Source of the DNA: Rhodococcus pseudokoreensis
GTDB lineage: Bacteria > Actinomycetota > Actinomycetes > Mycobacteriales > Mycobacteriaceae
Direction of reading: 5' to 3'
Assembly (NCBI RefSeq): GCF_017068395.1
Contig: NZ_CP070619.1
Location: 7,564,001-7,628,000 of the forward strand
Length of the DNA stretch: 64,000 nucleotides
Of the stretch, positions 1 to 64,000 are shown piece by piece. Both the position numbers and the translations under genes were made by a program. Position 1 is the first letter of the stretch. Each line of letters starts with the position of its first letter. Below the pieces are notes generated by a model. It was not told the origin of the DNA. It searched no databases and saw nothing but the letters and a program-made list of their open reading frames with translations.

Positions 1-724
1 GCGAACGCTCTTCGGCCTGCTCCATCTGCTGGAATGCGGGCGTCTCCTCGAGCCGCAACCGCAGGTAAAGGCCGATCAGGCCCAGCGGACCGGCGAGCAG
101 GAACGGAATCCGCCACGCCCAGTCGACCAGGGCGTCGGCGCTCACCACAGTGCTGATGATGGTGACCAGTCCCGCGGCCGCCACATACCCGGCGAGGGTG
201 CCGAATTCGAGGAAGCTCGCGAAGAACCCGCGGCGCTTGTCCGGTGCGTACTCGGCGACGAACGTGCTGGCGCCGCCGTACTCGCCGCCCGTGGAGAATC
301 CCTGCACGAGCCGGAACAGCACCAGCAGGATCGGTGCGGCGAGCCCGATGGATCCGTAACTCGGGATCAGGCCGATGGCGAACGTGCTGCCCGCCATCAG
401 GATGATCGTGGTGGCGAGCACCTTCTTGCGACCGATCCGGTCGCCGAGCGGACCGAAGAACAGACCACCGAGGGGGCGGACGACGAAGGCCGCGGCGAAG
501 ATCGCGAACGTCGACAGCAGCTGTGCGGTGCCGCTGGCCTCGGGAAAGAAGACTTTGCCGATCGTGGTCGCCAGGTAGGCGTACACGCCGAAGTCGAACC
601 ACTCCATGGCGTTACCGAGCATGGTGGCCTTGACGGCGCGTTTGACGGAGGCTTCGTCGGTGACCGTGACATCAGGTGATTCGGCCACCTCGGCCGACGT
701 GATCGAGTGATCTGGTGCATTCAT
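1..724 (-). CDS. MHS-family MFS transporter (3' end outside window)
   Basis: Major facilitator protein, probably a proton-coupled importer of an organic acid or betaine/proline-type solute in the cytoplasmic membrane. The reading frame is open from an ATG at 724 to the window edge, giving the first 241 residues. Typical metabolite:H+ symporter features are visible: NAMEWFDFGVYAYL in helix 1, the loop motif GDRIGRKK after helix 2, RLVQGFSTGGEYGG in helix 4, and a later EETPAF segment after helix 6. The old yellow enzyme gene upstream reads the same way but is separated by a likely terminator. Family assignment is firm; the substrate cannot be read from the sequence. Confidence 0.88.
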   Translation of the reverse strand, partial: MNAPDHSITSAEVAESPDVTVTDEASVKRAVKATMLGNAMEWFDFGVYAYLATTIGKVFFPEASGTAQLLSTFAIFAAAFVVRPLGGLFFGPLGDRIGRKKVLATTIILMAGSTFAIGLIPSYGSIGLAAPILLVLFRLVQGFSTGGEYGGASTFVAEYAPDKRRGFFASFLEFGTLAGYVAAAGLVTIISTVVSADALVDWAWRIPFLLAGPLGLIGLYLRLRLEETPAFQQMEQAEERS

Positions 725-875
725 GTCTTGCGCTCCCCAGCGCAGTTATCACCCGCACGGGGCACGTACCTGATGCACGCATCTTTTCGTCGCCCGCACG
801 GCGATTGCTGGTCGGGTTCGGCAACCCACGGCCCTTCGGCGCGATGCGGCCCCCGCCGATCGGCTCTGGCTCGAG

Positions 876-913
876 GGTAGGTCCCGCTCCACCGTCCGGG
901 GAGCGGGACTACC
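876..913 (-). terminator. Hairpin terminator downstream of the old yellow enzyme gene
   Basis: A perfect 9-bp stem, TCCCGCTCC (882-890) with GGAGCGGGA (900-908), and an outer GGTA/TACC pairing surround a 9-nt loop. It lies 55 nt past the stop of the leftward oxidoreductase gene and before the start of the transporter gene. There is no clear U-tract, as is usual in high-GC actinobacteria, so termination is inferred. Confidence 0.5.
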
Positions 914-967
914 AGCTGTAAGAGCGATTACCGTAGCAAAGGATATGGGGGCTTGTCGGCCCGAGAC

Positions 968-2068
968 TCAGAACGCGCGGGCGTACTGCGCCGGAATCTG
1001 CGGTGTCACCTGGGCATTCAATGTGCGTGCCGCTTTTCGCGGCCAGTACGGGTCCCGGAGCAGTTCCCGTCCGAGGAACACGGCGACGGCCTCTCCCGAC
1101 TCCACGATCTGCTCGGCCTGCTCCGGCTCGGTGATGAGCCCGACCGCGGCGGCGGGAAGCAGGGTCTCGTTCTGGATGCGGCGGGCGAACGGAACCTGGT
1201 AGCCGGGACCGACCGGGATCCGCGCGGACGCGACGCCGCCGCTGGAGACGTCGACGAGGTCCACGCCCAGGTCGGCGAGCGCCTGCACGAGGGCGACGGT
1301 CTGGTCCGGCGTCCAGCTGTCCGCGTCGAGCCCGGGCTCCTCGGACAACCAGTCGGTGGCCGAGACCCGCACGAAGACCGGCAGTTCGGCCGGCCACACG
1401 CCGCGCACCGCCTCGACGACCTCCAGCAGGAGACGGATGCGGCCCGCGAAGCTGCCGCCGTACTCGTCGGTGCGGTGATTGCTGACCGGGGAGAGGAACT
1501 GGTGCAGCAGATAGCCGTGTGCCGCATGGATTTCCACCACCTTGAAGCCTGCGCGCGACGCCCGCTCGGCGGCGGCGGCGAAATCCGCGACCACCTTCCG
1601 GATGTCCTCTGCCGTCGCCGCCGCCGGCGGGGTGCGGTCGCCGAAACCGATCGCGCTCGGCGCCACCGTCCGCCACGACAACCGATCGTCGTCGTCGAGG
1701 CTCCTTCCGCCGCGCCACGGGACGTGCGCAGACCCCTTGCGCCCGGCGTGCCCGAGCTGGATGCCGGGTACCGCGCCGTAGTCCTCGAGCTGCGCGTTGA
1801 TCTGCGCGAAGGCCTCGGTCTGGGTGTCGTTCCAGATGCCGAGGTCGGCGGGGCTGATGCGGCCCTCCGGGCTGACGGCCGTCGCCTCGGTGAGGATCAG
1901 GCCCGCACCGCCGATGGCCCGCGTCACGAGGTGCGTCCGGTGCCAGTCGTTGGGCACCCCCACGTCGCTGCCGGTCACGTCGGCCGAGTACTGGCACATC
2001 GGCGCCATCCACACTCGATTGGGGACGGTGATTCCGCGGAAGGTGATGGGTTCGAACAACACGCTCAC
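968..2068 (-). CDS. NADH:flavin oxidoreductase, old yellow enzyme family (YqjM-like)
   Basis: FMN-dependent ene-reductase of 366 residues that would reduce activated C=C bonds with NAD(P)H. The N-terminus LFEPITFRGITVPNRVWMAP and the following MCQYSA are typical of the YqjM/thermophilic-like OYE subgroup; the substrate-binding histidine pair is seen in EIHAAHGYLLHQFLSP, and the C-terminal phosphate-binding part FLGRELLRDPYW is present. I chose the GTG at 2068 because AGGTAGGAG sits just upstream; a longer reading frame to 2107 lacks such a site. It is divergent from proA with about 110 bp between. Physiological substrate unknown. Confidence 0.9.
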   Translation of the reverse strand: MSVLFEPITFRGITVPNRVWMAPMCQYSADVTGSDVGVPNDWHRTHLVTRAIGGAGLILTEATAVSPEGRISPADLGIWNDTQTEAFAQINAQLEDYGAVPGIQLGHAGRKGSAHVPWRGGRSLDDDDRLSWRTVAPSAIGFGDRTPPAAATAEDIRKVVADFAAAAERASRAGFKVVEIHAAHGYLLHQFLSPVSNHRTDEYGGSFAGRIRLLLEVVEAVRGVWPAELPVFVRVSATDWLSEEPGLDADSWTPDQTVALVQALADLGVDLVDVSSGGVASARIPVGPGYQVPFARRIQNETLLPAAAVGLITEPEQAEQIVESGEAVAVFLGRELLRDPYWPRKAARTLNAQVTPQIPAQYARAF

Positions 2069-2164
2069 TGCAGCACTCCTACCTCTGATGGTCTCGACCA
2101 GTCGCAACCTGCACGGGGGATGAAATCATTCCCGCCTTCCCGCTCCGCGGGGGATCCAGCCCTG

Positions 2165-2170
2165 TATATA
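2165..2170 (+). promoter_or_regulatory. Putative -10 element for proA
   Basis: TATATA lies 10 nt before the proA ATG. No Shine-Dalgarno sequence is visible in the ten bases between, so the transcript probably has a very short leader. No good -35 hexamer is seen. Inference from sequence only. Confidence 0.4.
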
Positions 2171-2180
2171 GGCTGTCTTC

Positions 2181-3461
2181 ATGACTGCAGTGACTTCCAC
2201 CTCGTCGGCCGGTGCCACGGTGGATACCCGTGAAGCCGTCCACGCAGCGGCCCGTCGCGCCCGCACCGCGTCGCGGGTCCTCGCGCTGCTCACCACCGCG
2301 CAGAAGGATGCGGCGCTCCACGCGGCGGCCGACGCCGTGCTCGCCGCCTCCACCGACATCCTCGCCGCCAACGCCGCCGACATCGAGGCAGCCAGGGCGT
2401 CGGGCACCGAGGACTCCCTGCTAGACCGGCTGCGGCTGACGGCGGAACGGATCGAGGGCATCGCGTCCGGCCTGCGCCAGGTGGCCGGTCTGCCCGACCC
2501 GGTCGGTGAGGTGGTGCGCGGGTCCACGCTCCCCAACGGTCTCGAACTGCGTCAGCTGCGGGTTCCGCTCGGCGTGGTGGGCATGGTGTACGAGGCTCGG
2601 CCCAACGTCACCGTCGACGCGTTCGGGCTGGCCCTGAAGTCGGGCAACGCGGCCCTGCTGCGCGGGTCCTCGTCCGCGGCGAAGTCGAATGCGGCGCTGG
2701 TCGTGGCACTGCGGGCGGCACTGGCCGCGCAGCAGTTGCCGGAAGACGCGGTGCAGTTACTGCCGAGCGAGGACCGCTCCAGCGTGACGCACCTGATCCA
2801 GGCCCGCGGGCTGGTGGACGTCGTGATTCCCCGCGGCGGGGCCGGACTGATCAGCGCTGTGGTGCGCGACGCGACCGTTCCGACGATCGAGACGGGCGTC
2901 GGTAACTGCCACGTCTACGTCCACGCGGCGGCCGACCTGGAGATGGCCGAACGGATCCTGCTCAATTCCAAGACGCGGCGGCCGAGTGTCTGCAACACCG
3001 CGGAGACCGTGCTGGTCGACGCCGCGATCGCCGAGACGGCGGTGCCGAAGCTGCTGCAGGCCCTGCAGATGCACAGTGTGACCGTGCACGGGGACCTGCC
3101 CGGGCTGGTGCCCGCGACGGAGTCGGACTGGTCCGAGGAGTACCTCACGCTCGACGTGGCTCTCAAGGTCGTCGACGACCTGAACGCCGCGGTCGAGCAC
3201 ATCGACCGCTACGGCACCGGCCACACCGAGGCCATCGTGACGTCCGACCTCGCGGCCGCCCGCGAGTTCACCGCCCGGGTCGACGCCGCCGCCGTCATGG
3301 TCAACGCCTCCACCGCCTTCACCGACGGTGAGCAGTTCGGATTCGGCGCCGAGATCGGGATCTCCACGCAGAAACTGCACGCCCGCGGCCCGATGGGGCT
3401 GCCCGAACTGACCTCCACCAAGTGGATCGTGTGGGGAGACGGGCACACCCGCCCGGTGTAG
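2181..3461 (+). CDS. proA: Gamma-glutamyl phosphate reductase
   Basis: Second enzyme of proline synthesis: NADPH-dependent reduction of glutamyl-5-phosphate to glutamate-5-semialdehyde in the cytosol. The 426-residue length matches the family. Aldehyde-dehydrogenase-fold motifs are seen: [21 protein letters not shown] in the middle, the catalytic cysteine in [13 protein letters not shown], and the C-terminal [19 protein letters not shown]. The ATG at 2181 is the first start after a TATATA element. proB is not in the window. Very secure. Confidence 0.97.
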
Positions 3462-3505
3462 ACCCCCGCCGGACTCTTCCTCAAGCCCCTCTGAAAGGAG
3501 CGAGC

Positions 3506-4387
3506 GTGGACCGCGCACTGCCCACCACGAAGCCGTTCTTCGCCAGCGTCGACGACGTCATCGCTCGGCTCGCCGAAACCGGTTACCTGTCCGACAAGGG
3601 CACCGCGACCGCGGTGTTCCTCGCCGACCGGCTCGGAAAGCCCCTGCTCATCGAGGGTCCCGCCGGAGTCGGCAAGACCGAACTCGCCCGCGCCGTCGCC
3701 GAGACCACCGGCGCCGAACTGGTGCGGTTGCAGTGCTACGAGGGCGTCGACGAGGCCCGCGCCCTGTACGAGTGGAATCACGCGAAGCAGATCCTGCGCA
3801 TCCAGGCGGGCAGCGACCACAGCTGGGACGCCACCAAGGCGGACGTCTTCTCCGAGGAGTTCCTGCTGTCGCGGCCGCTGCTGACCGCCATCCGGCGCGA
3901 AGACCCGACGGTGCTGCTGATCGACGAGACCGACAAGGCCGACGTCGAGATCGAGGGCCTGCTCCTCGAGGTACTCAGCGATTTCGCGGTCACCGTCCCC
4001 GAACTGGGCACCATCACCGCCACGCGCAAGCCGTTCGTCGTCCTCACCTCGAACGCCACCCGCGAACTGTCGGAGGCGCTCAAGCGCCGCTGCCTGTTCC
4101 TGCATCTCGACTTCCCCGACGCCGAACTCGAGCGGAGGATCCTCGCGAGCCGGGTGCCGGAACTACCCGAGGCGGTGGCCGAGCAGCTGGTCAAGACGAT
4201 CCGTGTGCTGCGCGGCATGCAGCTGAAGAAGCTGCCGTCGGTGGCCGAGACCATCGACTGGGGTCGCACGCTGCTGGCGCTCGGGCTCGACACCCTCGAC
4301 GACGACGCCGTGCGCGCCACGCTGGGTGTGGTTCTCAAACACCAATCCGACCAGCTGCGGGCCGCTGCCGAGCTGCGACTGAACTGA
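3506..4387 (+). CDS. MoxR-type AAA+ ATPase
   Basis: AAA+ ATPase of the MoxR group (293 residues), a presumed chaperone that remodels or activates proteins with the help of a von Willebrand A partner. Walker A is GPAGVGKTE, Walker B is VLLIDETDKAD, followed by sensor-type VLTSNATRELSEALKRR. The GTG at 3506 follows GAAAGGAG at a good distance. The next gene encodes the VWA partner 10 bp downstream, a pairing typical of this family. The client protein or cofactor-insertion role is unknown here. Confidence 0.92.
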   Translation: MDRALPTTKPFFASVDDVIARLAETGYLSDKGTATAVFLADRLGKPLLIEGPAGVGKTELARAVAETTGAELVRLQCYEGVDEARALYEWNHAKQILRIQAGSDHSWDATKADVFSEEFLLSRPLLTAIRREDPTVLLIDETDKADVEIEGLLLEVLSDFAVTVPELGTITATRKPFVVLTSNATRELSEALKRRCLFLHLDFPDAELERRILASRVPELPEAVAEQLVKTIRVLRGMQLKKLPSVAETIDWGRTLLALGLDTLDDDAVRATLGVVLKHQSDQLRAAAELRLN

Positions 4388-4397
4388 AGGACTCCCC

Positions 4398-5858
4398 ATG
4401 GCTGCTGGTGGTCCCCTCGCGTCCCGGTCGAAGCCGGGCGGTCCCGCGGCGCCACACGGGCTGCCGGGGCATCTCGTCGACTTCGTCGAAGCGCTACGGC
4501 GGCGCGGGATCACGGTCGGACCGTCCGAGACGGTCGACGCCGGACAGGTGATGTCGGTCCTCGACCTGCTGGACCGCGAATCCCTGCGGGAGGGCCTGGC
4601 GTGCGCGTTGCTGCGGCGGCCCACCCACCGGCCCACCTTCGACGCGTTGTTCGAACTCTGGTTCCCGGCGGCGGTCGGGAACCGGGCGGCCGGGGCGATC
4701 GACACGAGCCTGCCGCGGAACGCGAAGGGTGACATCGACTACGAGGCGCTGCGCGAGCTGATCGTCGACCTCCTCACCGACGGGTCGCCGGAGGCGATCA
4801 AGCTCACCGAGTTGCTGACCGCGCAGATGGTCGAGGAACTGGGGCAGTACCAGTCGGCGAACGGCCCGTCGTTCTCCGCCTACCAGGCGCTGCGGGACGT
4901 CGCACCGGAAACCCTGCTGAAGAAGATCCTCGACGGACTCCTCGGCAATCAGCAGGACACCGGGGCCCGGACGACGGAGAGCTACGAATCCGAGGTGGCC
5001 AAGCGCACCGCCGCCCAGCGGATCGCCGACTTCCGCAAGATGATCGAGAAGGAGACACGGCGCCGGTCGGCCGAGAACCTCGGCAAGGAGCGGGTGGCGT
5101 CGTACGGCGTCCCCCGACTGGCCGAGGAAGTCGACTTCCTGCGCGCCTCGGACGCCGAGCTGACCGCGCTGAAACGCAACGTCACCCCGCTGGCCAGGCT
5201 GCTCGCCAGCCGGCTGGCCGTGCGACGCAGCAGGGCGAGTGCCGGTTCGATCGACCTGCGCCGGACCCTGCGCAAGTCGATGTCCACCGGCGGCGTGCCC
5301 ATCGACCTCGTCCAGCGCAAACCCCGGCGGGCGCGCCCCGAACTCGTCGTGATGTGCGACGTGTCGGGTTCGGTCGCGGGATTCAGCCACTTCACGCTGC
5401 TGCTCGTCCACGCGCTGCGCGAACAGTTCTCCCGGGTGCGGGTGTTCGCGTTCATCGACACCACCGACGAGGTCACCCGCTTCTTCGACGCGGGAGCCGA
5501 CCTCGGCAGCGCCATGTCGCGGATGATCCGGGAAGCCGACCTGGTCGGCTACGACGGGCACTCCGACTACGGCAACGCGTTCGGGGTGTTCGCCGAGCGG
5601 TTCACCCAGAGCATCACGTCCCGCACATCCCTGCTGGTGCTCGGCGACGGTCGCAACAACTACCGCGACCCGAACCTGGAGGCACTGGCCCGACTCGTGT
5701 CGGTGGCGAAGCACGCGCACTGGCTCAACCCCGAGCCCCGCGGACAGTGGGGATCGGGCGACTCGGCGGCCAAGGTGTACAACGAGGTCATCAGCATGCA
5801 CGAATGCCGATCCGCTCAGCAGCTGGCGTCGGTGGTCGCCGGATTGCTGCCGGTATGA
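4398..5858 (+). CDS. VWA domain protein, CoxE-like partner of the MoxR ATPase
   Basis: Protein of 486 residues with a C-terminal von Willebrand A domain. The metal-ion-dependent adhesion motif D-x-S-G-S is seen in [15 protein letters not shown], with later [13 protein letters not shown] and [11 protein letters not shown] completing the domain. The N-terminal half is a helical region seen in CoxE-like proteins. It is placed 10 bp after the MoxR ATPase, so the two are probably cotranscribed and act together. No carbon-monoxide-dehydrogenase genes are nearby, so a CO role should not be assumed. Confidence 0.88.
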
Positions 5859-5877
5859 ACACGTAAGCTCGACACTC

Positions 5878-6573
5878 GTGGAACAGGGAGCAACGGGCGC
5901 GCGTCGGCGCCGCCTGGGAGTCATGGGCGGCACCTTCGACCCCATTCATCACGGTCACCTGGTGGCCGCCAGCGAGGTGGCCGACCGATTCAGCCTCGAC
6001 GAGGTGGTCTTCGTACCCACCGGCAGGCCGTGGCAGAAGCAGGGCAAGGGCGTCAGCCCGGCCGAGGACCGGTACCTGATGACGGTCATCGCCACCGCGT
6101 CGAACCCGCGGTTCTCGGTCAGCCGGGTGGACGTCGACCGCGAGAAGGTCACCTACACCGTCGACACCCTGCGGGATCTGCGCAGCTACCACCCGAACGC
6201 CGAGCTGTACTTCATTACCGGTGCGGACGCCCTGGCGAGTATCCTGTCCTGGCAGGACTGGGAGGAACTGTTCTCGCTGGCGAAGTTCGTCGGGGTGTCG
6301 CGTCCGGGATTCGATCTCAACACCGAACATCTGGCCGGGCACCTGGATGCGTTGCCGGAGGACGCGGTCACGCTGATCGAGATCCCGGCTCTGGCGATCT
6401 CCTCGACGGAATGTCGGCGGCGCGCCAGTCGCCATCGTCCTGTGTGGTACCTCGTGCCGGACGGTGTGGTCCAGTACATCTCCAAACGGAACCTGTACCG
6501 GCCACCGGACTCCGAGCGCCTCGACGGCGCGACGACGATGTCCGAACCGGCCCCGGACAAGACCAAGAGTTAG
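5878..6573 (+). CDS. nadD: Nicotinate-nucleotide adenylyltransferase
   Basis: NaMN adenylyltransferase of NAD synthesis (231 residues with GTG at 5878). The nucleotidyltransferase signature is seen in [13 protein letters not shown], and the second ATP-binding motif in ISSTECRRR. The C-terminal tail after residue 215 is poorly conserved. A start at the ATG at 5923 is possible but would remove the first strand. In M. tuberculosis nadD, rsfS and gpgP also follow one another, matching this order. Confidence 0.96.
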
Positions 6574-6607
6574 ACAGCACTTTCCGAACGAACTGGGAGA
6601 ACATCGC

Positions 6608-7054
6608 GTGAGCGCAACGACCGAAGCCATCGAGATGGCACGCATCGCGGCAGTGGCTGCCGACGAGAAGCTGGCCTCCGATGTGGTGGTGCTCGATGTT
6701 TCAGAGCAGCTGGTCATCACCGACTGCTTCGTCATCGCCTCCGCCCCCAACGAGCGCCAGGTGAACGCGATCGTCGAGAACATCGAGGATCGGCTGCGTG
6801 AGGCAGGTCACAAGCCGGTGCGGCGCGAGGGCACCCGCGAAGGCCGTTGGGCACTGCTCGATTTCGTGGACGTCGTCATCCACGTCCAGCACAACGAGGA
6901 ACGCAACTTCTACGCCCTCGACCGGCTGTGGAAGGACTGCCCGGCCGTGCCGGTGGAGGGTATCGGCCAGCACGGCCCGGCCGGCGCGAACGGTGCGGGC
7001 GCCCCCGAGGCTGCCGGTGCGGGCGCCGCAGAGACTGGGGAGTCCGAGCTGTGA
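6608..7054 (+). CDS. rsfS: Ribosome silencing factor
   Basis: RsfS/RsfA (148 residues) binds ribosomal protein uL14 and blocks subunit joining in poor growth conditions. The conserved core is visible: VLDVSEQLVITDCFVIAS, REGTREGRWALLDFVDVVIH and ERNFYALDRLWKD. I chose the GTG at 6608, preceded by GGGAG, because the frame upstream overlaps nadD. The last 30 residues are an Ala/Gly-rich tail absent from many homologues. It overlaps the next gene by GTGA. Confidence 0.94.
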   Translation: MSATTEAIEMARIAAVAADEKLASDVVVLDVSEQLVITDCFVIASAPNERQVNAIVENIEDRLREAGHKPVRREGTREGRWALLDFVDVVIHVQHNEERNFYALDRLWKDCPAVPVEGIGQHGPAGANGAGAPEAAGAGAAETGESEL

Positions 7055-7710
7055 CGGATGCTCCCCGTGCCCCGCGGCGGCTGATACTGCTCCGCCACGG
7101 ACAGACCGAGTACAACGCCGACAACCGCATGCAGGGCCAGCTCGACACCGAACTGTCGGAGCTGGGGCGGTCGCAGGCGCGCGCCGCCGCCACCGCGCTC
7201 GTCGGTCGCCGACCGATCTCCATCGTGTCCTCCGATCTGCGGCGGGCCTACGACACCGCCGTGGAGGTCGGCGACAACGCCGGACTGCCGGTGCAGATCG
7301 ACGAACGCCTCCGTGAGACGCATCTCGGCGACTGGCAGGGGCTCACCCACCTCGACGTCGACGCGCGCGCACCCGGCGCCCGCGCCGCATGGCGCGGGGA
7401 CGCGACGTGGGCACCGCCCGGCGGCGAGAGCCGCATCGACGTCGCCCGCCGCAGCAAGCCGGTGGTCGCGGAACTGGTCGAGAAGCACGAGGACTGGGCC
7501 GAGAAGCCGGTGGTCCTGGTTGCTCACGGCGGATTGATCGCCGCGCTGACCGCCGCTCTGCTGGATCTGCCCGTCGACCGCTGGCCGGTGCTGGGCGGGC
7601 TGGGCAACACCAGCTGGGTGCAGCTGAGTGCGTACGGGAACCCCGATTCGCTCAGCTGGCGGCTCGACGTGTGGAACGCTTCCGCGAGTGTGGCCAGTGA
7701 CGTCCTCTGA
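7051..7710 (+). CDS. gpgP: Histidine phosphatase, probable glucosyl-3-phosphoglycerate phosphatase
   Basis: Phosphoglycerate-mutase-like phosphatase of 219 residues. The phosphohistidine motif is [10 protein letters not shown] and the second catalytic histidine is in [13 protein letters not shown]. In M. tuberculosis the gene in this position (Rv2419c) dephosphorylates glucosyl-3-phosphoglycerate, the first committed product for methylglucose lipopolysaccharide synthesis; the same neighbours (nadD, rsfS before; octT after) support that role here. The GTG at 7051 overlaps the rsfS stop codon. The assignment of substrate is by family and context. Confidence 0.85.
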
Positions 7711-8494
7711 GATGGATGCCGGTTCCGGGGAACGCCCCGTCCTGCTCGTGCTCGCCGACTCGCTGTCGTACTACGGACCCAAGGGCGGTCTCCCGTCCGA
7801 CCACCCCGATATCTGGCCCAATATCGTTGCCCGCCAACTCGGCTGGGATGTCGAGCTGGTGGCGCGGATCGGCTGGACCAGTCGCGACGTGTGGTGGGCG
7901 CTGACCCAGGACCCACGGGTGTGGTCCGCGGTTCCCCGCGCCGGCGCCGTGGTGTTCGCCGTCGGCGGCATGGATTCGCTGCCGTCCCCGCTCCCGACGG
8001 CGTTGCGGGAGCAATTGCGCTACGTCCGCCCGCCTGCGCTGCGACGCGTCGTGCGGAGCGGCTACCAGTGGCTTCAGCCCCGGCTCGCCCCGCTGGGGTG
8101 GCCGGTGGCGTTGCCGCCGCGGCTGAGTGTCGAATACCTGGAGAGCTCACGGGCGGCGCTCGAGTACATGCGCCCCGAATTGCCGGTCATCGGAACCCTG
8201 CCGTCGGTGCACCGCAGCGAGGCCTACGGCAAGGTCCACGCGGGTCGTCCCGATGCCGTCGCGGCCATCACCACGTGGTCGGAGGAGAAGAACGTGCCCC
8301 TCGTCGACCTCGCGGAGGCGGTGCGCGCCAACGTCTTCAGTGATCGGGGCAACCCGGACGGCATCCACTGGGGCTGGGACGGACACACCGAGGTGGCCGC
8401 GGCGATGCTGACCGCGATCCGCGCGGCGGCCGTCGTGCCGGACTCCGCCGAGGGCGCGGTTCCGGCCGACCCCGTGTCGAGCGGAGCCGAGTAG
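7697..8494 (+). CDS. octT: SGNH-type acyltransferase, OctT homologue (methylglucose lipopolysaccharide octanoyltransferase)
   Basis: SGNH-hydrolase-like protein of 265 residues. Block I serine lies in [10 protein letters not shown], a GGMDS block occupies the GxND position, and the catalytic Asp/His pair is in [10 protein letters not shown]. In mycobacteria the gene in this place (Rv2418c) octanoylates diglucosylglycerate, so it would work after GpgP. The start is uncertain: the GTG at 7697 overlaps gpgP, while the ATG at 7712 follows its stop by one base. Its C-terminal 20 residues look unstructured. Confidence 0.78.
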
Positions 8495-8498
8495 TCCG

Positions 8499-9365
8499 AT
8501 GCCCGTCGTCGTCGTCACCGATTCTTCGGCATCGATCCTGCCCGAACACCTCGAGCAGTACGGGATCCGGGTGGTCCCGCTCCACGTCCTCAGCGGCGGC
8601 CGGGACTACCGGGAGGGAATCGACGAGGTCCCCGAGGATCTCGCCGGCGTCACCACGTCGGGCGCATCGCCCAGCGAGCTGTCCGAGGCCTACGCCGAAG
8701 CGCTGGAACTGAGTGAGGGTGCAGGCGTTCTCGCGGTGCACATCTCGCGGCAGCTGTCCGGCACGTGGGAGGCGGGCCGTCAGGCGGCGCAGGAGTTCGA
8801 CGGCCGCGTGCGGATCGTCGACTCCCAGTCCGCCGGAATGGGATTGGGGTACCCGGTCCTCGAGGCGGCGCGGGCCGCGAAAGACGGTGCGAACCTCGAG
8901 GCGGTGTATCGGCGGGCGGTCGACGTCGCGAGCCGCGGGCGCTGCCTGATCGTCGTCGACCGGCTCGACCAGCTGCGCCGCGGAGGGCGGATCGGCACCG
9001 CCGCCGCACTGCTCGGCACCGCACTGGCGATGAAGCCGGTGCTGCATCTCGTGGACGGCAGACTGGTGCTGAAGGAGAAGACGCGGACCTCGACCAAGGC
9101 CATGGCCAGGATGGTCGACGCCGCGGTGGAGCAGGCCGGTCTGGACAGAACGGCCGTCGCTGTGCATCACATGCACGCCCGGCAGCGCGCCGAGGCGGTG
9201 GCGCAGCAACTGAAGGACCGGATCCCGCAGGTCAGCGATCTCGTCGTCACCGATTTCAGCTCGGTGATCGGTGCCCACGTCGGGGCAGGCGCCATCGGCA
9301 TCGTGCTGTGCCCGGAACCCGCACTGCAGGACGAAAACCACGATTCATCCACAACTTCGCGCTGA
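8499..9365 (+). CDS. DegV family fatty-acid-binding protein
   Basis: DegV protein of 288 residues, a cytosolic binder of single fatty acids that in Gram-positive bacteria can hand acyl groups to kinases. The N-terminal VVVVTDSSASILPEHLEQYG and the loop VTTSGASPSELSEAY, whose T-S-G-A-S contacts the lipid headgroup in the family, are present; the C-terminal domain ends in VIGAHVGAGAIGIVL. It lies 4 bp after octT, in the same order as in mycobacteria. A functional link to MGLP acylation is plausible but unproven. Confidence 0.93.
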   Translation: MPVVVVTDSSASILPEHLEQYGIRVVPLHVLSGGRDYREGIDEVPEDLAGVTTSGASPSELSEAYAEALELSEGAGVLAVHISRQLSGTWEAGRQAAQEFDGRVRIVDSQSAGMGLGYPVLEAARAAKDGANLEAVYRRAVDVASRGRCLIVVDRLDQLRRGGRIGTAAALLGTALAMKPVLHLVDGRLVLKEKTRTSTKAMARMVDAAVEQAGLDRTAVAVHHMHARQRAEAVAQQLKDRIPQVSDLVVTDFSSVIGAHVGAGAIGIVLCPEPALQDENHDSSTTSR

Positions 9366-9421
9366 TCCACAGGCCGATTCGAATGTCGGGTCGGCGCGGC
9401 GATCCTGGGGGCGCGGCACTC

Positions 9422-9427
9422 TAACGT
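9422..9427 (+). promoter_or_regulatory. -10 element for a probably leaderless comEA transcript
   Basis: TAACGT (TANNNT) ends seven bases before the comEA ATG at 9435, which places the start of transcription on or next to the start codon. No ribosome binding site precedes the ATG. The same 7-nt geometry recurs at other genes in this window. Confidence 0.45.
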
Positions 9428-9434
9428 CGCGTCC

Positions 9435-10298
9435 ATGGGCATCAGGGAAGAACGTTCGAGGGGCCGGACCCGGCTCGCGTTCCTGACGTCGGGGGAACGC
9501 GACGTGCTGCCGCCCGACACTCCGGCGGCGCCGGACTGGCTGGCCGAGCCGGATGAGGCCGGCCTCGACGGCGACGAGACGTGGTCCGCCGCCCGGCGCC
9601 GAGTCGGCTTCTCGCTGCCCGACCGGTGGCGGGACGCACGATTCGACCCCGGGCGGTACGGGGCGATCGTGCTGATCGTGGTGGGAATCGTCGTCGCCAC
9701 GGCCACCGTGCTAGCGGTGCGCAGCGATCGGCCGGCGACGCAGGCCGTTCCGTCACTGCCCGCAGCGGGTGTTCATTCCCTGAATCCGGCGCCGGAACCG
9801 ACAACTCTTGCCGCCGCGGCGCCTGCACCCGCACCGGCGGAGGAGATCGTCGTGAGCGTGGTGGGGCTCGTGACCTCGGCAGGCCTCGTCCGGCTGCCAC
9901 CGGGCGCCCGGGTTGCGGACGCGCTTGCCGCCGCCGGGGGAGTGCGCGCCGGTGGTGACACCCTCGGATTAAATCTGGCGCAACGACTTTCGGACGGCGA
10001 TCAGGTGCTCGTGGGCGCCGCGACCACCCAGGCGCCACCGAGTGCGGTGGGCGGCACCTCCACGGGATCGCCAGGAACCGCGGGTGCGGGGACCCCTGCG
10101 GCCGGTGGACTGGTGAACCTCAACACGGCGACGGAGACGGAACTCGACGCGCTTCCCGGTGTCGGACCCGTCACGGCGGCTGCGATCGTGGCGTGGCGCA
10201 CGACGAACGGCAAGTTCACCGACATCGCCCAACTGGGGGAGGTGGACGGGATCGGGCCGGTGCGGCTGGAGAAGCTGCGCGCCCAGGTCACCCTCTGA
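9435..10298 (+). CDS. comEA: ComEA-like DNA-binding protein with SLBB and helix-hairpin-helix domains
   Basis: Membrane-anchored protein of 287 residues. One transmembrane segment is at about residues 75-95, followed by a Pro/Ala-rich linker, an SLBB-like domain (VVGLVTSAGLVRLPPGARV onward) and two C-terminal helix-hairpin-helix motifs in LDALPGVGPVTAAAIVAW and LGEVDGIGPVRLEKL. ComEA binds double-stranded DNA outside the membrane for uptake. It overlaps comEC by one base, as a competence operon. The cytoplasmic N-terminus of about 70 residues is long for the family. Confidence 0.9.
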   Translation: MGIREERSRGRTRLAFLTSGERDVLPPDTPAAPDWLAEPDEAGLDGDETWSAARRRVGFSLPDRWRDARFDPGRYGAIVLIVVGIVVATATVLAVRSDRPATQAVPSLPAAGVHSLNPAPEPTTLAAAAPAPAPAEEIVVSVVGLVTSAGLVRLPPGARVADALAAAGGVRAGGDTLGLNLAQRLSDGDQVLVGAATTQAPPSAVGGTSTGSPGTAGAGTPAAGGLVNLNTATETELDALPGVGPVTAAAIVAWRTTNGKFTDIAQLGEVDGIGPVRLEKLRAQVTL

Positions 10299-11857
10299 TG
10301 CCCGAGAGCGAGCCGCGGCTCCTCGACCTCCGGCTGCTCCCGTTCGCCGGGATCTGCTGGGCGGCAACGCTGATCGGCATCCTCGGAGGCTCCCGCGCGG
10401 CATGGATGCTCCTGGCGACCCTGTCCGGGACGGCCGTCCTTCTCGCCGCCGGCTGCGCGCTGCGGTCTCCGCGGCGATGGACGGCCGGAACGCTCGCGCT
10501 ACTGCTGTTCGGATCGTGCTGCACTGCAGGGGTGGCCTGGCGGGTTCAGGCCGTGGAACAGCACCCGATGACCGAACTCGCCCGGAACGAGACGTGGGTG
10601 ACGCTCGTCGTCACCCCGGTCGACGACCCCCGGGAGATCGCCGGCTTCGGACGGCACGTCCTCGTGAACGCGAACGTCGTCGAGATCCGCCGCGCCGGTG
10701 AGACGATCCACGCGGGCGGTGCGGTGGTCCTCCTCGCCCCGGCGGACGGATGGCTCGGGCTCCTGCCGGGGCAGGACGTGCTGCTGCGCGGGCAGCTGAG
10801 CCCACCGCGGCACCGGGACCTGAGTCTGGCGACGGTCCGGGTGTCCGGACCGCCGGCGGAGGTCGGTCCCGCGCCTGTGCACCAGCGGTGGGCCGGAGCC
10901 CTGCGCACCCGGTTCGCCGCGGCCGCCGCCGTCCTGCCCGCCGACGAGGCCGGACTGCTGCCGGGGCTGGTGGTGGGCGACACCTCGGCGCTGTCCCGGG
11001 AGGTGAAGGACGACTTCACCGCGACCGGACTGACACATCTCACGGCGGTGTCGGGGGCGAACGTCAGCATCCTGCTGGGTGCGGTGCTGCTCCTGGTCCG
11101 AGGGATGGGGCTGGGTCCGCGGGCAGGCGCGGTGCTGGCCGCCGCCGCACTGATTGCGTTCGTGGTGGTCGCGCGACCGTCACCCAGCGTGCTGCGTGCC
11201 GCCGCGATGGGCTCGGTCGCCCTGCTGGCGCTCGTCACGGGACGGCGGAAACAGGCGATGCCCGCGCTGGCGGCGGGCGTGATGGCCCTGTTGGTGTGGG
11301 CGCCGGAGCTGGCGGTGAACTTCGGTTTCGTTCTCTCCGCGACGGCCACCGCCGGGTTGATCGTGATCGCGCCCGTGTGGGTCGACGCGCTGGTGGACCG
11401 CGGGTGGCCACGGGCGGTGGCGGAAGCGGTGGGGGTGTCCGTCGCCGCGTTCGCCGTGACGGCGCCGATCGTGGCCGCGATGGCAGGCACCGTGAGCCTG
11501 GTGTCGATCTGCGCGAACATCCTGGTGGCACCCGTGATCGGAGTGATCACCGTGACGGGCGCGATCACCGCGCTGATCGCCGGCATCAGCGTGCCCGTTG
11601 CGGAAGTGGTGGTGCGCCTGACCCAGTGGCCGCTGTGGTGGCTGGTGACCGTGGCCGAGCGGGGCGCGCGGATCCCCGGTGCTTCCGTTCCGGTGCCCTC
11701 GGGGCCCGCCGGTGCGGTCCTCGTCCTCGGTGCCGTGCTGGCGATAGGTGCGGCGCTGCGCAGCCGCGGAACCCGGCTGGTACTGGTGGGAATCGCGATC
11801 GGGGTGCTGGTGCTGTGGGCGCCGATCTGGCCGCCGTGGCTGGGGCGCCTTGTGTGA
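10298..11857 (+). CDS. comEC: ComEC/Rec2-type DNA translocation channel, no metallo-beta-lactamase domain
   Basis: Polytopic membrane protein of 519 residues with the competence domain in the middle (LTAVSGANVSILLGAVLLL) and many hydrophobic helices on both sides. In B. subtilis the protein is about 780 residues and ends in a metallo-beta-lactamase-like domain; here the frame stops after the last membrane helices. This short form is common in actinobacteria. The ATG at 10298 overlaps the comEA stop. Whether this strain takes up DNA cannot be told: no ComGA-like pilus genes are in the window. Confidence 0.88.
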   Translation: MPESEPRLLDLRLLPFAGICWAATLIGILGGSRAAWMLLATLSGTAVLLAAGCALRSPRRWTAGTLALLLFGSCCTAGVAWRVQAVEQHPMTELARNETWVTLVVTPVDDPREIAGFGRHVLVNANVVEIRRAGETIHAGGAVVLLAPADGWLGLLPGQDVLLRGQLSPPRHRDLSLATVRVSGPPAEVGPAPVHQRWAGALRTRFAAAAAVLPADEAGLLPGLVVGDTSALSREVKDDFTATGLTHLTAVSGANVSILLGAVLLLVRGMGLGPRAGAVLAAAALIAFVVVARPSPSVLRAAAMGSVALLALVTGRRKQAMPALAAGVMALLVWAPELAVNFGFVLSATATAGLIVIAPVWVDALVDRGWPRAVAEAVGVSVAAFAVTAPIVAAMAGTVSLVSICANILVAPVIGVITVTGAITALIAGISVPVAEVVVRLTQWPLWWLVTVAERGARIPGASVPVPSGPAGAVLVLGAVLAIGAALRSRGTRLVLVGIAIGVLVLWAPIWPPWLGRLV

Positions 11858-11909
11858 ATGTGCCCGAATCCGGGAAACCGTCGCAGAACGCGAGGGAAGG
11901 GACGACGAC

Positions 11910-12875
11910 ATGCAGGTGGGGTTCAAGCTGATGGCCGAGACGTTCGATCCGCGGGAGATCGTGCGGCAGGCGGTGGAGGCCGAGCGGGCCGGCTTCGACT
12001 TCGTCGAGGTGAGCGATCACTACCACCCCTGGCTCTACAGTCACGGTCACTCGGGATTCGTGTGGTCGATGCTCGCTGCCGCCGCGGCGCGGACCGAGCG
12101 GATCGGTCTCGCCACCGGTGTCACCTGCCCGTTCGTTCGGTACCACCCCGCGATCGTCGCGCAGGCCGCGGCCACGACCGCCGTCCTCAGCGACGGCCGG
12201 TTCACTCTGGGCCTCGGCTCGGGGGAACGGCTGAACGAACATGTCGTGGGCGGTGGCTGGCCGTCGGTGACCGTCCGGCACCAGATGTTGCGTGAGGCGA
12301 TCGACATCATCCGCCTGCTGTGGTCGGGCGGCTACCACTCCTACGAGGGCAGGCACCTCACTCTCGACGACGCACGCGTCTTCGATCTCCCCGATGTGCC
12401 CCCGGCGATCGCGGTCGCGGCGGGCGGCGCGCAGGCCGCCGACATCGCCGCGGAACTCGGTGACGGACTCTTCGCGACCGAACCCGACCCGGATCTGGTG
12501 CAGGCCTACACCGCGGCCGGTGGGTCGGGCCCGAAATACGGGGAAGTGCCCCTCGCGTGGGCGCCCGACGAGGAATCCGCAGTCGAGTCGGCGCACCGAT
12601 TGTTCCGGTTCGGGTTGACCGGATGGAAGGTTCAGGCGGAACTGCCGAATCCGATCAACTTCGAGGCCGCGTCGTCGTCGGTCCGCACCGAGGACGTCCG
12701 GGATGCGATGGCGTGCGGGCCGGACGTCCGGCGGCACCTCGAGGTGGCGGGCCCGTTCGTCGATGCCGGGTTCGATCGTCTGGCGCTGATCAACGCGGGA
12801 CCGGACGTGGACGGGTTCTTCGCGTTCTTCGCCGACGAGCTGAGCGAGCCGCTGCGGGCGCTGACGCCGGCGTGA
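11910..12875 (+). CDS. LLM-class F420-dependent oxidoreductase (F420-dependent G6PDH-like family)
   Basis: Bacterial-luciferase-like TIM-barrel enzyme of 321 residues, probably using coenzyme F420. It begins MQVGFKLMAETFDP and contains FVEVSDHYHPWL, where the histidine aligns with the F420-contacting region of FGD, then GLATGVTCPFVRYHPA and LGLGSGERLNEHV. It belongs with the FGD-like subfamily rather than true FGD1. I chose the ATG at 11910 with GGAAGG upstream. It lies 52 bp from comEC. Substrate unknown. Confidence 0.85.
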   Translation: MQVGFKLMAETFDPREIVRQAVEAERAGFDFVEVSDHYHPWLYSHGHSGFVWSMLAAAAARTERIGLATGVTCPFVRYHPAIVAQAAATTAVLSDGRFTLGLGSGERLNEHVVGGGWPSVTVRHQMLREAIDIIRLLWSGGYHSYEGRHLTLDDARVFDLPDVPPAIAVAAGGAQAADIAAELGDGLFATEPDPDLVQAYTAAGGSGPKYGEVPLAWAPDEESAVESAHRLFRFGLTGWKVQAELPNPINFEAASSSVRTEDVRDAMACGPDVRRHLEVAGPFVDAGFDRLALINAGPDVDGFFAFFADELSEPLRALTPA

Positions 12876-13092
12876 CACCCGTTGCAGTGCAGCCACTTTC
12901 GTGACCAGCTTCCGTTGAAGGATGGGTGAGAGGGCGGCCGGCGGCGCGCTCTCCGGACCGGGGAGGGGCGATTTCTGTATCGTTTCGAATTCGATTCCCG
13001 ATGTGCGTATGAGACACCCGAACACCGACTACCATCCGGTGGCAGATGTCGAGGGCGAACGGTCTTGGAACACACCCGCGTTGGAGGGCGAG

Positions 13093-13263
13093 ATGTCGGA
13101 ATCGGAGCGGACGGATCTCGACGTGGACGACGAACTCGACGCCGGACAGGTGTGGAGAGCGCAGCGGGTCGTCGCTGCTCAGTCACTCGACGCCGAAGAC
13201 TGCCGCATGTTGCTGTCCATGCTCGGTATCGCGGGTAACCCCGATTCGCCGGGGCCGGACTGA
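13093..13263 (+). CDS. Small acidic protein of unknown function
   Basis: A 56-residue acidic protein starting with ATG at 13093, where GGAGGGCGAG precedes the start. The sequence begins MSESERTDLDVDDELDAG and has a more hydrophobic, probably helical end (CRMLLSMLGIAGNP). A longer form from the ATG at 13009 is possible but has no ribosome binding site. It ends 6 bp from the stop of the convergent GAF-ANTAR gene. I do not recognise a family; the good RBS and biased codon use argue it is real. Confidence 0.55.
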   Translation: MSESERTDLDVDDELDAGQVWRAQRVVAAQSLDAEDCRMLLSMLGIAGNPDSPGPD

Positions 13264-13269
13264 CAGCGG

Positions 13270-13998
13270 TCAGGTCAACTTCCGGTGATGGTGCGCGACG
13301 ATTTCCTGTGCCACCGTCGCCAGTTTGATGTTCATCTCCTGTGAGGTGGTGCGGAGAATTTCCATCGCCTGGGTCTCGGGAATGTTGTGGAACGCCATCA
13401 GCAGCCCCACTGCCTTGCCGATTTCACGGTTGCTCACGAGGCCGGCCCGCAGCGTCTCGGCCTCGAGGTGCTCGTGCACCGCCGCCAGTGCCACCGCCGC
13501 GAACGACGCGAGCATGATGCCCTGCTCGACCGACGTGGTGTTCAGGGCTCCCGGCGTGTCGGAGAACAGATCGAGCGCGCCGACCTTGCGTCCCAGGATG
13601 ACGAGGCGGAAGCCGGCCGCCCCGCGCACCGGTGTCTCGGCCAGCACCCGCCGCGAGAGCCGCGGCCATTGCGACGACGTGGACAGGTCCGTGTCGAACT
13701 GGGGGGTGTCGCTGACGATGGCGTCGACGCACGGACCCTCGTTCTCGATGCGCTCGAACTCGTCGACGCGGGCGGCGACGTCGTCGCTGGCCGCCACCGT
13801 CACATAGCCGGACCCCTGCCGGAGCATCAGGCTCGCGTGCTGACAGCCCTCGACGAGTAGCGGCGCGGCATCGCAGATGGCTTGGTGGACCTGCCCGAAA
13901 TCCTGGCCCGCGTAGAGAAGGTCGGCGAGTGTCGCGAACGTCACGGCAGACTTGCCGACAGCCTGCGAGCGCGTCGTATCGGGCACTGTGTCTCGCAT
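13270..13998 (-). CDS. GAF-ANTAR transcription antitermination regulator
   Basis: Protein of 242 residues with an N-terminal GAF sensor domain (about residues 20-165) and a C-terminal ANTAR domain (about 180-235), with the typical SNREIGKAVGLLMAFHNIPE helix. ANTAR domains bind paired RNA hairpins and prevent transcription termination; the GAF domain probably senses a small ligand or redox state. GGAGGAACC precedes the ATG. It is divergent from the esterase gene. No target hairpin pair is obvious nearby. Confidence 0.88.
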   Translation of the reverse strand: MRDTVPDTTRSQAVGKSAVTFATLADLLYAGQDFGQVHQAICDAAPLLVEGCQHASLMLRQGSGYVTVAASDDVAARVDEFERIENEGPCVDAIVSDTPQFDTDLSTSSQWPRLSRRVLAETPVRGAAGFRLVILGRKVGALDLFSDTPGALNTTSVEQGIMLASFAAVALAAVHEHLEAETLRAGLVSNREIGKAVGLLMAFHNIPETQAMEILRTTSQEMNIKLATVAQEIVAHHHRKLT

Positions 13999-14130
13999 CG
14001 GTTCCTCCAGCGTGCGGGCATGGGCCCGCTCACTGATTCAGTCTGCCAGAGCGGGCGGTCGTCGCCGCTCCGAGCCGGAAGAATTCGCGAACGGACTCCG
14101 GGTGCGGCCGGCCCGGGTGAAGATGGCCTC

Positions 14131-15681
14131 ATGGTTTCGCACACCGAGAACCCACTCGTGTCCGTCGACCAGGGCATGCTGCGAGGCGTCCACGCGGGCG
14201 GCGTTCTGTCGTGGAAGGGCATTCCCTACGCGGCGCCGCCGGTCGGCGAGTGGCGGCTTCGCGCGCCGCGCGCGCCCGAGCCTTTCGACGGGGTGCGCGA
14301 CTGTTCCCGGTTCGGTCCGATCGCACCGCAGAACGAGCACGGGCCGCTGCCCATCGATCCCGGTCTGAGCATCGACGAGGACTGCCTCACCCTGAACGTC
14401 TTCGCGCCGGCGGCGGATGCGGGGCAACCACGGCCGGTGATGGTGTGGATCCACGGCGGGGCCTATTACCTGGGTTCGTCCGGGCAGCGCATGTTCGATC
14501 CGGCTCGGCTGGTCGAGCGCGGCGGCGTCGTGGTCGTGACGTTCAACTATCGGCTCGGTGCGCTGGGGTTCCTGGACTTCTCCGCGTTCTCGACCGGCGA
14601 GCACCCGTTCGACACGAACCTCGGCCTGCGCGATCAGATCGCGGCCCTGACCTGGGTCCGGGACCATATCGCGGCGTTCGGCGGCGACCCGGCCGACGTC
14701 ACCCTGTTCGGGGAGTCCGCCGGCGGCGGTTCGGTCACCACGCTGATGACGTCGCCGCAGGCGGAGGGGCTGTTCCATCGCGCGATCGCCGAGAGTTCGC
14801 CTGCGACGTCCGTGTACGGCAGTGCGCGAGCCGAGAGCATCGCCGAGTCGTTCCTCGAACTGCTCGACATCGCGCCCGCCGACGCGGGCCGTCTCCGCGA
14901 CCTGTCCGTCGACGTGCTGACGAAGGCGTGCATCGAACTCGTCCAGCAGGTACCCGCGCGGGTCCCCGGGACCCTGGCGGTTGCCCCGACCGTCGACGGG
15001 GACGTGGTCCCGCACTACCCGGTGGCGGCGTTCCGCAAAGGCCTCGCGCATCGAATTCCGCTGCTGATCGGGACGAACAAGGACGAGGCGTCGATGTTCC
15101 GGCTGATGAAATCGCCCCTGATGCCGATCACCCCGGACGCCGTCCATCAGATGTTCGTGGCGATCGCCGCCGACCATCCGGACCTTCCCGCCGACGAGGA
15201 GCAGGAGGTGGCCGCGGCGTATGCCGACTACCCGAAGAAACGCTCGGCGATGGAGATCTCGCGGGACGCCGCGTTCCGGATGCCGACGCTGTGGATCGCG
15301 GAGGCACACAGCCGGGTCGCGCCCACCTGGCTGTACCGCTTCGACTACGCCACGCCCTTCCTGCGCGCCGCACGGATCGGTGCCACTCACGGCACCGAGG
15401 TGCCCTACGTCTTCGGCAACTTCGGCGTCGTCCCGCACGACCCCACGTTCAAGCTCGGTGGGCACCGCACCGCCGGTCATTTGTCGGAGCGGATCCAGCG
15501 CCGGTGGCTGTCGTTCGCGACCGACGGCACCCCCGACGGGACCGATGCGGAGGTCGACTGGCCGCGGTACGACGAGGCGGACCGCACGACGCTGCTGATC
15601 GGCCGCTCCGACGCGGTCGTCGACGATCCGGACCGGGAACTCCGCCGGGCGTGGGGTGAGGAAGTCATCGGCTTCACCTGA
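14131..15681 (+). CDS. Type B carboxylesterase/lipase
   Basis: Alpha/beta-hydrolase of 516 residues, carboxylesterase type B family. The nucleophile elbow is FGESAGGGSVTTLM, the oxyanion-hole motif is VWIHGGAYYLGSS, EDCLTLNVFAP is the family's second signature, and the catalytic histidine lies in GATHGTEVPYVFG. No signal peptide is seen, so it is probably cytosolic. The ATG at 14131 has only a weak RBS. Substrate unknown; such enzymes hydrolyse esters or carbamates. Confidence 0.9.
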   Translation: MVSHTENPLVSVDQGMLRGVHAGGVLSWKGIPYAAPPVGEWRLRAPRAPEPFDGVRDCSRFGPIAPQNEHGPLPIDPGLSIDEDCLTLNVFAPAADAGQPRPVMVWIHGGAYYLGSSGQRMFDPARLVERGGVVVVTFNYRLGALGFLDFSAFSTGEHPFDTNLGLRDQIAALTWVRDHIAAFGGDPADVTLFGESAGGGSVTTLMTSPQAEGLFHRAIAESSPATSVYGSARAESIAESFLELLDIAPADAGRLRDLSVDVLTKACIELVQQVPARVPGTLAVAPTVDGDVVPHYPVAAFRKGLAHRIPLLIGTNKDEASMFRLMKSPLMPITPDAVHQMFVAIAADHPDLPADEEQEVAAAYADYPKKRSAMEISRDAAFRMPTLWIAEAHSRVAPTWLYRFDYATPFLRAARIGATHGTEVPYVFGNFGVVPHDPTFKLGGHRTAGHLSERIQRRWLSFATDGTPDGTDAEVDWPRYDEADRTTLLIGRSDAVVDDPDRELRRAWGEEVIGFT

Positions 15682-15729
15682 GCGGCGGCGCCCGGTTTCG
15701 GCTCCGCGGAACTCGGGGATACCTGCTGA

Positions 15730-16839
15730 ATGAGCGCTGCAGCAACGGAATCGGATCGCGACCTCAGTGTGGGGGTCGAGGAGGAGTTCTTCCTCGTCGA
15801 CGAGTCCGGTCACCTCGCCTCCGGCGGACCCGACGTGGTCGCTGAGGCCGGCCACGACATTCACGGGCTCCAGCGTGAGCTTGCCCGGTGCCAGATCGAG
15901 ACGGCGACGGGCGTGTGCCACACCGGGGAGGAACTGCACGAGGAGTTGCGCAGCCTGCGACGCCGGCTGGTGAAGGCCGCCGCGGGCCGCGACCTGCTGC
16001 TGGTGCCCAGCGGAACCTCCCTGATCGCCGAGGGATTGCCCCCGGCGATCACCCCGAGCCCGCGGTACGAGGAGATGGCCCGCCACTTCGGGTCGATCGT
16101 GGACACGGTGACCACGTGCGGCTGTCACGTGCACGTGAGCATCCCGAGCCGCGACGTGGGTGTGCTGGTGAGCAACCAGGTGCGCAGCTGGCTCCCGGTG
16201 CTCCTCGCGCTCGCCGCGAACTCGCCGTTCCACAGCGGACACGACACCGGATACCACAGCTGGCGGCACATCATGTGGTCGCGGTGGCCGTCGGCGGGAC
16301 CGCCGCCGCACTTCGATTCCGCGGACGAGTACGAGTCGTCGGTCGGTGCCATGATCGGGACCGGCGCTGCCATGGACCGGGGAATGATCTACTGGCACGT
16401 CCGGCTCTCCGACAAGCAGCCGACCATCGAGGTCCGGATCGCGGACGTCGCCATGACCGCGGCGCACGCGGCGCTCTACGCGGTGGTGGTGAAGGGTCTC
16501 GTCGGGTGGGCGCTGCGCTCGATCAGGGACGGCCACTCCGTGCCGTGGCTGCGGGTCGAGTTGCTGCGGGCGCAGTTGTGGCGTGCGGCCCGGGACGGAC
16601 TCGACGGGGAATGCACGAGCCCGGCGACCGATCGGTCCCTGCCGATCCGCAGGCACCTGGAGTTGCTGAACGAGTGCGTGGCCCCGGGACTCGGCGCGAG
16701 CGACCGGGCCTTCCTCGAATCGGGCCTCGACACCGTGTTGCGGGACGGCACTGGCGCCGAGCGGCAACGGGCCGAGTTCGCGCGCGTCGGCACCCTGGCG
16801 GCGGTCGTCGATCTGCTGACCCGCGAAGTGATCAGCTGA
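15730..16839 (+). CDS. Glutamate-cysteine ligase family 2 protein (YbdK-type carboxylate-amine ligase)
   Basis: GCS2-family enzyme of 369 residues that would join a carboxylate, probably glutamate, to an amine with ATP. The signature [15 protein letters not shown] starts the fold, and [16 protein letters not shown] and [16 protein letters not shown] carry conserved metal and substrate residues. Proteins of this type have weak gamma-glutamylcysteine ligase activity; the true role is uncertain, since the mycothiol-using actinobacteria do not need glutathione. Its last 8 bases overlap the end of the convergent gene. Confidence 0.85.
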
Positions 16840-17581
16840 GCGGTGGTGGCGGGGTCAGCTCGGTGAGACCGGCCGCGGTGGTGGAGCCGAGATAGCCGGG
16901 GTGCAGGAGCCCGGTGGATCCGGGTCCCGCGAGCAGCGCGCCTGCGCTGGAATCCGGTCCGGTGCGCAGCGGACCGGGGTCGTCGATCAGCGCCTCAACG
17001 GTCGCGGGGTCGGCAAGGCTGAGATCGATGCGCTGCCTCTCGGGTTGATACACGGCGAGGACGACCGGTTCGGGATAGTGGGCCGCGGTCCGGCGCATCA
17101 CCTGGAATGCGGGATCGGTGCCCAATGCGAGCACGGTGACATTCGCGAACGACGCGAGGCGGTCGGTGACCGCGCGGCCGGAGTCGCTGCGCCACGTGCG
17201 CCCGTACAGGCTGAGCGCATCGGACAGGTGACGCTGGTCGGTGTCGGCTCGCGGGCTGCCGCCCGCCGGGTCGAGGAGCGACCGCCACTGATGTTCGTAG
17301 ACGCCGCACGCGGTCTCGAAGTCGTCGTCGGCGCCGTTCGCCGTGCCCATTCCGAGGACCGGCTCGAGGGCGGATCGGCCACCGGCGAACACGGCTTCGG
17401 CGTGCCCCGAGACCGAGCAGCGGGCCACCAGTTGCACCGACCACCGCAGAAGCAGCCCGTCGCGGCAGGTGTAGCGGAAACTCAGTTCGTACCGTTGCCC
17501 TGCCGCGCGGTCGTCGTCGAGGTCGATCGTGTGCGCGAAGTCCTCGCGGGTGATGCCGTCCACCTCGGATTCCGCGGTCAT
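16832..17581 (-). CDS. Conserved protein of unknown function
   Basis: Protein of 249 residues starting at the ATG at 17581. I recognise no domain. The N-terminus is acidic ([20 protein letters not shown]), the centre contains cysteine and tryptophan residues in a beta-rich pattern ([19 protein letters not shown]), the middle resembles a small adaptor-like helix region, and the C-terminus is Gly/Pro-rich. No signal peptide or membrane segment is seen. It is divergent from holA with about 117 bp between the starts. Coding status is supported by codon bias. Confidence 0.6.
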
Positions 17582-17698
17582 ATCATCGAGTGTCCACCGC
17601 CGACGCCCTCGCTGCGCGGGGATCGGCGGTGTTCGGCGTGCTGGGCCCGGCTCCGGGGTGTCGGCGGACGTGTCCGCCCCACGTGGCACGATCTTCGC

Positions 17699-18676
17699 GT
17701 GAGCACTCCAACTCAGCTCGAACAGCTCCATCTCGTCCTCGGTGACGAGGAGTTCCTCGTCGAACGCGCGGTCGCACACGTCGTCGGCCAGGTTCGCGCG
17801 AGCGCGAACGTGGCCGCAGGCGCGGACCTTCCCGTCAACCGGTTGCGGGCGGGCGACGCCGGGGCGGCCGAACTCGCCGAACTGCTCAGCCCCTCCCTGT
17901 TCGCCGAAGACCGCGTGGTGGTGCTCGAGGCCGCCGCCGAGGCGGGCAAGGATGCGGTGGCACTGGTCCTCGACGCCGCGGGCGACCCCCCTCCGGGCGT
18001 CGTCCTGGTCGTTCTGCACTCGGGCGGTGGACGTGCGAAAGCGATGACCGGGGCGCTGGAGAAGCTCGGGGCCGTGGTGCACCCGTGCGCCAAACTGAAG
18101 TCCGGCGAGCTCATCGGATTCATCCGCGGCGAGTTCCGGACCCTCGGGGTCCGGGTGTCGCCGGACGTGGTGCAGAGCGTGTTCGAGGGAGTCGGCTCGA
18201 ACCTGCGTGAACTGGCCGCCGCGTGCTCGCAGCTCACGGCGGACACCGGCGGAAAGATCGACGTCGCCGCCGTCCAGCGGTACTACTCGGGCAAGGCCGA
18301 GGTGAGCGGATTCGACGTGGCCGACAAGGCCGTCGCCGGCGACACCGCGGGTGCGATCGAGGCGCTGCGCTGGGCGATGCTGCGGGGCGTGCCCCATGTG
18401 CTGCTCGCCGACGCACTGGCCGACGCGGTGCACTCGATCGCCCGGGTCGCCCCGGCCGGGCGCGGCGACCCGTTCCGGATGGCGTCGGAACTGGGCATGC
18501 CGCCCTGGAAGATCAAGAAGGCGCAGGCCCTCGCGAAGGGGTGGACACCGACGTCGGTGGGGGAGGCGCTGCGGATCGTCGCCGCCTTGAACGCCGACGT
18601 CAAGGGCGCAGCGGCCGACGCGGACTACGCCGTCGAGAGTGCCGTGGGACGCGTCTCCCGGCTACGCCAGATCTGA
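17699..18676 (+). CDS. holA: DNA polymerase III subunit delta
   Basis: Delta subunit (325 residues) of the clamp loader that opens the beta sliding clamp. It shows [16 protein letters not shown] at the start, the beta-binding loop region [20 protein letters not shown], and C-terminal helices including [17 protein letters not shown], which is typical of HolA. GTG at 17699. The gene is convergent with rpsT, as in mycobacteria (Rv2413c/Rv2412). Confidence 0.95.
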
Positions 18677-18709
18677 CTGACAGCGCCACAAAGGGGACGG
18701 AGACACGAC

Positions 18710-18743
18710 AACAGCCGCTCGATCCGAGGATCGAGCGGCTGTT
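18710..18743. terminator. Bidirectional terminator between holA and rpsT
   Basis: A perfect inverted repeat of 16 bases per arm (AACAGCCGCTCGATCC at 18710-18725; GGATCGAGCGGCTGTT at 18728-18743) with only two bases between. It lies in the gap between the convergent holA and rpsT genes, so it can serve both. It has no U-tract and in the mRNA would form a very stable hairpin. Confidence 0.8.
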
Positions 18744-18767
18744 GGAGAGCCTACGACGGAAGAACCG

Positions 18768-19028
18768 TCAGATCTTGTTGACAGCCTGCGCGAGAGCAGA
18801 CTTCTTGTTGGCAGCCTGGTTGGCGTGGATGACGCCCTTGCTGGCTGCCTTGTCGAGCTTGCGGCTGGTGGCGACGAGGAGCTCGTTGGCCTTGTCCTTG
18901 TCACCGGCCGCCGCAGCCTCGCGGAACGAGCGGATCGCCGTGCGCAGCGAGGACTTCACCGACTGGTTACGGAGTCGGGCCGCCTCGTTGGTACGGATCC
19001 GCTTCACCTGGGACTTGATGTTGGCCAC
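18768..19028 (-). CDS. rpsT: 30S ribosomal protein S20
   Basis: S20 of 86 residues, a primary binder of 16S rRNA helices. It starts with GTG at 19028 ([20 protein letters not shown]) and shows the all-helical, Lys/Arg/Ala-rich pattern with [18 protein letters not shown] near the end. AGGA precedes the start. It is monocistronic, bounded by the shared terminator with holA. Confidence 0.97.
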
Positions 19029-19195
19029 GCGTAAAATCCTGTCGTCTTAAGCTGGTTACGGTCGAGAAAGCTCTGGGCGCACACATATGCACCGACAGGC
19101 GAGATTACCAGTGATCGGTGTCCGATCTCAAACCGGCGCCGGACGCGCCGACAAATCCTGCGGCTGTGCTGCTGAACGGGGGTACATGTAGCAGC

Positions 19196-20974
19196 ATGTC
19201 TGGGATGACGCCCCCAGCATCGAAGTCGTCAACAATAACGAAGTCGTCGGCAACCTCGAAAGCCCCCGGCCGAAAATCGGGGGGCAGCACACAGGCGGGT
19301 GCGAAGGCTGCGGGAACCCCGCCGCGGACGCGGGTGACCGCCCGGCCGCGCAAGCCCGCGGAACCCGCCCACGTGTTCGACGGATACACCGACATCGGGC
19401 GCTACGGGCTGGCGTTCGACGAGATGTTCGACCGCGACGGCACCGTCCGCCCGCCCTACAAAGGGGTCTTCAAGGCGCTCGAGCCCGCGGACCGGGCCGA
19501 CCTCGCCGCCCGATCCGACGCACTGGGCAGGGCGTTCATCGACCAGGGTGTGACGTTCTCGCTGTCCGGTCAGGAGCGGCCCTTCCCCCTCGACCTGGTG
19601 CCCCGCGTCATCGCGGCGGCGGAGTGGACGCGTCTCGAGAAGGGCATCAAGCAGCGGGTGCAGGCGCTCGAGATGTTCCTCGACGACGTGTACGGGGAGC
19701 AGCGCATCCTGCGCGACCACGTGCTGCCGAAGCGGTTGGTCACCTCGTGCGAGCACTTCCACCGGGAGGCGTCGGGGATCGTCCCGCCGAACGGGGTGCG
19801 GATCCACGTCGCCGGAATCGACCTCGTCCGCGACGAGAACGGGGTGTTCCGCGTGCTCGAGGACAACCTGCGGTCGCCGTCGGGAGTGTCCTACGTCATG
19901 GAGAACCGCCGCACGATGGCGCGCGTGTTCCCCGACCTGTTCATGTCGCACCGCGTGCGGTCCGTCGGGGACTACGCCTCGCACCTCCTGCGGGCGCTGC
20001 GCGCGTCCGCCGCCCTCAACGAGGCCGACCCGACCGTCGTCGTCCTGACCCCGGGTGTCGCGAACTCCGCGTACTTCGAGCATTCGCTGCTCGCGCGCCA
20101 GATGGGTGTCGAACTCGTCGAGGGCCGCGACCTGTTCTGCCGCGACAACATGGTCTACATGCGCACGACCGAGGGCGAACGCCAGGTCGACGTCATCTAC
20201 CGGCGCATCGACGACGACTACCTCGATCCCATGCACTTCCGGCCGGACTCCGTGCTCGGGGTGGCGGGCGTGCTGAACGCGGCCCGCGCGGGCAACGTCG
20301 TGATCTCGAGTGCCGTCGGGAACGGGGTCGGCGACGACAAGCTCGTCTACACCTACGTCCCGCAGATCATCGACTACTACCTCGGGGAGAAGCCGCTGCT
20401 CGCGAACGTCGACACGTTCCGCTGCTGGCTCGACGAGGAATGCGAGGAGGTGCTGGACCGGGTCGACGAACTGGTGATCAAGCCGGTGGAGGGTTCCGGT
20501 GGCTACGGCATCGTCTTCGGCCCCGACGCGTCACCGAAGGAGCTGAACACGATCACGAGGAAGATCAAGGCCGACCCCCGCGGGTGGATCGCGCAGCCCG
20601 TCGTCCAGCTGTCCACAGTGCCCACCAAGGTCGGGGACGAACTGGTTCCCCGGCACGTCGACCTACGTCCCTTCGCCGTGAACGACGGCGAGGACGTCTG
20701 GGTGCTGCCGGGCGGCCTGACCCGCGTGGCCCTGCCCGAGGGATCTCTCGTCGTGAATTCCAGCCAGGGCGGCGGCAGCAAGGACACGTGGGTGCTCGCG
20801 AGCAGGAGCTCCGACGAGGAGCGGGAACTGGCGGGTGAGGAGCTGGTGGCCGAACCGGCGCAGTCCGCCGAGGCCGAGCAGGGACCCGAACTCAGCACGA
20901 CCCAACTGCAGCAGCAACAACAGCAACAGCAACAGCACGGCCGGCAGCAACAGGACCACGGAGGTGATCGCTGA
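19196..20974 (+). CDS. Circularly permuted type 2 ATP-grasp protein
   Basis: Amidoligase-type ATP-grasp enzyme, 592 residues from the ATG at 19196. The nucleotide-binding loop VEGSGGYGIVFGP, the region RVLEDNLRSPSGVSYVMENR and the final VNSSQGGGSKDTWVL are typical of the COG2308 family. These proteins are nearly always encoded with an alpha-E protein and a transglutaminase, as here, and are predicted to make or trim a peptide modification. The start is uncertain: GTG at 19118 or ATG at 19205 are options. The C-terminus carries an unusual run of glutamines (about residues 568-587). Confidence 0.85.
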   Translation: MSGMTPPASKSSTITKSSATSKAPGRKSGGSTQAGAKAAGTPPRTRVTARPRKPAEPAHVFDGYTDIGRYGLAFDEMFDRDGTVRPPYKGVFKALEPADRADLAARSDALGRAFIDQGVTFSLSGQERPFPLDLVPRVIAAAEWTRLEKGIKQRVQALEMFLDDVYGEQRILRDHVLPKRLVTSCEHFHREASGIVPPNGVRIHVAGIDLVRDENGVFRVLEDNLRSPSGVSYVMENRRTMARVFPDLFMSHRVRSVGDYASHLLRALRASAALNEADPTVVVLTPGVANSAYFEHSLLARQMGVELVEGRDLFCRDNMVYMRTTEGERQVDVIYRRIDDDYLDPMHFRPDSVLGVAGVLNAARAGNVVISSAVGNGVGDDKLVYTYVPQIIDYYLGEKPLLANVDTFRCWLDEECEEVLDRVDELVIKPVEGSGGYGIVFGPDASPKELNTITRKIKADPRGWIAQPVVQLSTVPTKVGDELVPRHVDLRPFAVNDGEDVWVLPGGLTRVALPEGSLVVNSSQGGGSKDTWVLASRSSDEERELAGEELVAEPAQSAEAEQGPELSTTQLQQQQQQQQQHGRQQQDHGGDR

Positions 20975-21945
20975 TGCTGGCCAGGAACGCCGAATCGCTG
21001 TACTGGATCGGCCGGTACGTCGAGCGGGCCGACGACATGGCCCGCATTCTCGACGTCGCCGTGCACCAGCTCCTCGACGACGCGTCGGTGGACCCGGACC
21101 GCACGTCCCGGTTGCTGCTGCGGGTGCTCGGCATCGAGGCACCCGACACCGAACTCGACGTCCGGTCGGTGACCGAACTGGTGGCGTTCAGCCGCAATCA
21201 GGTGGGCTCGATCATCGATTCGCTCGCGAGCGCCCGAGAGAACGCGCGCGGTGCCCGCGAGGTCACGTCCAGCGAGATGTGGGAGTGCCTCAACACCACA
21301 TACAACGGCCTCGCCGAACGGGAGCGCGCGTCCAAGCGACTCGGCCCGCACGAGTTCTTCCGGTACGTGGAGGAACGCGCGGCGATGTTCGCGGGTCTGG
21401 CCGACTCGACGATGAGCCGCGACGACGGGTACCGATTCCTGCTGCTCGGCCGCTCGATCGAACGCGTCGACATGCTCGCTCGGATGCTGCTGTCCCGCGC
21501 CGGCGACCGCCCGTCCTCGCCGGCCTGGGTAACAGTGCTGCGCTCCGCGGGAGCCCACGACACGTATCTGCGCACGTACCGCGGCGCGCTGGACGCCAAC
21601 CGGGTGGTCGAGTTCATCCTGCTGGACCGGCTGTTCCCGCGGTCGGTGTTCCATGCCATCCGGCAGGCGGAGTTGTGCCTCGCCGAACTCGACCACCAGC
21701 CGGACAGCCGCGTCGGGCCTCGCGCGGAGGCGCAGCGCCTGCTCGGCAGGGCGCGGAGCGAACTCGAGTTCCTGCCGCCCGGCGTGCTCCTCGAGGATCT
21801 CCAGGATCGGCTCGCGGGACTGCAGGAAACCTGCCGCGAGCTCGGAGAAGCCATCGCGCTGCAGTATTTTCACGCCGCGCCGTGGGTGGCGTGGACCGAT
21901 GCACGGGCCGTCGGCGGCGAGTCCGTCGTGGAGGGAGAGCTGTGA
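20974..21945 (+). CDS. Alpha-E domain protein
   Basis: All-helical protein of 323 residues of the alpha-E (DUF403) family. It begins MLARNAESLYWIGRYVERAD, a strong signature, and holds further conserved parts TYNGLAERERA and FLLLGRSIERVDMLARML. It overlaps the ATP-grasp gene by one base and the transglutaminase gene by four. Function is unknown; it is thought to act with the ATP-grasp protein in a peptide-ligation or peptide-tagging system. Confidence 0.88.
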   Translation: MLARNAESLYWIGRYVERADDMARILDVAVHQLLDDASVDPDRTSRLLLRVLGIEAPDTELDVRSVTELVAFSRNQVGSIIDSLASARENARGAREVTSSEMWECLNTTYNGLAERERASKRLGPHEFFRYVEERAAMFAGLADSTMSRDDGYRFLLLGRSIERVDMLARMLLSRAGDRPSSPAWVTVLRSAGAHDTYLRTYRGALDANRVVEFILLDRLFPRSVFHAIRQAELCLAELDHQPDSRVGPRAEAQRLLGRARSELEFLPPGVLLEDLQDRLAGLQETCRELGEAIALQYFHAAPWVAWTDARAVGGESVVEGEL

Positions 21946-22784
21946 GCTGGCGAATGAGAGTCGTACACACCACCGGGTATGCGTACGACGCACCGGTCAC
22001 GTCCTCGTACAACGAGGCGCGACTCACCCCCCGCGGTGACAGCAGGCAGACGGTGATCCTGAACCGGGTGGAGACGACGCCGGCGACGCGGTCGTACCGC
22101 TACACCGACTACTGGGGCACCGCCGTCACCGCGTTCGATCTCCATGCGCCGCACAAGGAACTCGAGGTCACCGGGCTGTCCGTCGTCGAGACCGAACCGT
22201 TCTGGGAGCCGGAGGAGAAGGCGGACTGGGACGAACTGGCGAGCCCGCCGCTCACGGACCGGTTCAACGAGCAGCTGAGCAACACCACGTTCGTGCCGCG
22301 CAGCCGCAAGCTCGACACCATCGCGCGGGACCTGCGCAAGGGACGCACCCCCGACGAAGCCGTTGTCGCGGCGGCGGACTGGGTGCACCGGGAGATGGCC
22401 TACGTTCCGGGGACGACCGGTGTTCACACGTCCGCGGTCGACGCCTGGGCCGAACGGCAGGGCGTGTGCCAGGACTACGCGCACCTGACGCTGGTCCTGT
22501 TGCGCAGCATGGGAATTCCGAGTCGTTACGTGTCCGGCTATCTGCACCCGAAACCCGATGCGGCGGTGGACGAGACGGTGGCGGGGGAGAGTCACGCATG
22601 GGTCGAGGCGTGGACCGGGGCGTGGTGGGGATACGACCCGACCAACGCCGTGGCGGTGAACGAACAGCACGTATCCGTGGGCATCGGACGGGACTACGCG
22701 GACGTTCCGCCGCTCAAGGGCATCTTCTCCGGTGGCCGGGCAACAGATCTCGAAGTCGTCGTGGAGATCACCCGCCTGGCGTAA
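21942..22784 (+). CDS. Transglutaminase-like cysteine peptidase
   Basis: Transglutaminase-fold protein of 280 residues. An N-terminal beta domain (VVHTTGYAYDAPVTSSYNEA) precedes the catalytic domain with the cysteine in RQGVCQDYAHL, histidine in ESHAWVEAW and aspartate in GYDPTNAVAV. Third member of the ATP-grasp/alpha-E/transglutaminase operon, conserved in this position in M. tuberculosis (Rv2411c-Rv2409c). It is thought to cleave peptide bonds rather than cross-link. GTG at 21942. Confidence 0.9.
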   Translation: MSWRMRVVHTTGYAYDAPVTSSYNEARLTPRGDSRQTVILNRVETTPATRSYRYTDYWGTAVTAFDLHAPHKELEVTGLSVVETEPFWEPEEKADWDELASPPLTDRFNEQLSNTTFVPRSRKLDTIARDLRKGRTPDEAVVAAADWVHREMAYVPGTTGVHTSAVDAWAERQGVCQDYAHLTLVLLRSMGIPSRYVSGYLHPKPDAAVDETVAGESHAWVEAWTGAWWGYDPTNAVAVNEQHVSVGIGRDYADVPPLKGIFSGGRATDLEVVVEITRLA

Positions 22785-22848
22785 AGTGCCACCCAGATCT
22801 ATCCGTGGAAAGCAGGACTAACGATCCATTTCGACGAAGGTGGGTTCA

Positions 22849-23622
22849 ATGTCTCCAACCGCACAGGAATACGTAGAAGTCGAACCGATCTCGGATCTCA
22901 AGAAATACGTAGCAGAGGCGGTCGGTACGTTCCTACTGGTCTTCGCGGCGGTGGGCACGGCGGTCTTCGCCGGGGCCAAGGTCGGGAACCTCGGTGTGGC
23001 ACTGGCATTCGGACTGACCCTGCTCTTCCTCGTGTACGCCATCGGTCCCATCTCGGGCTGCCACGTCAACCCGGCCGTCACCGTGGGGCACCTCGCGCTC
23101 GGCCGGTTGTCCGTCGTGAAGGCGGGCCTGTACATCGTTGCCCAGGTCATCGGCGGTCTCGTCGCCGGTGTGGTGGTCTACACGATCGCGCAGAGCCTGC
23201 CGTCGTACAACCGGGCGGACGACGGTCTCGGCGCCAACGGCTGGGGCGCGCACAGCCCGTCCGCCATCAAGGGCCCGCTCGGCGGGGTCATCGAGAACGG
23301 TTACGGCATCGGCGCCGCGATGATCGTCGAAATCCTCCTCACCGCGCTGCTCGTGTTCGTCGTCCTCGCGTCCACCGACCAGATCTCCGACGTCCCCCTC
23401 GCCGGTGTGTCGATCGGATTCACGCTCGCCGTGATCCACCTCGTGTCGATCCCGATCGACAACACGTCCGTCAACCCGGCCCGCAGCCTCGCCGTGGCGC
23501 CGTACCAGAACGGCGCGCTCGCGCAGGTGTGGTTGTTCATCGTGTTCCCGCTGATCGGCGGCGCGGTGGGCGCGCTGGTCTACCGGTCGCTGTTCGGCCG
23601 GTACGACCGACTGCAGAGCTGA
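22849..23622 (+). CDS. aqpZ: Aquaporin Z-type water channel
   Basis: MIP-family channel of 257 residues with six membrane helices. Both pore motifs are present: HVNPAVT in the first half and NTSVNPARS in the second. The selectivity residues H (in AVIHLVSIP), T (NTSV) and R (NPARS) match a water-selective aquaporin rather than a glycerol facilitator. GAAGGTGG upstream decides for the ATG at 22849 rather than GTG 22840. A loop of about 30 residues before helix 4 is long. Confidence 0.92.
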   Translation: MSPTAQEYVEVEPISDLKKYVAEAVGTFLLVFAAVGTAVFAGAKVGNLGVALAFGLTLLFLVYAIGPISGCHVNPAVTVGHLALGRLSVVKAGLYIVAQVIGGLVAGVVVYTIAQSLPSYNRADDGLGANGWGAHSPSAIKGPLGGVIENGYGIGAAMIVEILLTALLVFVVLASTDQISDVPLAGVSIGFTLAVIHLVSIPIDNTSVNPARSLAVAPYQNGALAQVWLFIVFPLIGGAVGALVYRSLFGRYDRLQS

Positions 23623-24521
23623 GTACCGACCGACCCGGGCCGGGTGCCCGGGGCCTGCGGGCCGCAATTCTCACGTCCGCGGTCCTCGCGTTCACCGGAA
23701 CGGTCCCCGCGACCGCGACCGCGACCGCCGAGGACGTGCCGCGGCCGGGACCGTCGTACGTCGCCCTCGGCGACTCCCGCGCGGCCGGGCCGCTCATCGA
23801 ATTCTCGGAGCACCGCGACCTGTGCCTGCGATCGCCGGACCTGAATTACCCGGCGAAGCTGGCGCGGCTGATCGGCGCCGCCACGTTCACCGACGTCACG
23901 TGCTCCGCCGCCACACCCGCCCATGTGATCAGCACCGCGCAGTTCGTGGGGACGCGCTTCGCCCCGCCGCAGATCGATGCCCTGCGGCCGGACACCGACG
24001 TCGTGACGCTCAGCATCGGCGGCGGCGGTTCCAATCACCTGCCCGTGTCGGTGCGCTGCGGCGCCCTCGTCCCGGGCGCGGACGCCGGGTGCCGCGACAA
24101 CCCGCGGGCGGAACAGCTCACGGTCGAGGGGATCGCGAAGATGGCGCCGCAGGTCGACGCGGTGGTGGCCGCGATCGTGGCGAAGGCCCCGCACGCCGAG
24201 GTCTATCTGATCGGGCACGGCGGTTCCGTCGGACGACGCGGCTGCTGGCCGAACCTGCCCGTGTCCGACGCGGACGCGGTCTGGCTCGAGCGGTACTTCG
24301 AACGGTTCAACCAGATCTACGTCGACGCCGCCGCCAGGTACGGAGTGCACTACATCGACATCGCGAAGGCCGCCGTGGACGGCGGGCACGACGCGTGCGC
24401 GCCGACGGGGCAGCGGTGGTTCGAGGGGATGCTGCCGCAATCACCCGCCGAACCGGCACATCCCAACGCTCTCGCGATGACCGCGATCGCCGAGATGGTC
24501 GCCGACGATCTGGGTCGGTGA
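23529..24521 (+). CDS. Secreted SGNH/GDSL-type hydrolase (start unclear)
   Basis: Exported esterase/lipase-like protein. After a hydrophobic signal segment (AAILTSAVLAFTGTV, cleavage likely near ATATA) come block I YVALGDSRAAGP, block III SIGGGGSNH and a C-terminal HPNALAM that supplies the catalytic histidine. The start is a problem: the first standard start codon in frame is the GTG at 23529, deep inside the aquaporin gene, giving 330 residues. A CTG at 23619 overlapping the aquaporin stop would give a natural N-terminus STDRPGPGARG followed by the signal peptide. Four cysteines in the mature part suggest disulfides. Confidence 0.8.
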   Translation: MVVHRVPADRRRGGRAGLPVAVRPVRPTAELSTDRPGPGARGLRAAILTSAVLAFTGTVPATATATAEDVPRPGPSYVALGDSRAAGPLIEFSEHRDLCLRSPDLNYPAKLARLIGAATFTDVTCSAATPAHVISTAQFVGTRFAPPQIDALRPDTDVVTLSIGGGGSNHLPVSVRCGALVPGADAGCRDNPRAEQLTVEGIAKMAPQVDAVVAAIVAKAPHAEVYLIGHGGSVGRRGCWPNLPVSDADAVWLERYFERFNQIYVDAAARYGVHYIDIAKAAVDGGHDACAPTGQRWFEGMLPQSPAEPAHPNALAMTAIAEMVADDLGR

Positions 24522-24526
24522 CCGCG

Positions 24527-25090
24527 TCACTGCCAGCTGAAGTCCTTGCGCAGACGCTGCGCGACGATCTCGAACTTGTCCCGGTCCATGACGGCACCCT
24601 CGCGGCGGATCCCCGCCTCCGGCACGTCCAGCACCCGGTCCAGCCGGATCCAGCTCGCACGGCCCTCCGCATCCCACGACCCCGAGCCGACCGCGATCCA
24701 GTCCCGGTCCCCGTCGTGCTTGCTCTGCGACGACAGCATCAACCCCAGCAGGGTGTCGCCGTCACGCCCGACGACGAGCACGGGCCGGTCCTTGCCCTGA
24801 CTCGCGTCCTCCTCGTACGTCACCCACGTCCACACGATCTCGCCCGGATCCGCGCGACCGTCCAGGTCGGGGGAGTACTCCACCTTCCGTGCCCGATGGG
24901 CGGTCGGGGCGGAGTCGGCGGTGACCGGACGGCCCGGCGCCGGCTTCGGCGCGGCGGCCGTCGACCCGGTCAGGACACCGGCCGCGCGGTCCAGCGCGCC
25001 GGACTTCTGCAGCTGCGCCAGAAGCTGCGGTCCCTTGTCCCGTGCAAGTCGGCCCAACGTCTTCCCGATGCTGCTCCACGTGCTCGCCAT
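24527..25090 (-). CDS. PemK/MazF-like domain protein
   Basis: Protein of 187 residues. The N-terminal 60 residues are helical and Ala/Pro-rich; the C-terminal part (VWTWVTYEEDASQGKDRPVL onward) has the PemK-like beta barrel pattern with GKDRPVLVVGRDGDTLLGLML. No antitoxin gene is adjacent, so it is probably not a canonical toxin. M. tuberculosis Rv2405 occupies the same place next to lepA, divergently. It ends 5 bp from the SGNH gene stop. Confidence 0.72.
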   Translation of the reverse strand: MASTWSSIGKTLGRLARDKGPQLLAQLQKSGALDRAAGVLTGSTAAAPKPAPGRPVTADSAPTAHRARKVEYSPDLDGRADPGEIVWTWVTYEEDASQGKDRPVLVVGRDGDTLLGLMLSSQSKHDGDRDWIAVGSGSWDAEGRASWIRLDRVLDVPEAGIRREGAVMDRDKFEIVAQRLRKDFSWQ

Positions 25091-25144
25091 GGCCGCCGAG
25101 CTTAGTGCGTGTATGCCGCAGCAGCCGCAACGCGGTGGCTTGGA

Positions 25145-25150
25145 TATCCT
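25145..25150 (+). promoter_or_regulatory. -10 element for a probably leaderless lepA transcript
   Basis: TATCCT fits TANNNT and ends five bases before the GTG start of lepA at 25156. No ribosome binding site is visible. This suggests that transcription starts at or next to the start codon. Confidence 0.4.
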
Positions 25151-25155
25151 GACAG

Positions 25156-27048
<1,893 letters not shown>

Positions 27049-27107
27049 GCACCACGACCTCCGTTGTTTCTCCTCCGTCGACGTCTGATCGAAAGTAGGT
27101 GCGGCAC

Positions 27108-28046
27108 GTGGCCCTCGAAACCTGGCTGACCCGGACACTGGGAATCGAGGTGCCGATCTTCGGCGCCCCGATGGGCGGACGGGCAGGCGGCACCCTCGTC
27201 GGCGAGGTGTCGAAGGCGGGCGGGCTCGGCCTGCTCGGCGCGGCCCGCTACGCCACCCCGGAGTGGGTGGCGAAGGAGACGGCGGTCGCACGGGGCATCG
27301 GCGGCGACGCGTTCGGAGTCGGGTTGATGACCTGGGCGCTCGACGACGATGACGCTCTCCTCGGCGCCGCTCTGGCGGAGAACCCGCGGGTGGTGTCGCT
27401 GTCGTTCGGCGACCCCGCCCCGTACGTGGAGCGGATCCACGCCACCGGGGCGCTGGTGGTGTCGCAGGTGAACACGATCGACGACCTGCGGGTCGTGGAG
27501 GATGCGGGCGTCGACTTCGTGATCGCCCAGGGCAGCGAGGCGGGCGGCCACACCGGCAGGATCGGGACGTTGCCGCTCCTGCAGGAGGTCCTGGAGGCCA
27601 CCACGCTGCCGGTGCTCGCCGCCGGCGGTATCGCGACCGGCCGTGGTCTCGCGGCCGTGCTCGCCGCGGGCGCGGAGGGCGCGATGATCGGGACCGCGCT
27701 GCTGGCCAGCCCGGAGACCATCGGACCGGAGTACGCCCGCGGCAGACTGATCGCGGCGGGCAGCGCCGACACCGTGTACACGTCGGTGTTCGACCAGGCG
27801 CGCAGCCAGCCGTGGCCGGCCCGGTGGGGTGGGCGCGCCCTGAGCAACGACTTCACGTCCCGCTGGCACGGCGCGGACGCACCCGATGCCGAACTCGCTG
27901 CCGCCTACGATCCGGCGAACCCCGACCTCGGCGTCGTGTACGCCGGGGAAGCGGCGGGTCTCGTCACGGCGGAACGGCCGGCGGGGGCCGTGGTACGGCA
28001 GATCGCGGCCGACGCCGAGCGGTTGCTGCACCGTTACGCGGAGTAA
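27108..28046 (+). CDS. Nitronate monooxygenase-like FMN oxidoreductase
   Basis: FMN-binding TIM-barrel protein of 312 residues, 2-nitropropane dioxygenase family. It begins with GIEVPIFGAPMGGRAGG, has FVIAQGSEAGGHTGR with the histidine of class I enzymes, and PVLAAGGIATGRGLAAVLAAGAEGAMIGT for FMN phosphate binding. I chose the GTG at 27108 because AAGTAGG lies 8 nt upstream; the GTG at 27099 sits on this site. Activity on nitronates is by family only; some members are enoyl reductases. Confidence 0.85.
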   Translation: MALETWLTRTLGIEVPIFGAPMGGRAGGTLVGEVSKAGGLGLLGAARYATPEWVAKETAVARGIGGDAFGVGLMTWALDDDDALLGAALAENPRVVSLSFGDPAPYVERIHATGALVVSQVNTIDDLRVVEDAGVDFVIAQGSEAGGHTGRIGTLPLLQEVLEATTLPVLAAGGIATGRGLAAVLAAGAEGAMIGTALLASPETIGPEYARGRLIAAGSADTVYTSVFDQARSQPWPARWGGRALSNDFTSRWHGADAPDAELAAAYDPANPDLGVVYAGEAAGLVTAERPAGAVVRQIAADAERLLHRYAE

Positions 28047-28063
28047 CCGTAGCGCGCGCCCGA

Positions 28064-28093
28064 TCTGATCCTCGGCTCGTTCTCTTGATCAGA
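28064..28093. terminator. Possible bidirectional hairpin between convergent genes
   Basis: A 7-bp perfect stem TCTGATC (28064-28070) with GATCAGA (28087-28093) encloses a 16-nt loop in the 42-bp gap between the nitronate monooxygenase-like gene and the GH15 gene. It touches the last codons of the GH15 gene. Weaker than the holA/rpsT hairpin. Confidence 0.35.
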
Positions 28094-30110
28094 CCGTGTT
28101 GTGCGCGGGCTGGAATCCGCCCGCCGCGGCCTCCTCGGCGCGAATGACGTGGACCACGGCGTTGATCAGCGCCAGATGGGTGAACGCCTGCGGGAAGTTG
28201 CCGAGGTGCCGCCCCGAGTCGGGGTCGATCTCCTCCGCGTACAGCTTGAGGGGGCTGGCGAACCCGAGGAGCCGATCGCACAGGCGTTTCGCACGGTCCA
28301 GTTCACCGATCTCGACGAGCGCCGACACGAGCCAGAACGAGCAGATCGTGAACGTGCCCTCTTTGCCGCTCAACCCGTCGTCCGTCGTCTCCACCCGATA
28401 GCGCAGCACCAGCCCGCCCTCGGTCAACTCGTCCGCGATGGCGAGCACGGTCGCGCGGATCCGCGGATCGTCGGCGGGCAGGAACCGGAGCAGCGGTGCG
28501 AGCAGCAGCGACGCGTCGAGGCTGTCGCTGCCGTACCGCTGCGTCAGGACGCCGCGCGCATCGACGCCGTGCTCGAGGATGTCGTCCTTGATCTCGTCGG
28601 CCAGTTCGGACCACTGTTGCGCGTAACTCGTCTCACCCTGCTGATCGGCGAGTTTCGCGCCCCGGTCGAGGGCCACCCAGCACATGATCTTCGACGACGT
28701 GAAGTGCTGGGGCTCGCCGCGGACCTCCCAGATCCCGCGGTCGGGCAGACGCCAATGCTTGACCGCTTCCTCGACCTGGCGTTTGAGCATCGGCCACAGA
28801 GTTTCCGGGACCCGCTCCCGGGATTTGACGTGCAGGTACACCGAATCGAGGATCGTTCCCCAGATGTCGTGCTGGACCTGGTCGTAGGCGCCGTTCCCGA
28901 TCCGCACCGGTCGCGCGCCGTCGTACCCGGAGAGATGGTGCAGTTCCGACTCCTCCAGCGTCTGCTCGCCGCCGACGCCGTACATCACCTGCAACGGATG
29001 GTGGTTGCCGTCCTCGGCGCTCGACACGTCGTAGATGAACGAGAAGAAGTCGTTGGCCTCGCGGTCGAGTCCGAGGCTGTACAGGCCCCACAGCGCAAAC
29101 GTCGAATCCCGCACCCATGCGTAGCGGTAGTCCCAGTTCCGTTCGCCGCCGGGGGTTTCCGGGAGCGATGTGGTCGACGCCGCGAGCAGGGCGCCGGTGG
29201 GGGCGTACGTCAACCCCTTCAGCGCGAGCGCGCTGCGCTGCAGGTAACCCCGCCACTTGTGATCGGGAAAGCGGCCGATGGTGATCCACTCGCGCCAGCA
29301 CTTCGCCGTCTGCCACATCTTGTCGGCCGCCTCGTCGAACGTCTGCGGCGCGGGCATGTGAGCCCACGACAGGGCGACGAACACGTTGTCGCCCTCGACC
29401 ATCCGGGTTCGGGCGCGGGCCTCCCGCCCTTCGAGCCCGATCTTCATGTTCGTCGTCAGCCGCAGTGTCGGGTGGTCGCCCGGACGGCTCGACTTACACG
29501 TGGCGGTAGCCTCCTCGTAGACCTTGCCCGTGTACTCCCAGTGCGCCGCGCCGCGGTGGTAGTCGAACGCGGGCTCGCAGCTCATCTCCAGTTCGACGGT
29601 CCCGTTGACGCACTTCACCGTCCGCAGCAGGATGTGTTCGGCGTCCCAGTCGGTGGGGGTGCGGCGGTGCGAGCGCGAGCGCTGCTCGACGTTGTGCCAC
29701 GGGCCGAGCACGAGCGCGTCGCGCACGATGAGCCAGCCCGTCTCGGTCTGCCACGTCGTCTCGACGATCAGTCCCCCCGGCAGGTAGCGGCGGGCGGCGG
29801 GCACGTTCTGTCCGTACGGCCCGATGCGGAAGTGGCCTGCGCTGCGGTCGAGGACGGCGCCGAAGATGCTGGGGGAGTCCGGCCGGGGAATGCACATCCA
29901 CTCGACCGAGCCGTTGCGGGCGATCAGGCAGGTGGACTCGCAGTCCGACAGGAACGCGTAGTCGTCGATCGGCGGGAACGAATGGTGGTGATGATGTGGG
30001 GCCGCGTGCAGCCGGCCGTGGGAGTGCGCGTCGCTGGACACCATGTGATCATCATCGACCGCCGCCGCGCCATCGTCCACCTGTCTGCCGTCCACCTGTC
30101 TGCCGGTCAC
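28089..30110 (-). CDS. Glycoside hydrolase family 15 protein, probable trehalase
   Basis: GH15 enzyme of up to 673 residues. It has an N-terminal beta domain (PPIDDYAFLSDCESTCLIAR) and an (alpha/alpha)6 barrel with the catalytic region GERNWDYRYAWVRDSTFALW and the second acid region near SGKEGTFTICSFWLV. In mycobacteria the homologue next to the sulfate importer (Rv2402) is a phosphate- and Mg-dependent trehalase. The start is uncertain: GTG at 30110 or ATG at 30044, the latter removing a duplicated VDGRQ segment. A run of five histidines lies before the beta domain. Confidence 0.87.
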   Translation of the reverse strand: MTGRQVDGRQVDDGAAAVDDDHMVSSDAHSHGRLHAAPHHHHHSFPPIDDYAFLSDCESTCLIARNGSVEWMCIPRPDSPSIFGAVLDRSAGHFRIGPYGQNVPAARRYLPGGLIVETTWQTETGWLIVRDALVLGPWHNVEQRSRSHRRTPTDWDAEHILLRTVKCVNGTVELEMSCEPAFDYHRGAAHWEYTGKVYEEATATCKSSRPGDHPTLRLTTNMKIGLEGREARARTRMVEGDNVFVALSWAHMPAPQTFDEAADKMWQTAKCWREWITIGRFPDHKWRGYLQRSALALKGLTYAPTGALLAASTTSLPETPGGERNWDYRYAWVRDSTFALWGLYSLGLDREANDFFSFIYDVSSAEDGNHHPLQVMYGVGGEQTLEESELHHLSGYDGARPVRIGNGAYDQVQHDIWGTILDSVYLHVKSRERVPETLWPMLKRQVEEAVKHWRLPDRGIWEVRGEPQHFTSSKIMCWVALDRGAKLADQQGETSYAQQWSELADEIKDDILEHGVDARGVLTQRYGSDSLDASLLLAPLLRFLPADDPRIRATVLAIADELTEGGLVLRYRVETTDDGLSGKEGTFTICSFWLVSALVEIGELDRAKRLCDRLLGFASPLKLYAEEIDPDSGRHLGNFPQAFTHLALINAVVHVIRAEEAAAGGFQPAHNTV
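30075..30104. repeat. 15-bp perfect tandem duplication
   Basis: The unit GTCCACCTGTCTGCC occurs twice head to tail. Read on the minus strand it encodes five residues (G-R-Q-V-D) twice, at the extreme N-terminus of the longer GH15 reading frame, or lies in the leader if translation starts at 30044. Confidence 0.85.
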
Positions 30111-30136
30111 GAGCCGGTCAACGATAGGCTGGCCCG

Positions 30137-30328
30137 GTGGACCGGATGGCGAGTTGGTGGGACGGCTTCGAGCTGTGGATCGCCGGACTCCCGTTCGTTC
30201 CGCAGGTCGCCCTCGTGCTGCTGGTGATGGTGCCGGTGTGCCGGGGACTGGCGTGGCTGCTCGATCGTGGGCTGGCCGCAGTCTTCGTCCTGCTCAGGCG
30301 GGACGTCCCGAAGGTGGAGGAACCCTGA
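30137..30328 (+). CDS. Small membrane protein
   Basis: Protein of 63 residues with one or two hydrophobic helices ([21 protein letters not shown], then a shorter LAAVFVLL) and a basic, charged tail [10 protein letters not shown]. It is divergent from the GH15 gene; the reading frames nearly meet at their 5' ends. A small membrane protein is also encoded at this place in M. tuberculosis (Rv2401A). The start may be GTG 30137 or ATG 30146. Function unknown. Confidence 0.7.
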
Positions 30329-30405
30329 TGCCGCGCTCACGCGTCACACTCGCGCTGCTCGCGCTGATCGTCCTCGTCGTCGTCGCCTGGCTGCTCACCC
30401 GGTAA
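30328..30405 (+). CDS. 25-residue single-helix membrane microprotein
   Basis: A tiny reading frame begins at an ATG overlapping the stop of the 63-residue membrane protein gene (TGATG arrangement). The product has a basic start, MPRSR, followed by one strongly hydrophobic stretch of about 17 residues (LALLALIVLVVVAWLL) and TR. Overlapping start and stop suggest translational coupling. No function can be assigned; it could be a small subunit or regulator in the membrane. Confidence 0.5.
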   Translation: MPRSRVTLALLALIVLVVVAWLLTR

Positions 30406-30441
30406 ATCCTGTTCGATGTGGGACGTTGGTTCAGCCTCTGC

Positions 30442-30447
30442 TAGATT
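30442..30447 (+). promoter_or_regulatory. -10 element of the sulfate-importer operon leader
   Basis: TAGATT fits TANNNT and ends seven bases before the GTG at 30455 that starts the cysteine leader peptide, so the leader RNA should begin at or beside this GTG. No convincing -35 element is seen. Confidence 0.5.
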
Positions 30448-30454
30448 TCACGGC

Positions 30455-30544
30455 GTGTCTGAAGCCGCTGTACACCAGGTCCGCCATGAATTGGCGTTGA
30501 TCGCTGTCGGCATGCTTGCAGTCGCCGACATCGACTGTTGTTGA
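30455..30544 (+). CDS. Cysteine leader peptide upstream of subI (probable attenuator)
   Basis: A 29-residue reading frame begins with GTG at 30455, right where transcription should start, and ends Ala-Asp-Ile-Asp-Cys-Cys followed by TGA. The two cysteine codons (TGT TGT) are the last sense codons. Leaderless small frames with consecutive cysteine codons act as cysteine-responsive attenuators of sulfur genes in mycobacteria; the position 180 bp before the sulfate importer fits this. No ribosome binding site precedes it. The peptide itself probably has no function: ribosome speed at the Cys codons is the signal. Confidence 0.68.
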   Translation: MSEAAVHQVRHELALIAVGMLAVADIDCC

Positions 30545-30575
30545 TTTCTCCTCCCACGCAGATTTGCGCCCGGGT

Positions 30576-30610
30576 GGCACCGCGCACGCTCGACCCCCTC
30601 TCGCGGTGCT
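30576..30610 (+). promoter_or_regulatory. Attenuator-like hairpin in the subI leader
   Basis: GGCACCGCG (30576-30584) pairs with CGCGGTGCT (30602-30610), nine pairs including one G-U, with a 17-nt loop, followed by GATTTTCG. It lies 31 nt after the stop of the Cys-Cys leader peptide and 116 nt before the subI start. Ribosomes paused or released at the leader could alter its folding. Whether it ends transcription or only masks downstream RNA cannot be told. Confidence 0.45.
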
Positions 30611-30726
30611 GATTTTCGTCCGCATTCCCGATTCCGCCCGGGCGATCCCTGCGTTCTTCCCCTTTGCACCACCTCTCCTTGTTTCGCACCACCACTCTGT
30701 GTCAGATCCCCAGGAAGGTTTCTCCC

Positions 30727-31758
30727 ATGAAACGCCGTTCTCGCAGTCTTCTCACGGCCCTCGTGACGCTCGGAGCTGTCGCGCTGACCGCGTGCAGCGG
30801 CGGCGCCAGCGACACGGTCGGCGGCGACTCCGCAGGTGCCGACGGCAGCGCGGGCACGATCAACCTGTACGCGTACGCCGTGCCGAAGCCGGGCTTCGAC
30901 AAGCTGATTCCCGCGTTCAACGCCACCGACGAAGGCAAGGGCGTTGCCTTCCAGCCGTCCTACGGTGCCTCCGGTGACCAGTCCCGCAAGGTCAAGGACG
31001 GCGCCGAGGCCGACTTCGTCAACTTCTCCGTCGAGCCCGACATCACCCGCCTCGTCGACGCCGGCCTGGTGGACAAGAGCTGGAACCAGGACGCCTACAA
31101 CGGGATTCCGTTCGGTTCGGTCGTCACCATCGTCGTGCGCGAGGGCAACCCGAAGAACATCCGCGACTGGGACGACCTGCTGCGTCCCGACGTCGAGGTC
31201 GTGACCCCCAACCCGTTCAGCTCCGGATCCGCGAAGTGGAACCTGCTCGCGCCGTACGCCGCGAAGAGCAACGGCGGCCAGGACCCGGCCGCCGGACTCG
31301 ACTACATCACCGCGCTGGTGAACGACCACGTGAAGATTCAGCCGAAGTCGGGCCGCGAGGCGTCGGAGGCGTTCCTGCAGGGCACCGGCGACGTGCTCCT
31401 CAGCTACGAGAACGAGGCGCTGTTCATCGAGGGCAACGGTGACCCCGTCGAGCACGTGACCCCGCCGACCACGTTCAAGATCGAGAACCCGGTCGCGGTG
31501 CTGTCGAACAGCAAGAACCTGGAGAAGGCCAACGCGTTCAAGGACTTCCTGTACACCACCGACGGCCAGAAGCTGTGGGCCGAGGCCGGATTCCGCCCGG
31601 TCGATCCCGCGGTCGCCACGGAGTTCACCGACAAGTTCCCGGCGCCGGCCAAGCTGTGGACCATCGCCGATCTCGGCGGCTGGGCCAAGGTCGACTCCGA
31701 GGTGTTCGCCAAGGACACCGGGTCCATCGCAGTGATCTACGACAACGCGACCAAGTAA
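30727..31758 (+). CDS. subI: Sulfate/thiosulfate ABC transporter substrate-binding lipoprotein
   Basis: Periplasmic-type binding protein of 343 residues, anchored as a lipoprotein: the signal peptide ends in the lipobox L-T-A-C with Cys23. The mature part shows sulfate-binding-protein features such as ADFVNFSVEPDITRLVDAG, NPFSSGSAKWNLLAPYA and DVLLSYENEALFI. GGAAGG lies well placed before the ATG at 30727. First gene of subI-cysT-cysW-cysA; probably controlled by cysteine supply through the upstream leader. Confidence 0.95.
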   Translation: MKRRSRSLLTALVTLGAVALTACSGGASDTVGGDSAGADGSAGTINLYAYAVPKPGFDKLIPAFNATDEGKGVAFQPSYGASGDQSRKVKDGAEADFVNFSVEPDITRLVDAGLVDKSWNQDAYNGIPFGSVVTIVVREGNPKNIRDWDDLLRPDVEVVTPNPFSSGSAKWNLLAPYAAKSNGGQDPAAGLDYITALVNDHVKIQPKSGREASEAFLQGTGDVLLSYENEALFIEGNGDPVEHVTPPTTFKIENPVAVLSNSKNLEKANAFKDFLYTTDGQKLWAEAGFRPVDPAVATEFTDKFPAPAKLWTIADLGGWAKVDSEVFAKDTGSIAVIYDNATK

Positions 31759-31765
31759 GACCGAC

Positions 31766-32647
31766 GTGAGCGACATATCGACGACGACGGGCGGACGCGG
31801 CATCACGGTGCCGCCTCCGCCCGTTCCTCCTGCGCGCAAGAAGGTCGCCCGGGTCACCGGTGCCGTGGGACCGCTCGGCATCGGCATCGCGACCCTGTGG
31901 CTGAGTGTCATCGTGGTCCTGCCCCTCGCGGCGCTCACCGTGGCCTCGTTCGGCGACGGGGTCGCCGGCTTCGTCGACGCGATCACCTCGCCCGTGGCAG
32001 TGGCGTCCCTGCGCGTCACCGTCGTGGTGTCGGTGGTGGTGGCCGTGATCAACGTGATCATGGGCACGCTCATCGCGTGGGTTCTCGTGCGCGACGAATT
32101 CCCCGGCAAGCGGGTCGTGAACGCGCTGATCGACCTGCCGTTCGCGTTGCCGACCATCGTGGCCAGCATCGTGCTGTTGTCGCTGTACGGCCCGGAGAGC
32201 CCGATCGGCGTCCACCTCAACGCCACCCAGCCCGGCCTGATCGTGGCGCTGGCATTCGTGACGCTGCCGTTCGTCGTCCGCTCGGTGCAGCCGGTGCTCA
32301 TCGAGGTGGACAAGGAAGTCGAGGAGGCCGCGGCCTCCCTCGGTGCCGACAACGTGACGATCTTCCGCAAGGTGGTGCTGCCGACCCTGACTCCGGCGAT
32401 CATCAGCGGCGCGGGACTCGCGTTCGCCCGCGCGATCGGCGAGTACGGTTCCGTCGTCCTGATCGGCGGAAACATCCCCCGAGAGACTCAGGTCGCTTCC
32501 CAGTACATTCAACAGCAGATCGAAATCGACAGGCCGGCCGCCGCGGCGGCGGTATCGGTGGCCCTCCTGGCCATCGCGTTCGTGACGTTGTTCGCCCTCC
32601 GCGTCTTCGCCAGCCGGGGGCAGCGTCGTGAGGAGCAGGCGGAATGA
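31766..32647 (+). CDS. cysT: Sulfate ABC transporter permease CysT
   Basis: Inner-membrane permease of 293 residues with about six helices after a Pro-rich cytosolic N-terminus. The EAA loop that contacts the ATPase is seen as [21 protein letters not shown], followed by [20 protein letters not shown], which is typical of CysT. GTG at 31766 is 7 bp after subI. It pairs with CysW. Confidence 0.95.
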
Positions 32648-33450
32648 AGCTTTCTGGGTCCACCCGGATCACCCTGCGCACGGTCGCGCTGCTCTACCTG
32701 TTCGGCCTGCTGGTCGTGCCCATCGTCATCATCCTGTTCCGCACGTTCGAGAACGGGATCGGCGCGTTCATCGATTCGATCAGCACCCCCGCCGCGATCT
32801 CCGCGCTCAATCTGTCCCTGCTGATCGTGGCCATCGTCGTCCCGGTGAACGTGGTGTTCGGGATCGTCACGGCCCTCGCGCTGGTGCGGGGCCGGTTCCC
32901 GGGCCGCGGTCTGGTGCAGGCGGTGGTCGATCTCCCATTCGCCGTCTCGCCGATCGTGGTCGGTGTGTCGCTGATCCTGCTGTGGGGCGCCAACGGCTGG
33001 TTCGGCGGGCTCGAATCGCTGGGGTTCAAGGTGATCTTCGGGCTCCCCGGCATGGTCATCGCCACCCTGTTCGTGACTTTGCCGTTCGTGGTGCGGGAGG
33101 TGGAGCCCGTCCTGCACGAGATCGGCGAGGAACAGGAACAGGCCGCCGCGACGCTCGGCGCGAGCCGCTGGCAGACGTTCTGGCTGATCACCCTGCCCGC
33201 CATCCGCTGGGGTCTGACCTACGGCGTGGTCCTGACCGTTGCCCGGTCGCTGGGCGAATTCGGCGCCGTGATCATGGTGTCGTCGGGCTTCCCCGGGGTG
33301 TCCCAGACCCTGACCCTGCTCGTGCATTCGCGCTACATCGACGACCACAACACGTTCGGTGCGTACTCCGCAGCCACCCTGCTGATGGGCATCGCGCTGA
33401 TCACCCTGCTTCTGATGACTCTGCTCGACCGCAAGAGGAGCACCACATGA
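32644..33450 (+). CDS. cysW: Sulfate ABC transporter permease CysW
   Basis: Second permease, 268 residues, six predicted helices. The EAA-type loop is [21 protein letters not shown], followed by [19 protein letters not shown], typical of CysW. The ATG overlaps the cysT stop by four bases and the stop overlaps the cysA start in the same way, indicating translational coupling along the operon. Confidence 0.95.
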
Positions 33451-34460
33451 TTACCGTGACCGGCGCCCGGAAGAATTACGGGTCCTTTGCTGCTCTCGAC
33501 GACGTCTCCATCGACATCCCCTCGGGTTCGCTGACCGCGCTCCTCGGGCCCAGCGGGTCGGGCAAGTCGACGCTGCTCCGCTCCATCGCCGGGCTCGAGG
33601 CCCTCGATTCCGGCACCGTCGTGATCGGCGGGAAAGACGTCACCGACATCTCCCCGCAGAAGCGGGACATCGGCTTCGTATTCCAGCACTACGCGGCGTT
33701 CAAGCACATGACGGTGCGCGACAACGTCGCGTTCGGGCTGAAGATCCGCAAGCGGCCGAAGCCGGAGATCGACAAGAAGGTCAACGAGCTTCTCGAGATC
33801 GTCGGCCTCGACGGCTTCCAGCACCGCTATCCGGCGCAGTTGTCCGGCGGTCAGCGTCAGCGGATGGCGCTCGCGCGGGCACTGGCGGTGGACCCGAAGG
33901 TGCTGCTCCTCGACGAGCCGTTCGGTGCGCTCGACGCGAAGGTCCGCACGGACCTTCGCACCTGGCTGCGCCGGCTGCACGACGAGGTGCACGTGACGAC
34001 GGTGCTGGTCACCCACGACCAGGAGGAGGCGCTCGACGTCGCCGACCGGATCGCGGTCCTCAACAAGGGCCGGATCGAGCAGATCGGCGAGCCGGAGGAC
34101 CTCTACGACCGTCCCCGCAACGACTTCGTGATGTCGTTCCTCGGGTCCGTGGCCAAGCTCAACGGGCAGTTGGTCCGGCCGCACGACATCCGCCTCGGCC
34201 GCGACCCCGACCTGGCCCTCGCGCAGCAGGCGGGGACGGCCGAATCGCTCGGTGTCACGCGCGCCACGGTGGAGCGCGTGGTGCACCTCGGATTCGAGGT
34301 GCGGGTGGATCTGCGCAACGAGGCCACCGGCGAACCGTTCTCCGCCCAGGTCACCCGCGGCGACAGTGCGGCGCTAGGCCTGCGGGAGGGCGAGACCGTC
34401 TACGCGCGGGCGACGAGGGTACCCGAACTCCCGGAGGCCGAAGTTCCGGTCTCCCTGTAA
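33447..34460 (+). CDS. cysA: Sulfate ABC transporter ATP-binding protein
   Basis: ABC ATPase of 337 residues. Walker A is [18 protein letters not shown], the signature motif is [16 protein letters not shown], Walker B is [12 protein letters not shown] and the H-loop is [15 protein letters not shown]. The C-terminal 90 residues form the TOBE-like regulatory region of CysA, with [19 protein letters not shown] precedes the ATG at 33447. It energises CysT/CysW; the sulfatase gene follows in the same direction. Confidence 0.96.
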
Positions 34461-34485
34461 CTCCCCGCCGATGTAGGAGGCGACT

Positions 34486-35865
34486 GTGGCGACCCCGGTG
34501 GATCCCGTCCGTGACAACGTGCTGATCGTGCACTGGCACGATCTGGGCCGCCACCTCGGCTGTTACGGCGCGTCCGGGGTGCGCAGCCCGAACCTCGACC
34601 GGCTCGCCGCGGAGGGTGTGCTGCTGACCGACGCGCATGCGGCGGCGCCGCTGTGCTCGCCCTCGCGCGGCGCCCTGTTCTCGGGCCGGTACCCGCACAG
34701 CAACGGACTGATCGGACTCGCGCATCACGGCTGGCAGTACCACGACGACGTCCGCACGCTGCCGTCGCTGCTGGCGGAGGCAGGCTGGTACACGGCCCTG
34801 TTCGGGATGCAGCACGAGAGCGCGTACCCCAAGCGGCTCGGCTTCCACGAGTACGACGTGTCGAACTCGTACTGCGAGTACGTCACCGATCGGGCGTCGC
34901 GGTGGCTGGCGCGATTCCCTCCACACCCGTTCTTGCTGACCGCAGGCTTCTTCGAGACGCACCGCCCGTACCCGGTCGACAGGTATGCACCCGCCGACCC
35001 CGAGGGTTTCGACGTGCCCCCGTACCTGCCCGACCGTCCGGAGGTCCGTGAGGACCTGGCCGGATTCCACGGGTCGATCGAGGTGGCCGACGCGGCTGTC
35101 GGCAGGCTGCTGCAGACCCTGGAGGACGAGGGGCTGGACGACAGCACGTGGGTCGTGTTCCTCACCGACCACGGCGAGGCGTTTCCCGGCGCGAAGTCGA
35201 CGCTGTATGCGCCGGGCACCGGAATTGCGACGATCATCCGCCCACCGCGGAGGCTGCGGGCGGCGCCACGCGTGTACGACGACCTGTTCAGCGGGGTGGA
35301 TCTGGTTCCCACCCTCCTCGAACTGCTGGGCGTCCCGGTCCCCGCGGCAGTGGAGGGCGTCTCCCACGCCGCGCAGTTGCTGGGCCGGTCGGAGGCGACC
35401 GCCCGCGACGTCCTGTTCACGGAGAAGACGTTCCACGACAGCTTCGATCCCATCCGCGCGGTGCGCAGCAAGCGGTTCAGCTACATCGAGAACTACGCGC
35501 CGCGGCCCAGGCTCGACCTTCCTCTCGACATCGAGAACAGCCTGTCCGGTGGGGCGCTGGGCACCGAGCATCTCCTGCCACGTCCGAGCCGGGAACTCTA
35601 CGACCTGCTCGCCGATCCCGGTGAGCGTGACAATCTCGCCGACACCGAGAACTTCGCCGGGACGCAGGCCGAGTTGGCGCTCGAACTCGCGACGTGGCGT
35701 CGGGCCACCGGCGACTCGATCCCGAGCGAGGAGGAGGGAACGGCCTACGCCCGGAAGGCGATGGAGGAGTACCTCGCCACGCTCGGCCGGGTGCCGGACG
35801 TGCGTTCGGCCTACAGCGACGAACGCGGAATCCTCGACGAACCCCGGAGCGGGGTGGAGACGTAG
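34486..35865 (+). CDS. Type I sulfatase (formylglycine-dependent)
   Basis: Sulfatase of 459 residues in the alkaline-phosphatase superfamily. The activation motif C-S-P-S-R is at residues 57-61; Cys57 would be oxidised to formylglycine. Later motifs include VVFLTDHGEAFPGAKSTLYAPG for the metal site. In the N-terminal metal-binding segment the usual Asp-Asp appears as His-Asp (VHWHDLGRH), as in some N-sulfoglucosamine sulfohydrolase-like members. No signal peptide is seen, so it is probably cytosolic. It sits 25 bp after cysA with a good RBS (GTAGGAGG), so sulfate ester hydrolysis seems to be expressed with sulfate import. Confidence 0.9.
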   Translation: MATPVDPVRDNVLIVHWHDLGRHLGCYGASGVRSPNLDRLAAEGVLLTDAHAAAPLCSPSRGALFSGRYPHSNGLIGLAHHGWQYHDDVRTLPSLLAEAGWYTALFGMQHESAYPKRLGFHEYDVSNSYCEYVTDRASRWLARFPPHPFLLTAGFFETHRPYPVDRYAPADPEGFDVPPYLPDRPEVREDLAGFHGSIEVADAAVGRLLQTLEDEGLDDSTWVVFLTDHGEAFPGAKSTLYAPGTGIATIIRPPRRLRAAPRVYDDLFSGVDLVPTLLELLGVPVPAAVEGVSHAAQLLGRSEATARDVLFTEKTFHDSFDPIRAVRSKRFSYIENYAPRPRLDLPLDIENSLSGGALGTEHLLPRPSRELYDLLADPGERDNLADTENFAGTQAELALELATWRRATGDSIPSEEEGTAYARKAMEEYLATLGRVPDVRSAYSDERGILDEPRSGVET

Positions 35866-35946
35866 CGGCATCGAGAGGCGGGGCGCCGCGGGTGGATGAT
35901 CGCGGTTCCGTCGCCGCGCCCTGCACACCGGTGGTGCACTGGGAGG

Positions 35947-37434
35947 ATGAGCGTCGACTGCCCGCGGTTCACCCCGCCGAGGCCGCTGCACGAGGTGCTG
36001 CGCCGTCTCGGCCGGTCGGCGACTCTCTGCGGTCCGGGCGACGCCGCGGTGACGGGGATCAAGCAGGATTCGCGTCTCGTCCGGGACGGGGACGTGTACG
36101 CGGCGCTGCCGGGCCGGCACCGTCACGGGATCGAGTTCGTGGCCGAGGCCGCGTCGCGCGGTGCGGTCGCGATGCTCAGCGACCGGAAGTCGGATGTCCT
36201 GCCGACGATCGTGGTGGACGATCCGCGGCGGGTCCTCGGTCCGCTGGCGTCGTGGGTGTACGGCCATCCGTCCGAGGCGATCGACGTCTACGGGGTGACC
36301 GGGACGAACGGGAAGACCAGCACGGTGTACCTCCTGGACGCGGGACTGCGCGCGGCCGGAGCCACCGCAGGCATGATGACGGGAATCGCGGTCCGGGGGC
36401 CCGGCGGTTCACGGGCCGCGACCCGGACGACACCGGAGGCGTGCGAACTCCAGCAGACCCTCGCCGCGTTCGCCGAACAGCGGATCGGGGCGGTCGCGCT
36501 GGAGGTGTCGAGCCACGGTCTCGCGCTGCACCGGATCGACGGGACGTCCTTCCGGGTGGGTGTGTTCACCAATCTCGCCCGCGACCATCTGGACTTCCAC
36601 CCCGACATGGATGCGTACTTCGCGGCGAAGGCCAGATTGTTCGACCCCCGGCACTGCGCGGCGGCCGCCGTCGGCATCGACGACGAATTCGGACGCCGCC
36701 TCGCCGCCACCGTCACCGTGCCGCGGTTGACGTTCTCGTCGAGGACGACGGCGGCCGACATCCACGCGTCTCGTGTGCACGCGGACGAGGACGGCACGTC
36801 GTTCACGCTGCACGGCGCCGGCGACCGGAAATCGGTGCGGCTCCGGTTGCTCGGCGTGCACCAGGTGGACAACGCGCTCGCCGCGATCTCCGCCCTCGTC
36901 GTCCGGGGCGTGGACCTCGACGCCGCGATCGCGGGGATCGAGAACCTCGACACCATCCCGGGACGCCTGGAGGCCGTGGACGCGGGTCAGCCCTTCCTCG
37001 CCTTCGTCGACTACATGCACAACACCGCCGGGCAGCGACGCCTGTTTCCCTACCTCCGTTCACTGACCGGGGGCCGGGTCATCGCCGTCGTCGGGGCGAC
37101 GGGTGAGCGCGACCCGGGCAAGCGCGCCCCGCTCGGCGCGACGGCCGCCCGTTTCGCCGACACCGTTATCGTCACCGACGAGAGCCCGTACTCCGAGGAC
37201 GCGCAGCGCTTGCGGGAGGACGTCGCGCGCGGAGCGCGCAGCGGCGGCAACGCGGACGTGCTGGTGGTCCCCGACCGCGCCGAGGCGATCGCGGCGGCGG
37301 TCACCCTCGCCGCGCCGGGCGACGTCGTGGTCGTCGCCGGGCGTGGACACGACCGGCTCCAGGCGTACGGTCCGCGCCGGCGGGTGTTCGACGACCGGAT
37401 CGCGCTGCACGAGGCACTGCTCCGCCTGAGCTAG
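35947..37434 (+). CDS. MurE-like Mur ligase of uncertain substrate
   Basis: Three-domain Mur ligase of 495 residues (ATG at 35947; ATG at 35896 is also possible). The ATP loop is VTGTNGKTSTVYLLD; ARDHLDFHPDMDAYF and the C-terminal VGATGERDPGKRAPLG match the UDP-MurNAc-tripeptide ligase family. In mDAP-adding MurE the C-terminal specificity motif is D-N-P-R; here the equivalent segment reads TDESPYSED, so this is unlikely to be the housekeeping MurE, which would be expected in the dcw cluster elsewhere. The acceptor and amino acid are unknown. Its stop codon overlaps the stop of the convergent cysNC. Confidence 0.8.
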   Translation: MSVDCPRFTPPRPLHEVLRRLGRSATLCGPGDAAVTGIKQDSRLVRDGDVYAALPGRHRHGIEFVAEAASRGAVAMLSDRKSDVLPTIVVDDPRRVLGPLASWVYGHPSEAIDVYGVTGTNGKTSTVYLLDAGLRAAGATAGMMTGIAVRGPGGSRAATRTTPEACELQQTLAAFAEQRIGAVALEVSSHGLALHRIDGTSFRVGVFTNLARDHLDFHPDMDAYFAAKARLFDPRHCAAAAVGIDDEFGRRLAATVTVPRLTFSSRTTAADIHASRVHADEDGTSFTLHGAGDRKSVRLRLLGVHQVDNALAAISALVVRGVDLDAAIAGIENLDTIPGRLEAVDAGQPFLAFVDYMHNTAGQRRLFPYLRSLTGGRVIAVVGATGERDPGKRAPLGATAARFADTVIVTDESPYSEDAQRLREDVARGARSGGNADVLVVPDRAEAIAAAVTLAAPGDVVVVAGRGHDRLQAYGPRRRVFDDRIALHEALLRLS

Positions 37435-39314
37435 GCCTGCAACCCCTCGTGCCGGGCGAGTTCGGTGAGAATCCGGGCGACCAGGTCGTCGAGGTCGGCG
37501 CCGGTGGTGTCGAAGGCGAGGTCCGGGTTCTCCGGCGCCTCGTACGGGGCGTCGATCCCGGTGAGGCCGCGGAGTTCGCCCGCCCGCGCCCGGGCGTAGA
37601 GCCCCTTGGGGTCGCGCCGCTCGCACTCGTCGACCGGGGTGCTGACGTGAATCTCGAGGAACGGCAGGTCCGCGGCCTCGTTCAGGGCGCGGGCGATCGC
37701 CCGGTCCGAGCGGAGCGGCGACACCATCGACGCGATGGCGACCACCCCGGCGTCGGCGAACAACCGGGTGAGGTGACCGACGCGGCGGATGTTCTCGGCC
37801 CGGTCGCCGGGTGAGAACCCCAGGTCGTCCGAGATGCCGTGGCGGACATTGTCGCCGTCGAGAAGGTAAGCGGTCCGGCCTGCGTCGACGAGCGTCCGTT
37901 CGAGCGCGACCGCGACGGTCGACTTCCCGGACGCGGGCAGCCCGGTGAGCCAGATGGTGGCGCCCCGCTGCCCGGTCGCGGACCAGCGCCGGTCCCGCTT
38001 CAGCGACGACGGGTGCCACTTGATGTCGTGCCGGGTCTGCTCGCCGGGAACCACTTCCCGGGTGTCGCTGACCGTTCCGGCGCCGACGGTGTCGTTGCTC
38101 TGCTCGTCGATGAGGATGAACGCGCCGGCGTCGCGATTGGTGGCGTACGGGTCGGCGAGCACCACCGTGCTCGTCCGGAGCGTGATCCGGCCGATGTCGT
38201 TGAGGGCGAGTTCGCTGGGGGAGTCGTGTTCTTCGAGAGTTTCCGGGTCGAGCCGGGTGTGCAACTCCTGCACCGTGGCGCGCACGGTGCGGCTGGTGTG
38301 CTTGAGGGCCACCCGGTCGCCCGCCCGCAGCGGCGTCTCGCTCAGCCAGCACACGGTCGCGTCGATCTCGCGGGCCGGAACGGGTGCAGTGGCATTGGTC
38401 GCCGCACTGACGACGAGGTCGCCGCGGGCGACGTCGACGTCGTCGGCGAGTTCGAACGACACCGACAGCGGCGCGACCGCGACGGCCCGGTGCGGATCGA
38501 GGGTGTCGAGGGCGGTGACAGTGCTGCGGGAACCGGCAGGCAGAACCAGCACCTCGTCCCCGACGGACAGGGTGCCCGCCGACAGCCGGCCGGTGTAGCG
38601 GCGCCGCTGGTGGTCCGTGGGACGTGCTACCCACTGGATGGGGAGTCGCAGTTCGGATGCGACGGCCGACGGCGCGGCGAGTTCCACCGCTTCGAGGTAC
38701 GCGAGGAGCGTGGGCCCGGTGTACCAGGGTGTCGAATCCGACCGCGTGACCACGTTGTCTCCCCGGGTGGCGGACACCGGGATCACCGTGAGGTCGCGGC
38801 CGCCGAGGCGCTGCGCGAGCAGGCCGAGTTCGGATTCGACTTCCTTGAACCGGGTCTCGTCGAAGTCGACGAGGTCGATCTTGTTGACTACCGCGACCAG
38901 GTGCGGGACGCCGAGGAGGTCGGCGATCCGGGCGTGGCGCCGGGTCTGCCGGAGCACGCCGGTGCGCGCGTCCACCAGGAGCACGGCCACGTGGGTGTTC
39001 GACGCTCCGGTGAACATGTTGCGGGTGTACCGTTCGTGCCCCGGTGTGTCGGCGAGGACGAAGCTCCGGGTCGGCGTCGAGAAGAAGCGGTAGGCGACGT
39101 CGATGGTGATGCCCTGCTCGCGTTCGGCCCGCAGCCCGTCGGAGAGGGCGGCGAGATCCGCCTGGCCGTCGGCGTTCGTCACCGCCTCGAGGTGGTCGGT
39201 GGGCAGGCTTCCGGTGTCGTGGAGGAGGCGGCCGATGAGGGTGCTCTTCCCGTCGTCGACGCTGCCCGCGGTGGCGAGTCGCAGCAATTGGCGAGGCCGG
39301 CTTGTGGTGGTCAT
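37431..39314 (-). CDS. cysNC: Bifunctional sulfate adenylyltransferase subunit 1 / APS kinase
   Basis: Protein of 627 residues. The N-terminal 430 residues are the CysN GTPase: GSVDDGKSTLIGRLL (G1), DTPGHERYTRN (G3), NKIDLVDF (G4). From about residue 440 an APS kinase domain follows, with P-loop WLTGLPASGKSTVA and LDGDNVRHGISDDLGF. With CysD it converts sulfate to APS and then to PAPS. It is the last gene of stf0-cysD-cysNC, in which PAPS production is directly linked to a sulfotransferase. Resembles rhizobial NodQ in layout. Confidence 0.94.
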   Translation of the reverse strand: MTTTSRPRQLLRLATAGSVDDGKSTLIGRLLHDTGSLPTDHLEAVTNADGQADLAALSDGLRAEREQGITIDVAYRFFSTPTRSFVLADTPGHERYTRNMFTGASNTHVAVLLVDARTGVLRQTRRHARIADLLGVPHLVAVVNKIDLVDFDETRFKEVESELGLLAQRLGGRDLTVIPVSATRGDNVVTRSDSTPWYTGPTLLAYLEAVELAAPSAVASELRLPIQWVARPTDHQRRRYTGRLSAGTLSVGDEVLVLPAGSRSTVTALDTLDPHRAVAVAPLSVSFELADDVDVARGDLVVSAATNATAPVPAREIDATVCWLSETPLRAGDRVALKHTSRTVRATVQELHTRLDPETLEEHDSPSELALNDIGRITLRTSTVVLADPYATNRDAGAFILIDEQSNDTVGAGTVSDTREVVPGEQTRHDIKWHPSSLKRDRRWSATGQRGATIWLTGLPASGKSTVAVALERTLVDAGRTAYLLDGDNVRHGISDDLGFSPGDRAENIRRVGHLTRLFADAGVVAIASMVSPLRSDRAIARALNEAADLPFLEIHVSTPVDECERRDPKGLYARARAGELRGLTGIDAPYEAPENPDLAFDTTGADLDDLVARILTELARHEGLQA

Positions 39315-40243
39315 CAGAAGTACCCCTCGCGCTTGCGGTCTTCCATCGCGGCAACGGAAGTCCTGTCGTCGGCCCGGGTTTCTCCGCGTTCGGAGACCGT
39401 GGCCGCGGCGATCTCCTCGATCACACCGGCGACGTCGTCGGCGTCCGAACGTACGGCGCCGGTGATGGTGAGGTCCCCGACGGTGCGATACCGCACCCGG
39501 AGCCGTTGCACCAGTTCGCTTTCGGTGGGCAGCGTGTACTCGGACAGTCCGAGCAGGATGCCGTCGCGTTCGAACACCTGCCGTTCGTGGGCGAAGTAGA
39601 TCGACGGCAGCGCGAGCTTTTCGAGTTCGACGTAGCGCCAGATGTCGAGTTCGGTCCAGTTGCTGAGCGGGAACACCCGGACCTGCTCGCCGCGGCGGAT
39701 CCGCCCGTTGTACAGCGACCACGGCTCGGGGCGCTGCGAACGCGGATCCCACTGCCCGAACTCGTCGCGGAAGCTGAGCACCCGCTCCTTCGCGCGGGCG
39801 CGTTCCTCGTCCCGGCGCGCGCCACCGAAGGCGGCGTCGAAGCGATGCTCCTCCAGGGCGTCGAGCAGGGTCCGGGTCTGCAACCGGTTCCGCGACGTGC
39901 CGGGACCACCCGTTTCGGTGACGCGGCCCTTGTCGATCGACTCCTGCACCGACGCGACGATCAGCCGGTGACCGTCCTCGGCGAGCCTGTGATCGCGGAA
40001 GTCGATCACCTCGGGGAAGTTGTGCCCGGTGTCGACGTGCAGGACGGGAAACGGCAACGGGGACGGCCGGAACGCCTTCTCCGCCAGCCGCAGCAGCACG
40101 ATCGAGTCCTTGCCTGCCGAGAACAGCAGCACCGGTCGCTCGAGTTCCGCGACCACCTCGCGGATGATGTGCACGGCCTCCGCCTCCAGCGCGCGGAGTT
40201 CGTCGACGTGTGCGTCCGTGTCGGCGTGCGGTGCGGCGGTCAC
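39314..40243 (-). CDS. cysD: Sulfate adenylyltransferase subunit 2 (copy linked to stf0)
   Basis: CysD of 309 residues, the nucleotide-binding subunit of ATP sulfurylase. The PP-loop is VLLFSAGKDSIVLLRLAEKA, and GGARRDEERARAKERV and FPLSNWTELDIWRYVE are family signatures; it ends AMEDRKREGYF. GTG at 40243 overlaps the stf0 stop and the stop overlaps the cysNC start (ATGA), so all three are coupled. A second cysD lies at 50338-51291 with the assimilatory genes. Confidence 0.95.
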   Translation of the reverse strand: MTAAPHADTDAHVDELRALEAEAVHIIREVVAELERPVLLFSAGKDSIVLLRLAEKAFRPSPLPFPVLHVDTGHNFPEVIDFRDHRLAEDGHRLIVASVQESIDKGRVTETGGPGTSRNRLQTRTLLDALEEHRFDAAFGGARRDEERARAKERVLSFRDEFGQWDPRSQRPEPWSLYNGRIRRGEQVRVFPLSNWTELDIWRYVELEKLALPSIYFAHERQVFERDGILLGLSEYTLPTESELVQRLRVRYRTVGDLTITGAVRSDADDVAGVIEEIAAATVSERGETRADDRTSVAAMEDRKREGYF

Positions 40244-41043
40244 AGCGGAAGTCCGTTCGCGGCGGCCTCGGACCGGTAGCGCTCGACCCACTCCTTGGAG
40301 CGGCCGTCGCTCTGACGTTTCAGCGGCGGCGGGGGCGCGAGATCGGCGTCGAGGCCGAGTTCGACGAGCACCTTCGCCGCCGTCGCCTGCGGGGCCGCGA
40401 CGAGATCGTCGAAGCTGATGTCGATGTGGTCGAGATCCTCCGTCTCGAACCAGTTGCGCCACTGTACATCCTGATCGCGGAGGATGCGGACGAGGTGGGC
40501 GATGCCGTCCGCGTGATATTCGGCGCCGTCGTGCGGCGCGGGCGGCGTGGCGTCGTCGCGCCAGACCTGGGTCTGCACCGCCCGCCACATCGACACCGCC
40601 TGCGCGACGACGTCACGCCGGAAGACGTGGATGAGGACGAGGTCGCGGTCCAGGATGTCGTCCAGCGCGGACCGCAGGTCGTCGCCGGAGCGGTCCGGGA
40701 GCCCGGCGGCGCGGTCGAGGACGAGCGGCACCTGGTTCCACATCAGTTTGCCGCCCCACACGCCGTTGGGGGTGCGTCCGAGGTTGAGCAGTTGATCGCG
40801 CCACTGCTCCGCGGTGCGGGTGTCGGCGGTTCCCGGTTCGAGTGGGGCGAGCAGGGAGAGCACCGTCTCGTCGGTGACCGACTCGAACCACTGCCGTGGC
40901 TGCGGTGACCGGCTGGTGGACGGCAGGTATTGGAAGAACTCCTCCGGGTTCCCGGCCACGGTCGTGGCACGGAGGGATTCGACGAGCAGCGTGCTGCCAC
41001 TGCGCTGCGACGCGCAGACGAGATATGAGCGTGGCTCCGACAT
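40240..41043 (-). CDS. Stf0-family sulfotransferase (trehalose 2-sulfotransferase type)
   Basis: Sulfotransferase of 267 residues, the same length as M. tuberculosis Stf0 as I recall it. The PAPS 5'-phosphosulfate loop is seen in VCASQRSGSTLLVESLR, and HVFRRDVVAQAVSMWRA carries the 3'-phosphate-binding part. Stf0 transfers sulfate to the 2-position of trehalose, the first step of mycobacterial sulfolipid. The gene heads an operon with PAPS-producing cysD and cysNC. The acceptor here is inferred; a polyketide synthase for a sulfolipid is not in the window. Translation appears to be leaderless. Confidence 0.88.
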   Translation of the reverse strand: MSEPRSYLVCASQRSGSTLLVESLRATTVAGNPEEFFQYLPSTSRSPQPRQWFESVTDETVLSLLAPLEPGTADTRTAEQWRDQLLNLGRTPNGVWGGKLMWNQVPLVLDRAAGLPDRSGDDLRSALDDILDRDLVLIHVFRRDVVAQAVSMWRAVQTQVWRDDATPPAPHDGAEYHADGIAHLVRILRDQDVQWRNWFETEDLDHIDISFDDLVAAPQATAAKVLVELGLDADLAPPPPLKRQSDGRSKEWVERYRSEAAANGLPL

Positions 41044-41050
41044 GCCGGAA

Positions 41051-41056
41051 ACTATA
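41051..41056 (-). promoter_or_regulatory. -10 element for leaderless stf0 operon transcript
   Basis: Read on the minus strand, TATAGT lies seven bases before the stf0 ATG (41043), which has no ribosome binding site. This geometry places the first transcribed base at the start codon. The region is AT-rich compared with its surroundings. Confidence 0.5.
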
Positions 41057-41273
41057 AAGGCGAAATTCGGTGCCGAAATCGGGAGGAAATCGAATTAGCG
41101 TGATCGAAACACTTGCTTTTCCGCTGCCCATGATCAGGTGAAAATCGGGACGCGGGGCAGGGTAAAAATTGCCAGGTCAGAGCGGTTTTCGCGCACCCGA
41201 ACGGGGGCTCCTCGCCGCCGGCGGAATTGTCGCGCGACGGAAGAATATGAATCAGGCTGATCGAAACCCGCGG

Positions 41274-42143
41274 TCAGCCTTTTCGGCAGATGAGAACCGG
41301 GCACCGGGCGTGGTGGATGAGGCTCTGGCTCGTCGAACCCACGATCGAGGCGGTGAACGGATTTCTGCCGTGACTGCCGACGGCGATCAATTGCGCGCCG
41401 AAGGAGTACTCGAGGAGCACCTTCATCGGCCCGCCACGTTCGAGGCAGCGTGTGACCTCGACATCGGGATACTTCTCGCGCCACCCGGCGAGGCTTTCGG
41501 CGAGCCACGCCTCCTCGTGCTGCACCAGGTCGGACCAGTCGGTGAAGCGGCGTTCCTCCGAATACCACGCACCGAGGGTGGAATGCTCGGCCCACGTGTG
41601 CACCGCCACGAGGGGGGCGCCGAAGAACGCCGCGAACTCGAACGCATGGGCCACGGCCATGTCGCTCAGTTCGCTTCCGTCCACACCGACCACGACGGGA
41701 CGCGTCTCGCTGACCTCGTGGCCCTGGATGCCGCGCCAGACGACGACGGGGCACTCGGCTCGATTCGACACCCGGACCACGTCGGAACCGGCGACCACGG
41801 ATTTCATCTCACTCGTAGCCGCGGGCCCCAGAACCAGCATCCGGGCCGTCTTGGACAGTTCCACCAATGCGTGGGCGGGTGGGCCGGGATGGGTGCTGCG
41901 CTCCACCTCCAGGTCCTGCTGCCCGTTCAGTACGGCGCGTTCGGCGGCCGCGAGGACCTCCTCGCCGTCCGGGTGACCGTCCGCGCCACCCCCGGAATTC
42001 GGATGCTTCGGTAACACGTGGACGAGGCGCAGCGGCTCCTCGAAGCGCCGCGCGGCGGACGCAGCCCACGCCGCCGCCTCCAGTGCGCCGTCCGATCCGT
42101 CGATACCTGCCACGATGCCGCGTCGAATCCGTGCTGTGCTCAT
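41274..42143 (-). CDS. Universal stress protein, tandem UspA domains
   Basis: Cytosolic protein of 289 residues with two UspA domains (about 8-140 and 150-287). ATP-binding motifs of the G-x2-G-x9-G type are seen at the end of each domain, most clearly in GSHGRNPFTASIVGSTSQSL. The layout matches the mycobacterial two-domain proteins, which respond to hypoxia or stress. AGGAG is 8 nt before the ATG at 42143. It is divergent from the sigma factor gene; no clear DosR box was found. Confidence 0.9.
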   Translation of the reverse strand: MSTARIRRGIVAGIDGSDGALEAAAWAASAARRFEEPLRLVHVLPKHPNSGGGADGHPDGEEVLAAAERAVLNGQQDLEVERSTHPGPPAHALVELSKTARMLVLGPAATSEMKSVVAGSDVVRVSNRAECPVVVWRGIQGHEVSETRPVVVGVDGSELSDMAVAHAFEFAAFFGAPLVAVHTWAEHSTLGAWYSEERRFTDWSDLVQHEEAWLAESLAGWREKYPDVEVTRCLERGGPMKVLLEYSFGAQLIAVGSHGRNPFTASIVGSTSQSLIHHARCPVLICRKG

Positions 42144-42381
42144 GGGGGTGCTCCTCACCTCCATTCCAGTTTGATCCAGGACGGCGGCGACGCGCCAGAG
42201 GTAAATCGGCAGGCGGCCGATCCCGGTGCGATCGACGTGGTCCCCGGGAATACTCGGGGCACCGGCGAGCGAAGACTAACCGAAGGGGCGACGGACCACA
42301 CGGCGAAGCGGACGAGCGGCACGGACGGGGACGAGGAGACTCTCCCGGGTCACCTGGGCTTTGCTCCCGTTTCCGTGGTGG

Positions 42382-42409
42382 TGAACCGGAGGCGCGGGTG
42401 AACCGTGTG
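42382..42409 (+). promoter_or_regulatory. SigL-type ECF promoter of the sigma factor operon
   Basis: TGAACC (42382-42387) is followed after 16 bases by CGTGTG (42404-42409), matching the mycobacterial SigL consensus TGAACC-N16/17-CGT. It lies 22 bp upstream of the sigma gene start, which also has GGGAGG as RBS, so the sigma factor probably drives its own transcription. A copy with the same spacing occurs at 43792-43819. Confidence 0.72.
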
Positions 42410-42431
42410 TACTGCTGGGAGGTGGTGACCG

Positions 42432-42938
42432 ATGCCGGATGCCCAGACGGAGCTCATGCACGCCCTGTACGAGGAACATGCCCCCGCCGTGTGGCGGTAT
42501 GCCCTCCGGCTGACCGGCGACCGCGCCCGCGCCGAGGACATCGTGCAGGAAGTGCTGCTGCGCGCCTGGAAGCACCCGAACGTGCTCGACCAGTCGGAGT
42601 CTTCGGCTCGGGCGTGGTTGTTCACGGTCGCCAGGAACCTCGTGTTCGACGAGCACCGCAGTGCCCGCTCGCAGCGTGAGGTCGGGATGAGTTCGACACC
42701 CGAACGGGCCGCCCCGGACGGTTCGGACGGCGCACTCGACGCCTGGATGATGGGGGATGCGCTGGCCCGGGTCAGCGCCGACCACCGCGCGGTCCTGGTG
42801 CTCGGCTACTACCGGGGGATGTCGACCCACCAGATCGCCGACGAACTCGGGATACCGGAGGGAACGGTGAAATCCCGCATGCATTACGGATTGCGGGCGC
42901 TTCGATTGGCTCTGCAGGAAATGGGGGTGACCCGATGA
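42432..42938 (+). CDS. sigL: ECF RNA polymerase sigma factor, SigL type
   Basis: ECF sigma factor of 168 residues. Region 2 (YEEHAPAVWRYALRLTGDRARAED with IVQEVLLRAWKHP) recognises the -10 element, and region 4 (YYRGMSTHQIADELGIPEGT) recognises the -35. It resembles M. tuberculosis SigL. The next gene is a zinc-finger anti-sigma factor overlapping by ATGA, as expected for SigL/RslA. The gene symbol is by similarity of sequence, operon partner and promoter motif. Confidence 0.85.
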   Translation: MPDAQTELMHALYEEHAPAVWRYALRLTGDRARAEDIVQEVLLRAWKHPNVLDQSESSARAWLFTVARNLVFDEHRSARSQREVGMSSTPERAAPDGSDGALDAWMMGDALARVSADHRAVLVLGYYRGMSTHQIADELGIPEGTVKSRMHYGLRALRLALQEMGVTR

Positions 42939-43690
42939 CGCTCGACGACTTCGAGTCCCACGAGGATCCCTACGTCCGCTGGGACGCCGCCTACGTGCTC
43001 GGTGCCATGTCGGCCGCCGATCGGCGCGAGTACGAGGCCCACCTCGCTCACTGCGCACAGTGCTCGCAGGCCGTGTCCGAGTTGGCGGGCATGCCCGGAC
43101 TGCTGGCTCTGATCACACCGGAAGAGGCGTTCGGGACCCTGACGGACGGTGCGCCCGAGGTCGAGGAGATGCCCGCACCGCGTGTGCTGACCGGGCTGGT
43201 GGGAACGGTGCAGCGGCGCCGACGTCAGCGGCGGGCCGCGGTGGCCCTCGCTGCGGCGGCAGCCGTGATCGCCGTGGCCGTCCCCGTCGCGGTGCTGGCG
43301 ACCCAGGACCGGACCCCGGCCGCCCCCGTCACGGCCCTGCCCGCCCCGGACCGTGCGAACACCGCCGAGGCGGTGTTCGCACCCGTGGTTCCGACGACGA
43401 TCACCGCGAGCGCGTCCGTCGTGTCGACGTCCTGGGGCACGGTGATCTTCGTCGAGTGCTCGTACGCGGACACGTGGCCCGGCGACGGACGCTACGGCGC
43501 CGCCACCGAGGGGTACGCGCTGACCGTGACCGATCGTTCCGGGGTGGTCACCACCGTGGCCACCTGGACGGGGGAAGCCGGGCAGACGGTGCGGCCCACA
43601 GCCACCACCAGCCTGCCCCTCGACGCGATCGCGAGCATCGACGTGCGATCCGACGACGACCATCAGGTATTGCTGACCACGGCGTTGTGA
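42935..43690 (+). CDS. rslA: Zinc-binding anti-sigma factor, RslA type, membrane-anchored
   Basis: Protein of 251 residues. The N-terminal anti-sigma domain holds H36-x3-C40-x2-C43 (HLAHCAQC), the zinc site that senses oxidation in RslA. One transmembrane helix lies at about residues 90-110 (VALAAAAAVIAVAVPVAVL), followed by an outer domain of about 140 residues that may sense a surface signal. Release of the sigma factor would follow loss of zinc or proteolysis. Confidence 0.85.
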   Translation: MTLDDFESHEDPYVRWDAAYVLGAMSAADRREYEAHLAHCAQCSQAVSELAGMPGLLALITPEEAFGTLTDGAPEVEEMPAPRVLTGLVGTVQRRRRQRRAAVALAAAAAVIAVAVPVAVLATQDRTPAAPVTALPAPDRANTAEAVFAPVVPTTITASASVVSTSWGTVIFVECSYADTWPGDGRYGAATEGYALTVTDRSGVVTTVATWTGEAGQTVRPTATTSLPLDAIASIDVRSDDDHQVLLTTAL

Positions 43691-43697
43691 ACGGGAC

Positions 43698-43730
43698 GCA
43701 GGGAGTCGGCCCGGTTTCCGTACTCCCTGC
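43698..43730 (+). terminator. Hairpin terminator after the sigma/anti-sigma operon
   Basis: GCAGGGAGT (43698-43706) and ACTCCCTGC (43722-43730) form a perfect 9-bp stem with a 15-nt loop, just after the anti-sigma stop codon. No U-tract follows. It separates this operon from the next promoter at 43792. Confidence 0.55.
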
Positions 43731-43791
43731 AGGCAGGGCCGCCGTGTCTCGATCGTCACGACCGTTTTGCGGAAAAATGTTCTGCCACCGG

Positions 43792-43819
43792 TGAACCCGG
43801 CCGGTCCGTGGTTCGTGTG
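43792..43819 (+). promoter_or_regulatory. SigL-type ECF promoter of the four-gene cluster
   Basis: TGAACC (43792-43797), 16 bases, then CGTGTG (43814-43819). With the flanks, both copies in the window share GGTGAACC-N16-CGTGTGTA. It lies 58 bp before the start of the TPP-enzyme gene, after the terminator of the sigma operon, and strongly suggests that the adjacent sigma factor controls the cluster. Confidence 0.72.
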
Positions 43820-43877
43820 TATATCCAGTGGGTGATCACAGGTCGCCCCATCCGATCCACGACACGGGGGTCTGCCG

Positions 43878-45590
43878 ATGAATCTCACGCATCACGAGCC
43901 ACGGAAAACCGGTCGGAGCATGCGCGTCGCCGACTACATCGTCGCGGCGCTGGCGGCCGAGGGCGTCGAGCACGTCTTCGGTGTGGGGGGCGCGAACATC
44001 GAGGACCTGTACGACGCGCTGCACCGCTCCCCGGACGTCGAGGGTGTCGTCGCCAAACACGAGTTCTCGGCGACGACCATGGCCGACGGATATGCCAGAA
44101 CTTCGAACCGGACAGGGGTGGTCGCGGCGACGTCGGGCGGTGGTGCGCTCAATGTGATCGCCGGGCTCGGTGAGGCATTCGCGTCCCGGGTGCCGCTGCT
44201 GGCGTTGATCGGGCAACCGCCGACGTCGCTCGAAGGGTCGGGCGCGTTCCAGGACACGAGTGGACTGGCGGGGTCGATCGATGCGTCCCGGTTGTTCGGC
44301 GAGGTGTCGCTGTACTGTGCGCGCGTCGAATCGCCGCTCGACCTCGACCGCCAACTGGCCGAGGCGCTCGCGGCGGCGCGCCGCGGGGGACCGGCAGTAC
44401 TGCTGCTGCCGAAGGACATTCAGCGGGCGATCGGCGAGTTCCCGGAACCGCACCGAACGGACTCGGCCGCACAGCGCGTTTCCACCACGGACGTCACGCG
44501 GCTTGCCGAGGCCCTGCGCGACGACTACGGCCGTATCACCGTCATCGCAGGCGACGAGGTCGCGCGGGCGGGCGCGCGAGAGGAACTCGCGGAATTCGCG
44601 CACGTGCTCGGAGCGCGGGTTGCCGTCACACCCGACGCGAAGGATGTGCTCGACCCGGCGGCGCCGGGACAACTCGGGATCACCGGCGCGATGGGAAACC
44701 CGGATGTGATCGACGCACTGCAGGATTGCGACCTCTGCCTGCTCGTCGGCACTCGACTACCGGTGATGGCGCGGGGAGGGCTCGACACCGTGCTGGAGAA
44801 GACGCTGGTGTACAGCGTCGGGTCGGCGACGCCGTACGTGCAGGCTCAGCACGTCCCGACCCGGGATCTGCGGGCGACGCTCCGTGGGCTCGTTGCCGAC
44901 ATCGGGCCCGCCGCAACACCGGTACCCGTCGCGCACAGCGATCCGACTCCGATCGACGTACCTCGATCGGACACGTCGGGCCTGCACTACACGGACGCGG
45001 TGAGGGCGCTCGCCGCAGCGCTGCCCGACGGCGCCGACGTGTTCGCGGACGCCGGGAACACGGGCGCCGCTGTGGTGCATCACCTTCCGGTCGCGAGCGG
45101 AGGGCGGTTCGTGGTCGCGCTGGGAATGGGCGGGATGGGCTACACCTTCGGCGCCGCGATCGGTTCCGCGTTCTCCCGGGGCCGCCGCACGTTCGTGATC
45201 GCGGGCGACGGCGCGTTCTACGCGCACGGACTCGAGATCCACACGGCCGTCGAGTACGGCGTGCCGGTCACGTTCGTCGTGTTCAACAACAACGCCCACG
45301 CGATGTGCCTCACGCGCGAACAGGTGTATTTCGAGGGCACGTACACCTACAGCCGGTTCCGTCCCGCCCGCATCGGGGCCGGAGTCGGCGCACTGTTCCC
45401 CGGGCTGCCGTCCCACACGGTCGACACCCACGCCGATCTGGCCCACGCACTGCGGTCCACGGCGGAGTCGACAGGACCCGCCGTCATCGAGGTCGTCTGC
45501 GACGCCGACGAACTACCGCCGTTCCTGCCGTTCCTGACGGCACCCGTTCCAGTCGAGAAATCCGAATCCCGAGAAGGAGCACGCCGATGA
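43878..45590 (+). CDS. Thiamine-pyrophosphate-dependent enzyme, acetolactate-synthase-like
   Basis: TPP enzyme of 570 residues with the usual Pyr, central and PP domains. Catalytic Glu62 lies in VAKHEFSATTMADGYAR; the TPP/Mg site runs from GDGAFYAHGLEIHTA to FVVFNNN. It probably decarboxylates a 2-oxo acid and either releases an aldehyde or makes an acyloin. It lacks a nearby small subunit, so it is not the branched-chain acetolactate synthase. First gene of a four-gene operon with an SRPBCC protein, a KASIII-like enzyme and an aminotransferase. Confidence 0.85.
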   Translation: MNLTHHEPRKTGRSMRVADYIVAALAAEGVEHVFGVGGANIEDLYDALHRSPDVEGVVAKHEFSATTMADGYARTSNRTGVVAATSGGGALNVIAGLGEAFASRVPLLALIGQPPTSLEGSGAFQDTSGLAGSIDASRLFGEVSLYCARVESPLDLDRQLAEALAAARRGGPAVLLLPKDIQRAIGEFPEPHRTDSAAQRVSTTDVTRLAEALRDDYGRITVIAGDEVARAGAREELAEFAHVLGARVAVTPDAKDVLDPAAPGQLGITGAMGNPDVIDALQDCDLCLLVGTRLPVMARGGLDTVLEKTLVYSVGSATPYVQAQHVPTRDLRATLRGLVADIGPAATPVPVAHSDPTPIDVPRSDTSGLHYTDAVRALAAALPDGADVFADAGNTGAAVVHHLPVASGGRFVVALGMGGMGYTFGAAIGSAFSRGRRTFVIAGDGAFYAHGLEIHTAVEYGVPVTFVVFNNNAHAMCLTREQVYFEGTYTYSRFRPARIGAGVGALFPGLPSHTVDTHADLAHALRSTAESTGPAVIEVVCDADELPPFLPFLTAPVPVEKSESREGARR

Positions 45591-46246
45591 CTGCCCACGA
45601 GATCGCACCGCTTCCCGACCTTCCCGCCGGCCTGCCCGGCCTCGTCCGCATCGAGACCTCCGACCGTCACGCCACGACACCGATCATCATGGACATGCTG
45701 AGGTCGGTGTACCCGCACGACCAGGTGTTCGGAAAGTACTGCACTGTCCAGGATTACATCGACTGCCCGCCGGACGAGGTGTTCCGCTACCTCTCGCACA
45801 CCCGGAGCCTCGAGGAATGGACGTACAGCCTGCGGGGATTCACCCCCGCGGGAGAACCCGGGCTGTGGCTTGCGTACGACCGCCTGGGCGACACGACCGA
45901 GATCTACGCGCGCACCGTGGCGCACCCCGCCGCGATGACCGTCGACTATCACTGCGCCTGGGACCAGGGGAAACACCTGTGGATGGTGTACCTGATGCGG
46001 GTGGTGGACGCGCGCACGGTCCTGGACGTCGACGGATCCGTCGTGCTGTGGACCAACTGCCACCACCCGTTCTACGACGAGAATCCCTACCCCGAGACCG
46101 CTCCCGCCGACCGGGTTCCGTGGGTGGGTGACTTCTGGGAGATGTTCTCCGCCGGACACCAGCTCGAGATGAGCAATCTCAAGGCGATCTGCGAATACCG
46201 ATGGGCGAACGACCTGCCCGTGACCCCGACCTGGATGAGTGAGTGA
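45587..46246 (+). CDS. SRPBCC-superfamily protein (cyclase/lipid-binding fold)
   Basis: Protein of 219 residues whose centre fits a START/SRPBCC ligand-binding fold: YIDCPPDEVFRYLSHTRSLE is the typical first helix-grip pattern, followed by beta strands and an end helix (FSAGHQLEMSNLKAICEYR). Such proteins cyclise or bind hydrophobic intermediates. The conserved-looking DYHCAWDQGKHLW and TNCHHPFYDENPYPET with several His, Cys and acidic residues could bind a metal. ATG overlaps the preceding stop, and AAGGAGC serves as RBS. Confidence 0.75.
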   Translation: MTAHEIAPLPDLPAGLPGLVRIETSDRHATTPIIMDMLRSVYPHDQVFGKYCTVQDYIDCPPDEVFRYLSHTRSLEEWTYSLRGFTPAGEPGLWLAYDRLGDTTEIYARTVAHPAAMTVDYHCAWDQGKHLWMVYLMRVVDARTVLDVDGSVVLWTNCHHPFYDENPYPETAPADRVPWVGDFWEMFSAGHQLEMSNLKAICEYRWANDLPVTPTWMSE

Positions 46247-46249
46247 GAC

Positions 46250-47272
46250 ATGGACACCGTCAGCCTGATCGACATCGCCGGCTACCTGCCCGAGAACCGG
46301 GTGGGAGCAGACTATTTCGCCCGATTCGCCGACTCCGATCGGCTCGCCGCGAACATCATGTTCCGGGCGCCGAAATTCCGCCACCACATCGCGAGCGACG
46401 AGAACGCCGTCGACATGGCCGAACGCGCAGTCGCCCCGCTGATCGAACGGAACGGCTCCGAACTCGTCTCCAACGTGGACGTCCTCATCACCCACACCCA
46501 GCTGCCGGACGTCCCGGTCCTGGGCACCGGCGGAGAACTCGCGCGCCGGCTGGGGATCACCCCGGACTGGGTGGTGGACCTGCACAACGGGGGCTGCGCG
46601 TCGTTCGTGTACATGATCAAGCTGGCACGCCAGATCATGCAGACCAGTGACGCGTCCACTGCCCTGATCGTGTCGGTGCAGAACAGTGCAGGCCAGATCT
46701 TCACGCAGTCGGACGTGCGCGTGCTGGCGCAGTCGGCGGTGCCGGGTGACGGCGCGGGCGCGTGCCTGCTGATGAAATCCGAGGCCGCGCCGGTGCTCGG
46801 GCTCGAGTGCCGGACCTACCCCGAGTTCGCCGGGGACATGACAGCCGCCGTCGATCCGCCGCGCAAATACTGGGAGGCGGGAACCGGCCAATTGCACATC
46901 GGGTTCACCGAAACGAAGATCGCGAAGGTGTTCGCCCGCGGGAACCGGCTGGTCCCCGAGGTGGCGCTCGCGGTGTGCAAGCAGATCGGCATCACCCCGG
47001 ACGAGATCGACACCCTGGTCACCAACCAGCCCAACCGGCTGTTCCTCCGCAACTGGCGGGACGCACTCGAGCTTCCGCCGGAACGACACCCCGACACGTT
47101 CGACGAATGCGGGAACCTGTTCGGCGCCGCGATTCCCGTCACCCTCGACCTCGAGAACCGGGCGGGCCGGATCCCCAACGGTTCGCTGGTGATGATGTCC
47201 GCCTTCGCGCACGCGGGCGACTTCGCCGGGGCCGGGGCCGTCCGGTGGGGCGCCGCCCCGGTGGGGGTGTGA
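46250..47272 (+). CDS. KASIII-like ketoacyl synthase/acyltransferase with altered active site
   Basis: Thiolase-fold protein of 340 residues. The nucleophile is Cys116 in HNGGCASFVYM. FabH enzymes have a His in the H-Q-A-N segment and a later Asn; here the segment reads T-N-Q-P-N (Asn259 in place of His), while the second Asn (Asn289 in CGNLFGAA) is kept. Loss of the His argues against ordinary decarboxylative condensation and for an acyl transfer or a special condensation. Third gene of the cluster, 3 bp after the SRPBCC gene. Confidence 0.82.
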   Translation: MDTVSLIDIAGYLPENRVGADYFARFADSDRLAANIMFRAPKFRHHIASDENAVDMAERAVAPLIERNGSELVSNVDVLITHTQLPDVPVLGTGGELARRLGITPDWVVDLHNGGCASFVYMIKLARQIMQTSDASTALIVSVQNSAGQIFTQSDVRVLAQSAVPGDGAGACLLMKSEAAPVLGLECRTYPEFAGDMTAAVDPPRKYWEAGTGQLHIGFTETKIAKVFARGNRLVPEVALAVCKQIGITPDEIDTLVTNQPNRLFLRNWRDALELPPERHPDTFDECGNLFGAAIPVTLDLENRAGRIPNGSLVMMSAFAHAGDFAGAGAVRWGAAPVGV

Positions 47273-47273
47273 G

Positions 47274-48323
47274 ATGACCGCGCCGACCCTTGCCGGCCCC
47301 GGCGTGAGATTCGATCTCGCGCTGAGCGAGAACCCCTTCGCCCCGCTGCCTTCCGTGCTCGCCGCGCTCGACGGTGTCATGCGTCAGGCGCATCGGTACC
47401 CGGAGTTCCTGCCCGACCGGCTGGTCGGGGTCATCGCCGATCACGAAGGGCTCGAACCCGATCAGGTGGTGGTGGGCGAGGGTGCCACCGGTGTCGCCCT
47501 GCAGATCATGCGCTCCGTCGCCGGGCCGGGGGAGCGGATCGTGTTCACCGCCCCGACGTTCGACGGGTACCCGATCCTCGCGAGGATCGCGGCCCTGGGT
47601 GCGGTGCCGGTACCGATCCTCGCGGACGGCGGGCAGGATCTGACGGCGATGGCGGCCGCGATCGACGACCGCACCCGGCTCGTCGTCGTGTGCCGCCCGC
47701 ACAACCCCACCGGAACCCTCGTCGACGCCGCCGAACTGGCGGACTTCCTCCGCCGGGTGCCGGAGCGGGTGGTCGTCGTTCTCGACGAGGCGTATGTGGA
47801 GTTCGTCGACCGCCGACTGGCTCTGGACGCGCACCGCATCGTCGCCGAACATCCGAACGTCGTGTTCCTGCGCACGTTCTCCAAGGCGTACGGGCTGGCC
47901 GGGTTGCGGATCGGATTCGGCTTCGCGAATGCGGCTCTGGCCCGGAGGATTCGAACGCTGCAACTGCCGTTCGGGATGGGCAGCGTCGCCGTTCCCGCGG
48001 TCACGGCGTCGTACGCCGCCGACCACGAACTCCGCGTCCGGGTGGCCGCCATCGTCGCCGAACGCGAGGAACTGTGGCGCACGTTGCGGGCGGCGGGAAT
48101 GCCGGTCCCGCGCAGTCACGCCAACTTCCTCTACCTACCGGGCGCGGGCGTCGGCGGCGCACTCGCCCGTGCCGGCATCCACGCGCGGACGTATCCCAGT
48201 GGTGACGTGCGGATCGCGGTCGGGAACCCGGACGCCGGGCGTGCGGTGATCGACGCGCTCAGGCCGACAGTGCGCGGTACCGCCGCAGTTCCGCGTGCGA
48301 CTGCGAGTAGCGGTCGAGCATGA
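47274..48323 (+). CDS. HisC-like PLP-dependent aminotransferase
   Basis: Class I/II aminotransferase of 349 residues. PLP-binding features are CRPHNPTGT, VVLDEAYVEF and the Schiff-base lysine in RTFSKAYGLAGLRIGF. It is like histidinol-phosphate aminotransferase, but the cluster context argues for another substrate, such as a ketone or oxo acid made by the TPP and KASIII-like enzymes. Its last 65 bases overlap the convergent chelatase gene; the corresponding Ala/Arg/Ser tail is not conserved-looking. Confidence 0.85.
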   Translation: MTAPTLAGPGVRFDLALSENPFAPLPSVLAALDGVMRQAHRYPEFLPDRLVGVIADHEGLEPDQVVVGEGATGVALQIMRSVAGPGERIVFTAPTFDGYPILARIAALGAVPVPILADGGQDLTAMAAAIDDRTRLVVVCRPHNPTGTLVDAAELADFLRRVPERVVVVLDEAYVEFVDRRLALDAHRIVAEHPNVVFLRTFSKAYGLAGLRIGFGFANAALARRIRTLQLPFGMGSVAVPAVTASYAADHELRVRVAAIVAEREELWRTLRAAGMPVPRSHANFLYLPGAGVGGALARAGIHARTYPSGDVRIAVGNPDAGRAVIDALRPTVRGTAAVPRATASSGRA

Positions 48324-49014
48324 CGTCGAGCAGCCGGGTGTGCGGTCCGATGGTGGCCGCGTAGGTGATGCCGGGTCCGCAGGATTCCGCGGCGCGGCTC
48401 AACCGGTCCGTGAGCAGTCCGGGAGCGAGGAACCACGGTGCGATCACGATGCGCTCGGCGCCGCCGTGTCGCAGCGTCGAAATGGACTGCTGCACCGTCG
48501 GTTCCGCCGCGGTGGCGAAGCACGTGACCGCGCCCGACCATCGGGTGCCCGCGACGACCGCCCCGGCCAGGGCGCGCGTGCGGTCGTTGGCTGCCGGGTC
48601 GGAAGAGCCGACCGCGGCGAGGACGATTCCGAGTCCGGACTCGTCGCCGGTACCGACGGCTTCGCCGATCCGGTCCCGGACCGCCTCGACCAGCCGGGCA
48701 TCGTGCCCGAGAACGTCGGCCTGCCGGACGTGCAGGTGGGGATGACGGAGGCGGGCGGCGTCCAGGAGCGCCGGAAGGTCGACGCGGGCGTGGAACGCGC
48801 TGCCCAGCAGCATCGGCACCACCACGGCGGACGAATGTCCCTCGGCGGCGACCGTGTCGATCACCTGGTCCACGGACGGCGCGTTGAGGTCGAGGAAGCA
48901 CAACCGGACGTCGAGGTCCGGGCGCCGCTCCCGAAGCGCCGACACGGCAGCCGCCACCACCCGCGCACTGCGGGGGTCGCGACTGCCGTGAGCGACAGCG
49001 ATCAGCGGAGTCAT
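48259..49014 (-). CDS. CbiX-type sirohydrochlorin chelatase
   Basis: Chelatase-like protein of 251 residues, duplicated CbiX fold. The first half begins PLIAVAHGSRDPRSA with the metal-binding histidine; the second half has IVIAPWFLAPGLLTDRL. It probably inserts iron into sirohydrochlorin to make siroheme for the adjacent sulfite reductase. In M. tuberculosis the equivalent gene (Rv2393) follows cysH. ATG at 49014 is 5 bp from the cysN stop, in the same direction. Confidence 0.88.
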   Translation of the reverse strand: MTPLIAVAHGSRDPRSARVVAAAVSALRERRPDLDVRLCFLDLNAPSVDQVIDTVAAEGHSSAVVVPMLLGSAFHARVDLPALLDAARLRHPHLHVRQADVLGHDARLVEAVRDRIGEAVGTGDESGLGIVLAAVGSSDPAANDRTRALAGAVVAGTRWSGAVTCFATAAEPTVQQSISTLRHGGAERIVIAPWFLAPGLLTDRLSRAAESCGPGITYAATIGPHTRLLDVMLDRYSQSHAELRRYRALSA

Positions 49015-49018
49015 CGCA

Positions 49019-50335
49019 TTAGACGCGCTCGCCGAGCTCCACCGCTGCGATGGCATCCCCGACGAGGCCGGCTGCGAGCGTGTTGCCGCCGGCCGGATCG
49101 ATCAGCAGGAAGCTGCCGGTGTGGCGGTTCACGGTGTAGTCGTCGGCGACGATCGGCTCGGCGACACGCACCGAGATCTTGCCGATCTCGTTGAGCTCCA
49201 GCGACTCCGGGCTCGGCTCCGACGTGAGCTCCTGCTCGTTGAAACGCTCGACGAGCGTGCCCACGATGGCCTGCGTGGTGCGGGTGCCGTGCTTGAGTAG
49301 CAGGCGGGCACCGGGACGCAGCGGCTTCTCGGCCAGCCAGCAGACGGTCGCGTCGAACTCGCCGAGCGGCTCCGGGGCGTCGGAGGGAGAGGCGATGACG
49401 TCACCGCGGGAGACGTCGACGTCGTCGGCGAGCACGAGAGTGACGCTGCGGCCTGCGTGGGCGCTGTCGAGTTCGCCGTCCGCCGTGTCGATGCGGGTGA
49501 CCGTGGTGCGGACACCCGACGGCAGGATCACGACCTCGTCGCCCGGCGTCACCTCACCGGCGGCGACCTGTCCGGCGTACCCGCGGTAGTCGGGGAACTC
49601 GGCGGTCCGCGGACGGATCACGTACTGGACGGGGAAACGGAGACCGACCCGGTGGGGTTCGGCGTCGACCGGCACCGACTCGAGGTGCTCGATGAGCGTG
49701 GGGCCGTCGTAGTACGGGGTGTTCTCCGAACGCACCGCGACGTTGTCGCCGTGCAGGGCCGACACCGGGATCTCGACGACGTCCTCGGACGCCCAGCCGA
49801 GAGAACTGGTCAGCGAGTTGAACTCCGCCGAAATGGTCGCGAACACGGTGGCCGGGTCCTCGACGAGGTCGATCTTGTTGACGGCCAGCACAAGCTTCGG
49901 GACGCCGAGCAGCGCGAGAACGGCGGCGTGCTTGCGCGTCTGCGAGATGACACCCTTGCGGGCGTCGACCAGCAGGATCACCATCTGCGCGGTGGACGCA
50001 CCCGACACCGTGTTCCGGGTGTACTGCACGTGCCCGGGAGTGTCGGCGAGGACGAACGAGCGGCGCGGCGTCGCGAAGTACCGGTACGCCACGTCGATCG
50101 TGATGCCCTGTTCGCGCTCCGCGCGCAGGCCGTCGACCAGCAGCGACAGGTCGGGGGTGGACAGGCCCTTGTCCACCGACGCCCGGGTGACGGCGTCGAT
50201 CTGATCGGCGAGAACCGATTTCGTGTCGTACAGCAGACGGCCGACGAGGGTCGACTTGCCGTCGTCCACACTGCCGGCGGTGGCAAGCCGAAGTAACTGC
50301 GTGCTTCGCGGGCTGTGCACGTGGAGGTCGCTCAT
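49019..50335 (-). CDS. cysN: Sulfate adenylyltransferase subunit 1, assimilatory copy
   Basis: CysN GTPase of 438 residues without a kinase domain. Motifs are GSVDDGKSTLVGRLLYD (G1), DTPGHVQYTRN (G3) and NKIDLVED (G4). With CysD it makes APS, which the neighbouring CysH reduces directly. It ends just after the elongation-factor-like domains, where the cysNC copy at 37431 continues into APS kinase. It starts 2 bp after the cysD stop. Confidence 0.95.
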   Translation of the reverse strand: MSDLHVHSPRSTQLLRLATAGSVDDGKSTLVGRLLYDTKSVLADQIDAVTRASVDKGLSTPDLSLLVDGLRAEREQGITIDVAYRYFATPRRSFVLADTPGHVQYTRNTVSGASTAQMVILLVDARKGVISQTRKHAAVLALLGVPKLVLAVNKIDLVEDPATVFATISAEFNSLTSSLGWASEDVVEIPVSALHGDNVAVRSENTPYYDGPTLIEHLESVPVDAEPHRVGLRFPVQYVIRPRTAEFPDYRGYAGQVAAGEVTPGDEVVILPSGVRTTVTRIDTADGELDSAHAGRSVTLVLADDVDVSRGDVIASPSDAPEPLGEFDATVCWLAEKPLRPGARLLLKHGTRTTQAIVGTLVERFNEQELTSEPSPESLELNEIGKISVRVAEPIVADDYTVNRHTGSFLLIDPAGGNTLAAGLVGDAIAAVELGERV

Positions 50336-50337
50336 GA

Positions 50338-51291
50338 TCAGAAATAGCCCTCTCGCTTGCGGTCTTCCATGGCCGCTTCGGATACTCGGTCGTCGCCACG
50401 GGTCGCGCCGCGCTCGGTCAGCCGGGACGCTGCGACCTCGGCGAGGATCGCCTCGTTGTCGCCGGCCTCGGAAAGAACTGCGCCGGTGGTGGACCCGTCG
50501 CCGACGGTGCGGTACCGCACCGACAGCGTCTGCAGGTCTTCGCCCTCGGACGGTCCGCCCCACACGCCGGGCGTCATCCACATGCCGTCGCGCTGGTACA
50601 CCTCGCGCTGGTGCGCGTAGTAGATGCTGGCCAGTTCGACGTTGTCGCGGGCGATGTACCGCCAGATGTCGAGTTCGGTGAAGTTGCTGAGCGGGAAGAC
50701 GCGGACCTGCTCGCCGGGGGAGTGCTTGCCGTTGTACAGGTTCCACAGTTCGGGGCGCTGCTTCTTCGGATCCCACTGGCCGAATGCGTTGCGCAGCGAG
50801 AAGATCCGCTCCTTGGCGCGGGCCCGCTCCTCGTCGCGGCGAGCGCCACCGAAGACCGCGTCGAACCGGTTCTCGGAGATCGCGTCGAGGAGGGGAACCG
50901 TCTGCAGCGGGTTCCGGATCCCGTCGGGACGCTCGGTGAGACGGCCGTCGGCCAGGTAGTCCTCGACCTTCGCCACGTGCAGGCGCAGGTTGTACTTGGC
51001 CACGACGTGGTCGCGGAAGTCGAGGACTTCCTGCAGGTTGTGGCCCGTGTCGACGTGCAGCAGCGCGAACGGCAGCGGCGCAGGCCAGAACGCCTTGATC
51101 GCCAGGTGCAGCAGCACCGTGGAGTCCTTGCCGCCGGAGAACAGGATCACGGGGCGTTCGAATTCGCCCGCGACCTCGCGGAAGATGTGGATCGCTTCCG
51201 ACTCGAGTGCGTCGAGCGTGTCGAACTGCGTTCCGTCCAACTGCGGCCGGGCGGCGGCTTCTGCGAGGGAAGTGGAGATGTCGATGGTCAT
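50338..51291 (-). CDS. cysD: Sulfate adenylyltransferase subunit 2, assimilatory copy
   Basis: CysD of 317 residues: PP-loop VILFSGGKDSTVLLHLAIKA, then GGARRDEERARAKERI and FPLSNFTELDIWRYIA, ending AMEDRKREGYF. ATG at 51291 overlaps the cysH stop. Compared with the copy at 39314 it has a longer insert near GVWGGPSEGED. Confidence 0.96.
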   Translation of the reverse strand: MTIDISTSLAEAAARPQLDGTQFDTLDALESEAIHIFREVAGEFERPVILFSGGKDSTVLLHLAIKAFWPAPLPFALLHVDTGHNLQEVLDFRDHVVAKYNLRLHVAKVEDYLADGRLTERPDGIRNPLQTVPLLDAISENRFDAVFGGARRDEERARAKERIFSLRNAFGQWDPKKQRPELWNLYNGKHSPGEQVRVFPLSNFTELDIWRYIARDNVELASIYYAHQREVYQRDGMWMTPGVWGGPSEGEDLQTLSVRYRTVGDGSTTGAVLSEAGDNEAILAEVAASRLTERGATRGDDRVSEAAMEDRKREGYF

Positions 51292-52025
51292 GAGGCGTGC
51301 AACCCGCATTCTGTCTTGGCCTGACCGGCCCAGCGGCCGCTGCGCGGATCGCTGCCGGGGGCTGGCTTGCTGGTGCACGGAGCGCACCCGATGGACGGAT
51401 AGCCCTCGTCGACGAGAGGATTCACCAGAATCGAGTGCTCGTCGATGTAGGACTGCATGTCTTCGTCGGACCACGCGGCGATCGGATTGATCTTCACCAG
51501 ACCGAACGCGTCGTCGAACGAGATCAGGGGGGCGTTGGCGCGGGTGGGGGCCTCGACGCGGCGGATGCCGGTGACCCACGCCTTGTAGCCGGCGAGCGTC
51601 TTCTTCAGCGGGGCGACCTTCCGCAGTGCGCAGCACCGGTTGGGTTCACGGGCGAACAGATCCTTGCCCTCCGCCGCGTCCTGCTCGGCGACGCTGGCCT
51701 CTGCCCGCGCGTTGATCACGTTGACGCCGTACACCTGCTCGACGGCGTCACGGGTGCCGATGGTCTCCGCGAAGTGGTAGCCGGTGTCGAGGAACAGCAC
51801 GTCCACGCCGGGATGAATCTGGGCGGCGAGGTGAACGAGAACACCGTCCTGCATGTTCGACGCGACGATGTAGCTATTGCGATACCCCGTCGCTTCGCTC
51901 GCCCCGGCCCCGAACGTGTCTTCCGTCCACTGCAGCAATTCCCGCGCGGAGGCCCCTTCGAGACTTGCCGCCCCCTGCGCGGCAAGGAGCCGGAGGTCCT
52001 CCTGTGTGGCTGTGGCGAGATTCAA
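51288..52025 (-). CDS. cysH: Adenylylsulfate (APS) reductase
   Basis: CysH of 245 residues that reduces APS to sulfite with thioredoxin. The 4Fe-4S cysteines NRCCALRK and GCAPCTSKP mark the APS-reducing type rather than the PAPS type, and the C-terminal ECGLH holds the catalytic cysteine. I chose TTG at 52025, which overlaps the sirA stop (TTGA) and has AAGGAGA before it; a GTG at 52058 would add an Arg-rich stretch inside sirA. Confidence 0.93.
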   Translation of the reverse strand: MNLATATQEDLRLLAAQGAASLEGASARELLQWTEDTFGAGASEATGYRNSYIVASNMQDGVLVHLAAQIHPGVDVLFLDTGYHFAETIGTRDAVEQVYGVNVINARAEASVAEQDAAEGKDLFAREPNRCCALRKVAPLKKTLAGYKAWVTGIRRVEAPTRANAPLISFDDAFGLVKINPIAAWSDEDMQSYIDEHSILVNPLVDEGYPSIGCAPCTSKPAPGSDPRSGRWAGQAKTECGLHAS

Positions 52026-53743
52026 CGCAAGTCTCCTTCGTCTGCGCGCACGACCCATTCCGCGAAGCGTTCACCCTCGTTGCGGTGCTTCACGAACTGC
52101 CGGACGACGCGATCGATGTAGTCACCGAGTTCGACGCTGGTGACCTTGTGCTGGCGAAGCTTCCGGCCGAAGGCCGAATCGAATCCGAGGCTGCCGCCGA
52201 GGTGGACCTGGAAGCCCTCTACCTGGTTGCCGTCGCCGTCGTCGACGAGCATTCCCTTGAACCCGATGTCCGCGACCTGCGAGCGGGCGCAGGAGTTGGG
52301 GCAGCCGTTGATGTTGATCGTGATCGGCACGTCGAGCTGCGCGTTGATGTCGGCCAGCCGCTGCTCGAGTTCGGGAACGAGCACCTGCGAGCGCTTCCGC
52401 GTCTCCGCGAACGACAGTTTGCAGAACTCGATGCCCGAGCACGCCATCAGGTTCTTGCGCCAGTGCGACGGACGCGCGGGCAGGCCCAGCTCGTCCAGGT
52501 CGGCGATCAGCTGCTCGAGCTTGTCGTCGGCGACGTCGAGGATGATCAGCTTCTGGTACGGCGTGAAGCGGATCTTGTCGCTGCCCGCACGCTCGGCGGC
52601 GTCCGCGACCTTGGCCAGGATCGTGCCCGACACGCGACCCGCGATGGGGGCGAACCCGACGGCGTTGAGACCGTTGCGGGTCTTCTGCACACCGACGTGG
52701 TCGATCGGCCGGGTGGGCTTCTCCGGCGCGGGGCCGTCGATGAGCTTGCGCTTAAGGTACTCGGTCTCGAGGACCTCGCGGAACCGCTCGATGCCCCAGT
52801 CCTTCACCAGGAACTTCAGGCGCGCCTTGTTCCGCAGTCGGCGGTAGCCGTAGTCGCGGAAGATCGACACCACGGCTTCCCACACGTCGGGAACCTCATC
52901 GAGCGGCACCCAGACGCCGACGCGCTGCGCCAGCATCGGGTTGGTGGACAGGCCGCCGCCGACCCACAGGTCGAGGCCGGGACCGTGCTCGGGATGGTTG
53001 ACGCCGACGAACGCGACGTCGTTGATCTCGTGCACCACGTCCTGCTGGCCGGAGATCGCGGTCTTGAACTTGCGCGGCAGGTTGGAGTACTCGGGCTTGC
53101 CGATGTAGCGGCGGACGATCTCGTCGATCGCGGGAGTCGGGTCGAGGACCTCGGACAGCGATTCGCCTGCCAGCGGTGAACCGAGGACGACGCGGGGGCA
53201 GTCGCCGCACGCTTCCGTGGTCTTGAGGCCGACGCCTTCGAGGCGCTTCCAGATCTCGGGGACGTTCTCGACCTCGATCCAGTGGTACTGGACGTTCTCG
53301 CGGTCCGAGAGGTCGGCGGTGTCGCGGGCGAACTCGGTGGAGATCCCGGCGATGGTGCGCAACTGCTCGACGTTCAGGGCGCCGGCGTCGCAGCGGACCC
53401 GCATCATGAAGTACTTGGCTTCGAGCAGGTCGATGTTCTCGTCACCGGTGAACGTGCCGTCGTAGCCCTGCTCGCGCTGGGTGTAGAGACCCCACCAGCG
53501 CATGCGGCCCCGCAGGTCGCTCTTGTCGATGCTGTCGAAGCCCTGCTTCGAGTAGATGTTCTCGATGCGTGCCCGGACGTTGAGCGGGTTGTCGTCCTTC
53601 TTGGCCTGCTCGTTGGCATTGAGGGGCTCGCGGTAGCCGAGGGCCCACTGGCCTTCGGCACGTCGCCGGGCCGGCTTCGCCGTGCGCGTGCGCGCGGGTG
53701 CTGCCTGGGCGGCAGCGGGGGAGGCGTCGGTGGTCGACGTCAT
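52022..53743 (-). CDS. sirA: Ferredoxin-dependent sulfite reductase
   Basis: Siroheme and 4Fe-4S enzyme of 573 residues reducing sulfite to sulfide. The cluster/siroheme cysteines are in SGIEFCKLSF and NGCPNSCARSQ; the substrate-binding part is seen in YHWIEVENVPEIW and TEACGDCPRVV. In M. tuberculosis this protein was first called NirA, but it is a sulfite reductase. A basic Ala-rich N-terminus of about 30 residues precedes the fold. First structural gene of sirA-cysH-cysD-cysN; a cysteine leader peptide lies 120 bp upstream. Confidence 0.95.
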   Translation of the reverse strand: MTSTTDASPAAAQAAPARTRTAKPARRRAEGQWALGYREPLNANEQAKKDDNPLNVRARIENIYSKQGFDSIDKSDLRGRMRWWGLYTQREQGYDGTFTGDENIDLLEAKYFMMRVRCDAGALNVEQLRTIAGISTEFARDTADLSDRENVQYHWIEVENVPEIWKRLEGVGLKTTEACGDCPRVVLGSPLAGESLSEVLDPTPAIDEIVRRYIGKPEYSNLPRKFKTAISGQQDVVHEINDVAFVGVNHPEHGPGLDLWVGGGLSTNPMLAQRVGVWVPLDEVPDVWEAVVSIFRDYGYRRLRNKARLKFLVKDWGIERFREVLETEYLKRKLIDGPAPEKPTRPIDHVGVQKTRNGLNAVGFAPIAGRVSGTILAKVADAAERAGSDKIRFTPYQKLIILDVADDKLEQLIADLDELGLPARPSHWRKNLMACSGIEFCKLSFAETRKRSQVLVPELEQRLADINAQLDVPITININGCPNSCARSQVADIGFKGMLVDDGDGNQVEGFQVHLGGSLGFDSAFGRKLRQHKVTSVELGDYIDRVVRQFVKHRNEGERFAEWVVRADEGDLR

Positions 53744-53779
53744 GGAGCACTCCTGAATCTCAAGATGCACCGGCTGAGG

Positions 53780-53807
53780 CCGAGGAGGAGGGCTTATCCT
53801 CGCTCGG
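53780..53807 (-). promoter_or_regulatory. Attenuator-like hairpin in the sirA leader
   Basis: On the minus strand CCGAG-C-GAGGA and TCCTCCTCGG pair (10 bp with one bulged C) around a 7-nt loop. It lies between the stop of the cysteine-rich leader peptide (53864) and the sirA start (53743), close to the region where ribosomes must load. It could be a terminator or mask the RBS depending on leader translation. Confidence 0.5.
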
Positions 53808-53863
53808 GGCATTCGAATCCGGCCGGAAGTCGAGAAGAATGATGAACGGGCTGACAGGCTGAA

Positions 53864-53956
53864 TTACTGCGCGAGACAGGGCAGACAACAACAGCTGCAG
53901 ACACGCTTGAGATCGACGTGGCGACGCGCCACAAGTCGCACTCCGGGTCCGGTCAT
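53864..53956 (-). CDS. Cysteine-rich leader peptide upstream of sirA (probable attenuator)
   Basis: A 30-residue reading frame from ATG at 53956 ends RVCSCCCLPCLAQ: five cysteines in eight residues, with TGT TGT TGT in a row. It has no ribosome binding site and starts seven bases after a possible -10 element, so translation is probably leaderless. Mycobacterial sulfur operons have leaderless poly-cysteine frames that slow ribosomes when cysteine is short and so open the operon; position and sequence match this. The basic stretch ARRHVDLKR before the cysteines looks conserved in type. Confidence 0.8.
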   Translation of the reverse strand: MTGPGVRLVARRHVDLKRVCSCCCLPCLAQ

Positions 53957-53963
53957 GCAGACC

Positions 53964-53969
53964 ATTGTG
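53964..53969 (-). promoter_or_regulatory. Possible -10 element of the sirA leader
   Basis: CACAAT on the minus strand ends seven bases before the leader ATG at 53956. It keeps the A2 and T6 positions of TANNNT but lacks the first T. Spacing is the same as at the subI leader and stf0. Confidence 0.35.
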
Positions 53970-54067
53970 CCACGTCAGATCGCTCACGCAGAGCCGGGCA
54001 CCGATTTCCACCATTTTTGCGGGAAATATCACGGCGAGGGGGCGTTGACGGTCGGGTGGTCACCGGT

Positions 54068-54132
54068 GGCGAGCCGGCCATGGACAGGGAGGCGAGCCGG
54101 CCATGGACAGGGAGGCGAGCCGACCATGGACA
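54068..54132 (+). repeat. 23-bp tandem repeat containing RBS and ATG before hemW
   Basis: A 23-bp unit beginning GGCGAGCCGGCCATGGACA repeats from 54068, 54091 and 54114; the first two copies are identical and the third is cut short with one G-to-A change. Each copy holds an ATG and the next copy is preceded by AGGGAGG, so the third ATG (54126), in frame with hemW, has a ribosome binding site supplied by the repeat. Because 23 is not a multiple of three, the three ATGs lie in different frames. Confidence 0.85.
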
Positions 54133-55349
54133 CTGGTGGGGTGAGCGGATTGAGTACTACCACGGTCGGTCGGGGTGAGGCGGCGGCATTCGCGTTGCCC
54201 GAGAGTGCGCTGGCGGGTGTGGGCAGTCGACCGTTCGGGATCTACGTGCACGTGCCTTTCTGTGCCACACGCTGCGGATACTGCGATTTCAACACGTACA
54301 CGGCCGGTGAGCTGGGGACGTCGGCGTCGCCGCAGTCGTGGATGGAGGGATTGCGCCGCGAACTCGACCTGGCCGCGGAGATGACGGGCGCTCCGGCCGT
54401 CGACACGGTCTTCGTCGGCGGCGGCACGCCGTCCCTTCTCGGCGGCGACGGCCTGGCGGACGTCCTCGGTGCGGTCCGCTCGAGTTTCGGGCTCGCGGAC
54501 GGCGCCGAGGTGACCACCGAGTCGAACCCGGAGTCCACGTCGCCGGAGTTTTTCGACCGATTGCTCGCGGGCGGATTCACGCGGATCTCGCTGGGCATGC
54601 AGTCGGCGGCGCAGCACGTGCTGAAGGTCCTCGACCGCACCCACACGCCGGGGCGGGCGGTGGCGGCGGCGCTGGAGGCGCGGTCCGCGGGGTTCGGGCA
54701 CGTCAATCTCGACCTCATCTACGGAACGCCGGGGGAGCGCGACGAGGACCTCGACCTGTCGCTGGACGCGGTGCTCTCGGCGGGCGTGGACCACGTGTCC
54801 GCGTACGCGCTGATCGTCGAGGACGGCACCGCCCTGGCGCGGAAGGTGCGTCGCGGCGAACTGCCGGCGCCCGACGACGACGTGCTCGCGTCGCGGTACG
54901 AGCGGATCGACGCCCGGCTCGCGGAGGCGGGCCTGACCTGGTACGAGGTGTCGAACTGGGCGCGCGAGGACGCGGCCTGCCTGCACAACCTGGGCTACTG
55001 GGACGGCGGCGACTGGTGGGGCGCCGGGCCGGGCGCGCACAGCCACGTCGGCGGTGTGCGCTGGTGGAACGTCAAACATCCGGCGCGCTACGCGGACCAG
55101 TTGGCGGCGGGAAGCCTGCCGGTCGGTGGGAGCGAGCAGCTGACGGAGGAGGACGTCCACGTCGAGCGGGTGATGCTGACGGCGCGGCTGCGCACGGGGC
55201 TTCCCGTGGCGGAACTGGACGACGCGGAGCAGCGCGCGGCCGAGACGGTGGTCGCCGACGGACTACTGGTGCGTGCGGGGGAGCAGCTGGTACTGACCGA
55301 CCGCGGGCGGCTCCTCGCCGACGCGGTGGTCCGGACGGTCCTGCGCTGA
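54126..55349 (+). CDS. hemW: Radical SAM protein HemW (coproporphyrinogen-III-oxidase-like)
   Basis: Radical SAM protein of 407 residues. The cluster motif C-x3-C-x2-C is in VPFCATRCGYCDFNTY; later parts are VFVGGGTPSLL, RISLGMQSAAQHVLKVLDR and DLIYGTPGE. HemW has the sequence of HemN but is thought to be a heme chaperone; long called hemN in mycobacteria. The ATG at 54126 has an RBS from the upstream repeat. About 35 residues precede the fold. Confidence 0.92.
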   Translation: MDTGGVSGLSTTTVGRGEAAAFALPESALAGVGSRPFGIYVHVPFCATRCGYCDFNTYTAGELGTSASPQSWMEGLRRELDLAAEMTGAPAVDTVFVGGGTPSLLGGDGLADVLGAVRSSFGLADGAEVTTESNPESTSPEFFDRLLAGGFTRISLGMQSAAQHVLKVLDRTHTPGRAVAAALEARSAGFGHVNLDLIYGTPGERDEDLDLSLDAVLSAGVDHVSAYALIVEDGTALARKVRRGELPAPDDDVLASRYERIDARLAEAGLTWYEVSNWAREDAACLHNLGYWDGGDWWGAGPGAHSHVGGVRWWNVKHPARYADQLAAGSLPVGGSEQLTEEDVHVERVMLTARLRTGLPVAELDDAEQRAAETVVADGLLVRAGEQLVLTDRGRLLADAVVRTVLR

Positions 55350-55367
55350 CGCTCGGCTGTCCGAGGC

Positions 55368-55685
55368 TCAGGCCGTGACGATGCCGGGCATCTCGTCGTA
55401 GTCGAACACGCGGGCGTGCAGCACGACGCGGTTCCGCAGCGCCGAGCGCACGGCCCGGTGCAATCCGTCCTCGAGGTAGAGCACCCCGTGCCACTGCACG
55501 GCGTGCGGGAACAGGTCGCCGTAGAACGTCGAGTCCTCCGACAGCAGCCGGTCGAGTTCGAGAACCTTGGTCGTGGTGACGATCTCGTCGAGCCGTACCT
55601 GCCGCGGCGGGATCTTGGACCAGTCGCGCAGCGACAACCCGTGGTCCGGGTACGGCTTGCCGTCCATGACACCTTTGAAAATCAT
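55368..55685 (-). CDS. ParB-like fold small protein
   Basis: Protein of 105 residues with the pattern of a ParB/sulfiredoxin-like fold: RQVRLDEIVTTTKVLELDRL, then LYLEDGLHRAVRSALRN, similar to the G-x-H-R motif of that family. No helix-turn-helix part is present. The M. tuberculosis gene in the same divergent position to hrcA (Rv2375) has the same length as I recall it. Start at ATG 55685; the frame upstream is not supported. Function unknown. Confidence 0.7.
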   Translation of the reverse strand: MIFKGVMDGKPYPDHGLSLRDWSKIPPRQVRLDEIVTTTKVLELDRLLSEDSTFYGDLFPHAVQWHGVLYLEDGLHRAVRSALRNRVVLHARVFDYDEMPGIVTA

Positions 55686-55771
55686 CGCCTCGTCATCCGC
55701 CCGTGGTGGTTGCCTCTGCTCGTCTCCGCCCACCACAGTAAGGCCTGAACCGGTATCGGCGACGCGGCGAT

Positions 55772-55777
55772 TAGACT
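55772..55777 (+). promoter_or_regulatory. Possible -10 element for hrcA
   Basis: TAGACT fits TANNNT, 117 bp before the hrcA ATG. No CIRCE inverted repeat is found around it. Weak evidence from motif alone. Confidence 0.25.
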
Positions 55778-55894
55778 GGACCGAGCCGAGACGCACGCGC
55801 ATCTGCGCGTAGCTCAGGGGATGTGACGGCCGACCCGAACGAAGGTTCGGTGACGTCGCTGCTCGTGACGATCGAGAATTGGAGGTGGACGGCG

Positions 55895-56938
55895 ATGTCG
55901 AGTACGGACGACAGACGGTTCGAGGTTCTCCGCGCCATCGTCGCCGACTACGTCTCGACCCAGGAGCCGGTGGGATCGAAGGCGCTGGTCGAGCGGCACA
56001 ATCTGGGTGTCTCCAGTGCGACGGTGCGCAACGACATGGCGTTCCTCGAGAGCGAGGGCTACATCGCCCAGCCGCACACGAGTTCCGGCCGTGTCCCCAC
56101 CGACAAGGGCTACCGGCAGTTCGTCGACCGCATCGCCGACGTGAAGCCGTTGTCGACGGCGGAGCGCCGCGCGATCCTCGATTTCCTCGAGTCCGGGGTC
56201 GACCTGGACGACGTCCTCCGGCGCGGTGTGCGCCTGCTCGCGCAACTCACACGCCAGGTCGCGGTTGTGCAATATCCCACACTCTCGGCGTCATCGGTCC
56301 GCCACCTCGAGGTGGTCGCGCTGACTCCCGCCCGCCTGCTGCTGGTGCTCATCACCGATTCGGGCCGAGTGGATCAGCGCATCGTCGAACTCGGCGACGT
56401 CCTCGACGACGAGGACCTGGCGCGGCTGCGCGGACTGCTCGGCGGCGCCCTCGACGGCAAACGGCTCGCGGCGGCGTCCATCGCCGTGTCGGAACTGATC
56501 GACGAGGCCCCCGAAGATCTGCGTGACGCCGTGATCCGTTCGGCCACCGTGCTGGTGGAAACGCTCGTCGAGCATCCCGAGGAGCGCCTCGTCCTCGGCG
56601 GCACGGCGAACCTGACCCGCAACGCGGCCGACTTCACGGGGATCAGCGGGTTCCCCGGTTCGCTGCGCGCGGTCCTCGAGGCGCTCGAGGAGCAGGTGGT
56701 GGTGCTCAAGCTGCTGGCCGCCACCCAGGACGCGGGCACCGTGACGGTGCGGATCGGCGAGGAAACCCAGGTGGAGCAGATGCGCGGCACCTCCGTCATC
56801 TCGACCGGCTACGGTGCGGCGGGCACCGTGCTCGGCGGAATGGGCGTGCTCGGACCTACCCGGATGGACTATCCGGGAACAATCGCGTCGGTGGCAGCCG
56901 TTGCGAGATACATCGGTCAGGTGCTCGCCGAGCGGTGA
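55895..56938 (+). CDS. hrcA: Heat-inducible transcription repressor HrcA
   Basis: Repressor of 347 residues that binds CIRCE elements at chaperone genes. The N-terminal winged helix is seen in [20 protein letters not shown] and [20 protein letters not shown], with [16 protein letters not shown] after it. GGAGGTGG precedes the ATG at 55895. The gene lies before dnaJ, a pair conserved in actinobacteria. Confidence 0.96.
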
Positions 56939-57026
56939 CGGCCGGCCCGGCGACAGCGCCGGCGTAGACAGCGCGCACACGGATTAGTGGCGAGATAACG
57001 AAGTAGAGAAGGACGAGAGACTCAAC

Positions 57027-58178
57027 GTGGCACGGGATTACTACGCAACGCTCGGCGTCGATCAGAAGGCGACCGATCAGGAGCTCAAGCGCGCGTACCG
57101 CAAGCTGGCGAGGGAACTGCATCCCGACGTGAACCCCGACGAGGCGGCGCAGGCCCGGTTCCGGGACATCTCGACGGCCTACGAGGTGCTGTCGGACCCG
57201 GAGAAGCGCCGCATCGTCGACCTCGGCGGCGACCCCCTCTCCTCGGGTGGCGGCGGAGGCGGCGCCGGCTTCGGCGGTGGTTTCGGTGGCGGCCTCGGCG
57301 ACGTGTTCGAAGCGTTCTTCGGGGGCGGAGGCGGTGCGGGCCGCGGGCCGCGCGGCCGTGTCCAGCCGGGCGCCGATTCGCTCCTGCGCACCAAGCTGAC
57401 GCTGGCGGAGTGCGCGACCGGCGTCAGCAAGCACGTCACCGTCGAGACGGCGATCCTGTGCGACAGCTGCACCGGTTCGGGTACCAACGGCGACTCCAAG
57501 CCGGTGCGCTGTGAGACGTGTGGCGGCGCGGGCGAGGTCCAGTCGGTGCAGCGTTCGTTCCTCGGTCAGGTCATGACGTCCCGGCCGTGCCCCACCTGCC
57601 GCGGCGCGGGCGAGACGATTCCCGACCCGTGCCACAAGTGCGGCGGCGACGGCCGGGTGCGCGCCCGCCGCGACATCACGGTGAAGGTGCCCGCCGGCGT
57701 GGCGGGCGGCATGCGGATCCGTCTCGCCGCGCAGGGCGAGGTCGGCCCCGGCGGCGGACCCGCAGGCGACCTGTACGTCGAGGTCGTCGAGCAGGCGCAC
57801 GAAGTGTTCGTGCGCGACGGCGAGGACCTGCACTGCACGATCCGGGTTCCGATGATCGACGCCGCTCTCGGCACGACCGTGACGATCGACACGATCATCG
57901 ACGGTCCCAAGGAGATCACCATCGAGCCGGGCACCCAGCCGGGATCGGTGACGGTCCTGCGCGGGCACGGCATGCCGAAGCTGCGGTCCGGTATCCGCGG
58001 CGACGTGCACGCACACCTCGAGGTCGTGGTGCCGTCGCGCCTCGACCACAAGGAGACGAAGATTCTCCGCGAACTCAAGGACCTGCGCGACCGTGACGTC
58101 GCCGAGGTCGTCTCCACCGGGTCCCAGCACAGCGGCGGACTGTTCTCGCGCCTGCGTGAAGCGTTCAGCGGTCGCTGA
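57027..58178 (+). CDS. dnaJ: Chaperone protein DnaJ
   Basis: DnaJ of 383 residues (DnaJ2 type, not linked to dnaK). The J domain has HPD in [10 protein letters not shown], a Gly-rich linker follows, and four zinc-binding repeats are seen ([32 protein letters not shown]) before the substrate-binding domains. GTG at 57027. It stimulates DnaK ATPase. Confidence 0.96.
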
Positions 58179-58180
58179 CC

Positions 58181-58942
58181 GTGGCGGCGACGGTCTTCTT
58201 CCTCGACCCGCTGCCCGAGGTGGGGAGCACCGCCGTCCTGGACGGCCCGGAGGGCCGGCATGCCGCGACGGTGCGCCGGATCGGCGTCGGGGAGCGGATC
58301 GTGCTGGCCGACGGCCGGGGTGGTCTCGCCGACACCGAGGTGACGGCGGCCGGTAAGGACCGCCTCGAACTCACCGTCCACGAGCGGCGTCAGGTGACGG
58401 CGCCGTCGCCGAGTGTGACCGTGGTGCAGGCGCTTCCGAAGGCGGAGCGATCCGAGCTGGCGGTCGAACTGGCCACCGAGGCCGGGGTCGACGCGATCGT
58501 GCCGTGGCAGTCTTCGCGGTGCGTGGCGCGGTGGGAGGGCCCGAAGGTCGCGAAGGGTGTCGCTCGCTGGCGTAGCGCGGCTCTCGCCGCCGCCAAGCAG
58601 TCCCGGCGGGCGATCGTGCCCGAGGTGTCGGAACTGCACCGCACCGCCGGGATGCTCGCCGTCGTCCGCGAGGTGACCGGCCGGGGCGGAGTCGTCGCCG
58701 TGCTGCACGAGGCGGCGACGCAGGGCCTCGCCGAGCTTCCGCTGCGCTCGGCCACCGAGATCGTGCTCGTCGTCGGTCCCGAGGGCGGCATCTCCGAGGA
58801 CGAGATCACTGCGCTGACCGAGGCGGGCGCCGTGCCGGTGCTGCTCGGACCGCACGTCCTGCGGACCTCGACCGCCGCGGCCGTCGCGCTCGGCGCCATC
58901 GGCGTCCTCACCGACCGCTGGGGCGCGGCCCCGCTAGCCTGA
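58181..58942 (+). CDS. rsmE: 16S rRNA (uracil-1498-N3)-methyltransferase
   Basis: SPOUT methyltransferase of 253 residues. An N-terminal PUA-like domain (GPEGRHAATVRRIGVGERIVLADG) precedes the knotted domain with LVVGPEGGISEDEI and VLLGPHVLRTSTAAAVAL, the SAM-binding knot. It modifies U1498 in the 30S decoding region. GTG at 58181 starts 2 bp after dnaJ. Confidence 0.95.
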   Translation: MAATVFFLDPLPEVGSTAVLDGPEGRHAATVRRIGVGERIVLADGRGGLADTEVTAAGKDRLELTVHERRQVTAPSPSVTVVQALPKAERSELAVELATEAGVDAIVPWQSSRCVARWEGPKVAKGVARWRSAALAAAKQSRRAIVPEVSELHRTAGMLAVVREVTGRGGVVAVLHEAATQGLAELPLRSATEIVLVVGPEGGISEDEITALTEAGAVPVLLGPHVLRTSTAAAVALGAIGVLTDRWGAAPLA

Positions 58943-58948
58943 CTGTCC

Positions 58949-59743
58949 GTGGACCGCATTCGCATCGCCTACGGAACCGAACCGCAGCAGTTCGGGCACT
59001 TCTATCCGCCGGAGGAACCGGTGTCGACCCCGGTGCCGGTGGTGATGGTCGTCCACGGCGGTTTCTGGAGCGGGAAATACCACCTGAACCTGGGCACGAG
59101 TTTCGCGGTCGACCTGGCCCGCCACGGCGTCGCCGTCTGGAACATCGAATACCGCAGGCTCGGCGCGGGCGGCCGGTGGGACGAGATGTCCGCCGACGTG
59201 CTCGCCGCGCTCGACGCGATCGCCGGTCCGGTCGCCGAGCGCTCGCCCGTCCCGTTCGACCTGTCGAAGGTCCGGGTCGTCGGGCACTCGGCCGGCGGGC
59301 AACTGGCGGTGTGGCTGGCCGGTCAGCGGCAGACGACGGTCCGGCCGGAGAGGGTCGTGTCGCAGGCAGGCGCCCTCGACCTCGCCTCCGCAGGGGAACG
59401 CGGCAGGCGGATCGGGTACATCGAGGATCTCCTCGGGGTGCCGTTCGACGAGGACCCGGACCGGTACCGCGCCGCGTCCCCGCTGCACCGCATCCCCACC
59501 GGGGTGCCGGTGGTGTGCATCCACGGCACGGAGGACGCGCAGGTCCCGGCGAAGGTGAGCGTCCGGTACAGCGAGGCGGCGCGGGCCGCGGGTGATCCGG
59601 TCGCTCTGCACGTCGTCGACGGGGAAGACCACTACGCATTCCTGAATCCCGAGACCGAGTGCTGGAAGATCTCGCGGGACGCCCTACTGTCCGACGACGC
59701 GCCGCGGTGGCTGCGCGAGAATCCGGACGTCCCGGATCGGTGA
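58949..59743 (+). CDS. Alpha/beta hydrolase (kynurenine-formamidase-like)
   Basis: Hydrolase of 264 residues. The oxyanion motif is VVHGGFWSGKY, the nucleophile elbow is VVGHSAGGQLAVWLA, and the catalytic His is in GEDHYAFLNP. The HGGFW motif resembles arylformamidases and related small-ester hydrolases. It starts 6 bp after rsmE. Substrate unknown. Confidence 0.85.
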   Translation: MDRIRIAYGTEPQQFGHFYPPEEPVSTPVPVVMVVHGGFWSGKYHLNLGTSFAVDLARHGVAVWNIEYRRLGAGGRWDEMSADVLAALDAIAGPVAERSPVPFDLSKVRVVGHSAGGQLAVWLAGQRQTTVRPERVVSQAGALDLASAGERGRRIGYIEDLLGVPFDEDPDRYRAASPLHRIPTGVPVVCIHGTEDAQVPAKVSVRYSEAARAAGDPVALHVVDGEDHYAFLNPETECWKISRDALLSDDAPRWLRENPDVPDR

Positions 59744-59851
59744 CGGCGTCGAGTAATCGAGTGGGCGCTGTGACCTGCGAGCGATAGACTTCCTTCATCG
59801 CGACGACCGTCGTGACCGACCAGGAACAGGGAAGAAGGCCATATCCCTCAC

Positions 59852-60925
59852 GTGAGCGAACAAGACCAGAACGGCGAGACGTTCGGCGCCACGCGTCCGG
59901 CGGAACGCACCGTGCGTTCGAGTATCGATCTCCCACCCGAAACGGTCCCGCCTCTCCTCGGTTCTTCCGACGAGAATCTGCGCGCTCTCGAACGGGTCCT
60001 GGACGCAGACATCCATGTACGCGGCAACACCGTCACTCTGACGGGACGACCGGGCGACGTCGCGCTCGCCGAGCGGGTCATCGCCGAACTGAGCGCCATC
60101 GTCGGCCGCGGGCAGCCGCTGACCCCCGACGCGGTGCGCCGCACGGTCGGCATGCTCACGCAGGGTCTGAGCGATTCGCCCGCCGAGGTCCTCACCCTCG
60201 ACATCCTGTCGCGTCGCGGCAAGACGATCCGGCCGAAGACGCTGAACCAGAAGCGGTACGTCGACGCGATCGACGCCAACACCATCGTGTTCGGCATCGG
60301 GCCCGCGGGCACCGGCAAGACGTACCTCGCCATGGCGAAGGCGGTGCAGGCGCTGCAGACCAAGCAGGTGTCGCGGATCATCCTCACCCGCCCCGCGGTC
60401 GAGGCGGGCGAGCGGCTCGGGTTCCTGCCCGGAACGCTGCACGAGAAGATCGACCCGTACCTGCGGCCGCTTCACGACGCACTGCACGACATGATGGACC
60501 CCGAGGCCATCCCGAAGCTGATGCAGTCGGGTGTCATCGAGGTGGCGCCGCTCGCGTACATGCGCGGCCGCACGCTCAACGACGCGTTCATCATCCTCGA
60601 CGAGGCGCAGAACACCACCGCCGAGCAGATGAAGATGTTCCTCACCCGCCTCGGCTTCGGTTCCAAGGTCGTCGTCACCGGCGACGTCACGCAGGTGGAC
60701 CTGCCGGGCGGCGCCCGGTCCGGGCTCCGCGCGGCCACCGAGATCCTCGGTGACATCGACGACATCTACTTCGCCGAACTCAACAGCAGCGACGTGGTCC
60801 GGCACCGGCTGGTGTCCGACATCGTCGACGCGTACGAGCGTTTCGAGGCGGACCGGGACGGCAAGGTCGAGCTCGGGAACCGCGCACAGCGGAGAGCGGC
60901 GCACTCGCGTTCTCCACGACGGTAG
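59852..60925 (+). CDS. phoH: PhoH family ATPase
   Basis: PhoH-like protein of 357 residues. An N-terminal KH-like region (about 30-110) is followed by the ATPase domain: GIGPAGTGKTYLAMAKAV, RLGFLPGTLHEKIDPYL and IILDEAQNTTAEQMKMFLTR. It is thought to act in RNA or ribosome metabolism with YbeY, whose gene follows. GTG at 59852. Conserved order phoH-ybeY-CNNM-era. Confidence 0.95.
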   Translation: MSEQDQNGETFGATRPAERTVRSSIDLPPETVPPLLGSSDENLRALERVLDADIHVRGNTVTLTGRPGDVALAERVIAELSAIVGRGQPLTPDAVRRTVGMLTQGLSDSPAEVLTLDILSRRGKTIRPKTLNQKRYVDAIDANTIVFGIGPAGTGKTYLAMAKAVQALQTKQVSRIILTRPAVEAGERLGFLPGTLHEKIDPYLRPLHDALHDMMDPEAIPKLMQSGVIEVAPLAYMRGRTLNDAFIILDEAQNTTAEQMKMFLTRLGFGSKVVVTGDVTQVDLPGGARSGLRAATEILGDIDDIYFAELNSSDVVRHRLVSDIVDAYERFEADRDGKVELGNRAQRRAAHSRSPRR

Positions 60926-60961
60926 GGTGAGTGTCGCCGGAACCAGGAGGAAGCGACACAC

Positions 60962-61504
60962 ATGAGCATCGAAGTCTCGAACGAATCGGGCATGGACGTC
61001 TCCGAAGAGGAGCTGATCAGCGTTGCCCGCTTCGTGATCGCGAGGATGGACGTGCACCCCGCGGCCGAGTTGTCGATGGTCCTCGTGGACTCGGCCACCA
61101 TGGCCGACCTCCACATGCGGTGGATGGACCTGCCCGGTCCCACCGACGTGATGTCGTTCCCGATGGACGAGCTCGAGCCCGGCGGCCGCCCGGATTCACC
61201 CGAGCCGGGACCGTCGATGCTCGGCGACATCGTGCTGTGCCCGTCCTTCGCCGCCGACCAGGCCGACAAGGCCGGTCATCCGCTGGCCCACGAACTCGCT
61301 CTGCTCACCGTGCACGGTGTGCTGCACCTCCTCGGCTACGACCATGCCGAACCGGAGGAGGAGAAGGAGATGTTCGGCCTGCAGAACCAGTTGCTCGACG
61401 ACTGGTACGAGGATCTGCGCAGGGCCGAACGCGACGCCGCGCTCGCTGCCCGGGACCAGAAGCTGCTCGGCAAGGCCGGCTTCTTCGACGCCCCGGATCA
61501 GTAA
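60962..61504 (+). CDS. ybeY: Endoribonuclease YbeY
   Basis: Metal-dependent RNase of 180 residues for 16S rRNA maturation. Zinc site H-x3-H-x5-H is in [35 protein letters not shown] is the other conserved block. ACCAGGAGG precedes the ATG at 60962. The C-terminus adds about 20 charged residues. Confidence 0.96.
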
Positions 61505-61522
61505 CCACGTGAAGGGTCTTCT

Positions 61523-62842
61523 GTGAGTAGCGCCATCGCGCTGATCGTCCTCGCGATCGTCCTCGTCCCTCTCGGTGGTGTCTTCGCCGCCGTCGATTCC
61601 GCTCTCAATACGATCTCGTCCGCGCGCATCGAGGAGATGGCGAAGGAGGATCGCCCCGGCGCCACCCGGGTGCTCCGCATCCTGTCGGATCGCCCCCGCT
61701 ACGTGAATCTCATGGTGCTGCTGCGCATCCTGTGCGAGATCACGGCGACGGTGGTGCTCGTCGGTGGCCTGTCCGATCTCCTCGAACCCGTGTGGGCGCT
61801 GACGTTCACCGCCGTCATCATGGTGCTCGTCGACTACGTGGTGATCGGGGTCGGCCCGCGCACGCTCGGCCGCCAGCACGCGTACACGATCGCGCTGATC
61901 ACGTCGCTTCCCCTGCAGGTCATCGGAACCCTGCTCGGCCCGATCAGCCGCCTGCTCATCCTGATCGGCAACGCGATCACCCCGGGTAAGGGATTCCGCA
62001 ACGGACCTTTCGCCTCCGAGATCGAACTGCGCGAACTCGTCGACATGGCGCAGGAGCGCGGCGTGGTGGCCGACGAGGAACGCCGGATGATCCAGTCCGT
62101 GTTCGAACTCGGCGACACCTCCGCCCGCGAGGTGATGGTGCCGCGCACCGAGATGGTGTGGATCGAGAGCGACAAGAGCGCGGGGCAGGCGACGTCGCTG
62201 GCCGTCCGCAGCGGACATTCGCGGATCCCGGTGATCGGGGAGAACGTCGACGACGTCCTCGGCGTGGTCTACCTCAAGGACCTCGTGCAGCAGACGTACC
62301 ACTCGCGCGACGGCGGCCGCAGTGTCCTCGTCGGCGACGTGATGCGGCCCGCCGTGTTCGTGCCCGATTCCAAACCCCTCGACAGCCTGCTCGCCGAGAT
62401 GCAGCGCGACCGCAACCACATGGCCGTGCTGGTCGACGAATACGGCGGCATCGCAGGCCTGGTCACCATCGAGGACGTCATCGAGGAGATCGTCGGGGAG
62501 ATCGCCGACGAGTACGACCAGGACGAGACCCCGCCCGTCGAGGACCTCGGCGACGGCATGTACCGGGTGTCCGCGCGGCTGCCGATCGAGGATCTCGGTG
62601 AACTGTTCGGCATCGAGGTGGAGAACGACGAGGTCGAAACAGTCGGTGGGCTCATCGGATACGAACTCGGCAGGGTGCCGCTCCCCGGATCGGAGGTCGT
62701 CTCCCACGGTCTGGTCCTGCGCGGTGAGGGTTCGCCCGACGTGCGCGGGCGGGTGCGGATCAGCACCGTCTTCGTGCAGCGCGCCCCGATGAACGAGGAC
62801 GACGACGTCAACGACCGTGACCGGGAGGGCGACGATGACTGA
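61523..62842 (+). CDS. CNNM/CBS-domain transporter-like protein
   Basis: Membrane protein of 439 residues: CNNM (DUF21) membrane domain of three or four helices (about 1-150), then two CBS domains ([20 protein letters not shown] and [17 protein letters not shown]) and a CorC/HlyC-type C-terminal domain with [15 protein letters not shown]. The family includes Mg/Co exporters; once called hemolysins. GTG at 61523. Overlaps the next gene by 8 bases. Confidence 0.92.
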
Positions 62843-63167
62843 ACTGGACGCCGAGGACGCGAAACTGATCGTGCTCGCGCGAGGAGCGTTCGGCCGCACC
62901 GGAAGTGGCCAGGGCGCCGCCGTCCGCGACCTCGACGGCCGCACGTATGCGGCCGGCGCGGTCGCGTTGGCGGCGCTGTCCCTGACCGCGCTGCAGGCGG
63001 CCGTCGCGGCGGCGGTGTCGAGTGGCGCCGAGGGTTTCGAGGCGGCAGCCGTGATCGGCGGGAACCCGGACGACCCGGGCATCGCCGCACTACACGAAGT
63101 CAGTGCGCAGGCGGCCGTCGTCTTCGCGCGAACCGATGGATCCGTGATCGAGGAGCAACATGAGTAA
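62835..63167 (+). CDS. Cytidine-deaminase-like small protein
   Basis: Protein of 110 residues with the fold of cytidine deaminases in its pattern ([25 protein letters not shown]), but the zinc-binding H-A-E and P-C-x2-C motifs are not present, so it is probably inactive as a deaminase. GGGAGGGC precedes the ATG at 62835. It is wedged between the CNNM gene and era, as in mycobacteria (Rv2365c). Confidence 0.75.
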
Positions 63168-64000
63168 ACCCGAATTCCGTTCCGGATTCGTCTGTTTCGT
63201 CGGGCGGCCCAACACGGGCAAGTCCACGCTGACCAACGCACTGGTCGGCAGCAAGATCGCGATCACGTCCTCGCGGCCGCAGACCACCCGGCACACCATC
63301 CGCGGCATCGTGCACCGCGACCACGCGCAGCTGATCCTCGTCGACACCCCGGGACTGCACCGGCCCCGGACGCTCCTCGGCCAGCGCCTCAACGACCTCG
63401 TGCGCGACACCTACTCCGAGGTCGACGTCATCTGCCTGTGCATCCCGGCGGACGAGAAGATCGGCCCCGGCGACCGGTGGATCGTGCAGCAGGTCCGGCA
63501 GATCGCGCCGAAGACCACACTCGTCGGCATCGTCACGAAGATCGACAAGGTCAGCAAGGACATGGTCGGGCAGCAGTTGCTGGCCGTCTCCAAGCTTCTC
63601 GGACCGGAGACGGACGTCGTGCCGGTGTCCGCCGCGTCCGGCGAGCAGGTGGAGGTGCTGGTCGACGTCCTCGCGTCGAAGATGGAGGAGGGGCCGGCGT
63701 TCTACCCGGACGGCGAACTCACCGACGAACCCGAAGAGACGCTGATGGCCGAACTCATTCGCGAGGCCGCCCTCGAGGGACTCGGCGACGAACTGCCGCA
63801 CTCCCTGGCCGTGGTCATCGAGGAGATCATCCCCCGCGAGGGACGCACCGAGAAGCAGGGCGAACTGCTCGACGTGCACGCCCTGCTGTACGTCGAGCGG
63901 CCGTCGCAGAAGGGCATCGTGATCGGCAAGGGCGGCGCCCGCCTCCGCGAGGTGGGCACCAAGGCGCGGCTGCAGATCGAGAAACTGCTCGGCACCAAGA
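63160..64000 (+). CDS. era: GTPase Era (3' end outside window)
   Basis: First 280 residues of Era, which binds 16S rRNA and helps 30S maturation. GTPase motifs: VGRPNTGKSTLTNALVG (G1), RPQTTRHT (G2), DTPGLHRP (G3) and TKIDKVSK (G4). The KH domain follows with SQKGIVIGKGGARLREVG. AGGAGCAAC gives the RBS for the ATG at 63160, which overlaps the previous gene by 8 bases. The frame is open to the window end, lacking about the last 20 residues. Confidence 0.96.
   Translation, partial: MSKPEFRSGFVCFVGRPNTGKSTLTNALVGSKIAITSSRPQTTRHTIRGIVHRDHAQLILVDTPGLHRPRTLLGQRLNDLVRDTYSEVDVICLCIPADEKIGPGDRWIVQQVRQIAPKTTLVGIVTKIDKVSKDMVGQQLLAVSKLLGPETDVVPVSAASGEQVEVLVDVLASKMEEGPAFYPDGELTDEPEETLMAELIREAALEGLGDELPHSLAVVIEEIIPREGRTEKQGELLDVHALLYVERPSQKGIVIGKGGARLREVGTKARLQIEKLLGTK

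What the first reader, a model, noticed from the sequence alone, without database searches (positions are those of the whole stretch)
42382..43819. Twin ECF promoters link a SigL-like factor to itself and to a neighbouring gene cluster
GGTGAACC-N16-CGTGTGTA occurs at 42382 (before the sigma gene) and at 43792 (before the TPP enzyme operon), sharing 16 fixed bases and the same spacer length. The motif matches the known SigL consensus. I saw no third copy when reading the window. This suggests a small, zinc/redox-gated regulon: the sigma operon and the four enzymes at 43878-48323.
Basis: partly seen in the sequence, partly recalled or inferred. Interest (0 to 1): 0.85.

Follow-up and report, generated by a model that had tools for sequence, protein, structure and literature searches.

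The report
SigL-controlled carbazole-type metabolite operon
In this soil bacterium a stress-type genetic switch (SigL and its zinc-motif partner) carries the same promoter as a neighbouring four-gene set related to enzymes that build antioxidant carbazole compounds, and the same pairing recurs in related bacteria including many mycobacteria, which suggests an original job for a poorly understood regulator.

Summary
The twin promoters are real (42380-42411 and 43790-43821; reader 2 bases off). The strict motif occurs twice in the 9.87-Mb genome, both here, and nine of 28 same-genus genomes carry both copies. The sigma factor is a SigL, its partner RslA-like. The four 'TPP enzyme' genes are homologues of the carbazole-forming core of Streptomyces: ThDP enzyme, CqsB2-type cyclase, KASIII-like enzyme, aminotransferase. 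In 80 named loci (the closest of 480), a SigL-type motif lies within 200 bp upstream of the ThDP gene in 71 of 79 testable cases against 12 of 1104 control ORFs; sigL lies in 69 of the 80 stretches. In Mycobacterium, the SigL orthologue lies within 15 kb of the cyclase in 70 of 79 genomes where both places were printed; other loci read show an empty site or fragments, and the published M. tuberculosis gene order matches the empty state (PMC13002591, passages). Best reading: an ancestral SigL target making a carbazole-type redox-active aromatic. Product and redox gating are inferred; the KASIII catalytic His is Asn in this clade and one RslA zinc ligand is not conserved.

The parts
42380..42411 (+). 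SigL-type promoter of the sigma operon: -35 GGTGAACC 42380-42387, N16, -10 CGTGTGTA 42404-42411
42432..42938 (+). sigL-like ECF sigma factor gene, 168 aa
   Evidence: NF007227 262.4 bits, cut-off 202; PDB 6dv9 M. tuberculosis SigL E 1.6e-63; only over-cut-off match in the genome
42935..43690 (+). rslA-like anti-sigma gene, 251 aa, HxxxCxxC motif (His36, Cys40, Cys43); overlaps the sigL stop by 4 bases
   Evidence: zf-HC2; PDB 3hug_B RslA E 8.2e-19
43790..43821 (+). SigL-type promoter of the enzyme operon: -35 GGTGAACC 43790-43797, N16, -10 CGTGTGTA 43814-43821
43878..45590 (+). ThDP-dependent enzyme gene, 570 aa (CqsB3/NzsH-type role inferred)
   Evidence: TPP_enzyme N, M and C domains; homologue beside a CqsB2-like gene in L227, 36% identity
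45587..46246 (+). CqsB2-type cyclase gene (SRPBCC), 219 aa; overlaps the ThDP stop by 4 bases
   Evidence: PDB 6ipv CqsB2 E 4.6e-48; catalytic positions conserved, one Glu to Asp; model finds 6ipv first
46250..47272 (+). KASIII-like gene, 340 aa, catalytic His replaced by Asn
   Evidence: ACP_syn_III domains; alignment
47274..48323 (+). HisC-like PLP aminotransferase gene, 349 aa (CqsB7-type role inferred)
   Evidence: Aminotran_1_2; best NCBIfam model NF002878 330.6 bits, below its cut-off of 374

Best explanation
A SigL/RslA module autoregulates and directly transcribes an adjacent four-gene carbazole-type biosynthetic operon. Proposed working: RslA holds SigL; on oxidation or zinc loss SigL is freed and starts transcription at both GGTGAACC-N16-CGTGTG promoters. 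The aminotransferase makes an aryl-pyruvate (most likely indole-3-pyruvate), the ThDP enzyme couples it to pyruvate, the KASIII-like enzyme adds an acyl group drawn from primary fatty-acid metabolism, and the CqsB2-type cyclase closes and aromatises a ring, giving an ortho-quinone or catechol carbazole-type compound with radical-scavenging chemistry. The pairing is ancestral in several Mycobacteriales genera; in mycobacteria the cassette sits in the sigL locus itself and has been lost in part of the species. Shown by sequence: gene identities, promoter conservation, linkage, empty sites and fragments. Inferred: transcription, signal, substrate and product.
For: Strict motif only at these two sites in the genome, conserved at the locus in 9 of 28 same-genus genomes as a pair. 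TGAAC-N16-18-CGT within 200 bp upstream of the ThDP gene in 71 of 79 and of sigL in 51 of 69 named loci, against 12 of 1104 other ORFs. sigL in 69 of 80 named stretches. Of 20 stretches from further genera the 4 with sigL have the motif before the ThDP gene, the 16 without sigL do not (one weaker variant 205 bases upstream in L232). SigL-cyclase distance under 15 kb in 70 of 79 mycobacterial genomes with both places printed. A divergent ABC exporter gene carries the motif in 15 of 15 named loci that have it. CqsB2 match and catalytic positions. Zinc motif of the partner.
Against: No expression data. The Rhodococcus -10 differs from the revised M. tuberculosis SigL consensus at its last three positions. 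KASIII catalytic His is Asn in 18 of 18 loci of the clade aligned, unlike the closer CqsB-type cluster L227. One of four RslA zinc ligands is not conserved. No dedicated ACP or prenyltransferase is seen in the four-gene operon. 8 of 79 named ThDP genes lack the motif, 3 of them with sigL present (L078 with a one-base -10 change, L132, L144); 5 have the motif with no sigL in the stretch. In G014 sigL, rslA and the aminotransferase gene are absent from the locus while motif and other enzymes remain.
Confidence: 0.62

Rival explanations
1. The operon is a SigL target, but the product is not a carbazole: the enzymes act on phenylpyruvate or 4-hydroxyphenylpyruvate, or the Asn-variant KASIII does a different acyl transfer, giving a naphthalene-like or open-chain aromatic.
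For: KASIII His to Asn in 18 of 18 aligned loci; only 27-41% identity to the L227 enzymes; no dedicated ACP; the aminotransferase resembles general aromatic/histidinol-phosphate transaminases.
Against: The cyclase keeps all five proposed catalytic positions, and aminotransferase, ThDP enzyme and KASIII-like enzyme are the types used in the published pathway.
Confidence: 0.25
2. The enzyme operon is read by another ECF factor, or by several, and the shared motif reflects overlapping promoter preferences rather than SigL control.
For: G014 keeps motif and three enzyme genes without any sigL-like gene at E 1e-15; a second ECF factor of G000 scores 177.8 bits, under the cut-off; 5 named loci have the motif with no sigL in the stretch.
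Against: The motif is also the sigma gene's own promoter and tracks sigL: 66 loci with both, 5 with neither, and the same split in further genera.
Confidence: 0.08
3. The two motifs are chance matches in a GC-rich genome.
For: The short core TGAACC-N15-17-CGTGTG is no more frequent than its reversed control (4 against 5).
Against: Strict motif 2 against 0; position-conserved in other genera, 71 of 79 against 12 of 1104.
Confidence: 0.02

Closest known systems
Mycobacterium tuberculosis SigL-RslA
   Same: Sigma and zinc-motif anti-sigma pair, adjacent genes, motif before the sigma gene; best PDB matches 6dv9 and 3hug.
   Different: Published M. tuberculosis order has rv0737 immediately downstream of sigL-rslA (PMC13002591, passages), so the cassette is not between them; RslA His25 ligand is Asp here; the -10 differs in its last three positions.
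Carquinostatin/neocarazostatin carbazole core (CqsB7, CqsB3, CqsB1, CqsB2; NzsH, NzsI, NzsJ)
   Same: Same four enzyme types; CqsB2 match E 4.6e-48 with catalytic positions conserved.
   Different: KASIII His to Asn; no dedicated ACP, second KASIII or prenyltransferase in the operon; SigL promoter. The review's list of bacteria with such clusters (S. cattleya, Sorangium, Scytonema) names no Rhodococcus, Nocardia or Mycobacterium.
SigL-free relatives of the cassette (stretches L228-L239, L243-L245; plasmid copies such as NZ_CP021356.1)
   Same: ThDP gene, cyclase and KASIII in the same order, in most with the aminotransferase; six plasmid records hold the cyclase.
   Different: No sigL hit and no motif within 200 bp of the ThDP gene in those stretches. 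Of the plasmid copies only the one in L073 was looked at.

Membership tests
SigL ECF sigma factor | Score over the curated family cut-off | tested here: met
   262.4 bits against 202
SigL ECF sigma factor | SigL-type -35/-10 before its own gene | tested here: met
   42380-42411; last three -10 positions differ from the revised M. tuberculosis consensus
SigL ECF sigma factor | Transcribes from that promoter | not testable with these tools
   no expression data
RslA-type zinc anti-sigma factor | HxxxCxxC motif | tested here: met
   His36, Cys40, Cys43 aligned to His50, Cys54, Cys57
RslA-type zinc anti-sigma factor | Fourth zinc ligand His25 | tested here: not met
   aligns with Asp11; a His lies two residues earlier
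RslA-type zinc anti-sigma factor | Releases sigma on oxidation | not testable with these tools
   published for M. tuberculosis RslA only (PMC2877774, passages)
Carbazole biosynthetic core (CqsB/Nzs type) | CqsB2-type cyclase with conserved catalytic positions | tested here: met
   E 4.6e-48; Y135, Y163, D98 (Glu in CqsB2), H191, E194 invariant in 27 sequences
Carbazole biosynthetic core (CqsB/Nzs type) | ThDP enzyme, KASIII-like enzyme and aminotransferase beside the cyclase | tested here: met
Carbazole biosynthetic core (CqsB/Nzs type) | KASIII-like enzyme with Cys-His-Asn | tested here: not met
   Cys-Asn-Asn in 18 of 18 aligned loci; His in L227; the role of that His is recalled from FabH
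Carbazole biosynthetic core (CqsB/Nzs type) | Product is a carbazole | not testable with these tools
   needs chemistry; so filed as carbazole-type, not as a carbazole cluster

The most novel reading that the evidence does not exclude
SigL-RslA, known from M. tuberculosis as a regulator without a clear purpose, began as the dedicated switch of a redox-active carbazole-type metabolite operon in Mycobacteriales. Rhodococcus, Nocardia and many mycobacteria keep the switch with its operon, some with a SigL-driven exporter, while M. tuberculosis and other species keep the switch after losing the operon.
Probability: 0.55. Interest if true: 0.87.

Novelty: new variant of a known kind. Interest (0 to 1): 0.74.

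Why it matters
It gives a concrete candidate purpose for SigL, predicts an undescribed aromatic metabolite family in Rhodococcus, Nocardia and many mycobacteria, and offers a harmless laboratory host in which signal, promoter and product can be tested. It would also explain the SigL locus of M. tuberculosis as a regulator left behind after its target was lost.

Tried and rejected
Genome-wide search with 2 mismatches was too noisy to name further targets. The extra divergent motif beside a cupredoxin-like lipoprotein gene in R. jostii (L077) was not counted as a third promoter, since its -10 lies almost on the start codon. A match between the SigL residue at M. tuberculosis position 54 and the fourth -10 base was seen (A at the ThDP promoter in 27 of 31 loci with Arg, in 4 of 46 loci with His and a motif; 5 further His loci had no motif). 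The structure model adds fold-level support only (TM-score 0.66, rmsd 13.8). Paper searches gave nothing useful; led to PMC2877774 and PMC6372665.

Limits of the counts. The 80 named loci are those nearest the query among 480, so they lean to this clade. Unnamed stretches can repeat named ones: L244 has the contig length of L122, and L252 that of L126. The 24 stretches were picked by hand, mostly top SigL matches, and are no sample. In one search only printed places could be used (149 SigL genomes, 143 cyclase genomes, 79 in both). In some searches the lists of places were cut.

Papers. PMC7466098: parts 1-3 of 5 of the text. PMC2877774, PMC6372665, PMC13002591, PMC10100901: found passages only. 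All others: search listings. That no held paper joins SigL with such a cassette rests, which cover open-licence PMC papers only. Recalled, from no call: the TGAACC -35 of SigL, FabH catalytic residues, and the guess that the host belongs to the R. opacus group.

Full report
Observation. The two promoter-like elements are as described apart from a 2-base offset: GGTGAACC-N16-CGTGTGTA at 42380-42411 and 43790-43821. The strict form occurs only at these two places in the 9.87-Mb genome, with none for the reversed control. The short core alone is not enriched (4 sites, 5 control sites), so the case rests on the longer motif and on conservation. Of 28 same-genus genomes 11 have a close KASIII orthologue (87% identity or more); nine of these carry both strict motifs at the locus, G007 and G014 one each. 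In G007 the ThDP promoter has one changed -10 base.

Regulator. The sigma factor scores 262.4 bits against the NF007227 cut-off of 202, its best PDB match is M. tuberculosis SigL, and it is the only over-cut-off match in the genome. The partner matches RslA (E 8.2e-19) with His36, Cys40 and Cys43 on zinc positions; the fourth ligand, His25 of M. tuberculosis RslA, aligns with Asp11. For M. tuberculosis RslA, disulfide formation, zinc release and an 8-fold loss of affinity for SigL are published (PMC2877774, passages). Gating of the Rhodococcus protein is an inference.

Enzymes. The second gene has no Pfam or NCBIfam match at E 0.001 but matches the carbazole synthase CqsB2 of Streptomyces exfoliatus (E 4.6e-48). 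Five residues proposed for CqsB2 catalysis (PMC7466098) fall on Y135, Y163, D98, H191 and E194, invariant in the 27 aligned sequences; one is Glu to Asp. An AlphaFold model (mean pLDDT 80.5) finds 6ipv first (E 7.4e-18), with a global TM-score of only 0.66. The other genes are a ThDP enzyme, a KASIII-like enzyme and a HisC-like aminotransferase, the types that act before the cyclase in the published pathway. A difference matters: the KASIII catalytic His of that cluster is Asn in 18 of 18 aligned loci of the window's clade. The product may thus be carbazole-like rather than a known carbazole.

Distribution and promoters. The cyclase family has 1036 matches in the protein collection (best 120 seen) and occurs in 150 of 401 genomes of the family searched. 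A scan of named genomes gave 480 confirmed relatives among 494 matches; the best 80 were kept. sigL-like genes lie in 69 of these 80 stretches. TGAAC-N16-18-CGT lies within 200 bp upstream of the ThDP gene in 71 of 79 testable loci, of sigL in 51 of 69, and of 12 of 1104 other ORFs of the same loci. By locus: motif with sigL 66; motif without sigL in the stretch 5; no motif with sigL 3; neither 5; one not testable. In two of the three exceptions (L132, L144) the anti-sigma gene ends about 40 bases before the ThDP match, so read-through is possible. Twenty further stretches split alike: the four with sigL (L240, L241, L242, L246) have the motif before the ThDP gene; the other sixteen have no sigL hit and no motif within 200 bp, with a weaker variant 205 bases upstream in L232.

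Mycobacteria. Among 396 Mycobacterium-genus genomes, 293 have SigL at E 1e-70 or better and 262 the cyclase at E 1e-60 or better. Of the 79 genomes whose two places were both printed, 70 have them within 15 kb, 51 at 2-3 kb and 19 at about 9 kb; of the nine others four have them on different contigs and five far apart on one contig. Reading 24 hand-picked stretches with marker genes shows one locus in several states: mapA-sigL-rslA-cassette-MarR, mostly followed by mmsB (7); the same with a flavin monooxygenase, a DUF4389 protein and an FtsX-type ABC exporter inserted (6); an empty state mapA-sigL-rslA-MarR-mmsB (L253, L258, L260, L265, L266, L267); fragments only (L254, L255, L256, L261; those of L256 weak); and one stretch (L259) with a cassette away from sigL, from the same genome as the empty site L260. 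In M. tuberculosis rv0737, a MarR gene, is immediately downstream of sigL-rslA (PMC13002591, passages), which corresponds to the empty state. I did not read the M. tuberculosis genome; the likeness of the MarR gene to Rv0737 rests on position and family. Where the exporter gene is present in the named loci, 15 of 15 carry the SigL-type motif 34 nt before its first aligned codon.

A natural deletion. In G014 (L068) no sigL, rslA or aminotransferase match is found at the locus, traces resembling the sigL end are visible between promoter and ThDP gene, the strict motif lies 320 bases upstream of the ThDP gene, and no sigL-like gene is found elsewhere in that genome at E 1e-15. Whether the operon is expressed there is unknown; it is a case against exclusive SigL control.

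Conclusion. Co-regulation is strongly supported by comparative evidence, with no expression data. The operon is best seen as a carbazole-type cassette under SigL, an old arrangement in Mycobacteriales that includes mycobacterial SigL. Signal, substrate and product are inferences. Carbazole quinones of actinomycetes are described as potential antioxidants (PMC7466098), which would fit a redox-released sigma factor, but that fit is an argument, not a test.

Noticed in passing
37060-41043 and 48259-52058: The sigma operon and cassette lie between two sulfur-assimilation blocks (cysN/cysD-like frames on both sides, a trehalose 2-sulfotransferase-like Stf0 gene, a CbiX-type chelatase gene), all on the - strand; cysN-like copies on the two sides are about 52-53% identical.
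   Followed up: partly
L077:7738-8136 (- strand): In R. jostii-type loci a cupredoxin-like lipoprotein frame lies divergent from the ThDP gene, with a weak SigL-like motif close to its start codon.
   Followed up: partly
L083:2599-8179: In some mycobacterial loci a flavin monooxygenase, a DUF4389 protein and an FtsX-type ABC exporter stand between rslA and the cassette; the exporter carries its own SigL-type motif (15 of 15 named loci).
   Followed up: yes
L080:4789-8152: In Nocardia brasiliensis an ABC-2/DrrA-like exporter and an MspA-type porin gene lie between rslA and the cassette.
   Followed up: no
L072, L073 and plasmid NZ_CP021356.1: Second cassette copies without sigL; in L073 the KASIII match is split into two overlapping pieces.
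   Followed up: partly
43769-43789 and about 42351-42362: Conserved blocks upstream of the -35 in Rhodococcus: GGAAAAATGTTCTGCCACC before the ThDP promoter and CACCTGGGnTTT before the sigma promoter; purpose unknown.
   Followed up: no
G000:C6:5367894-5368391 (L159): A second ECF factor scores 177.8 bits against NF007227, below the cut-off of 202; it could overlap SigL in promoter choice.
   Followed up: no
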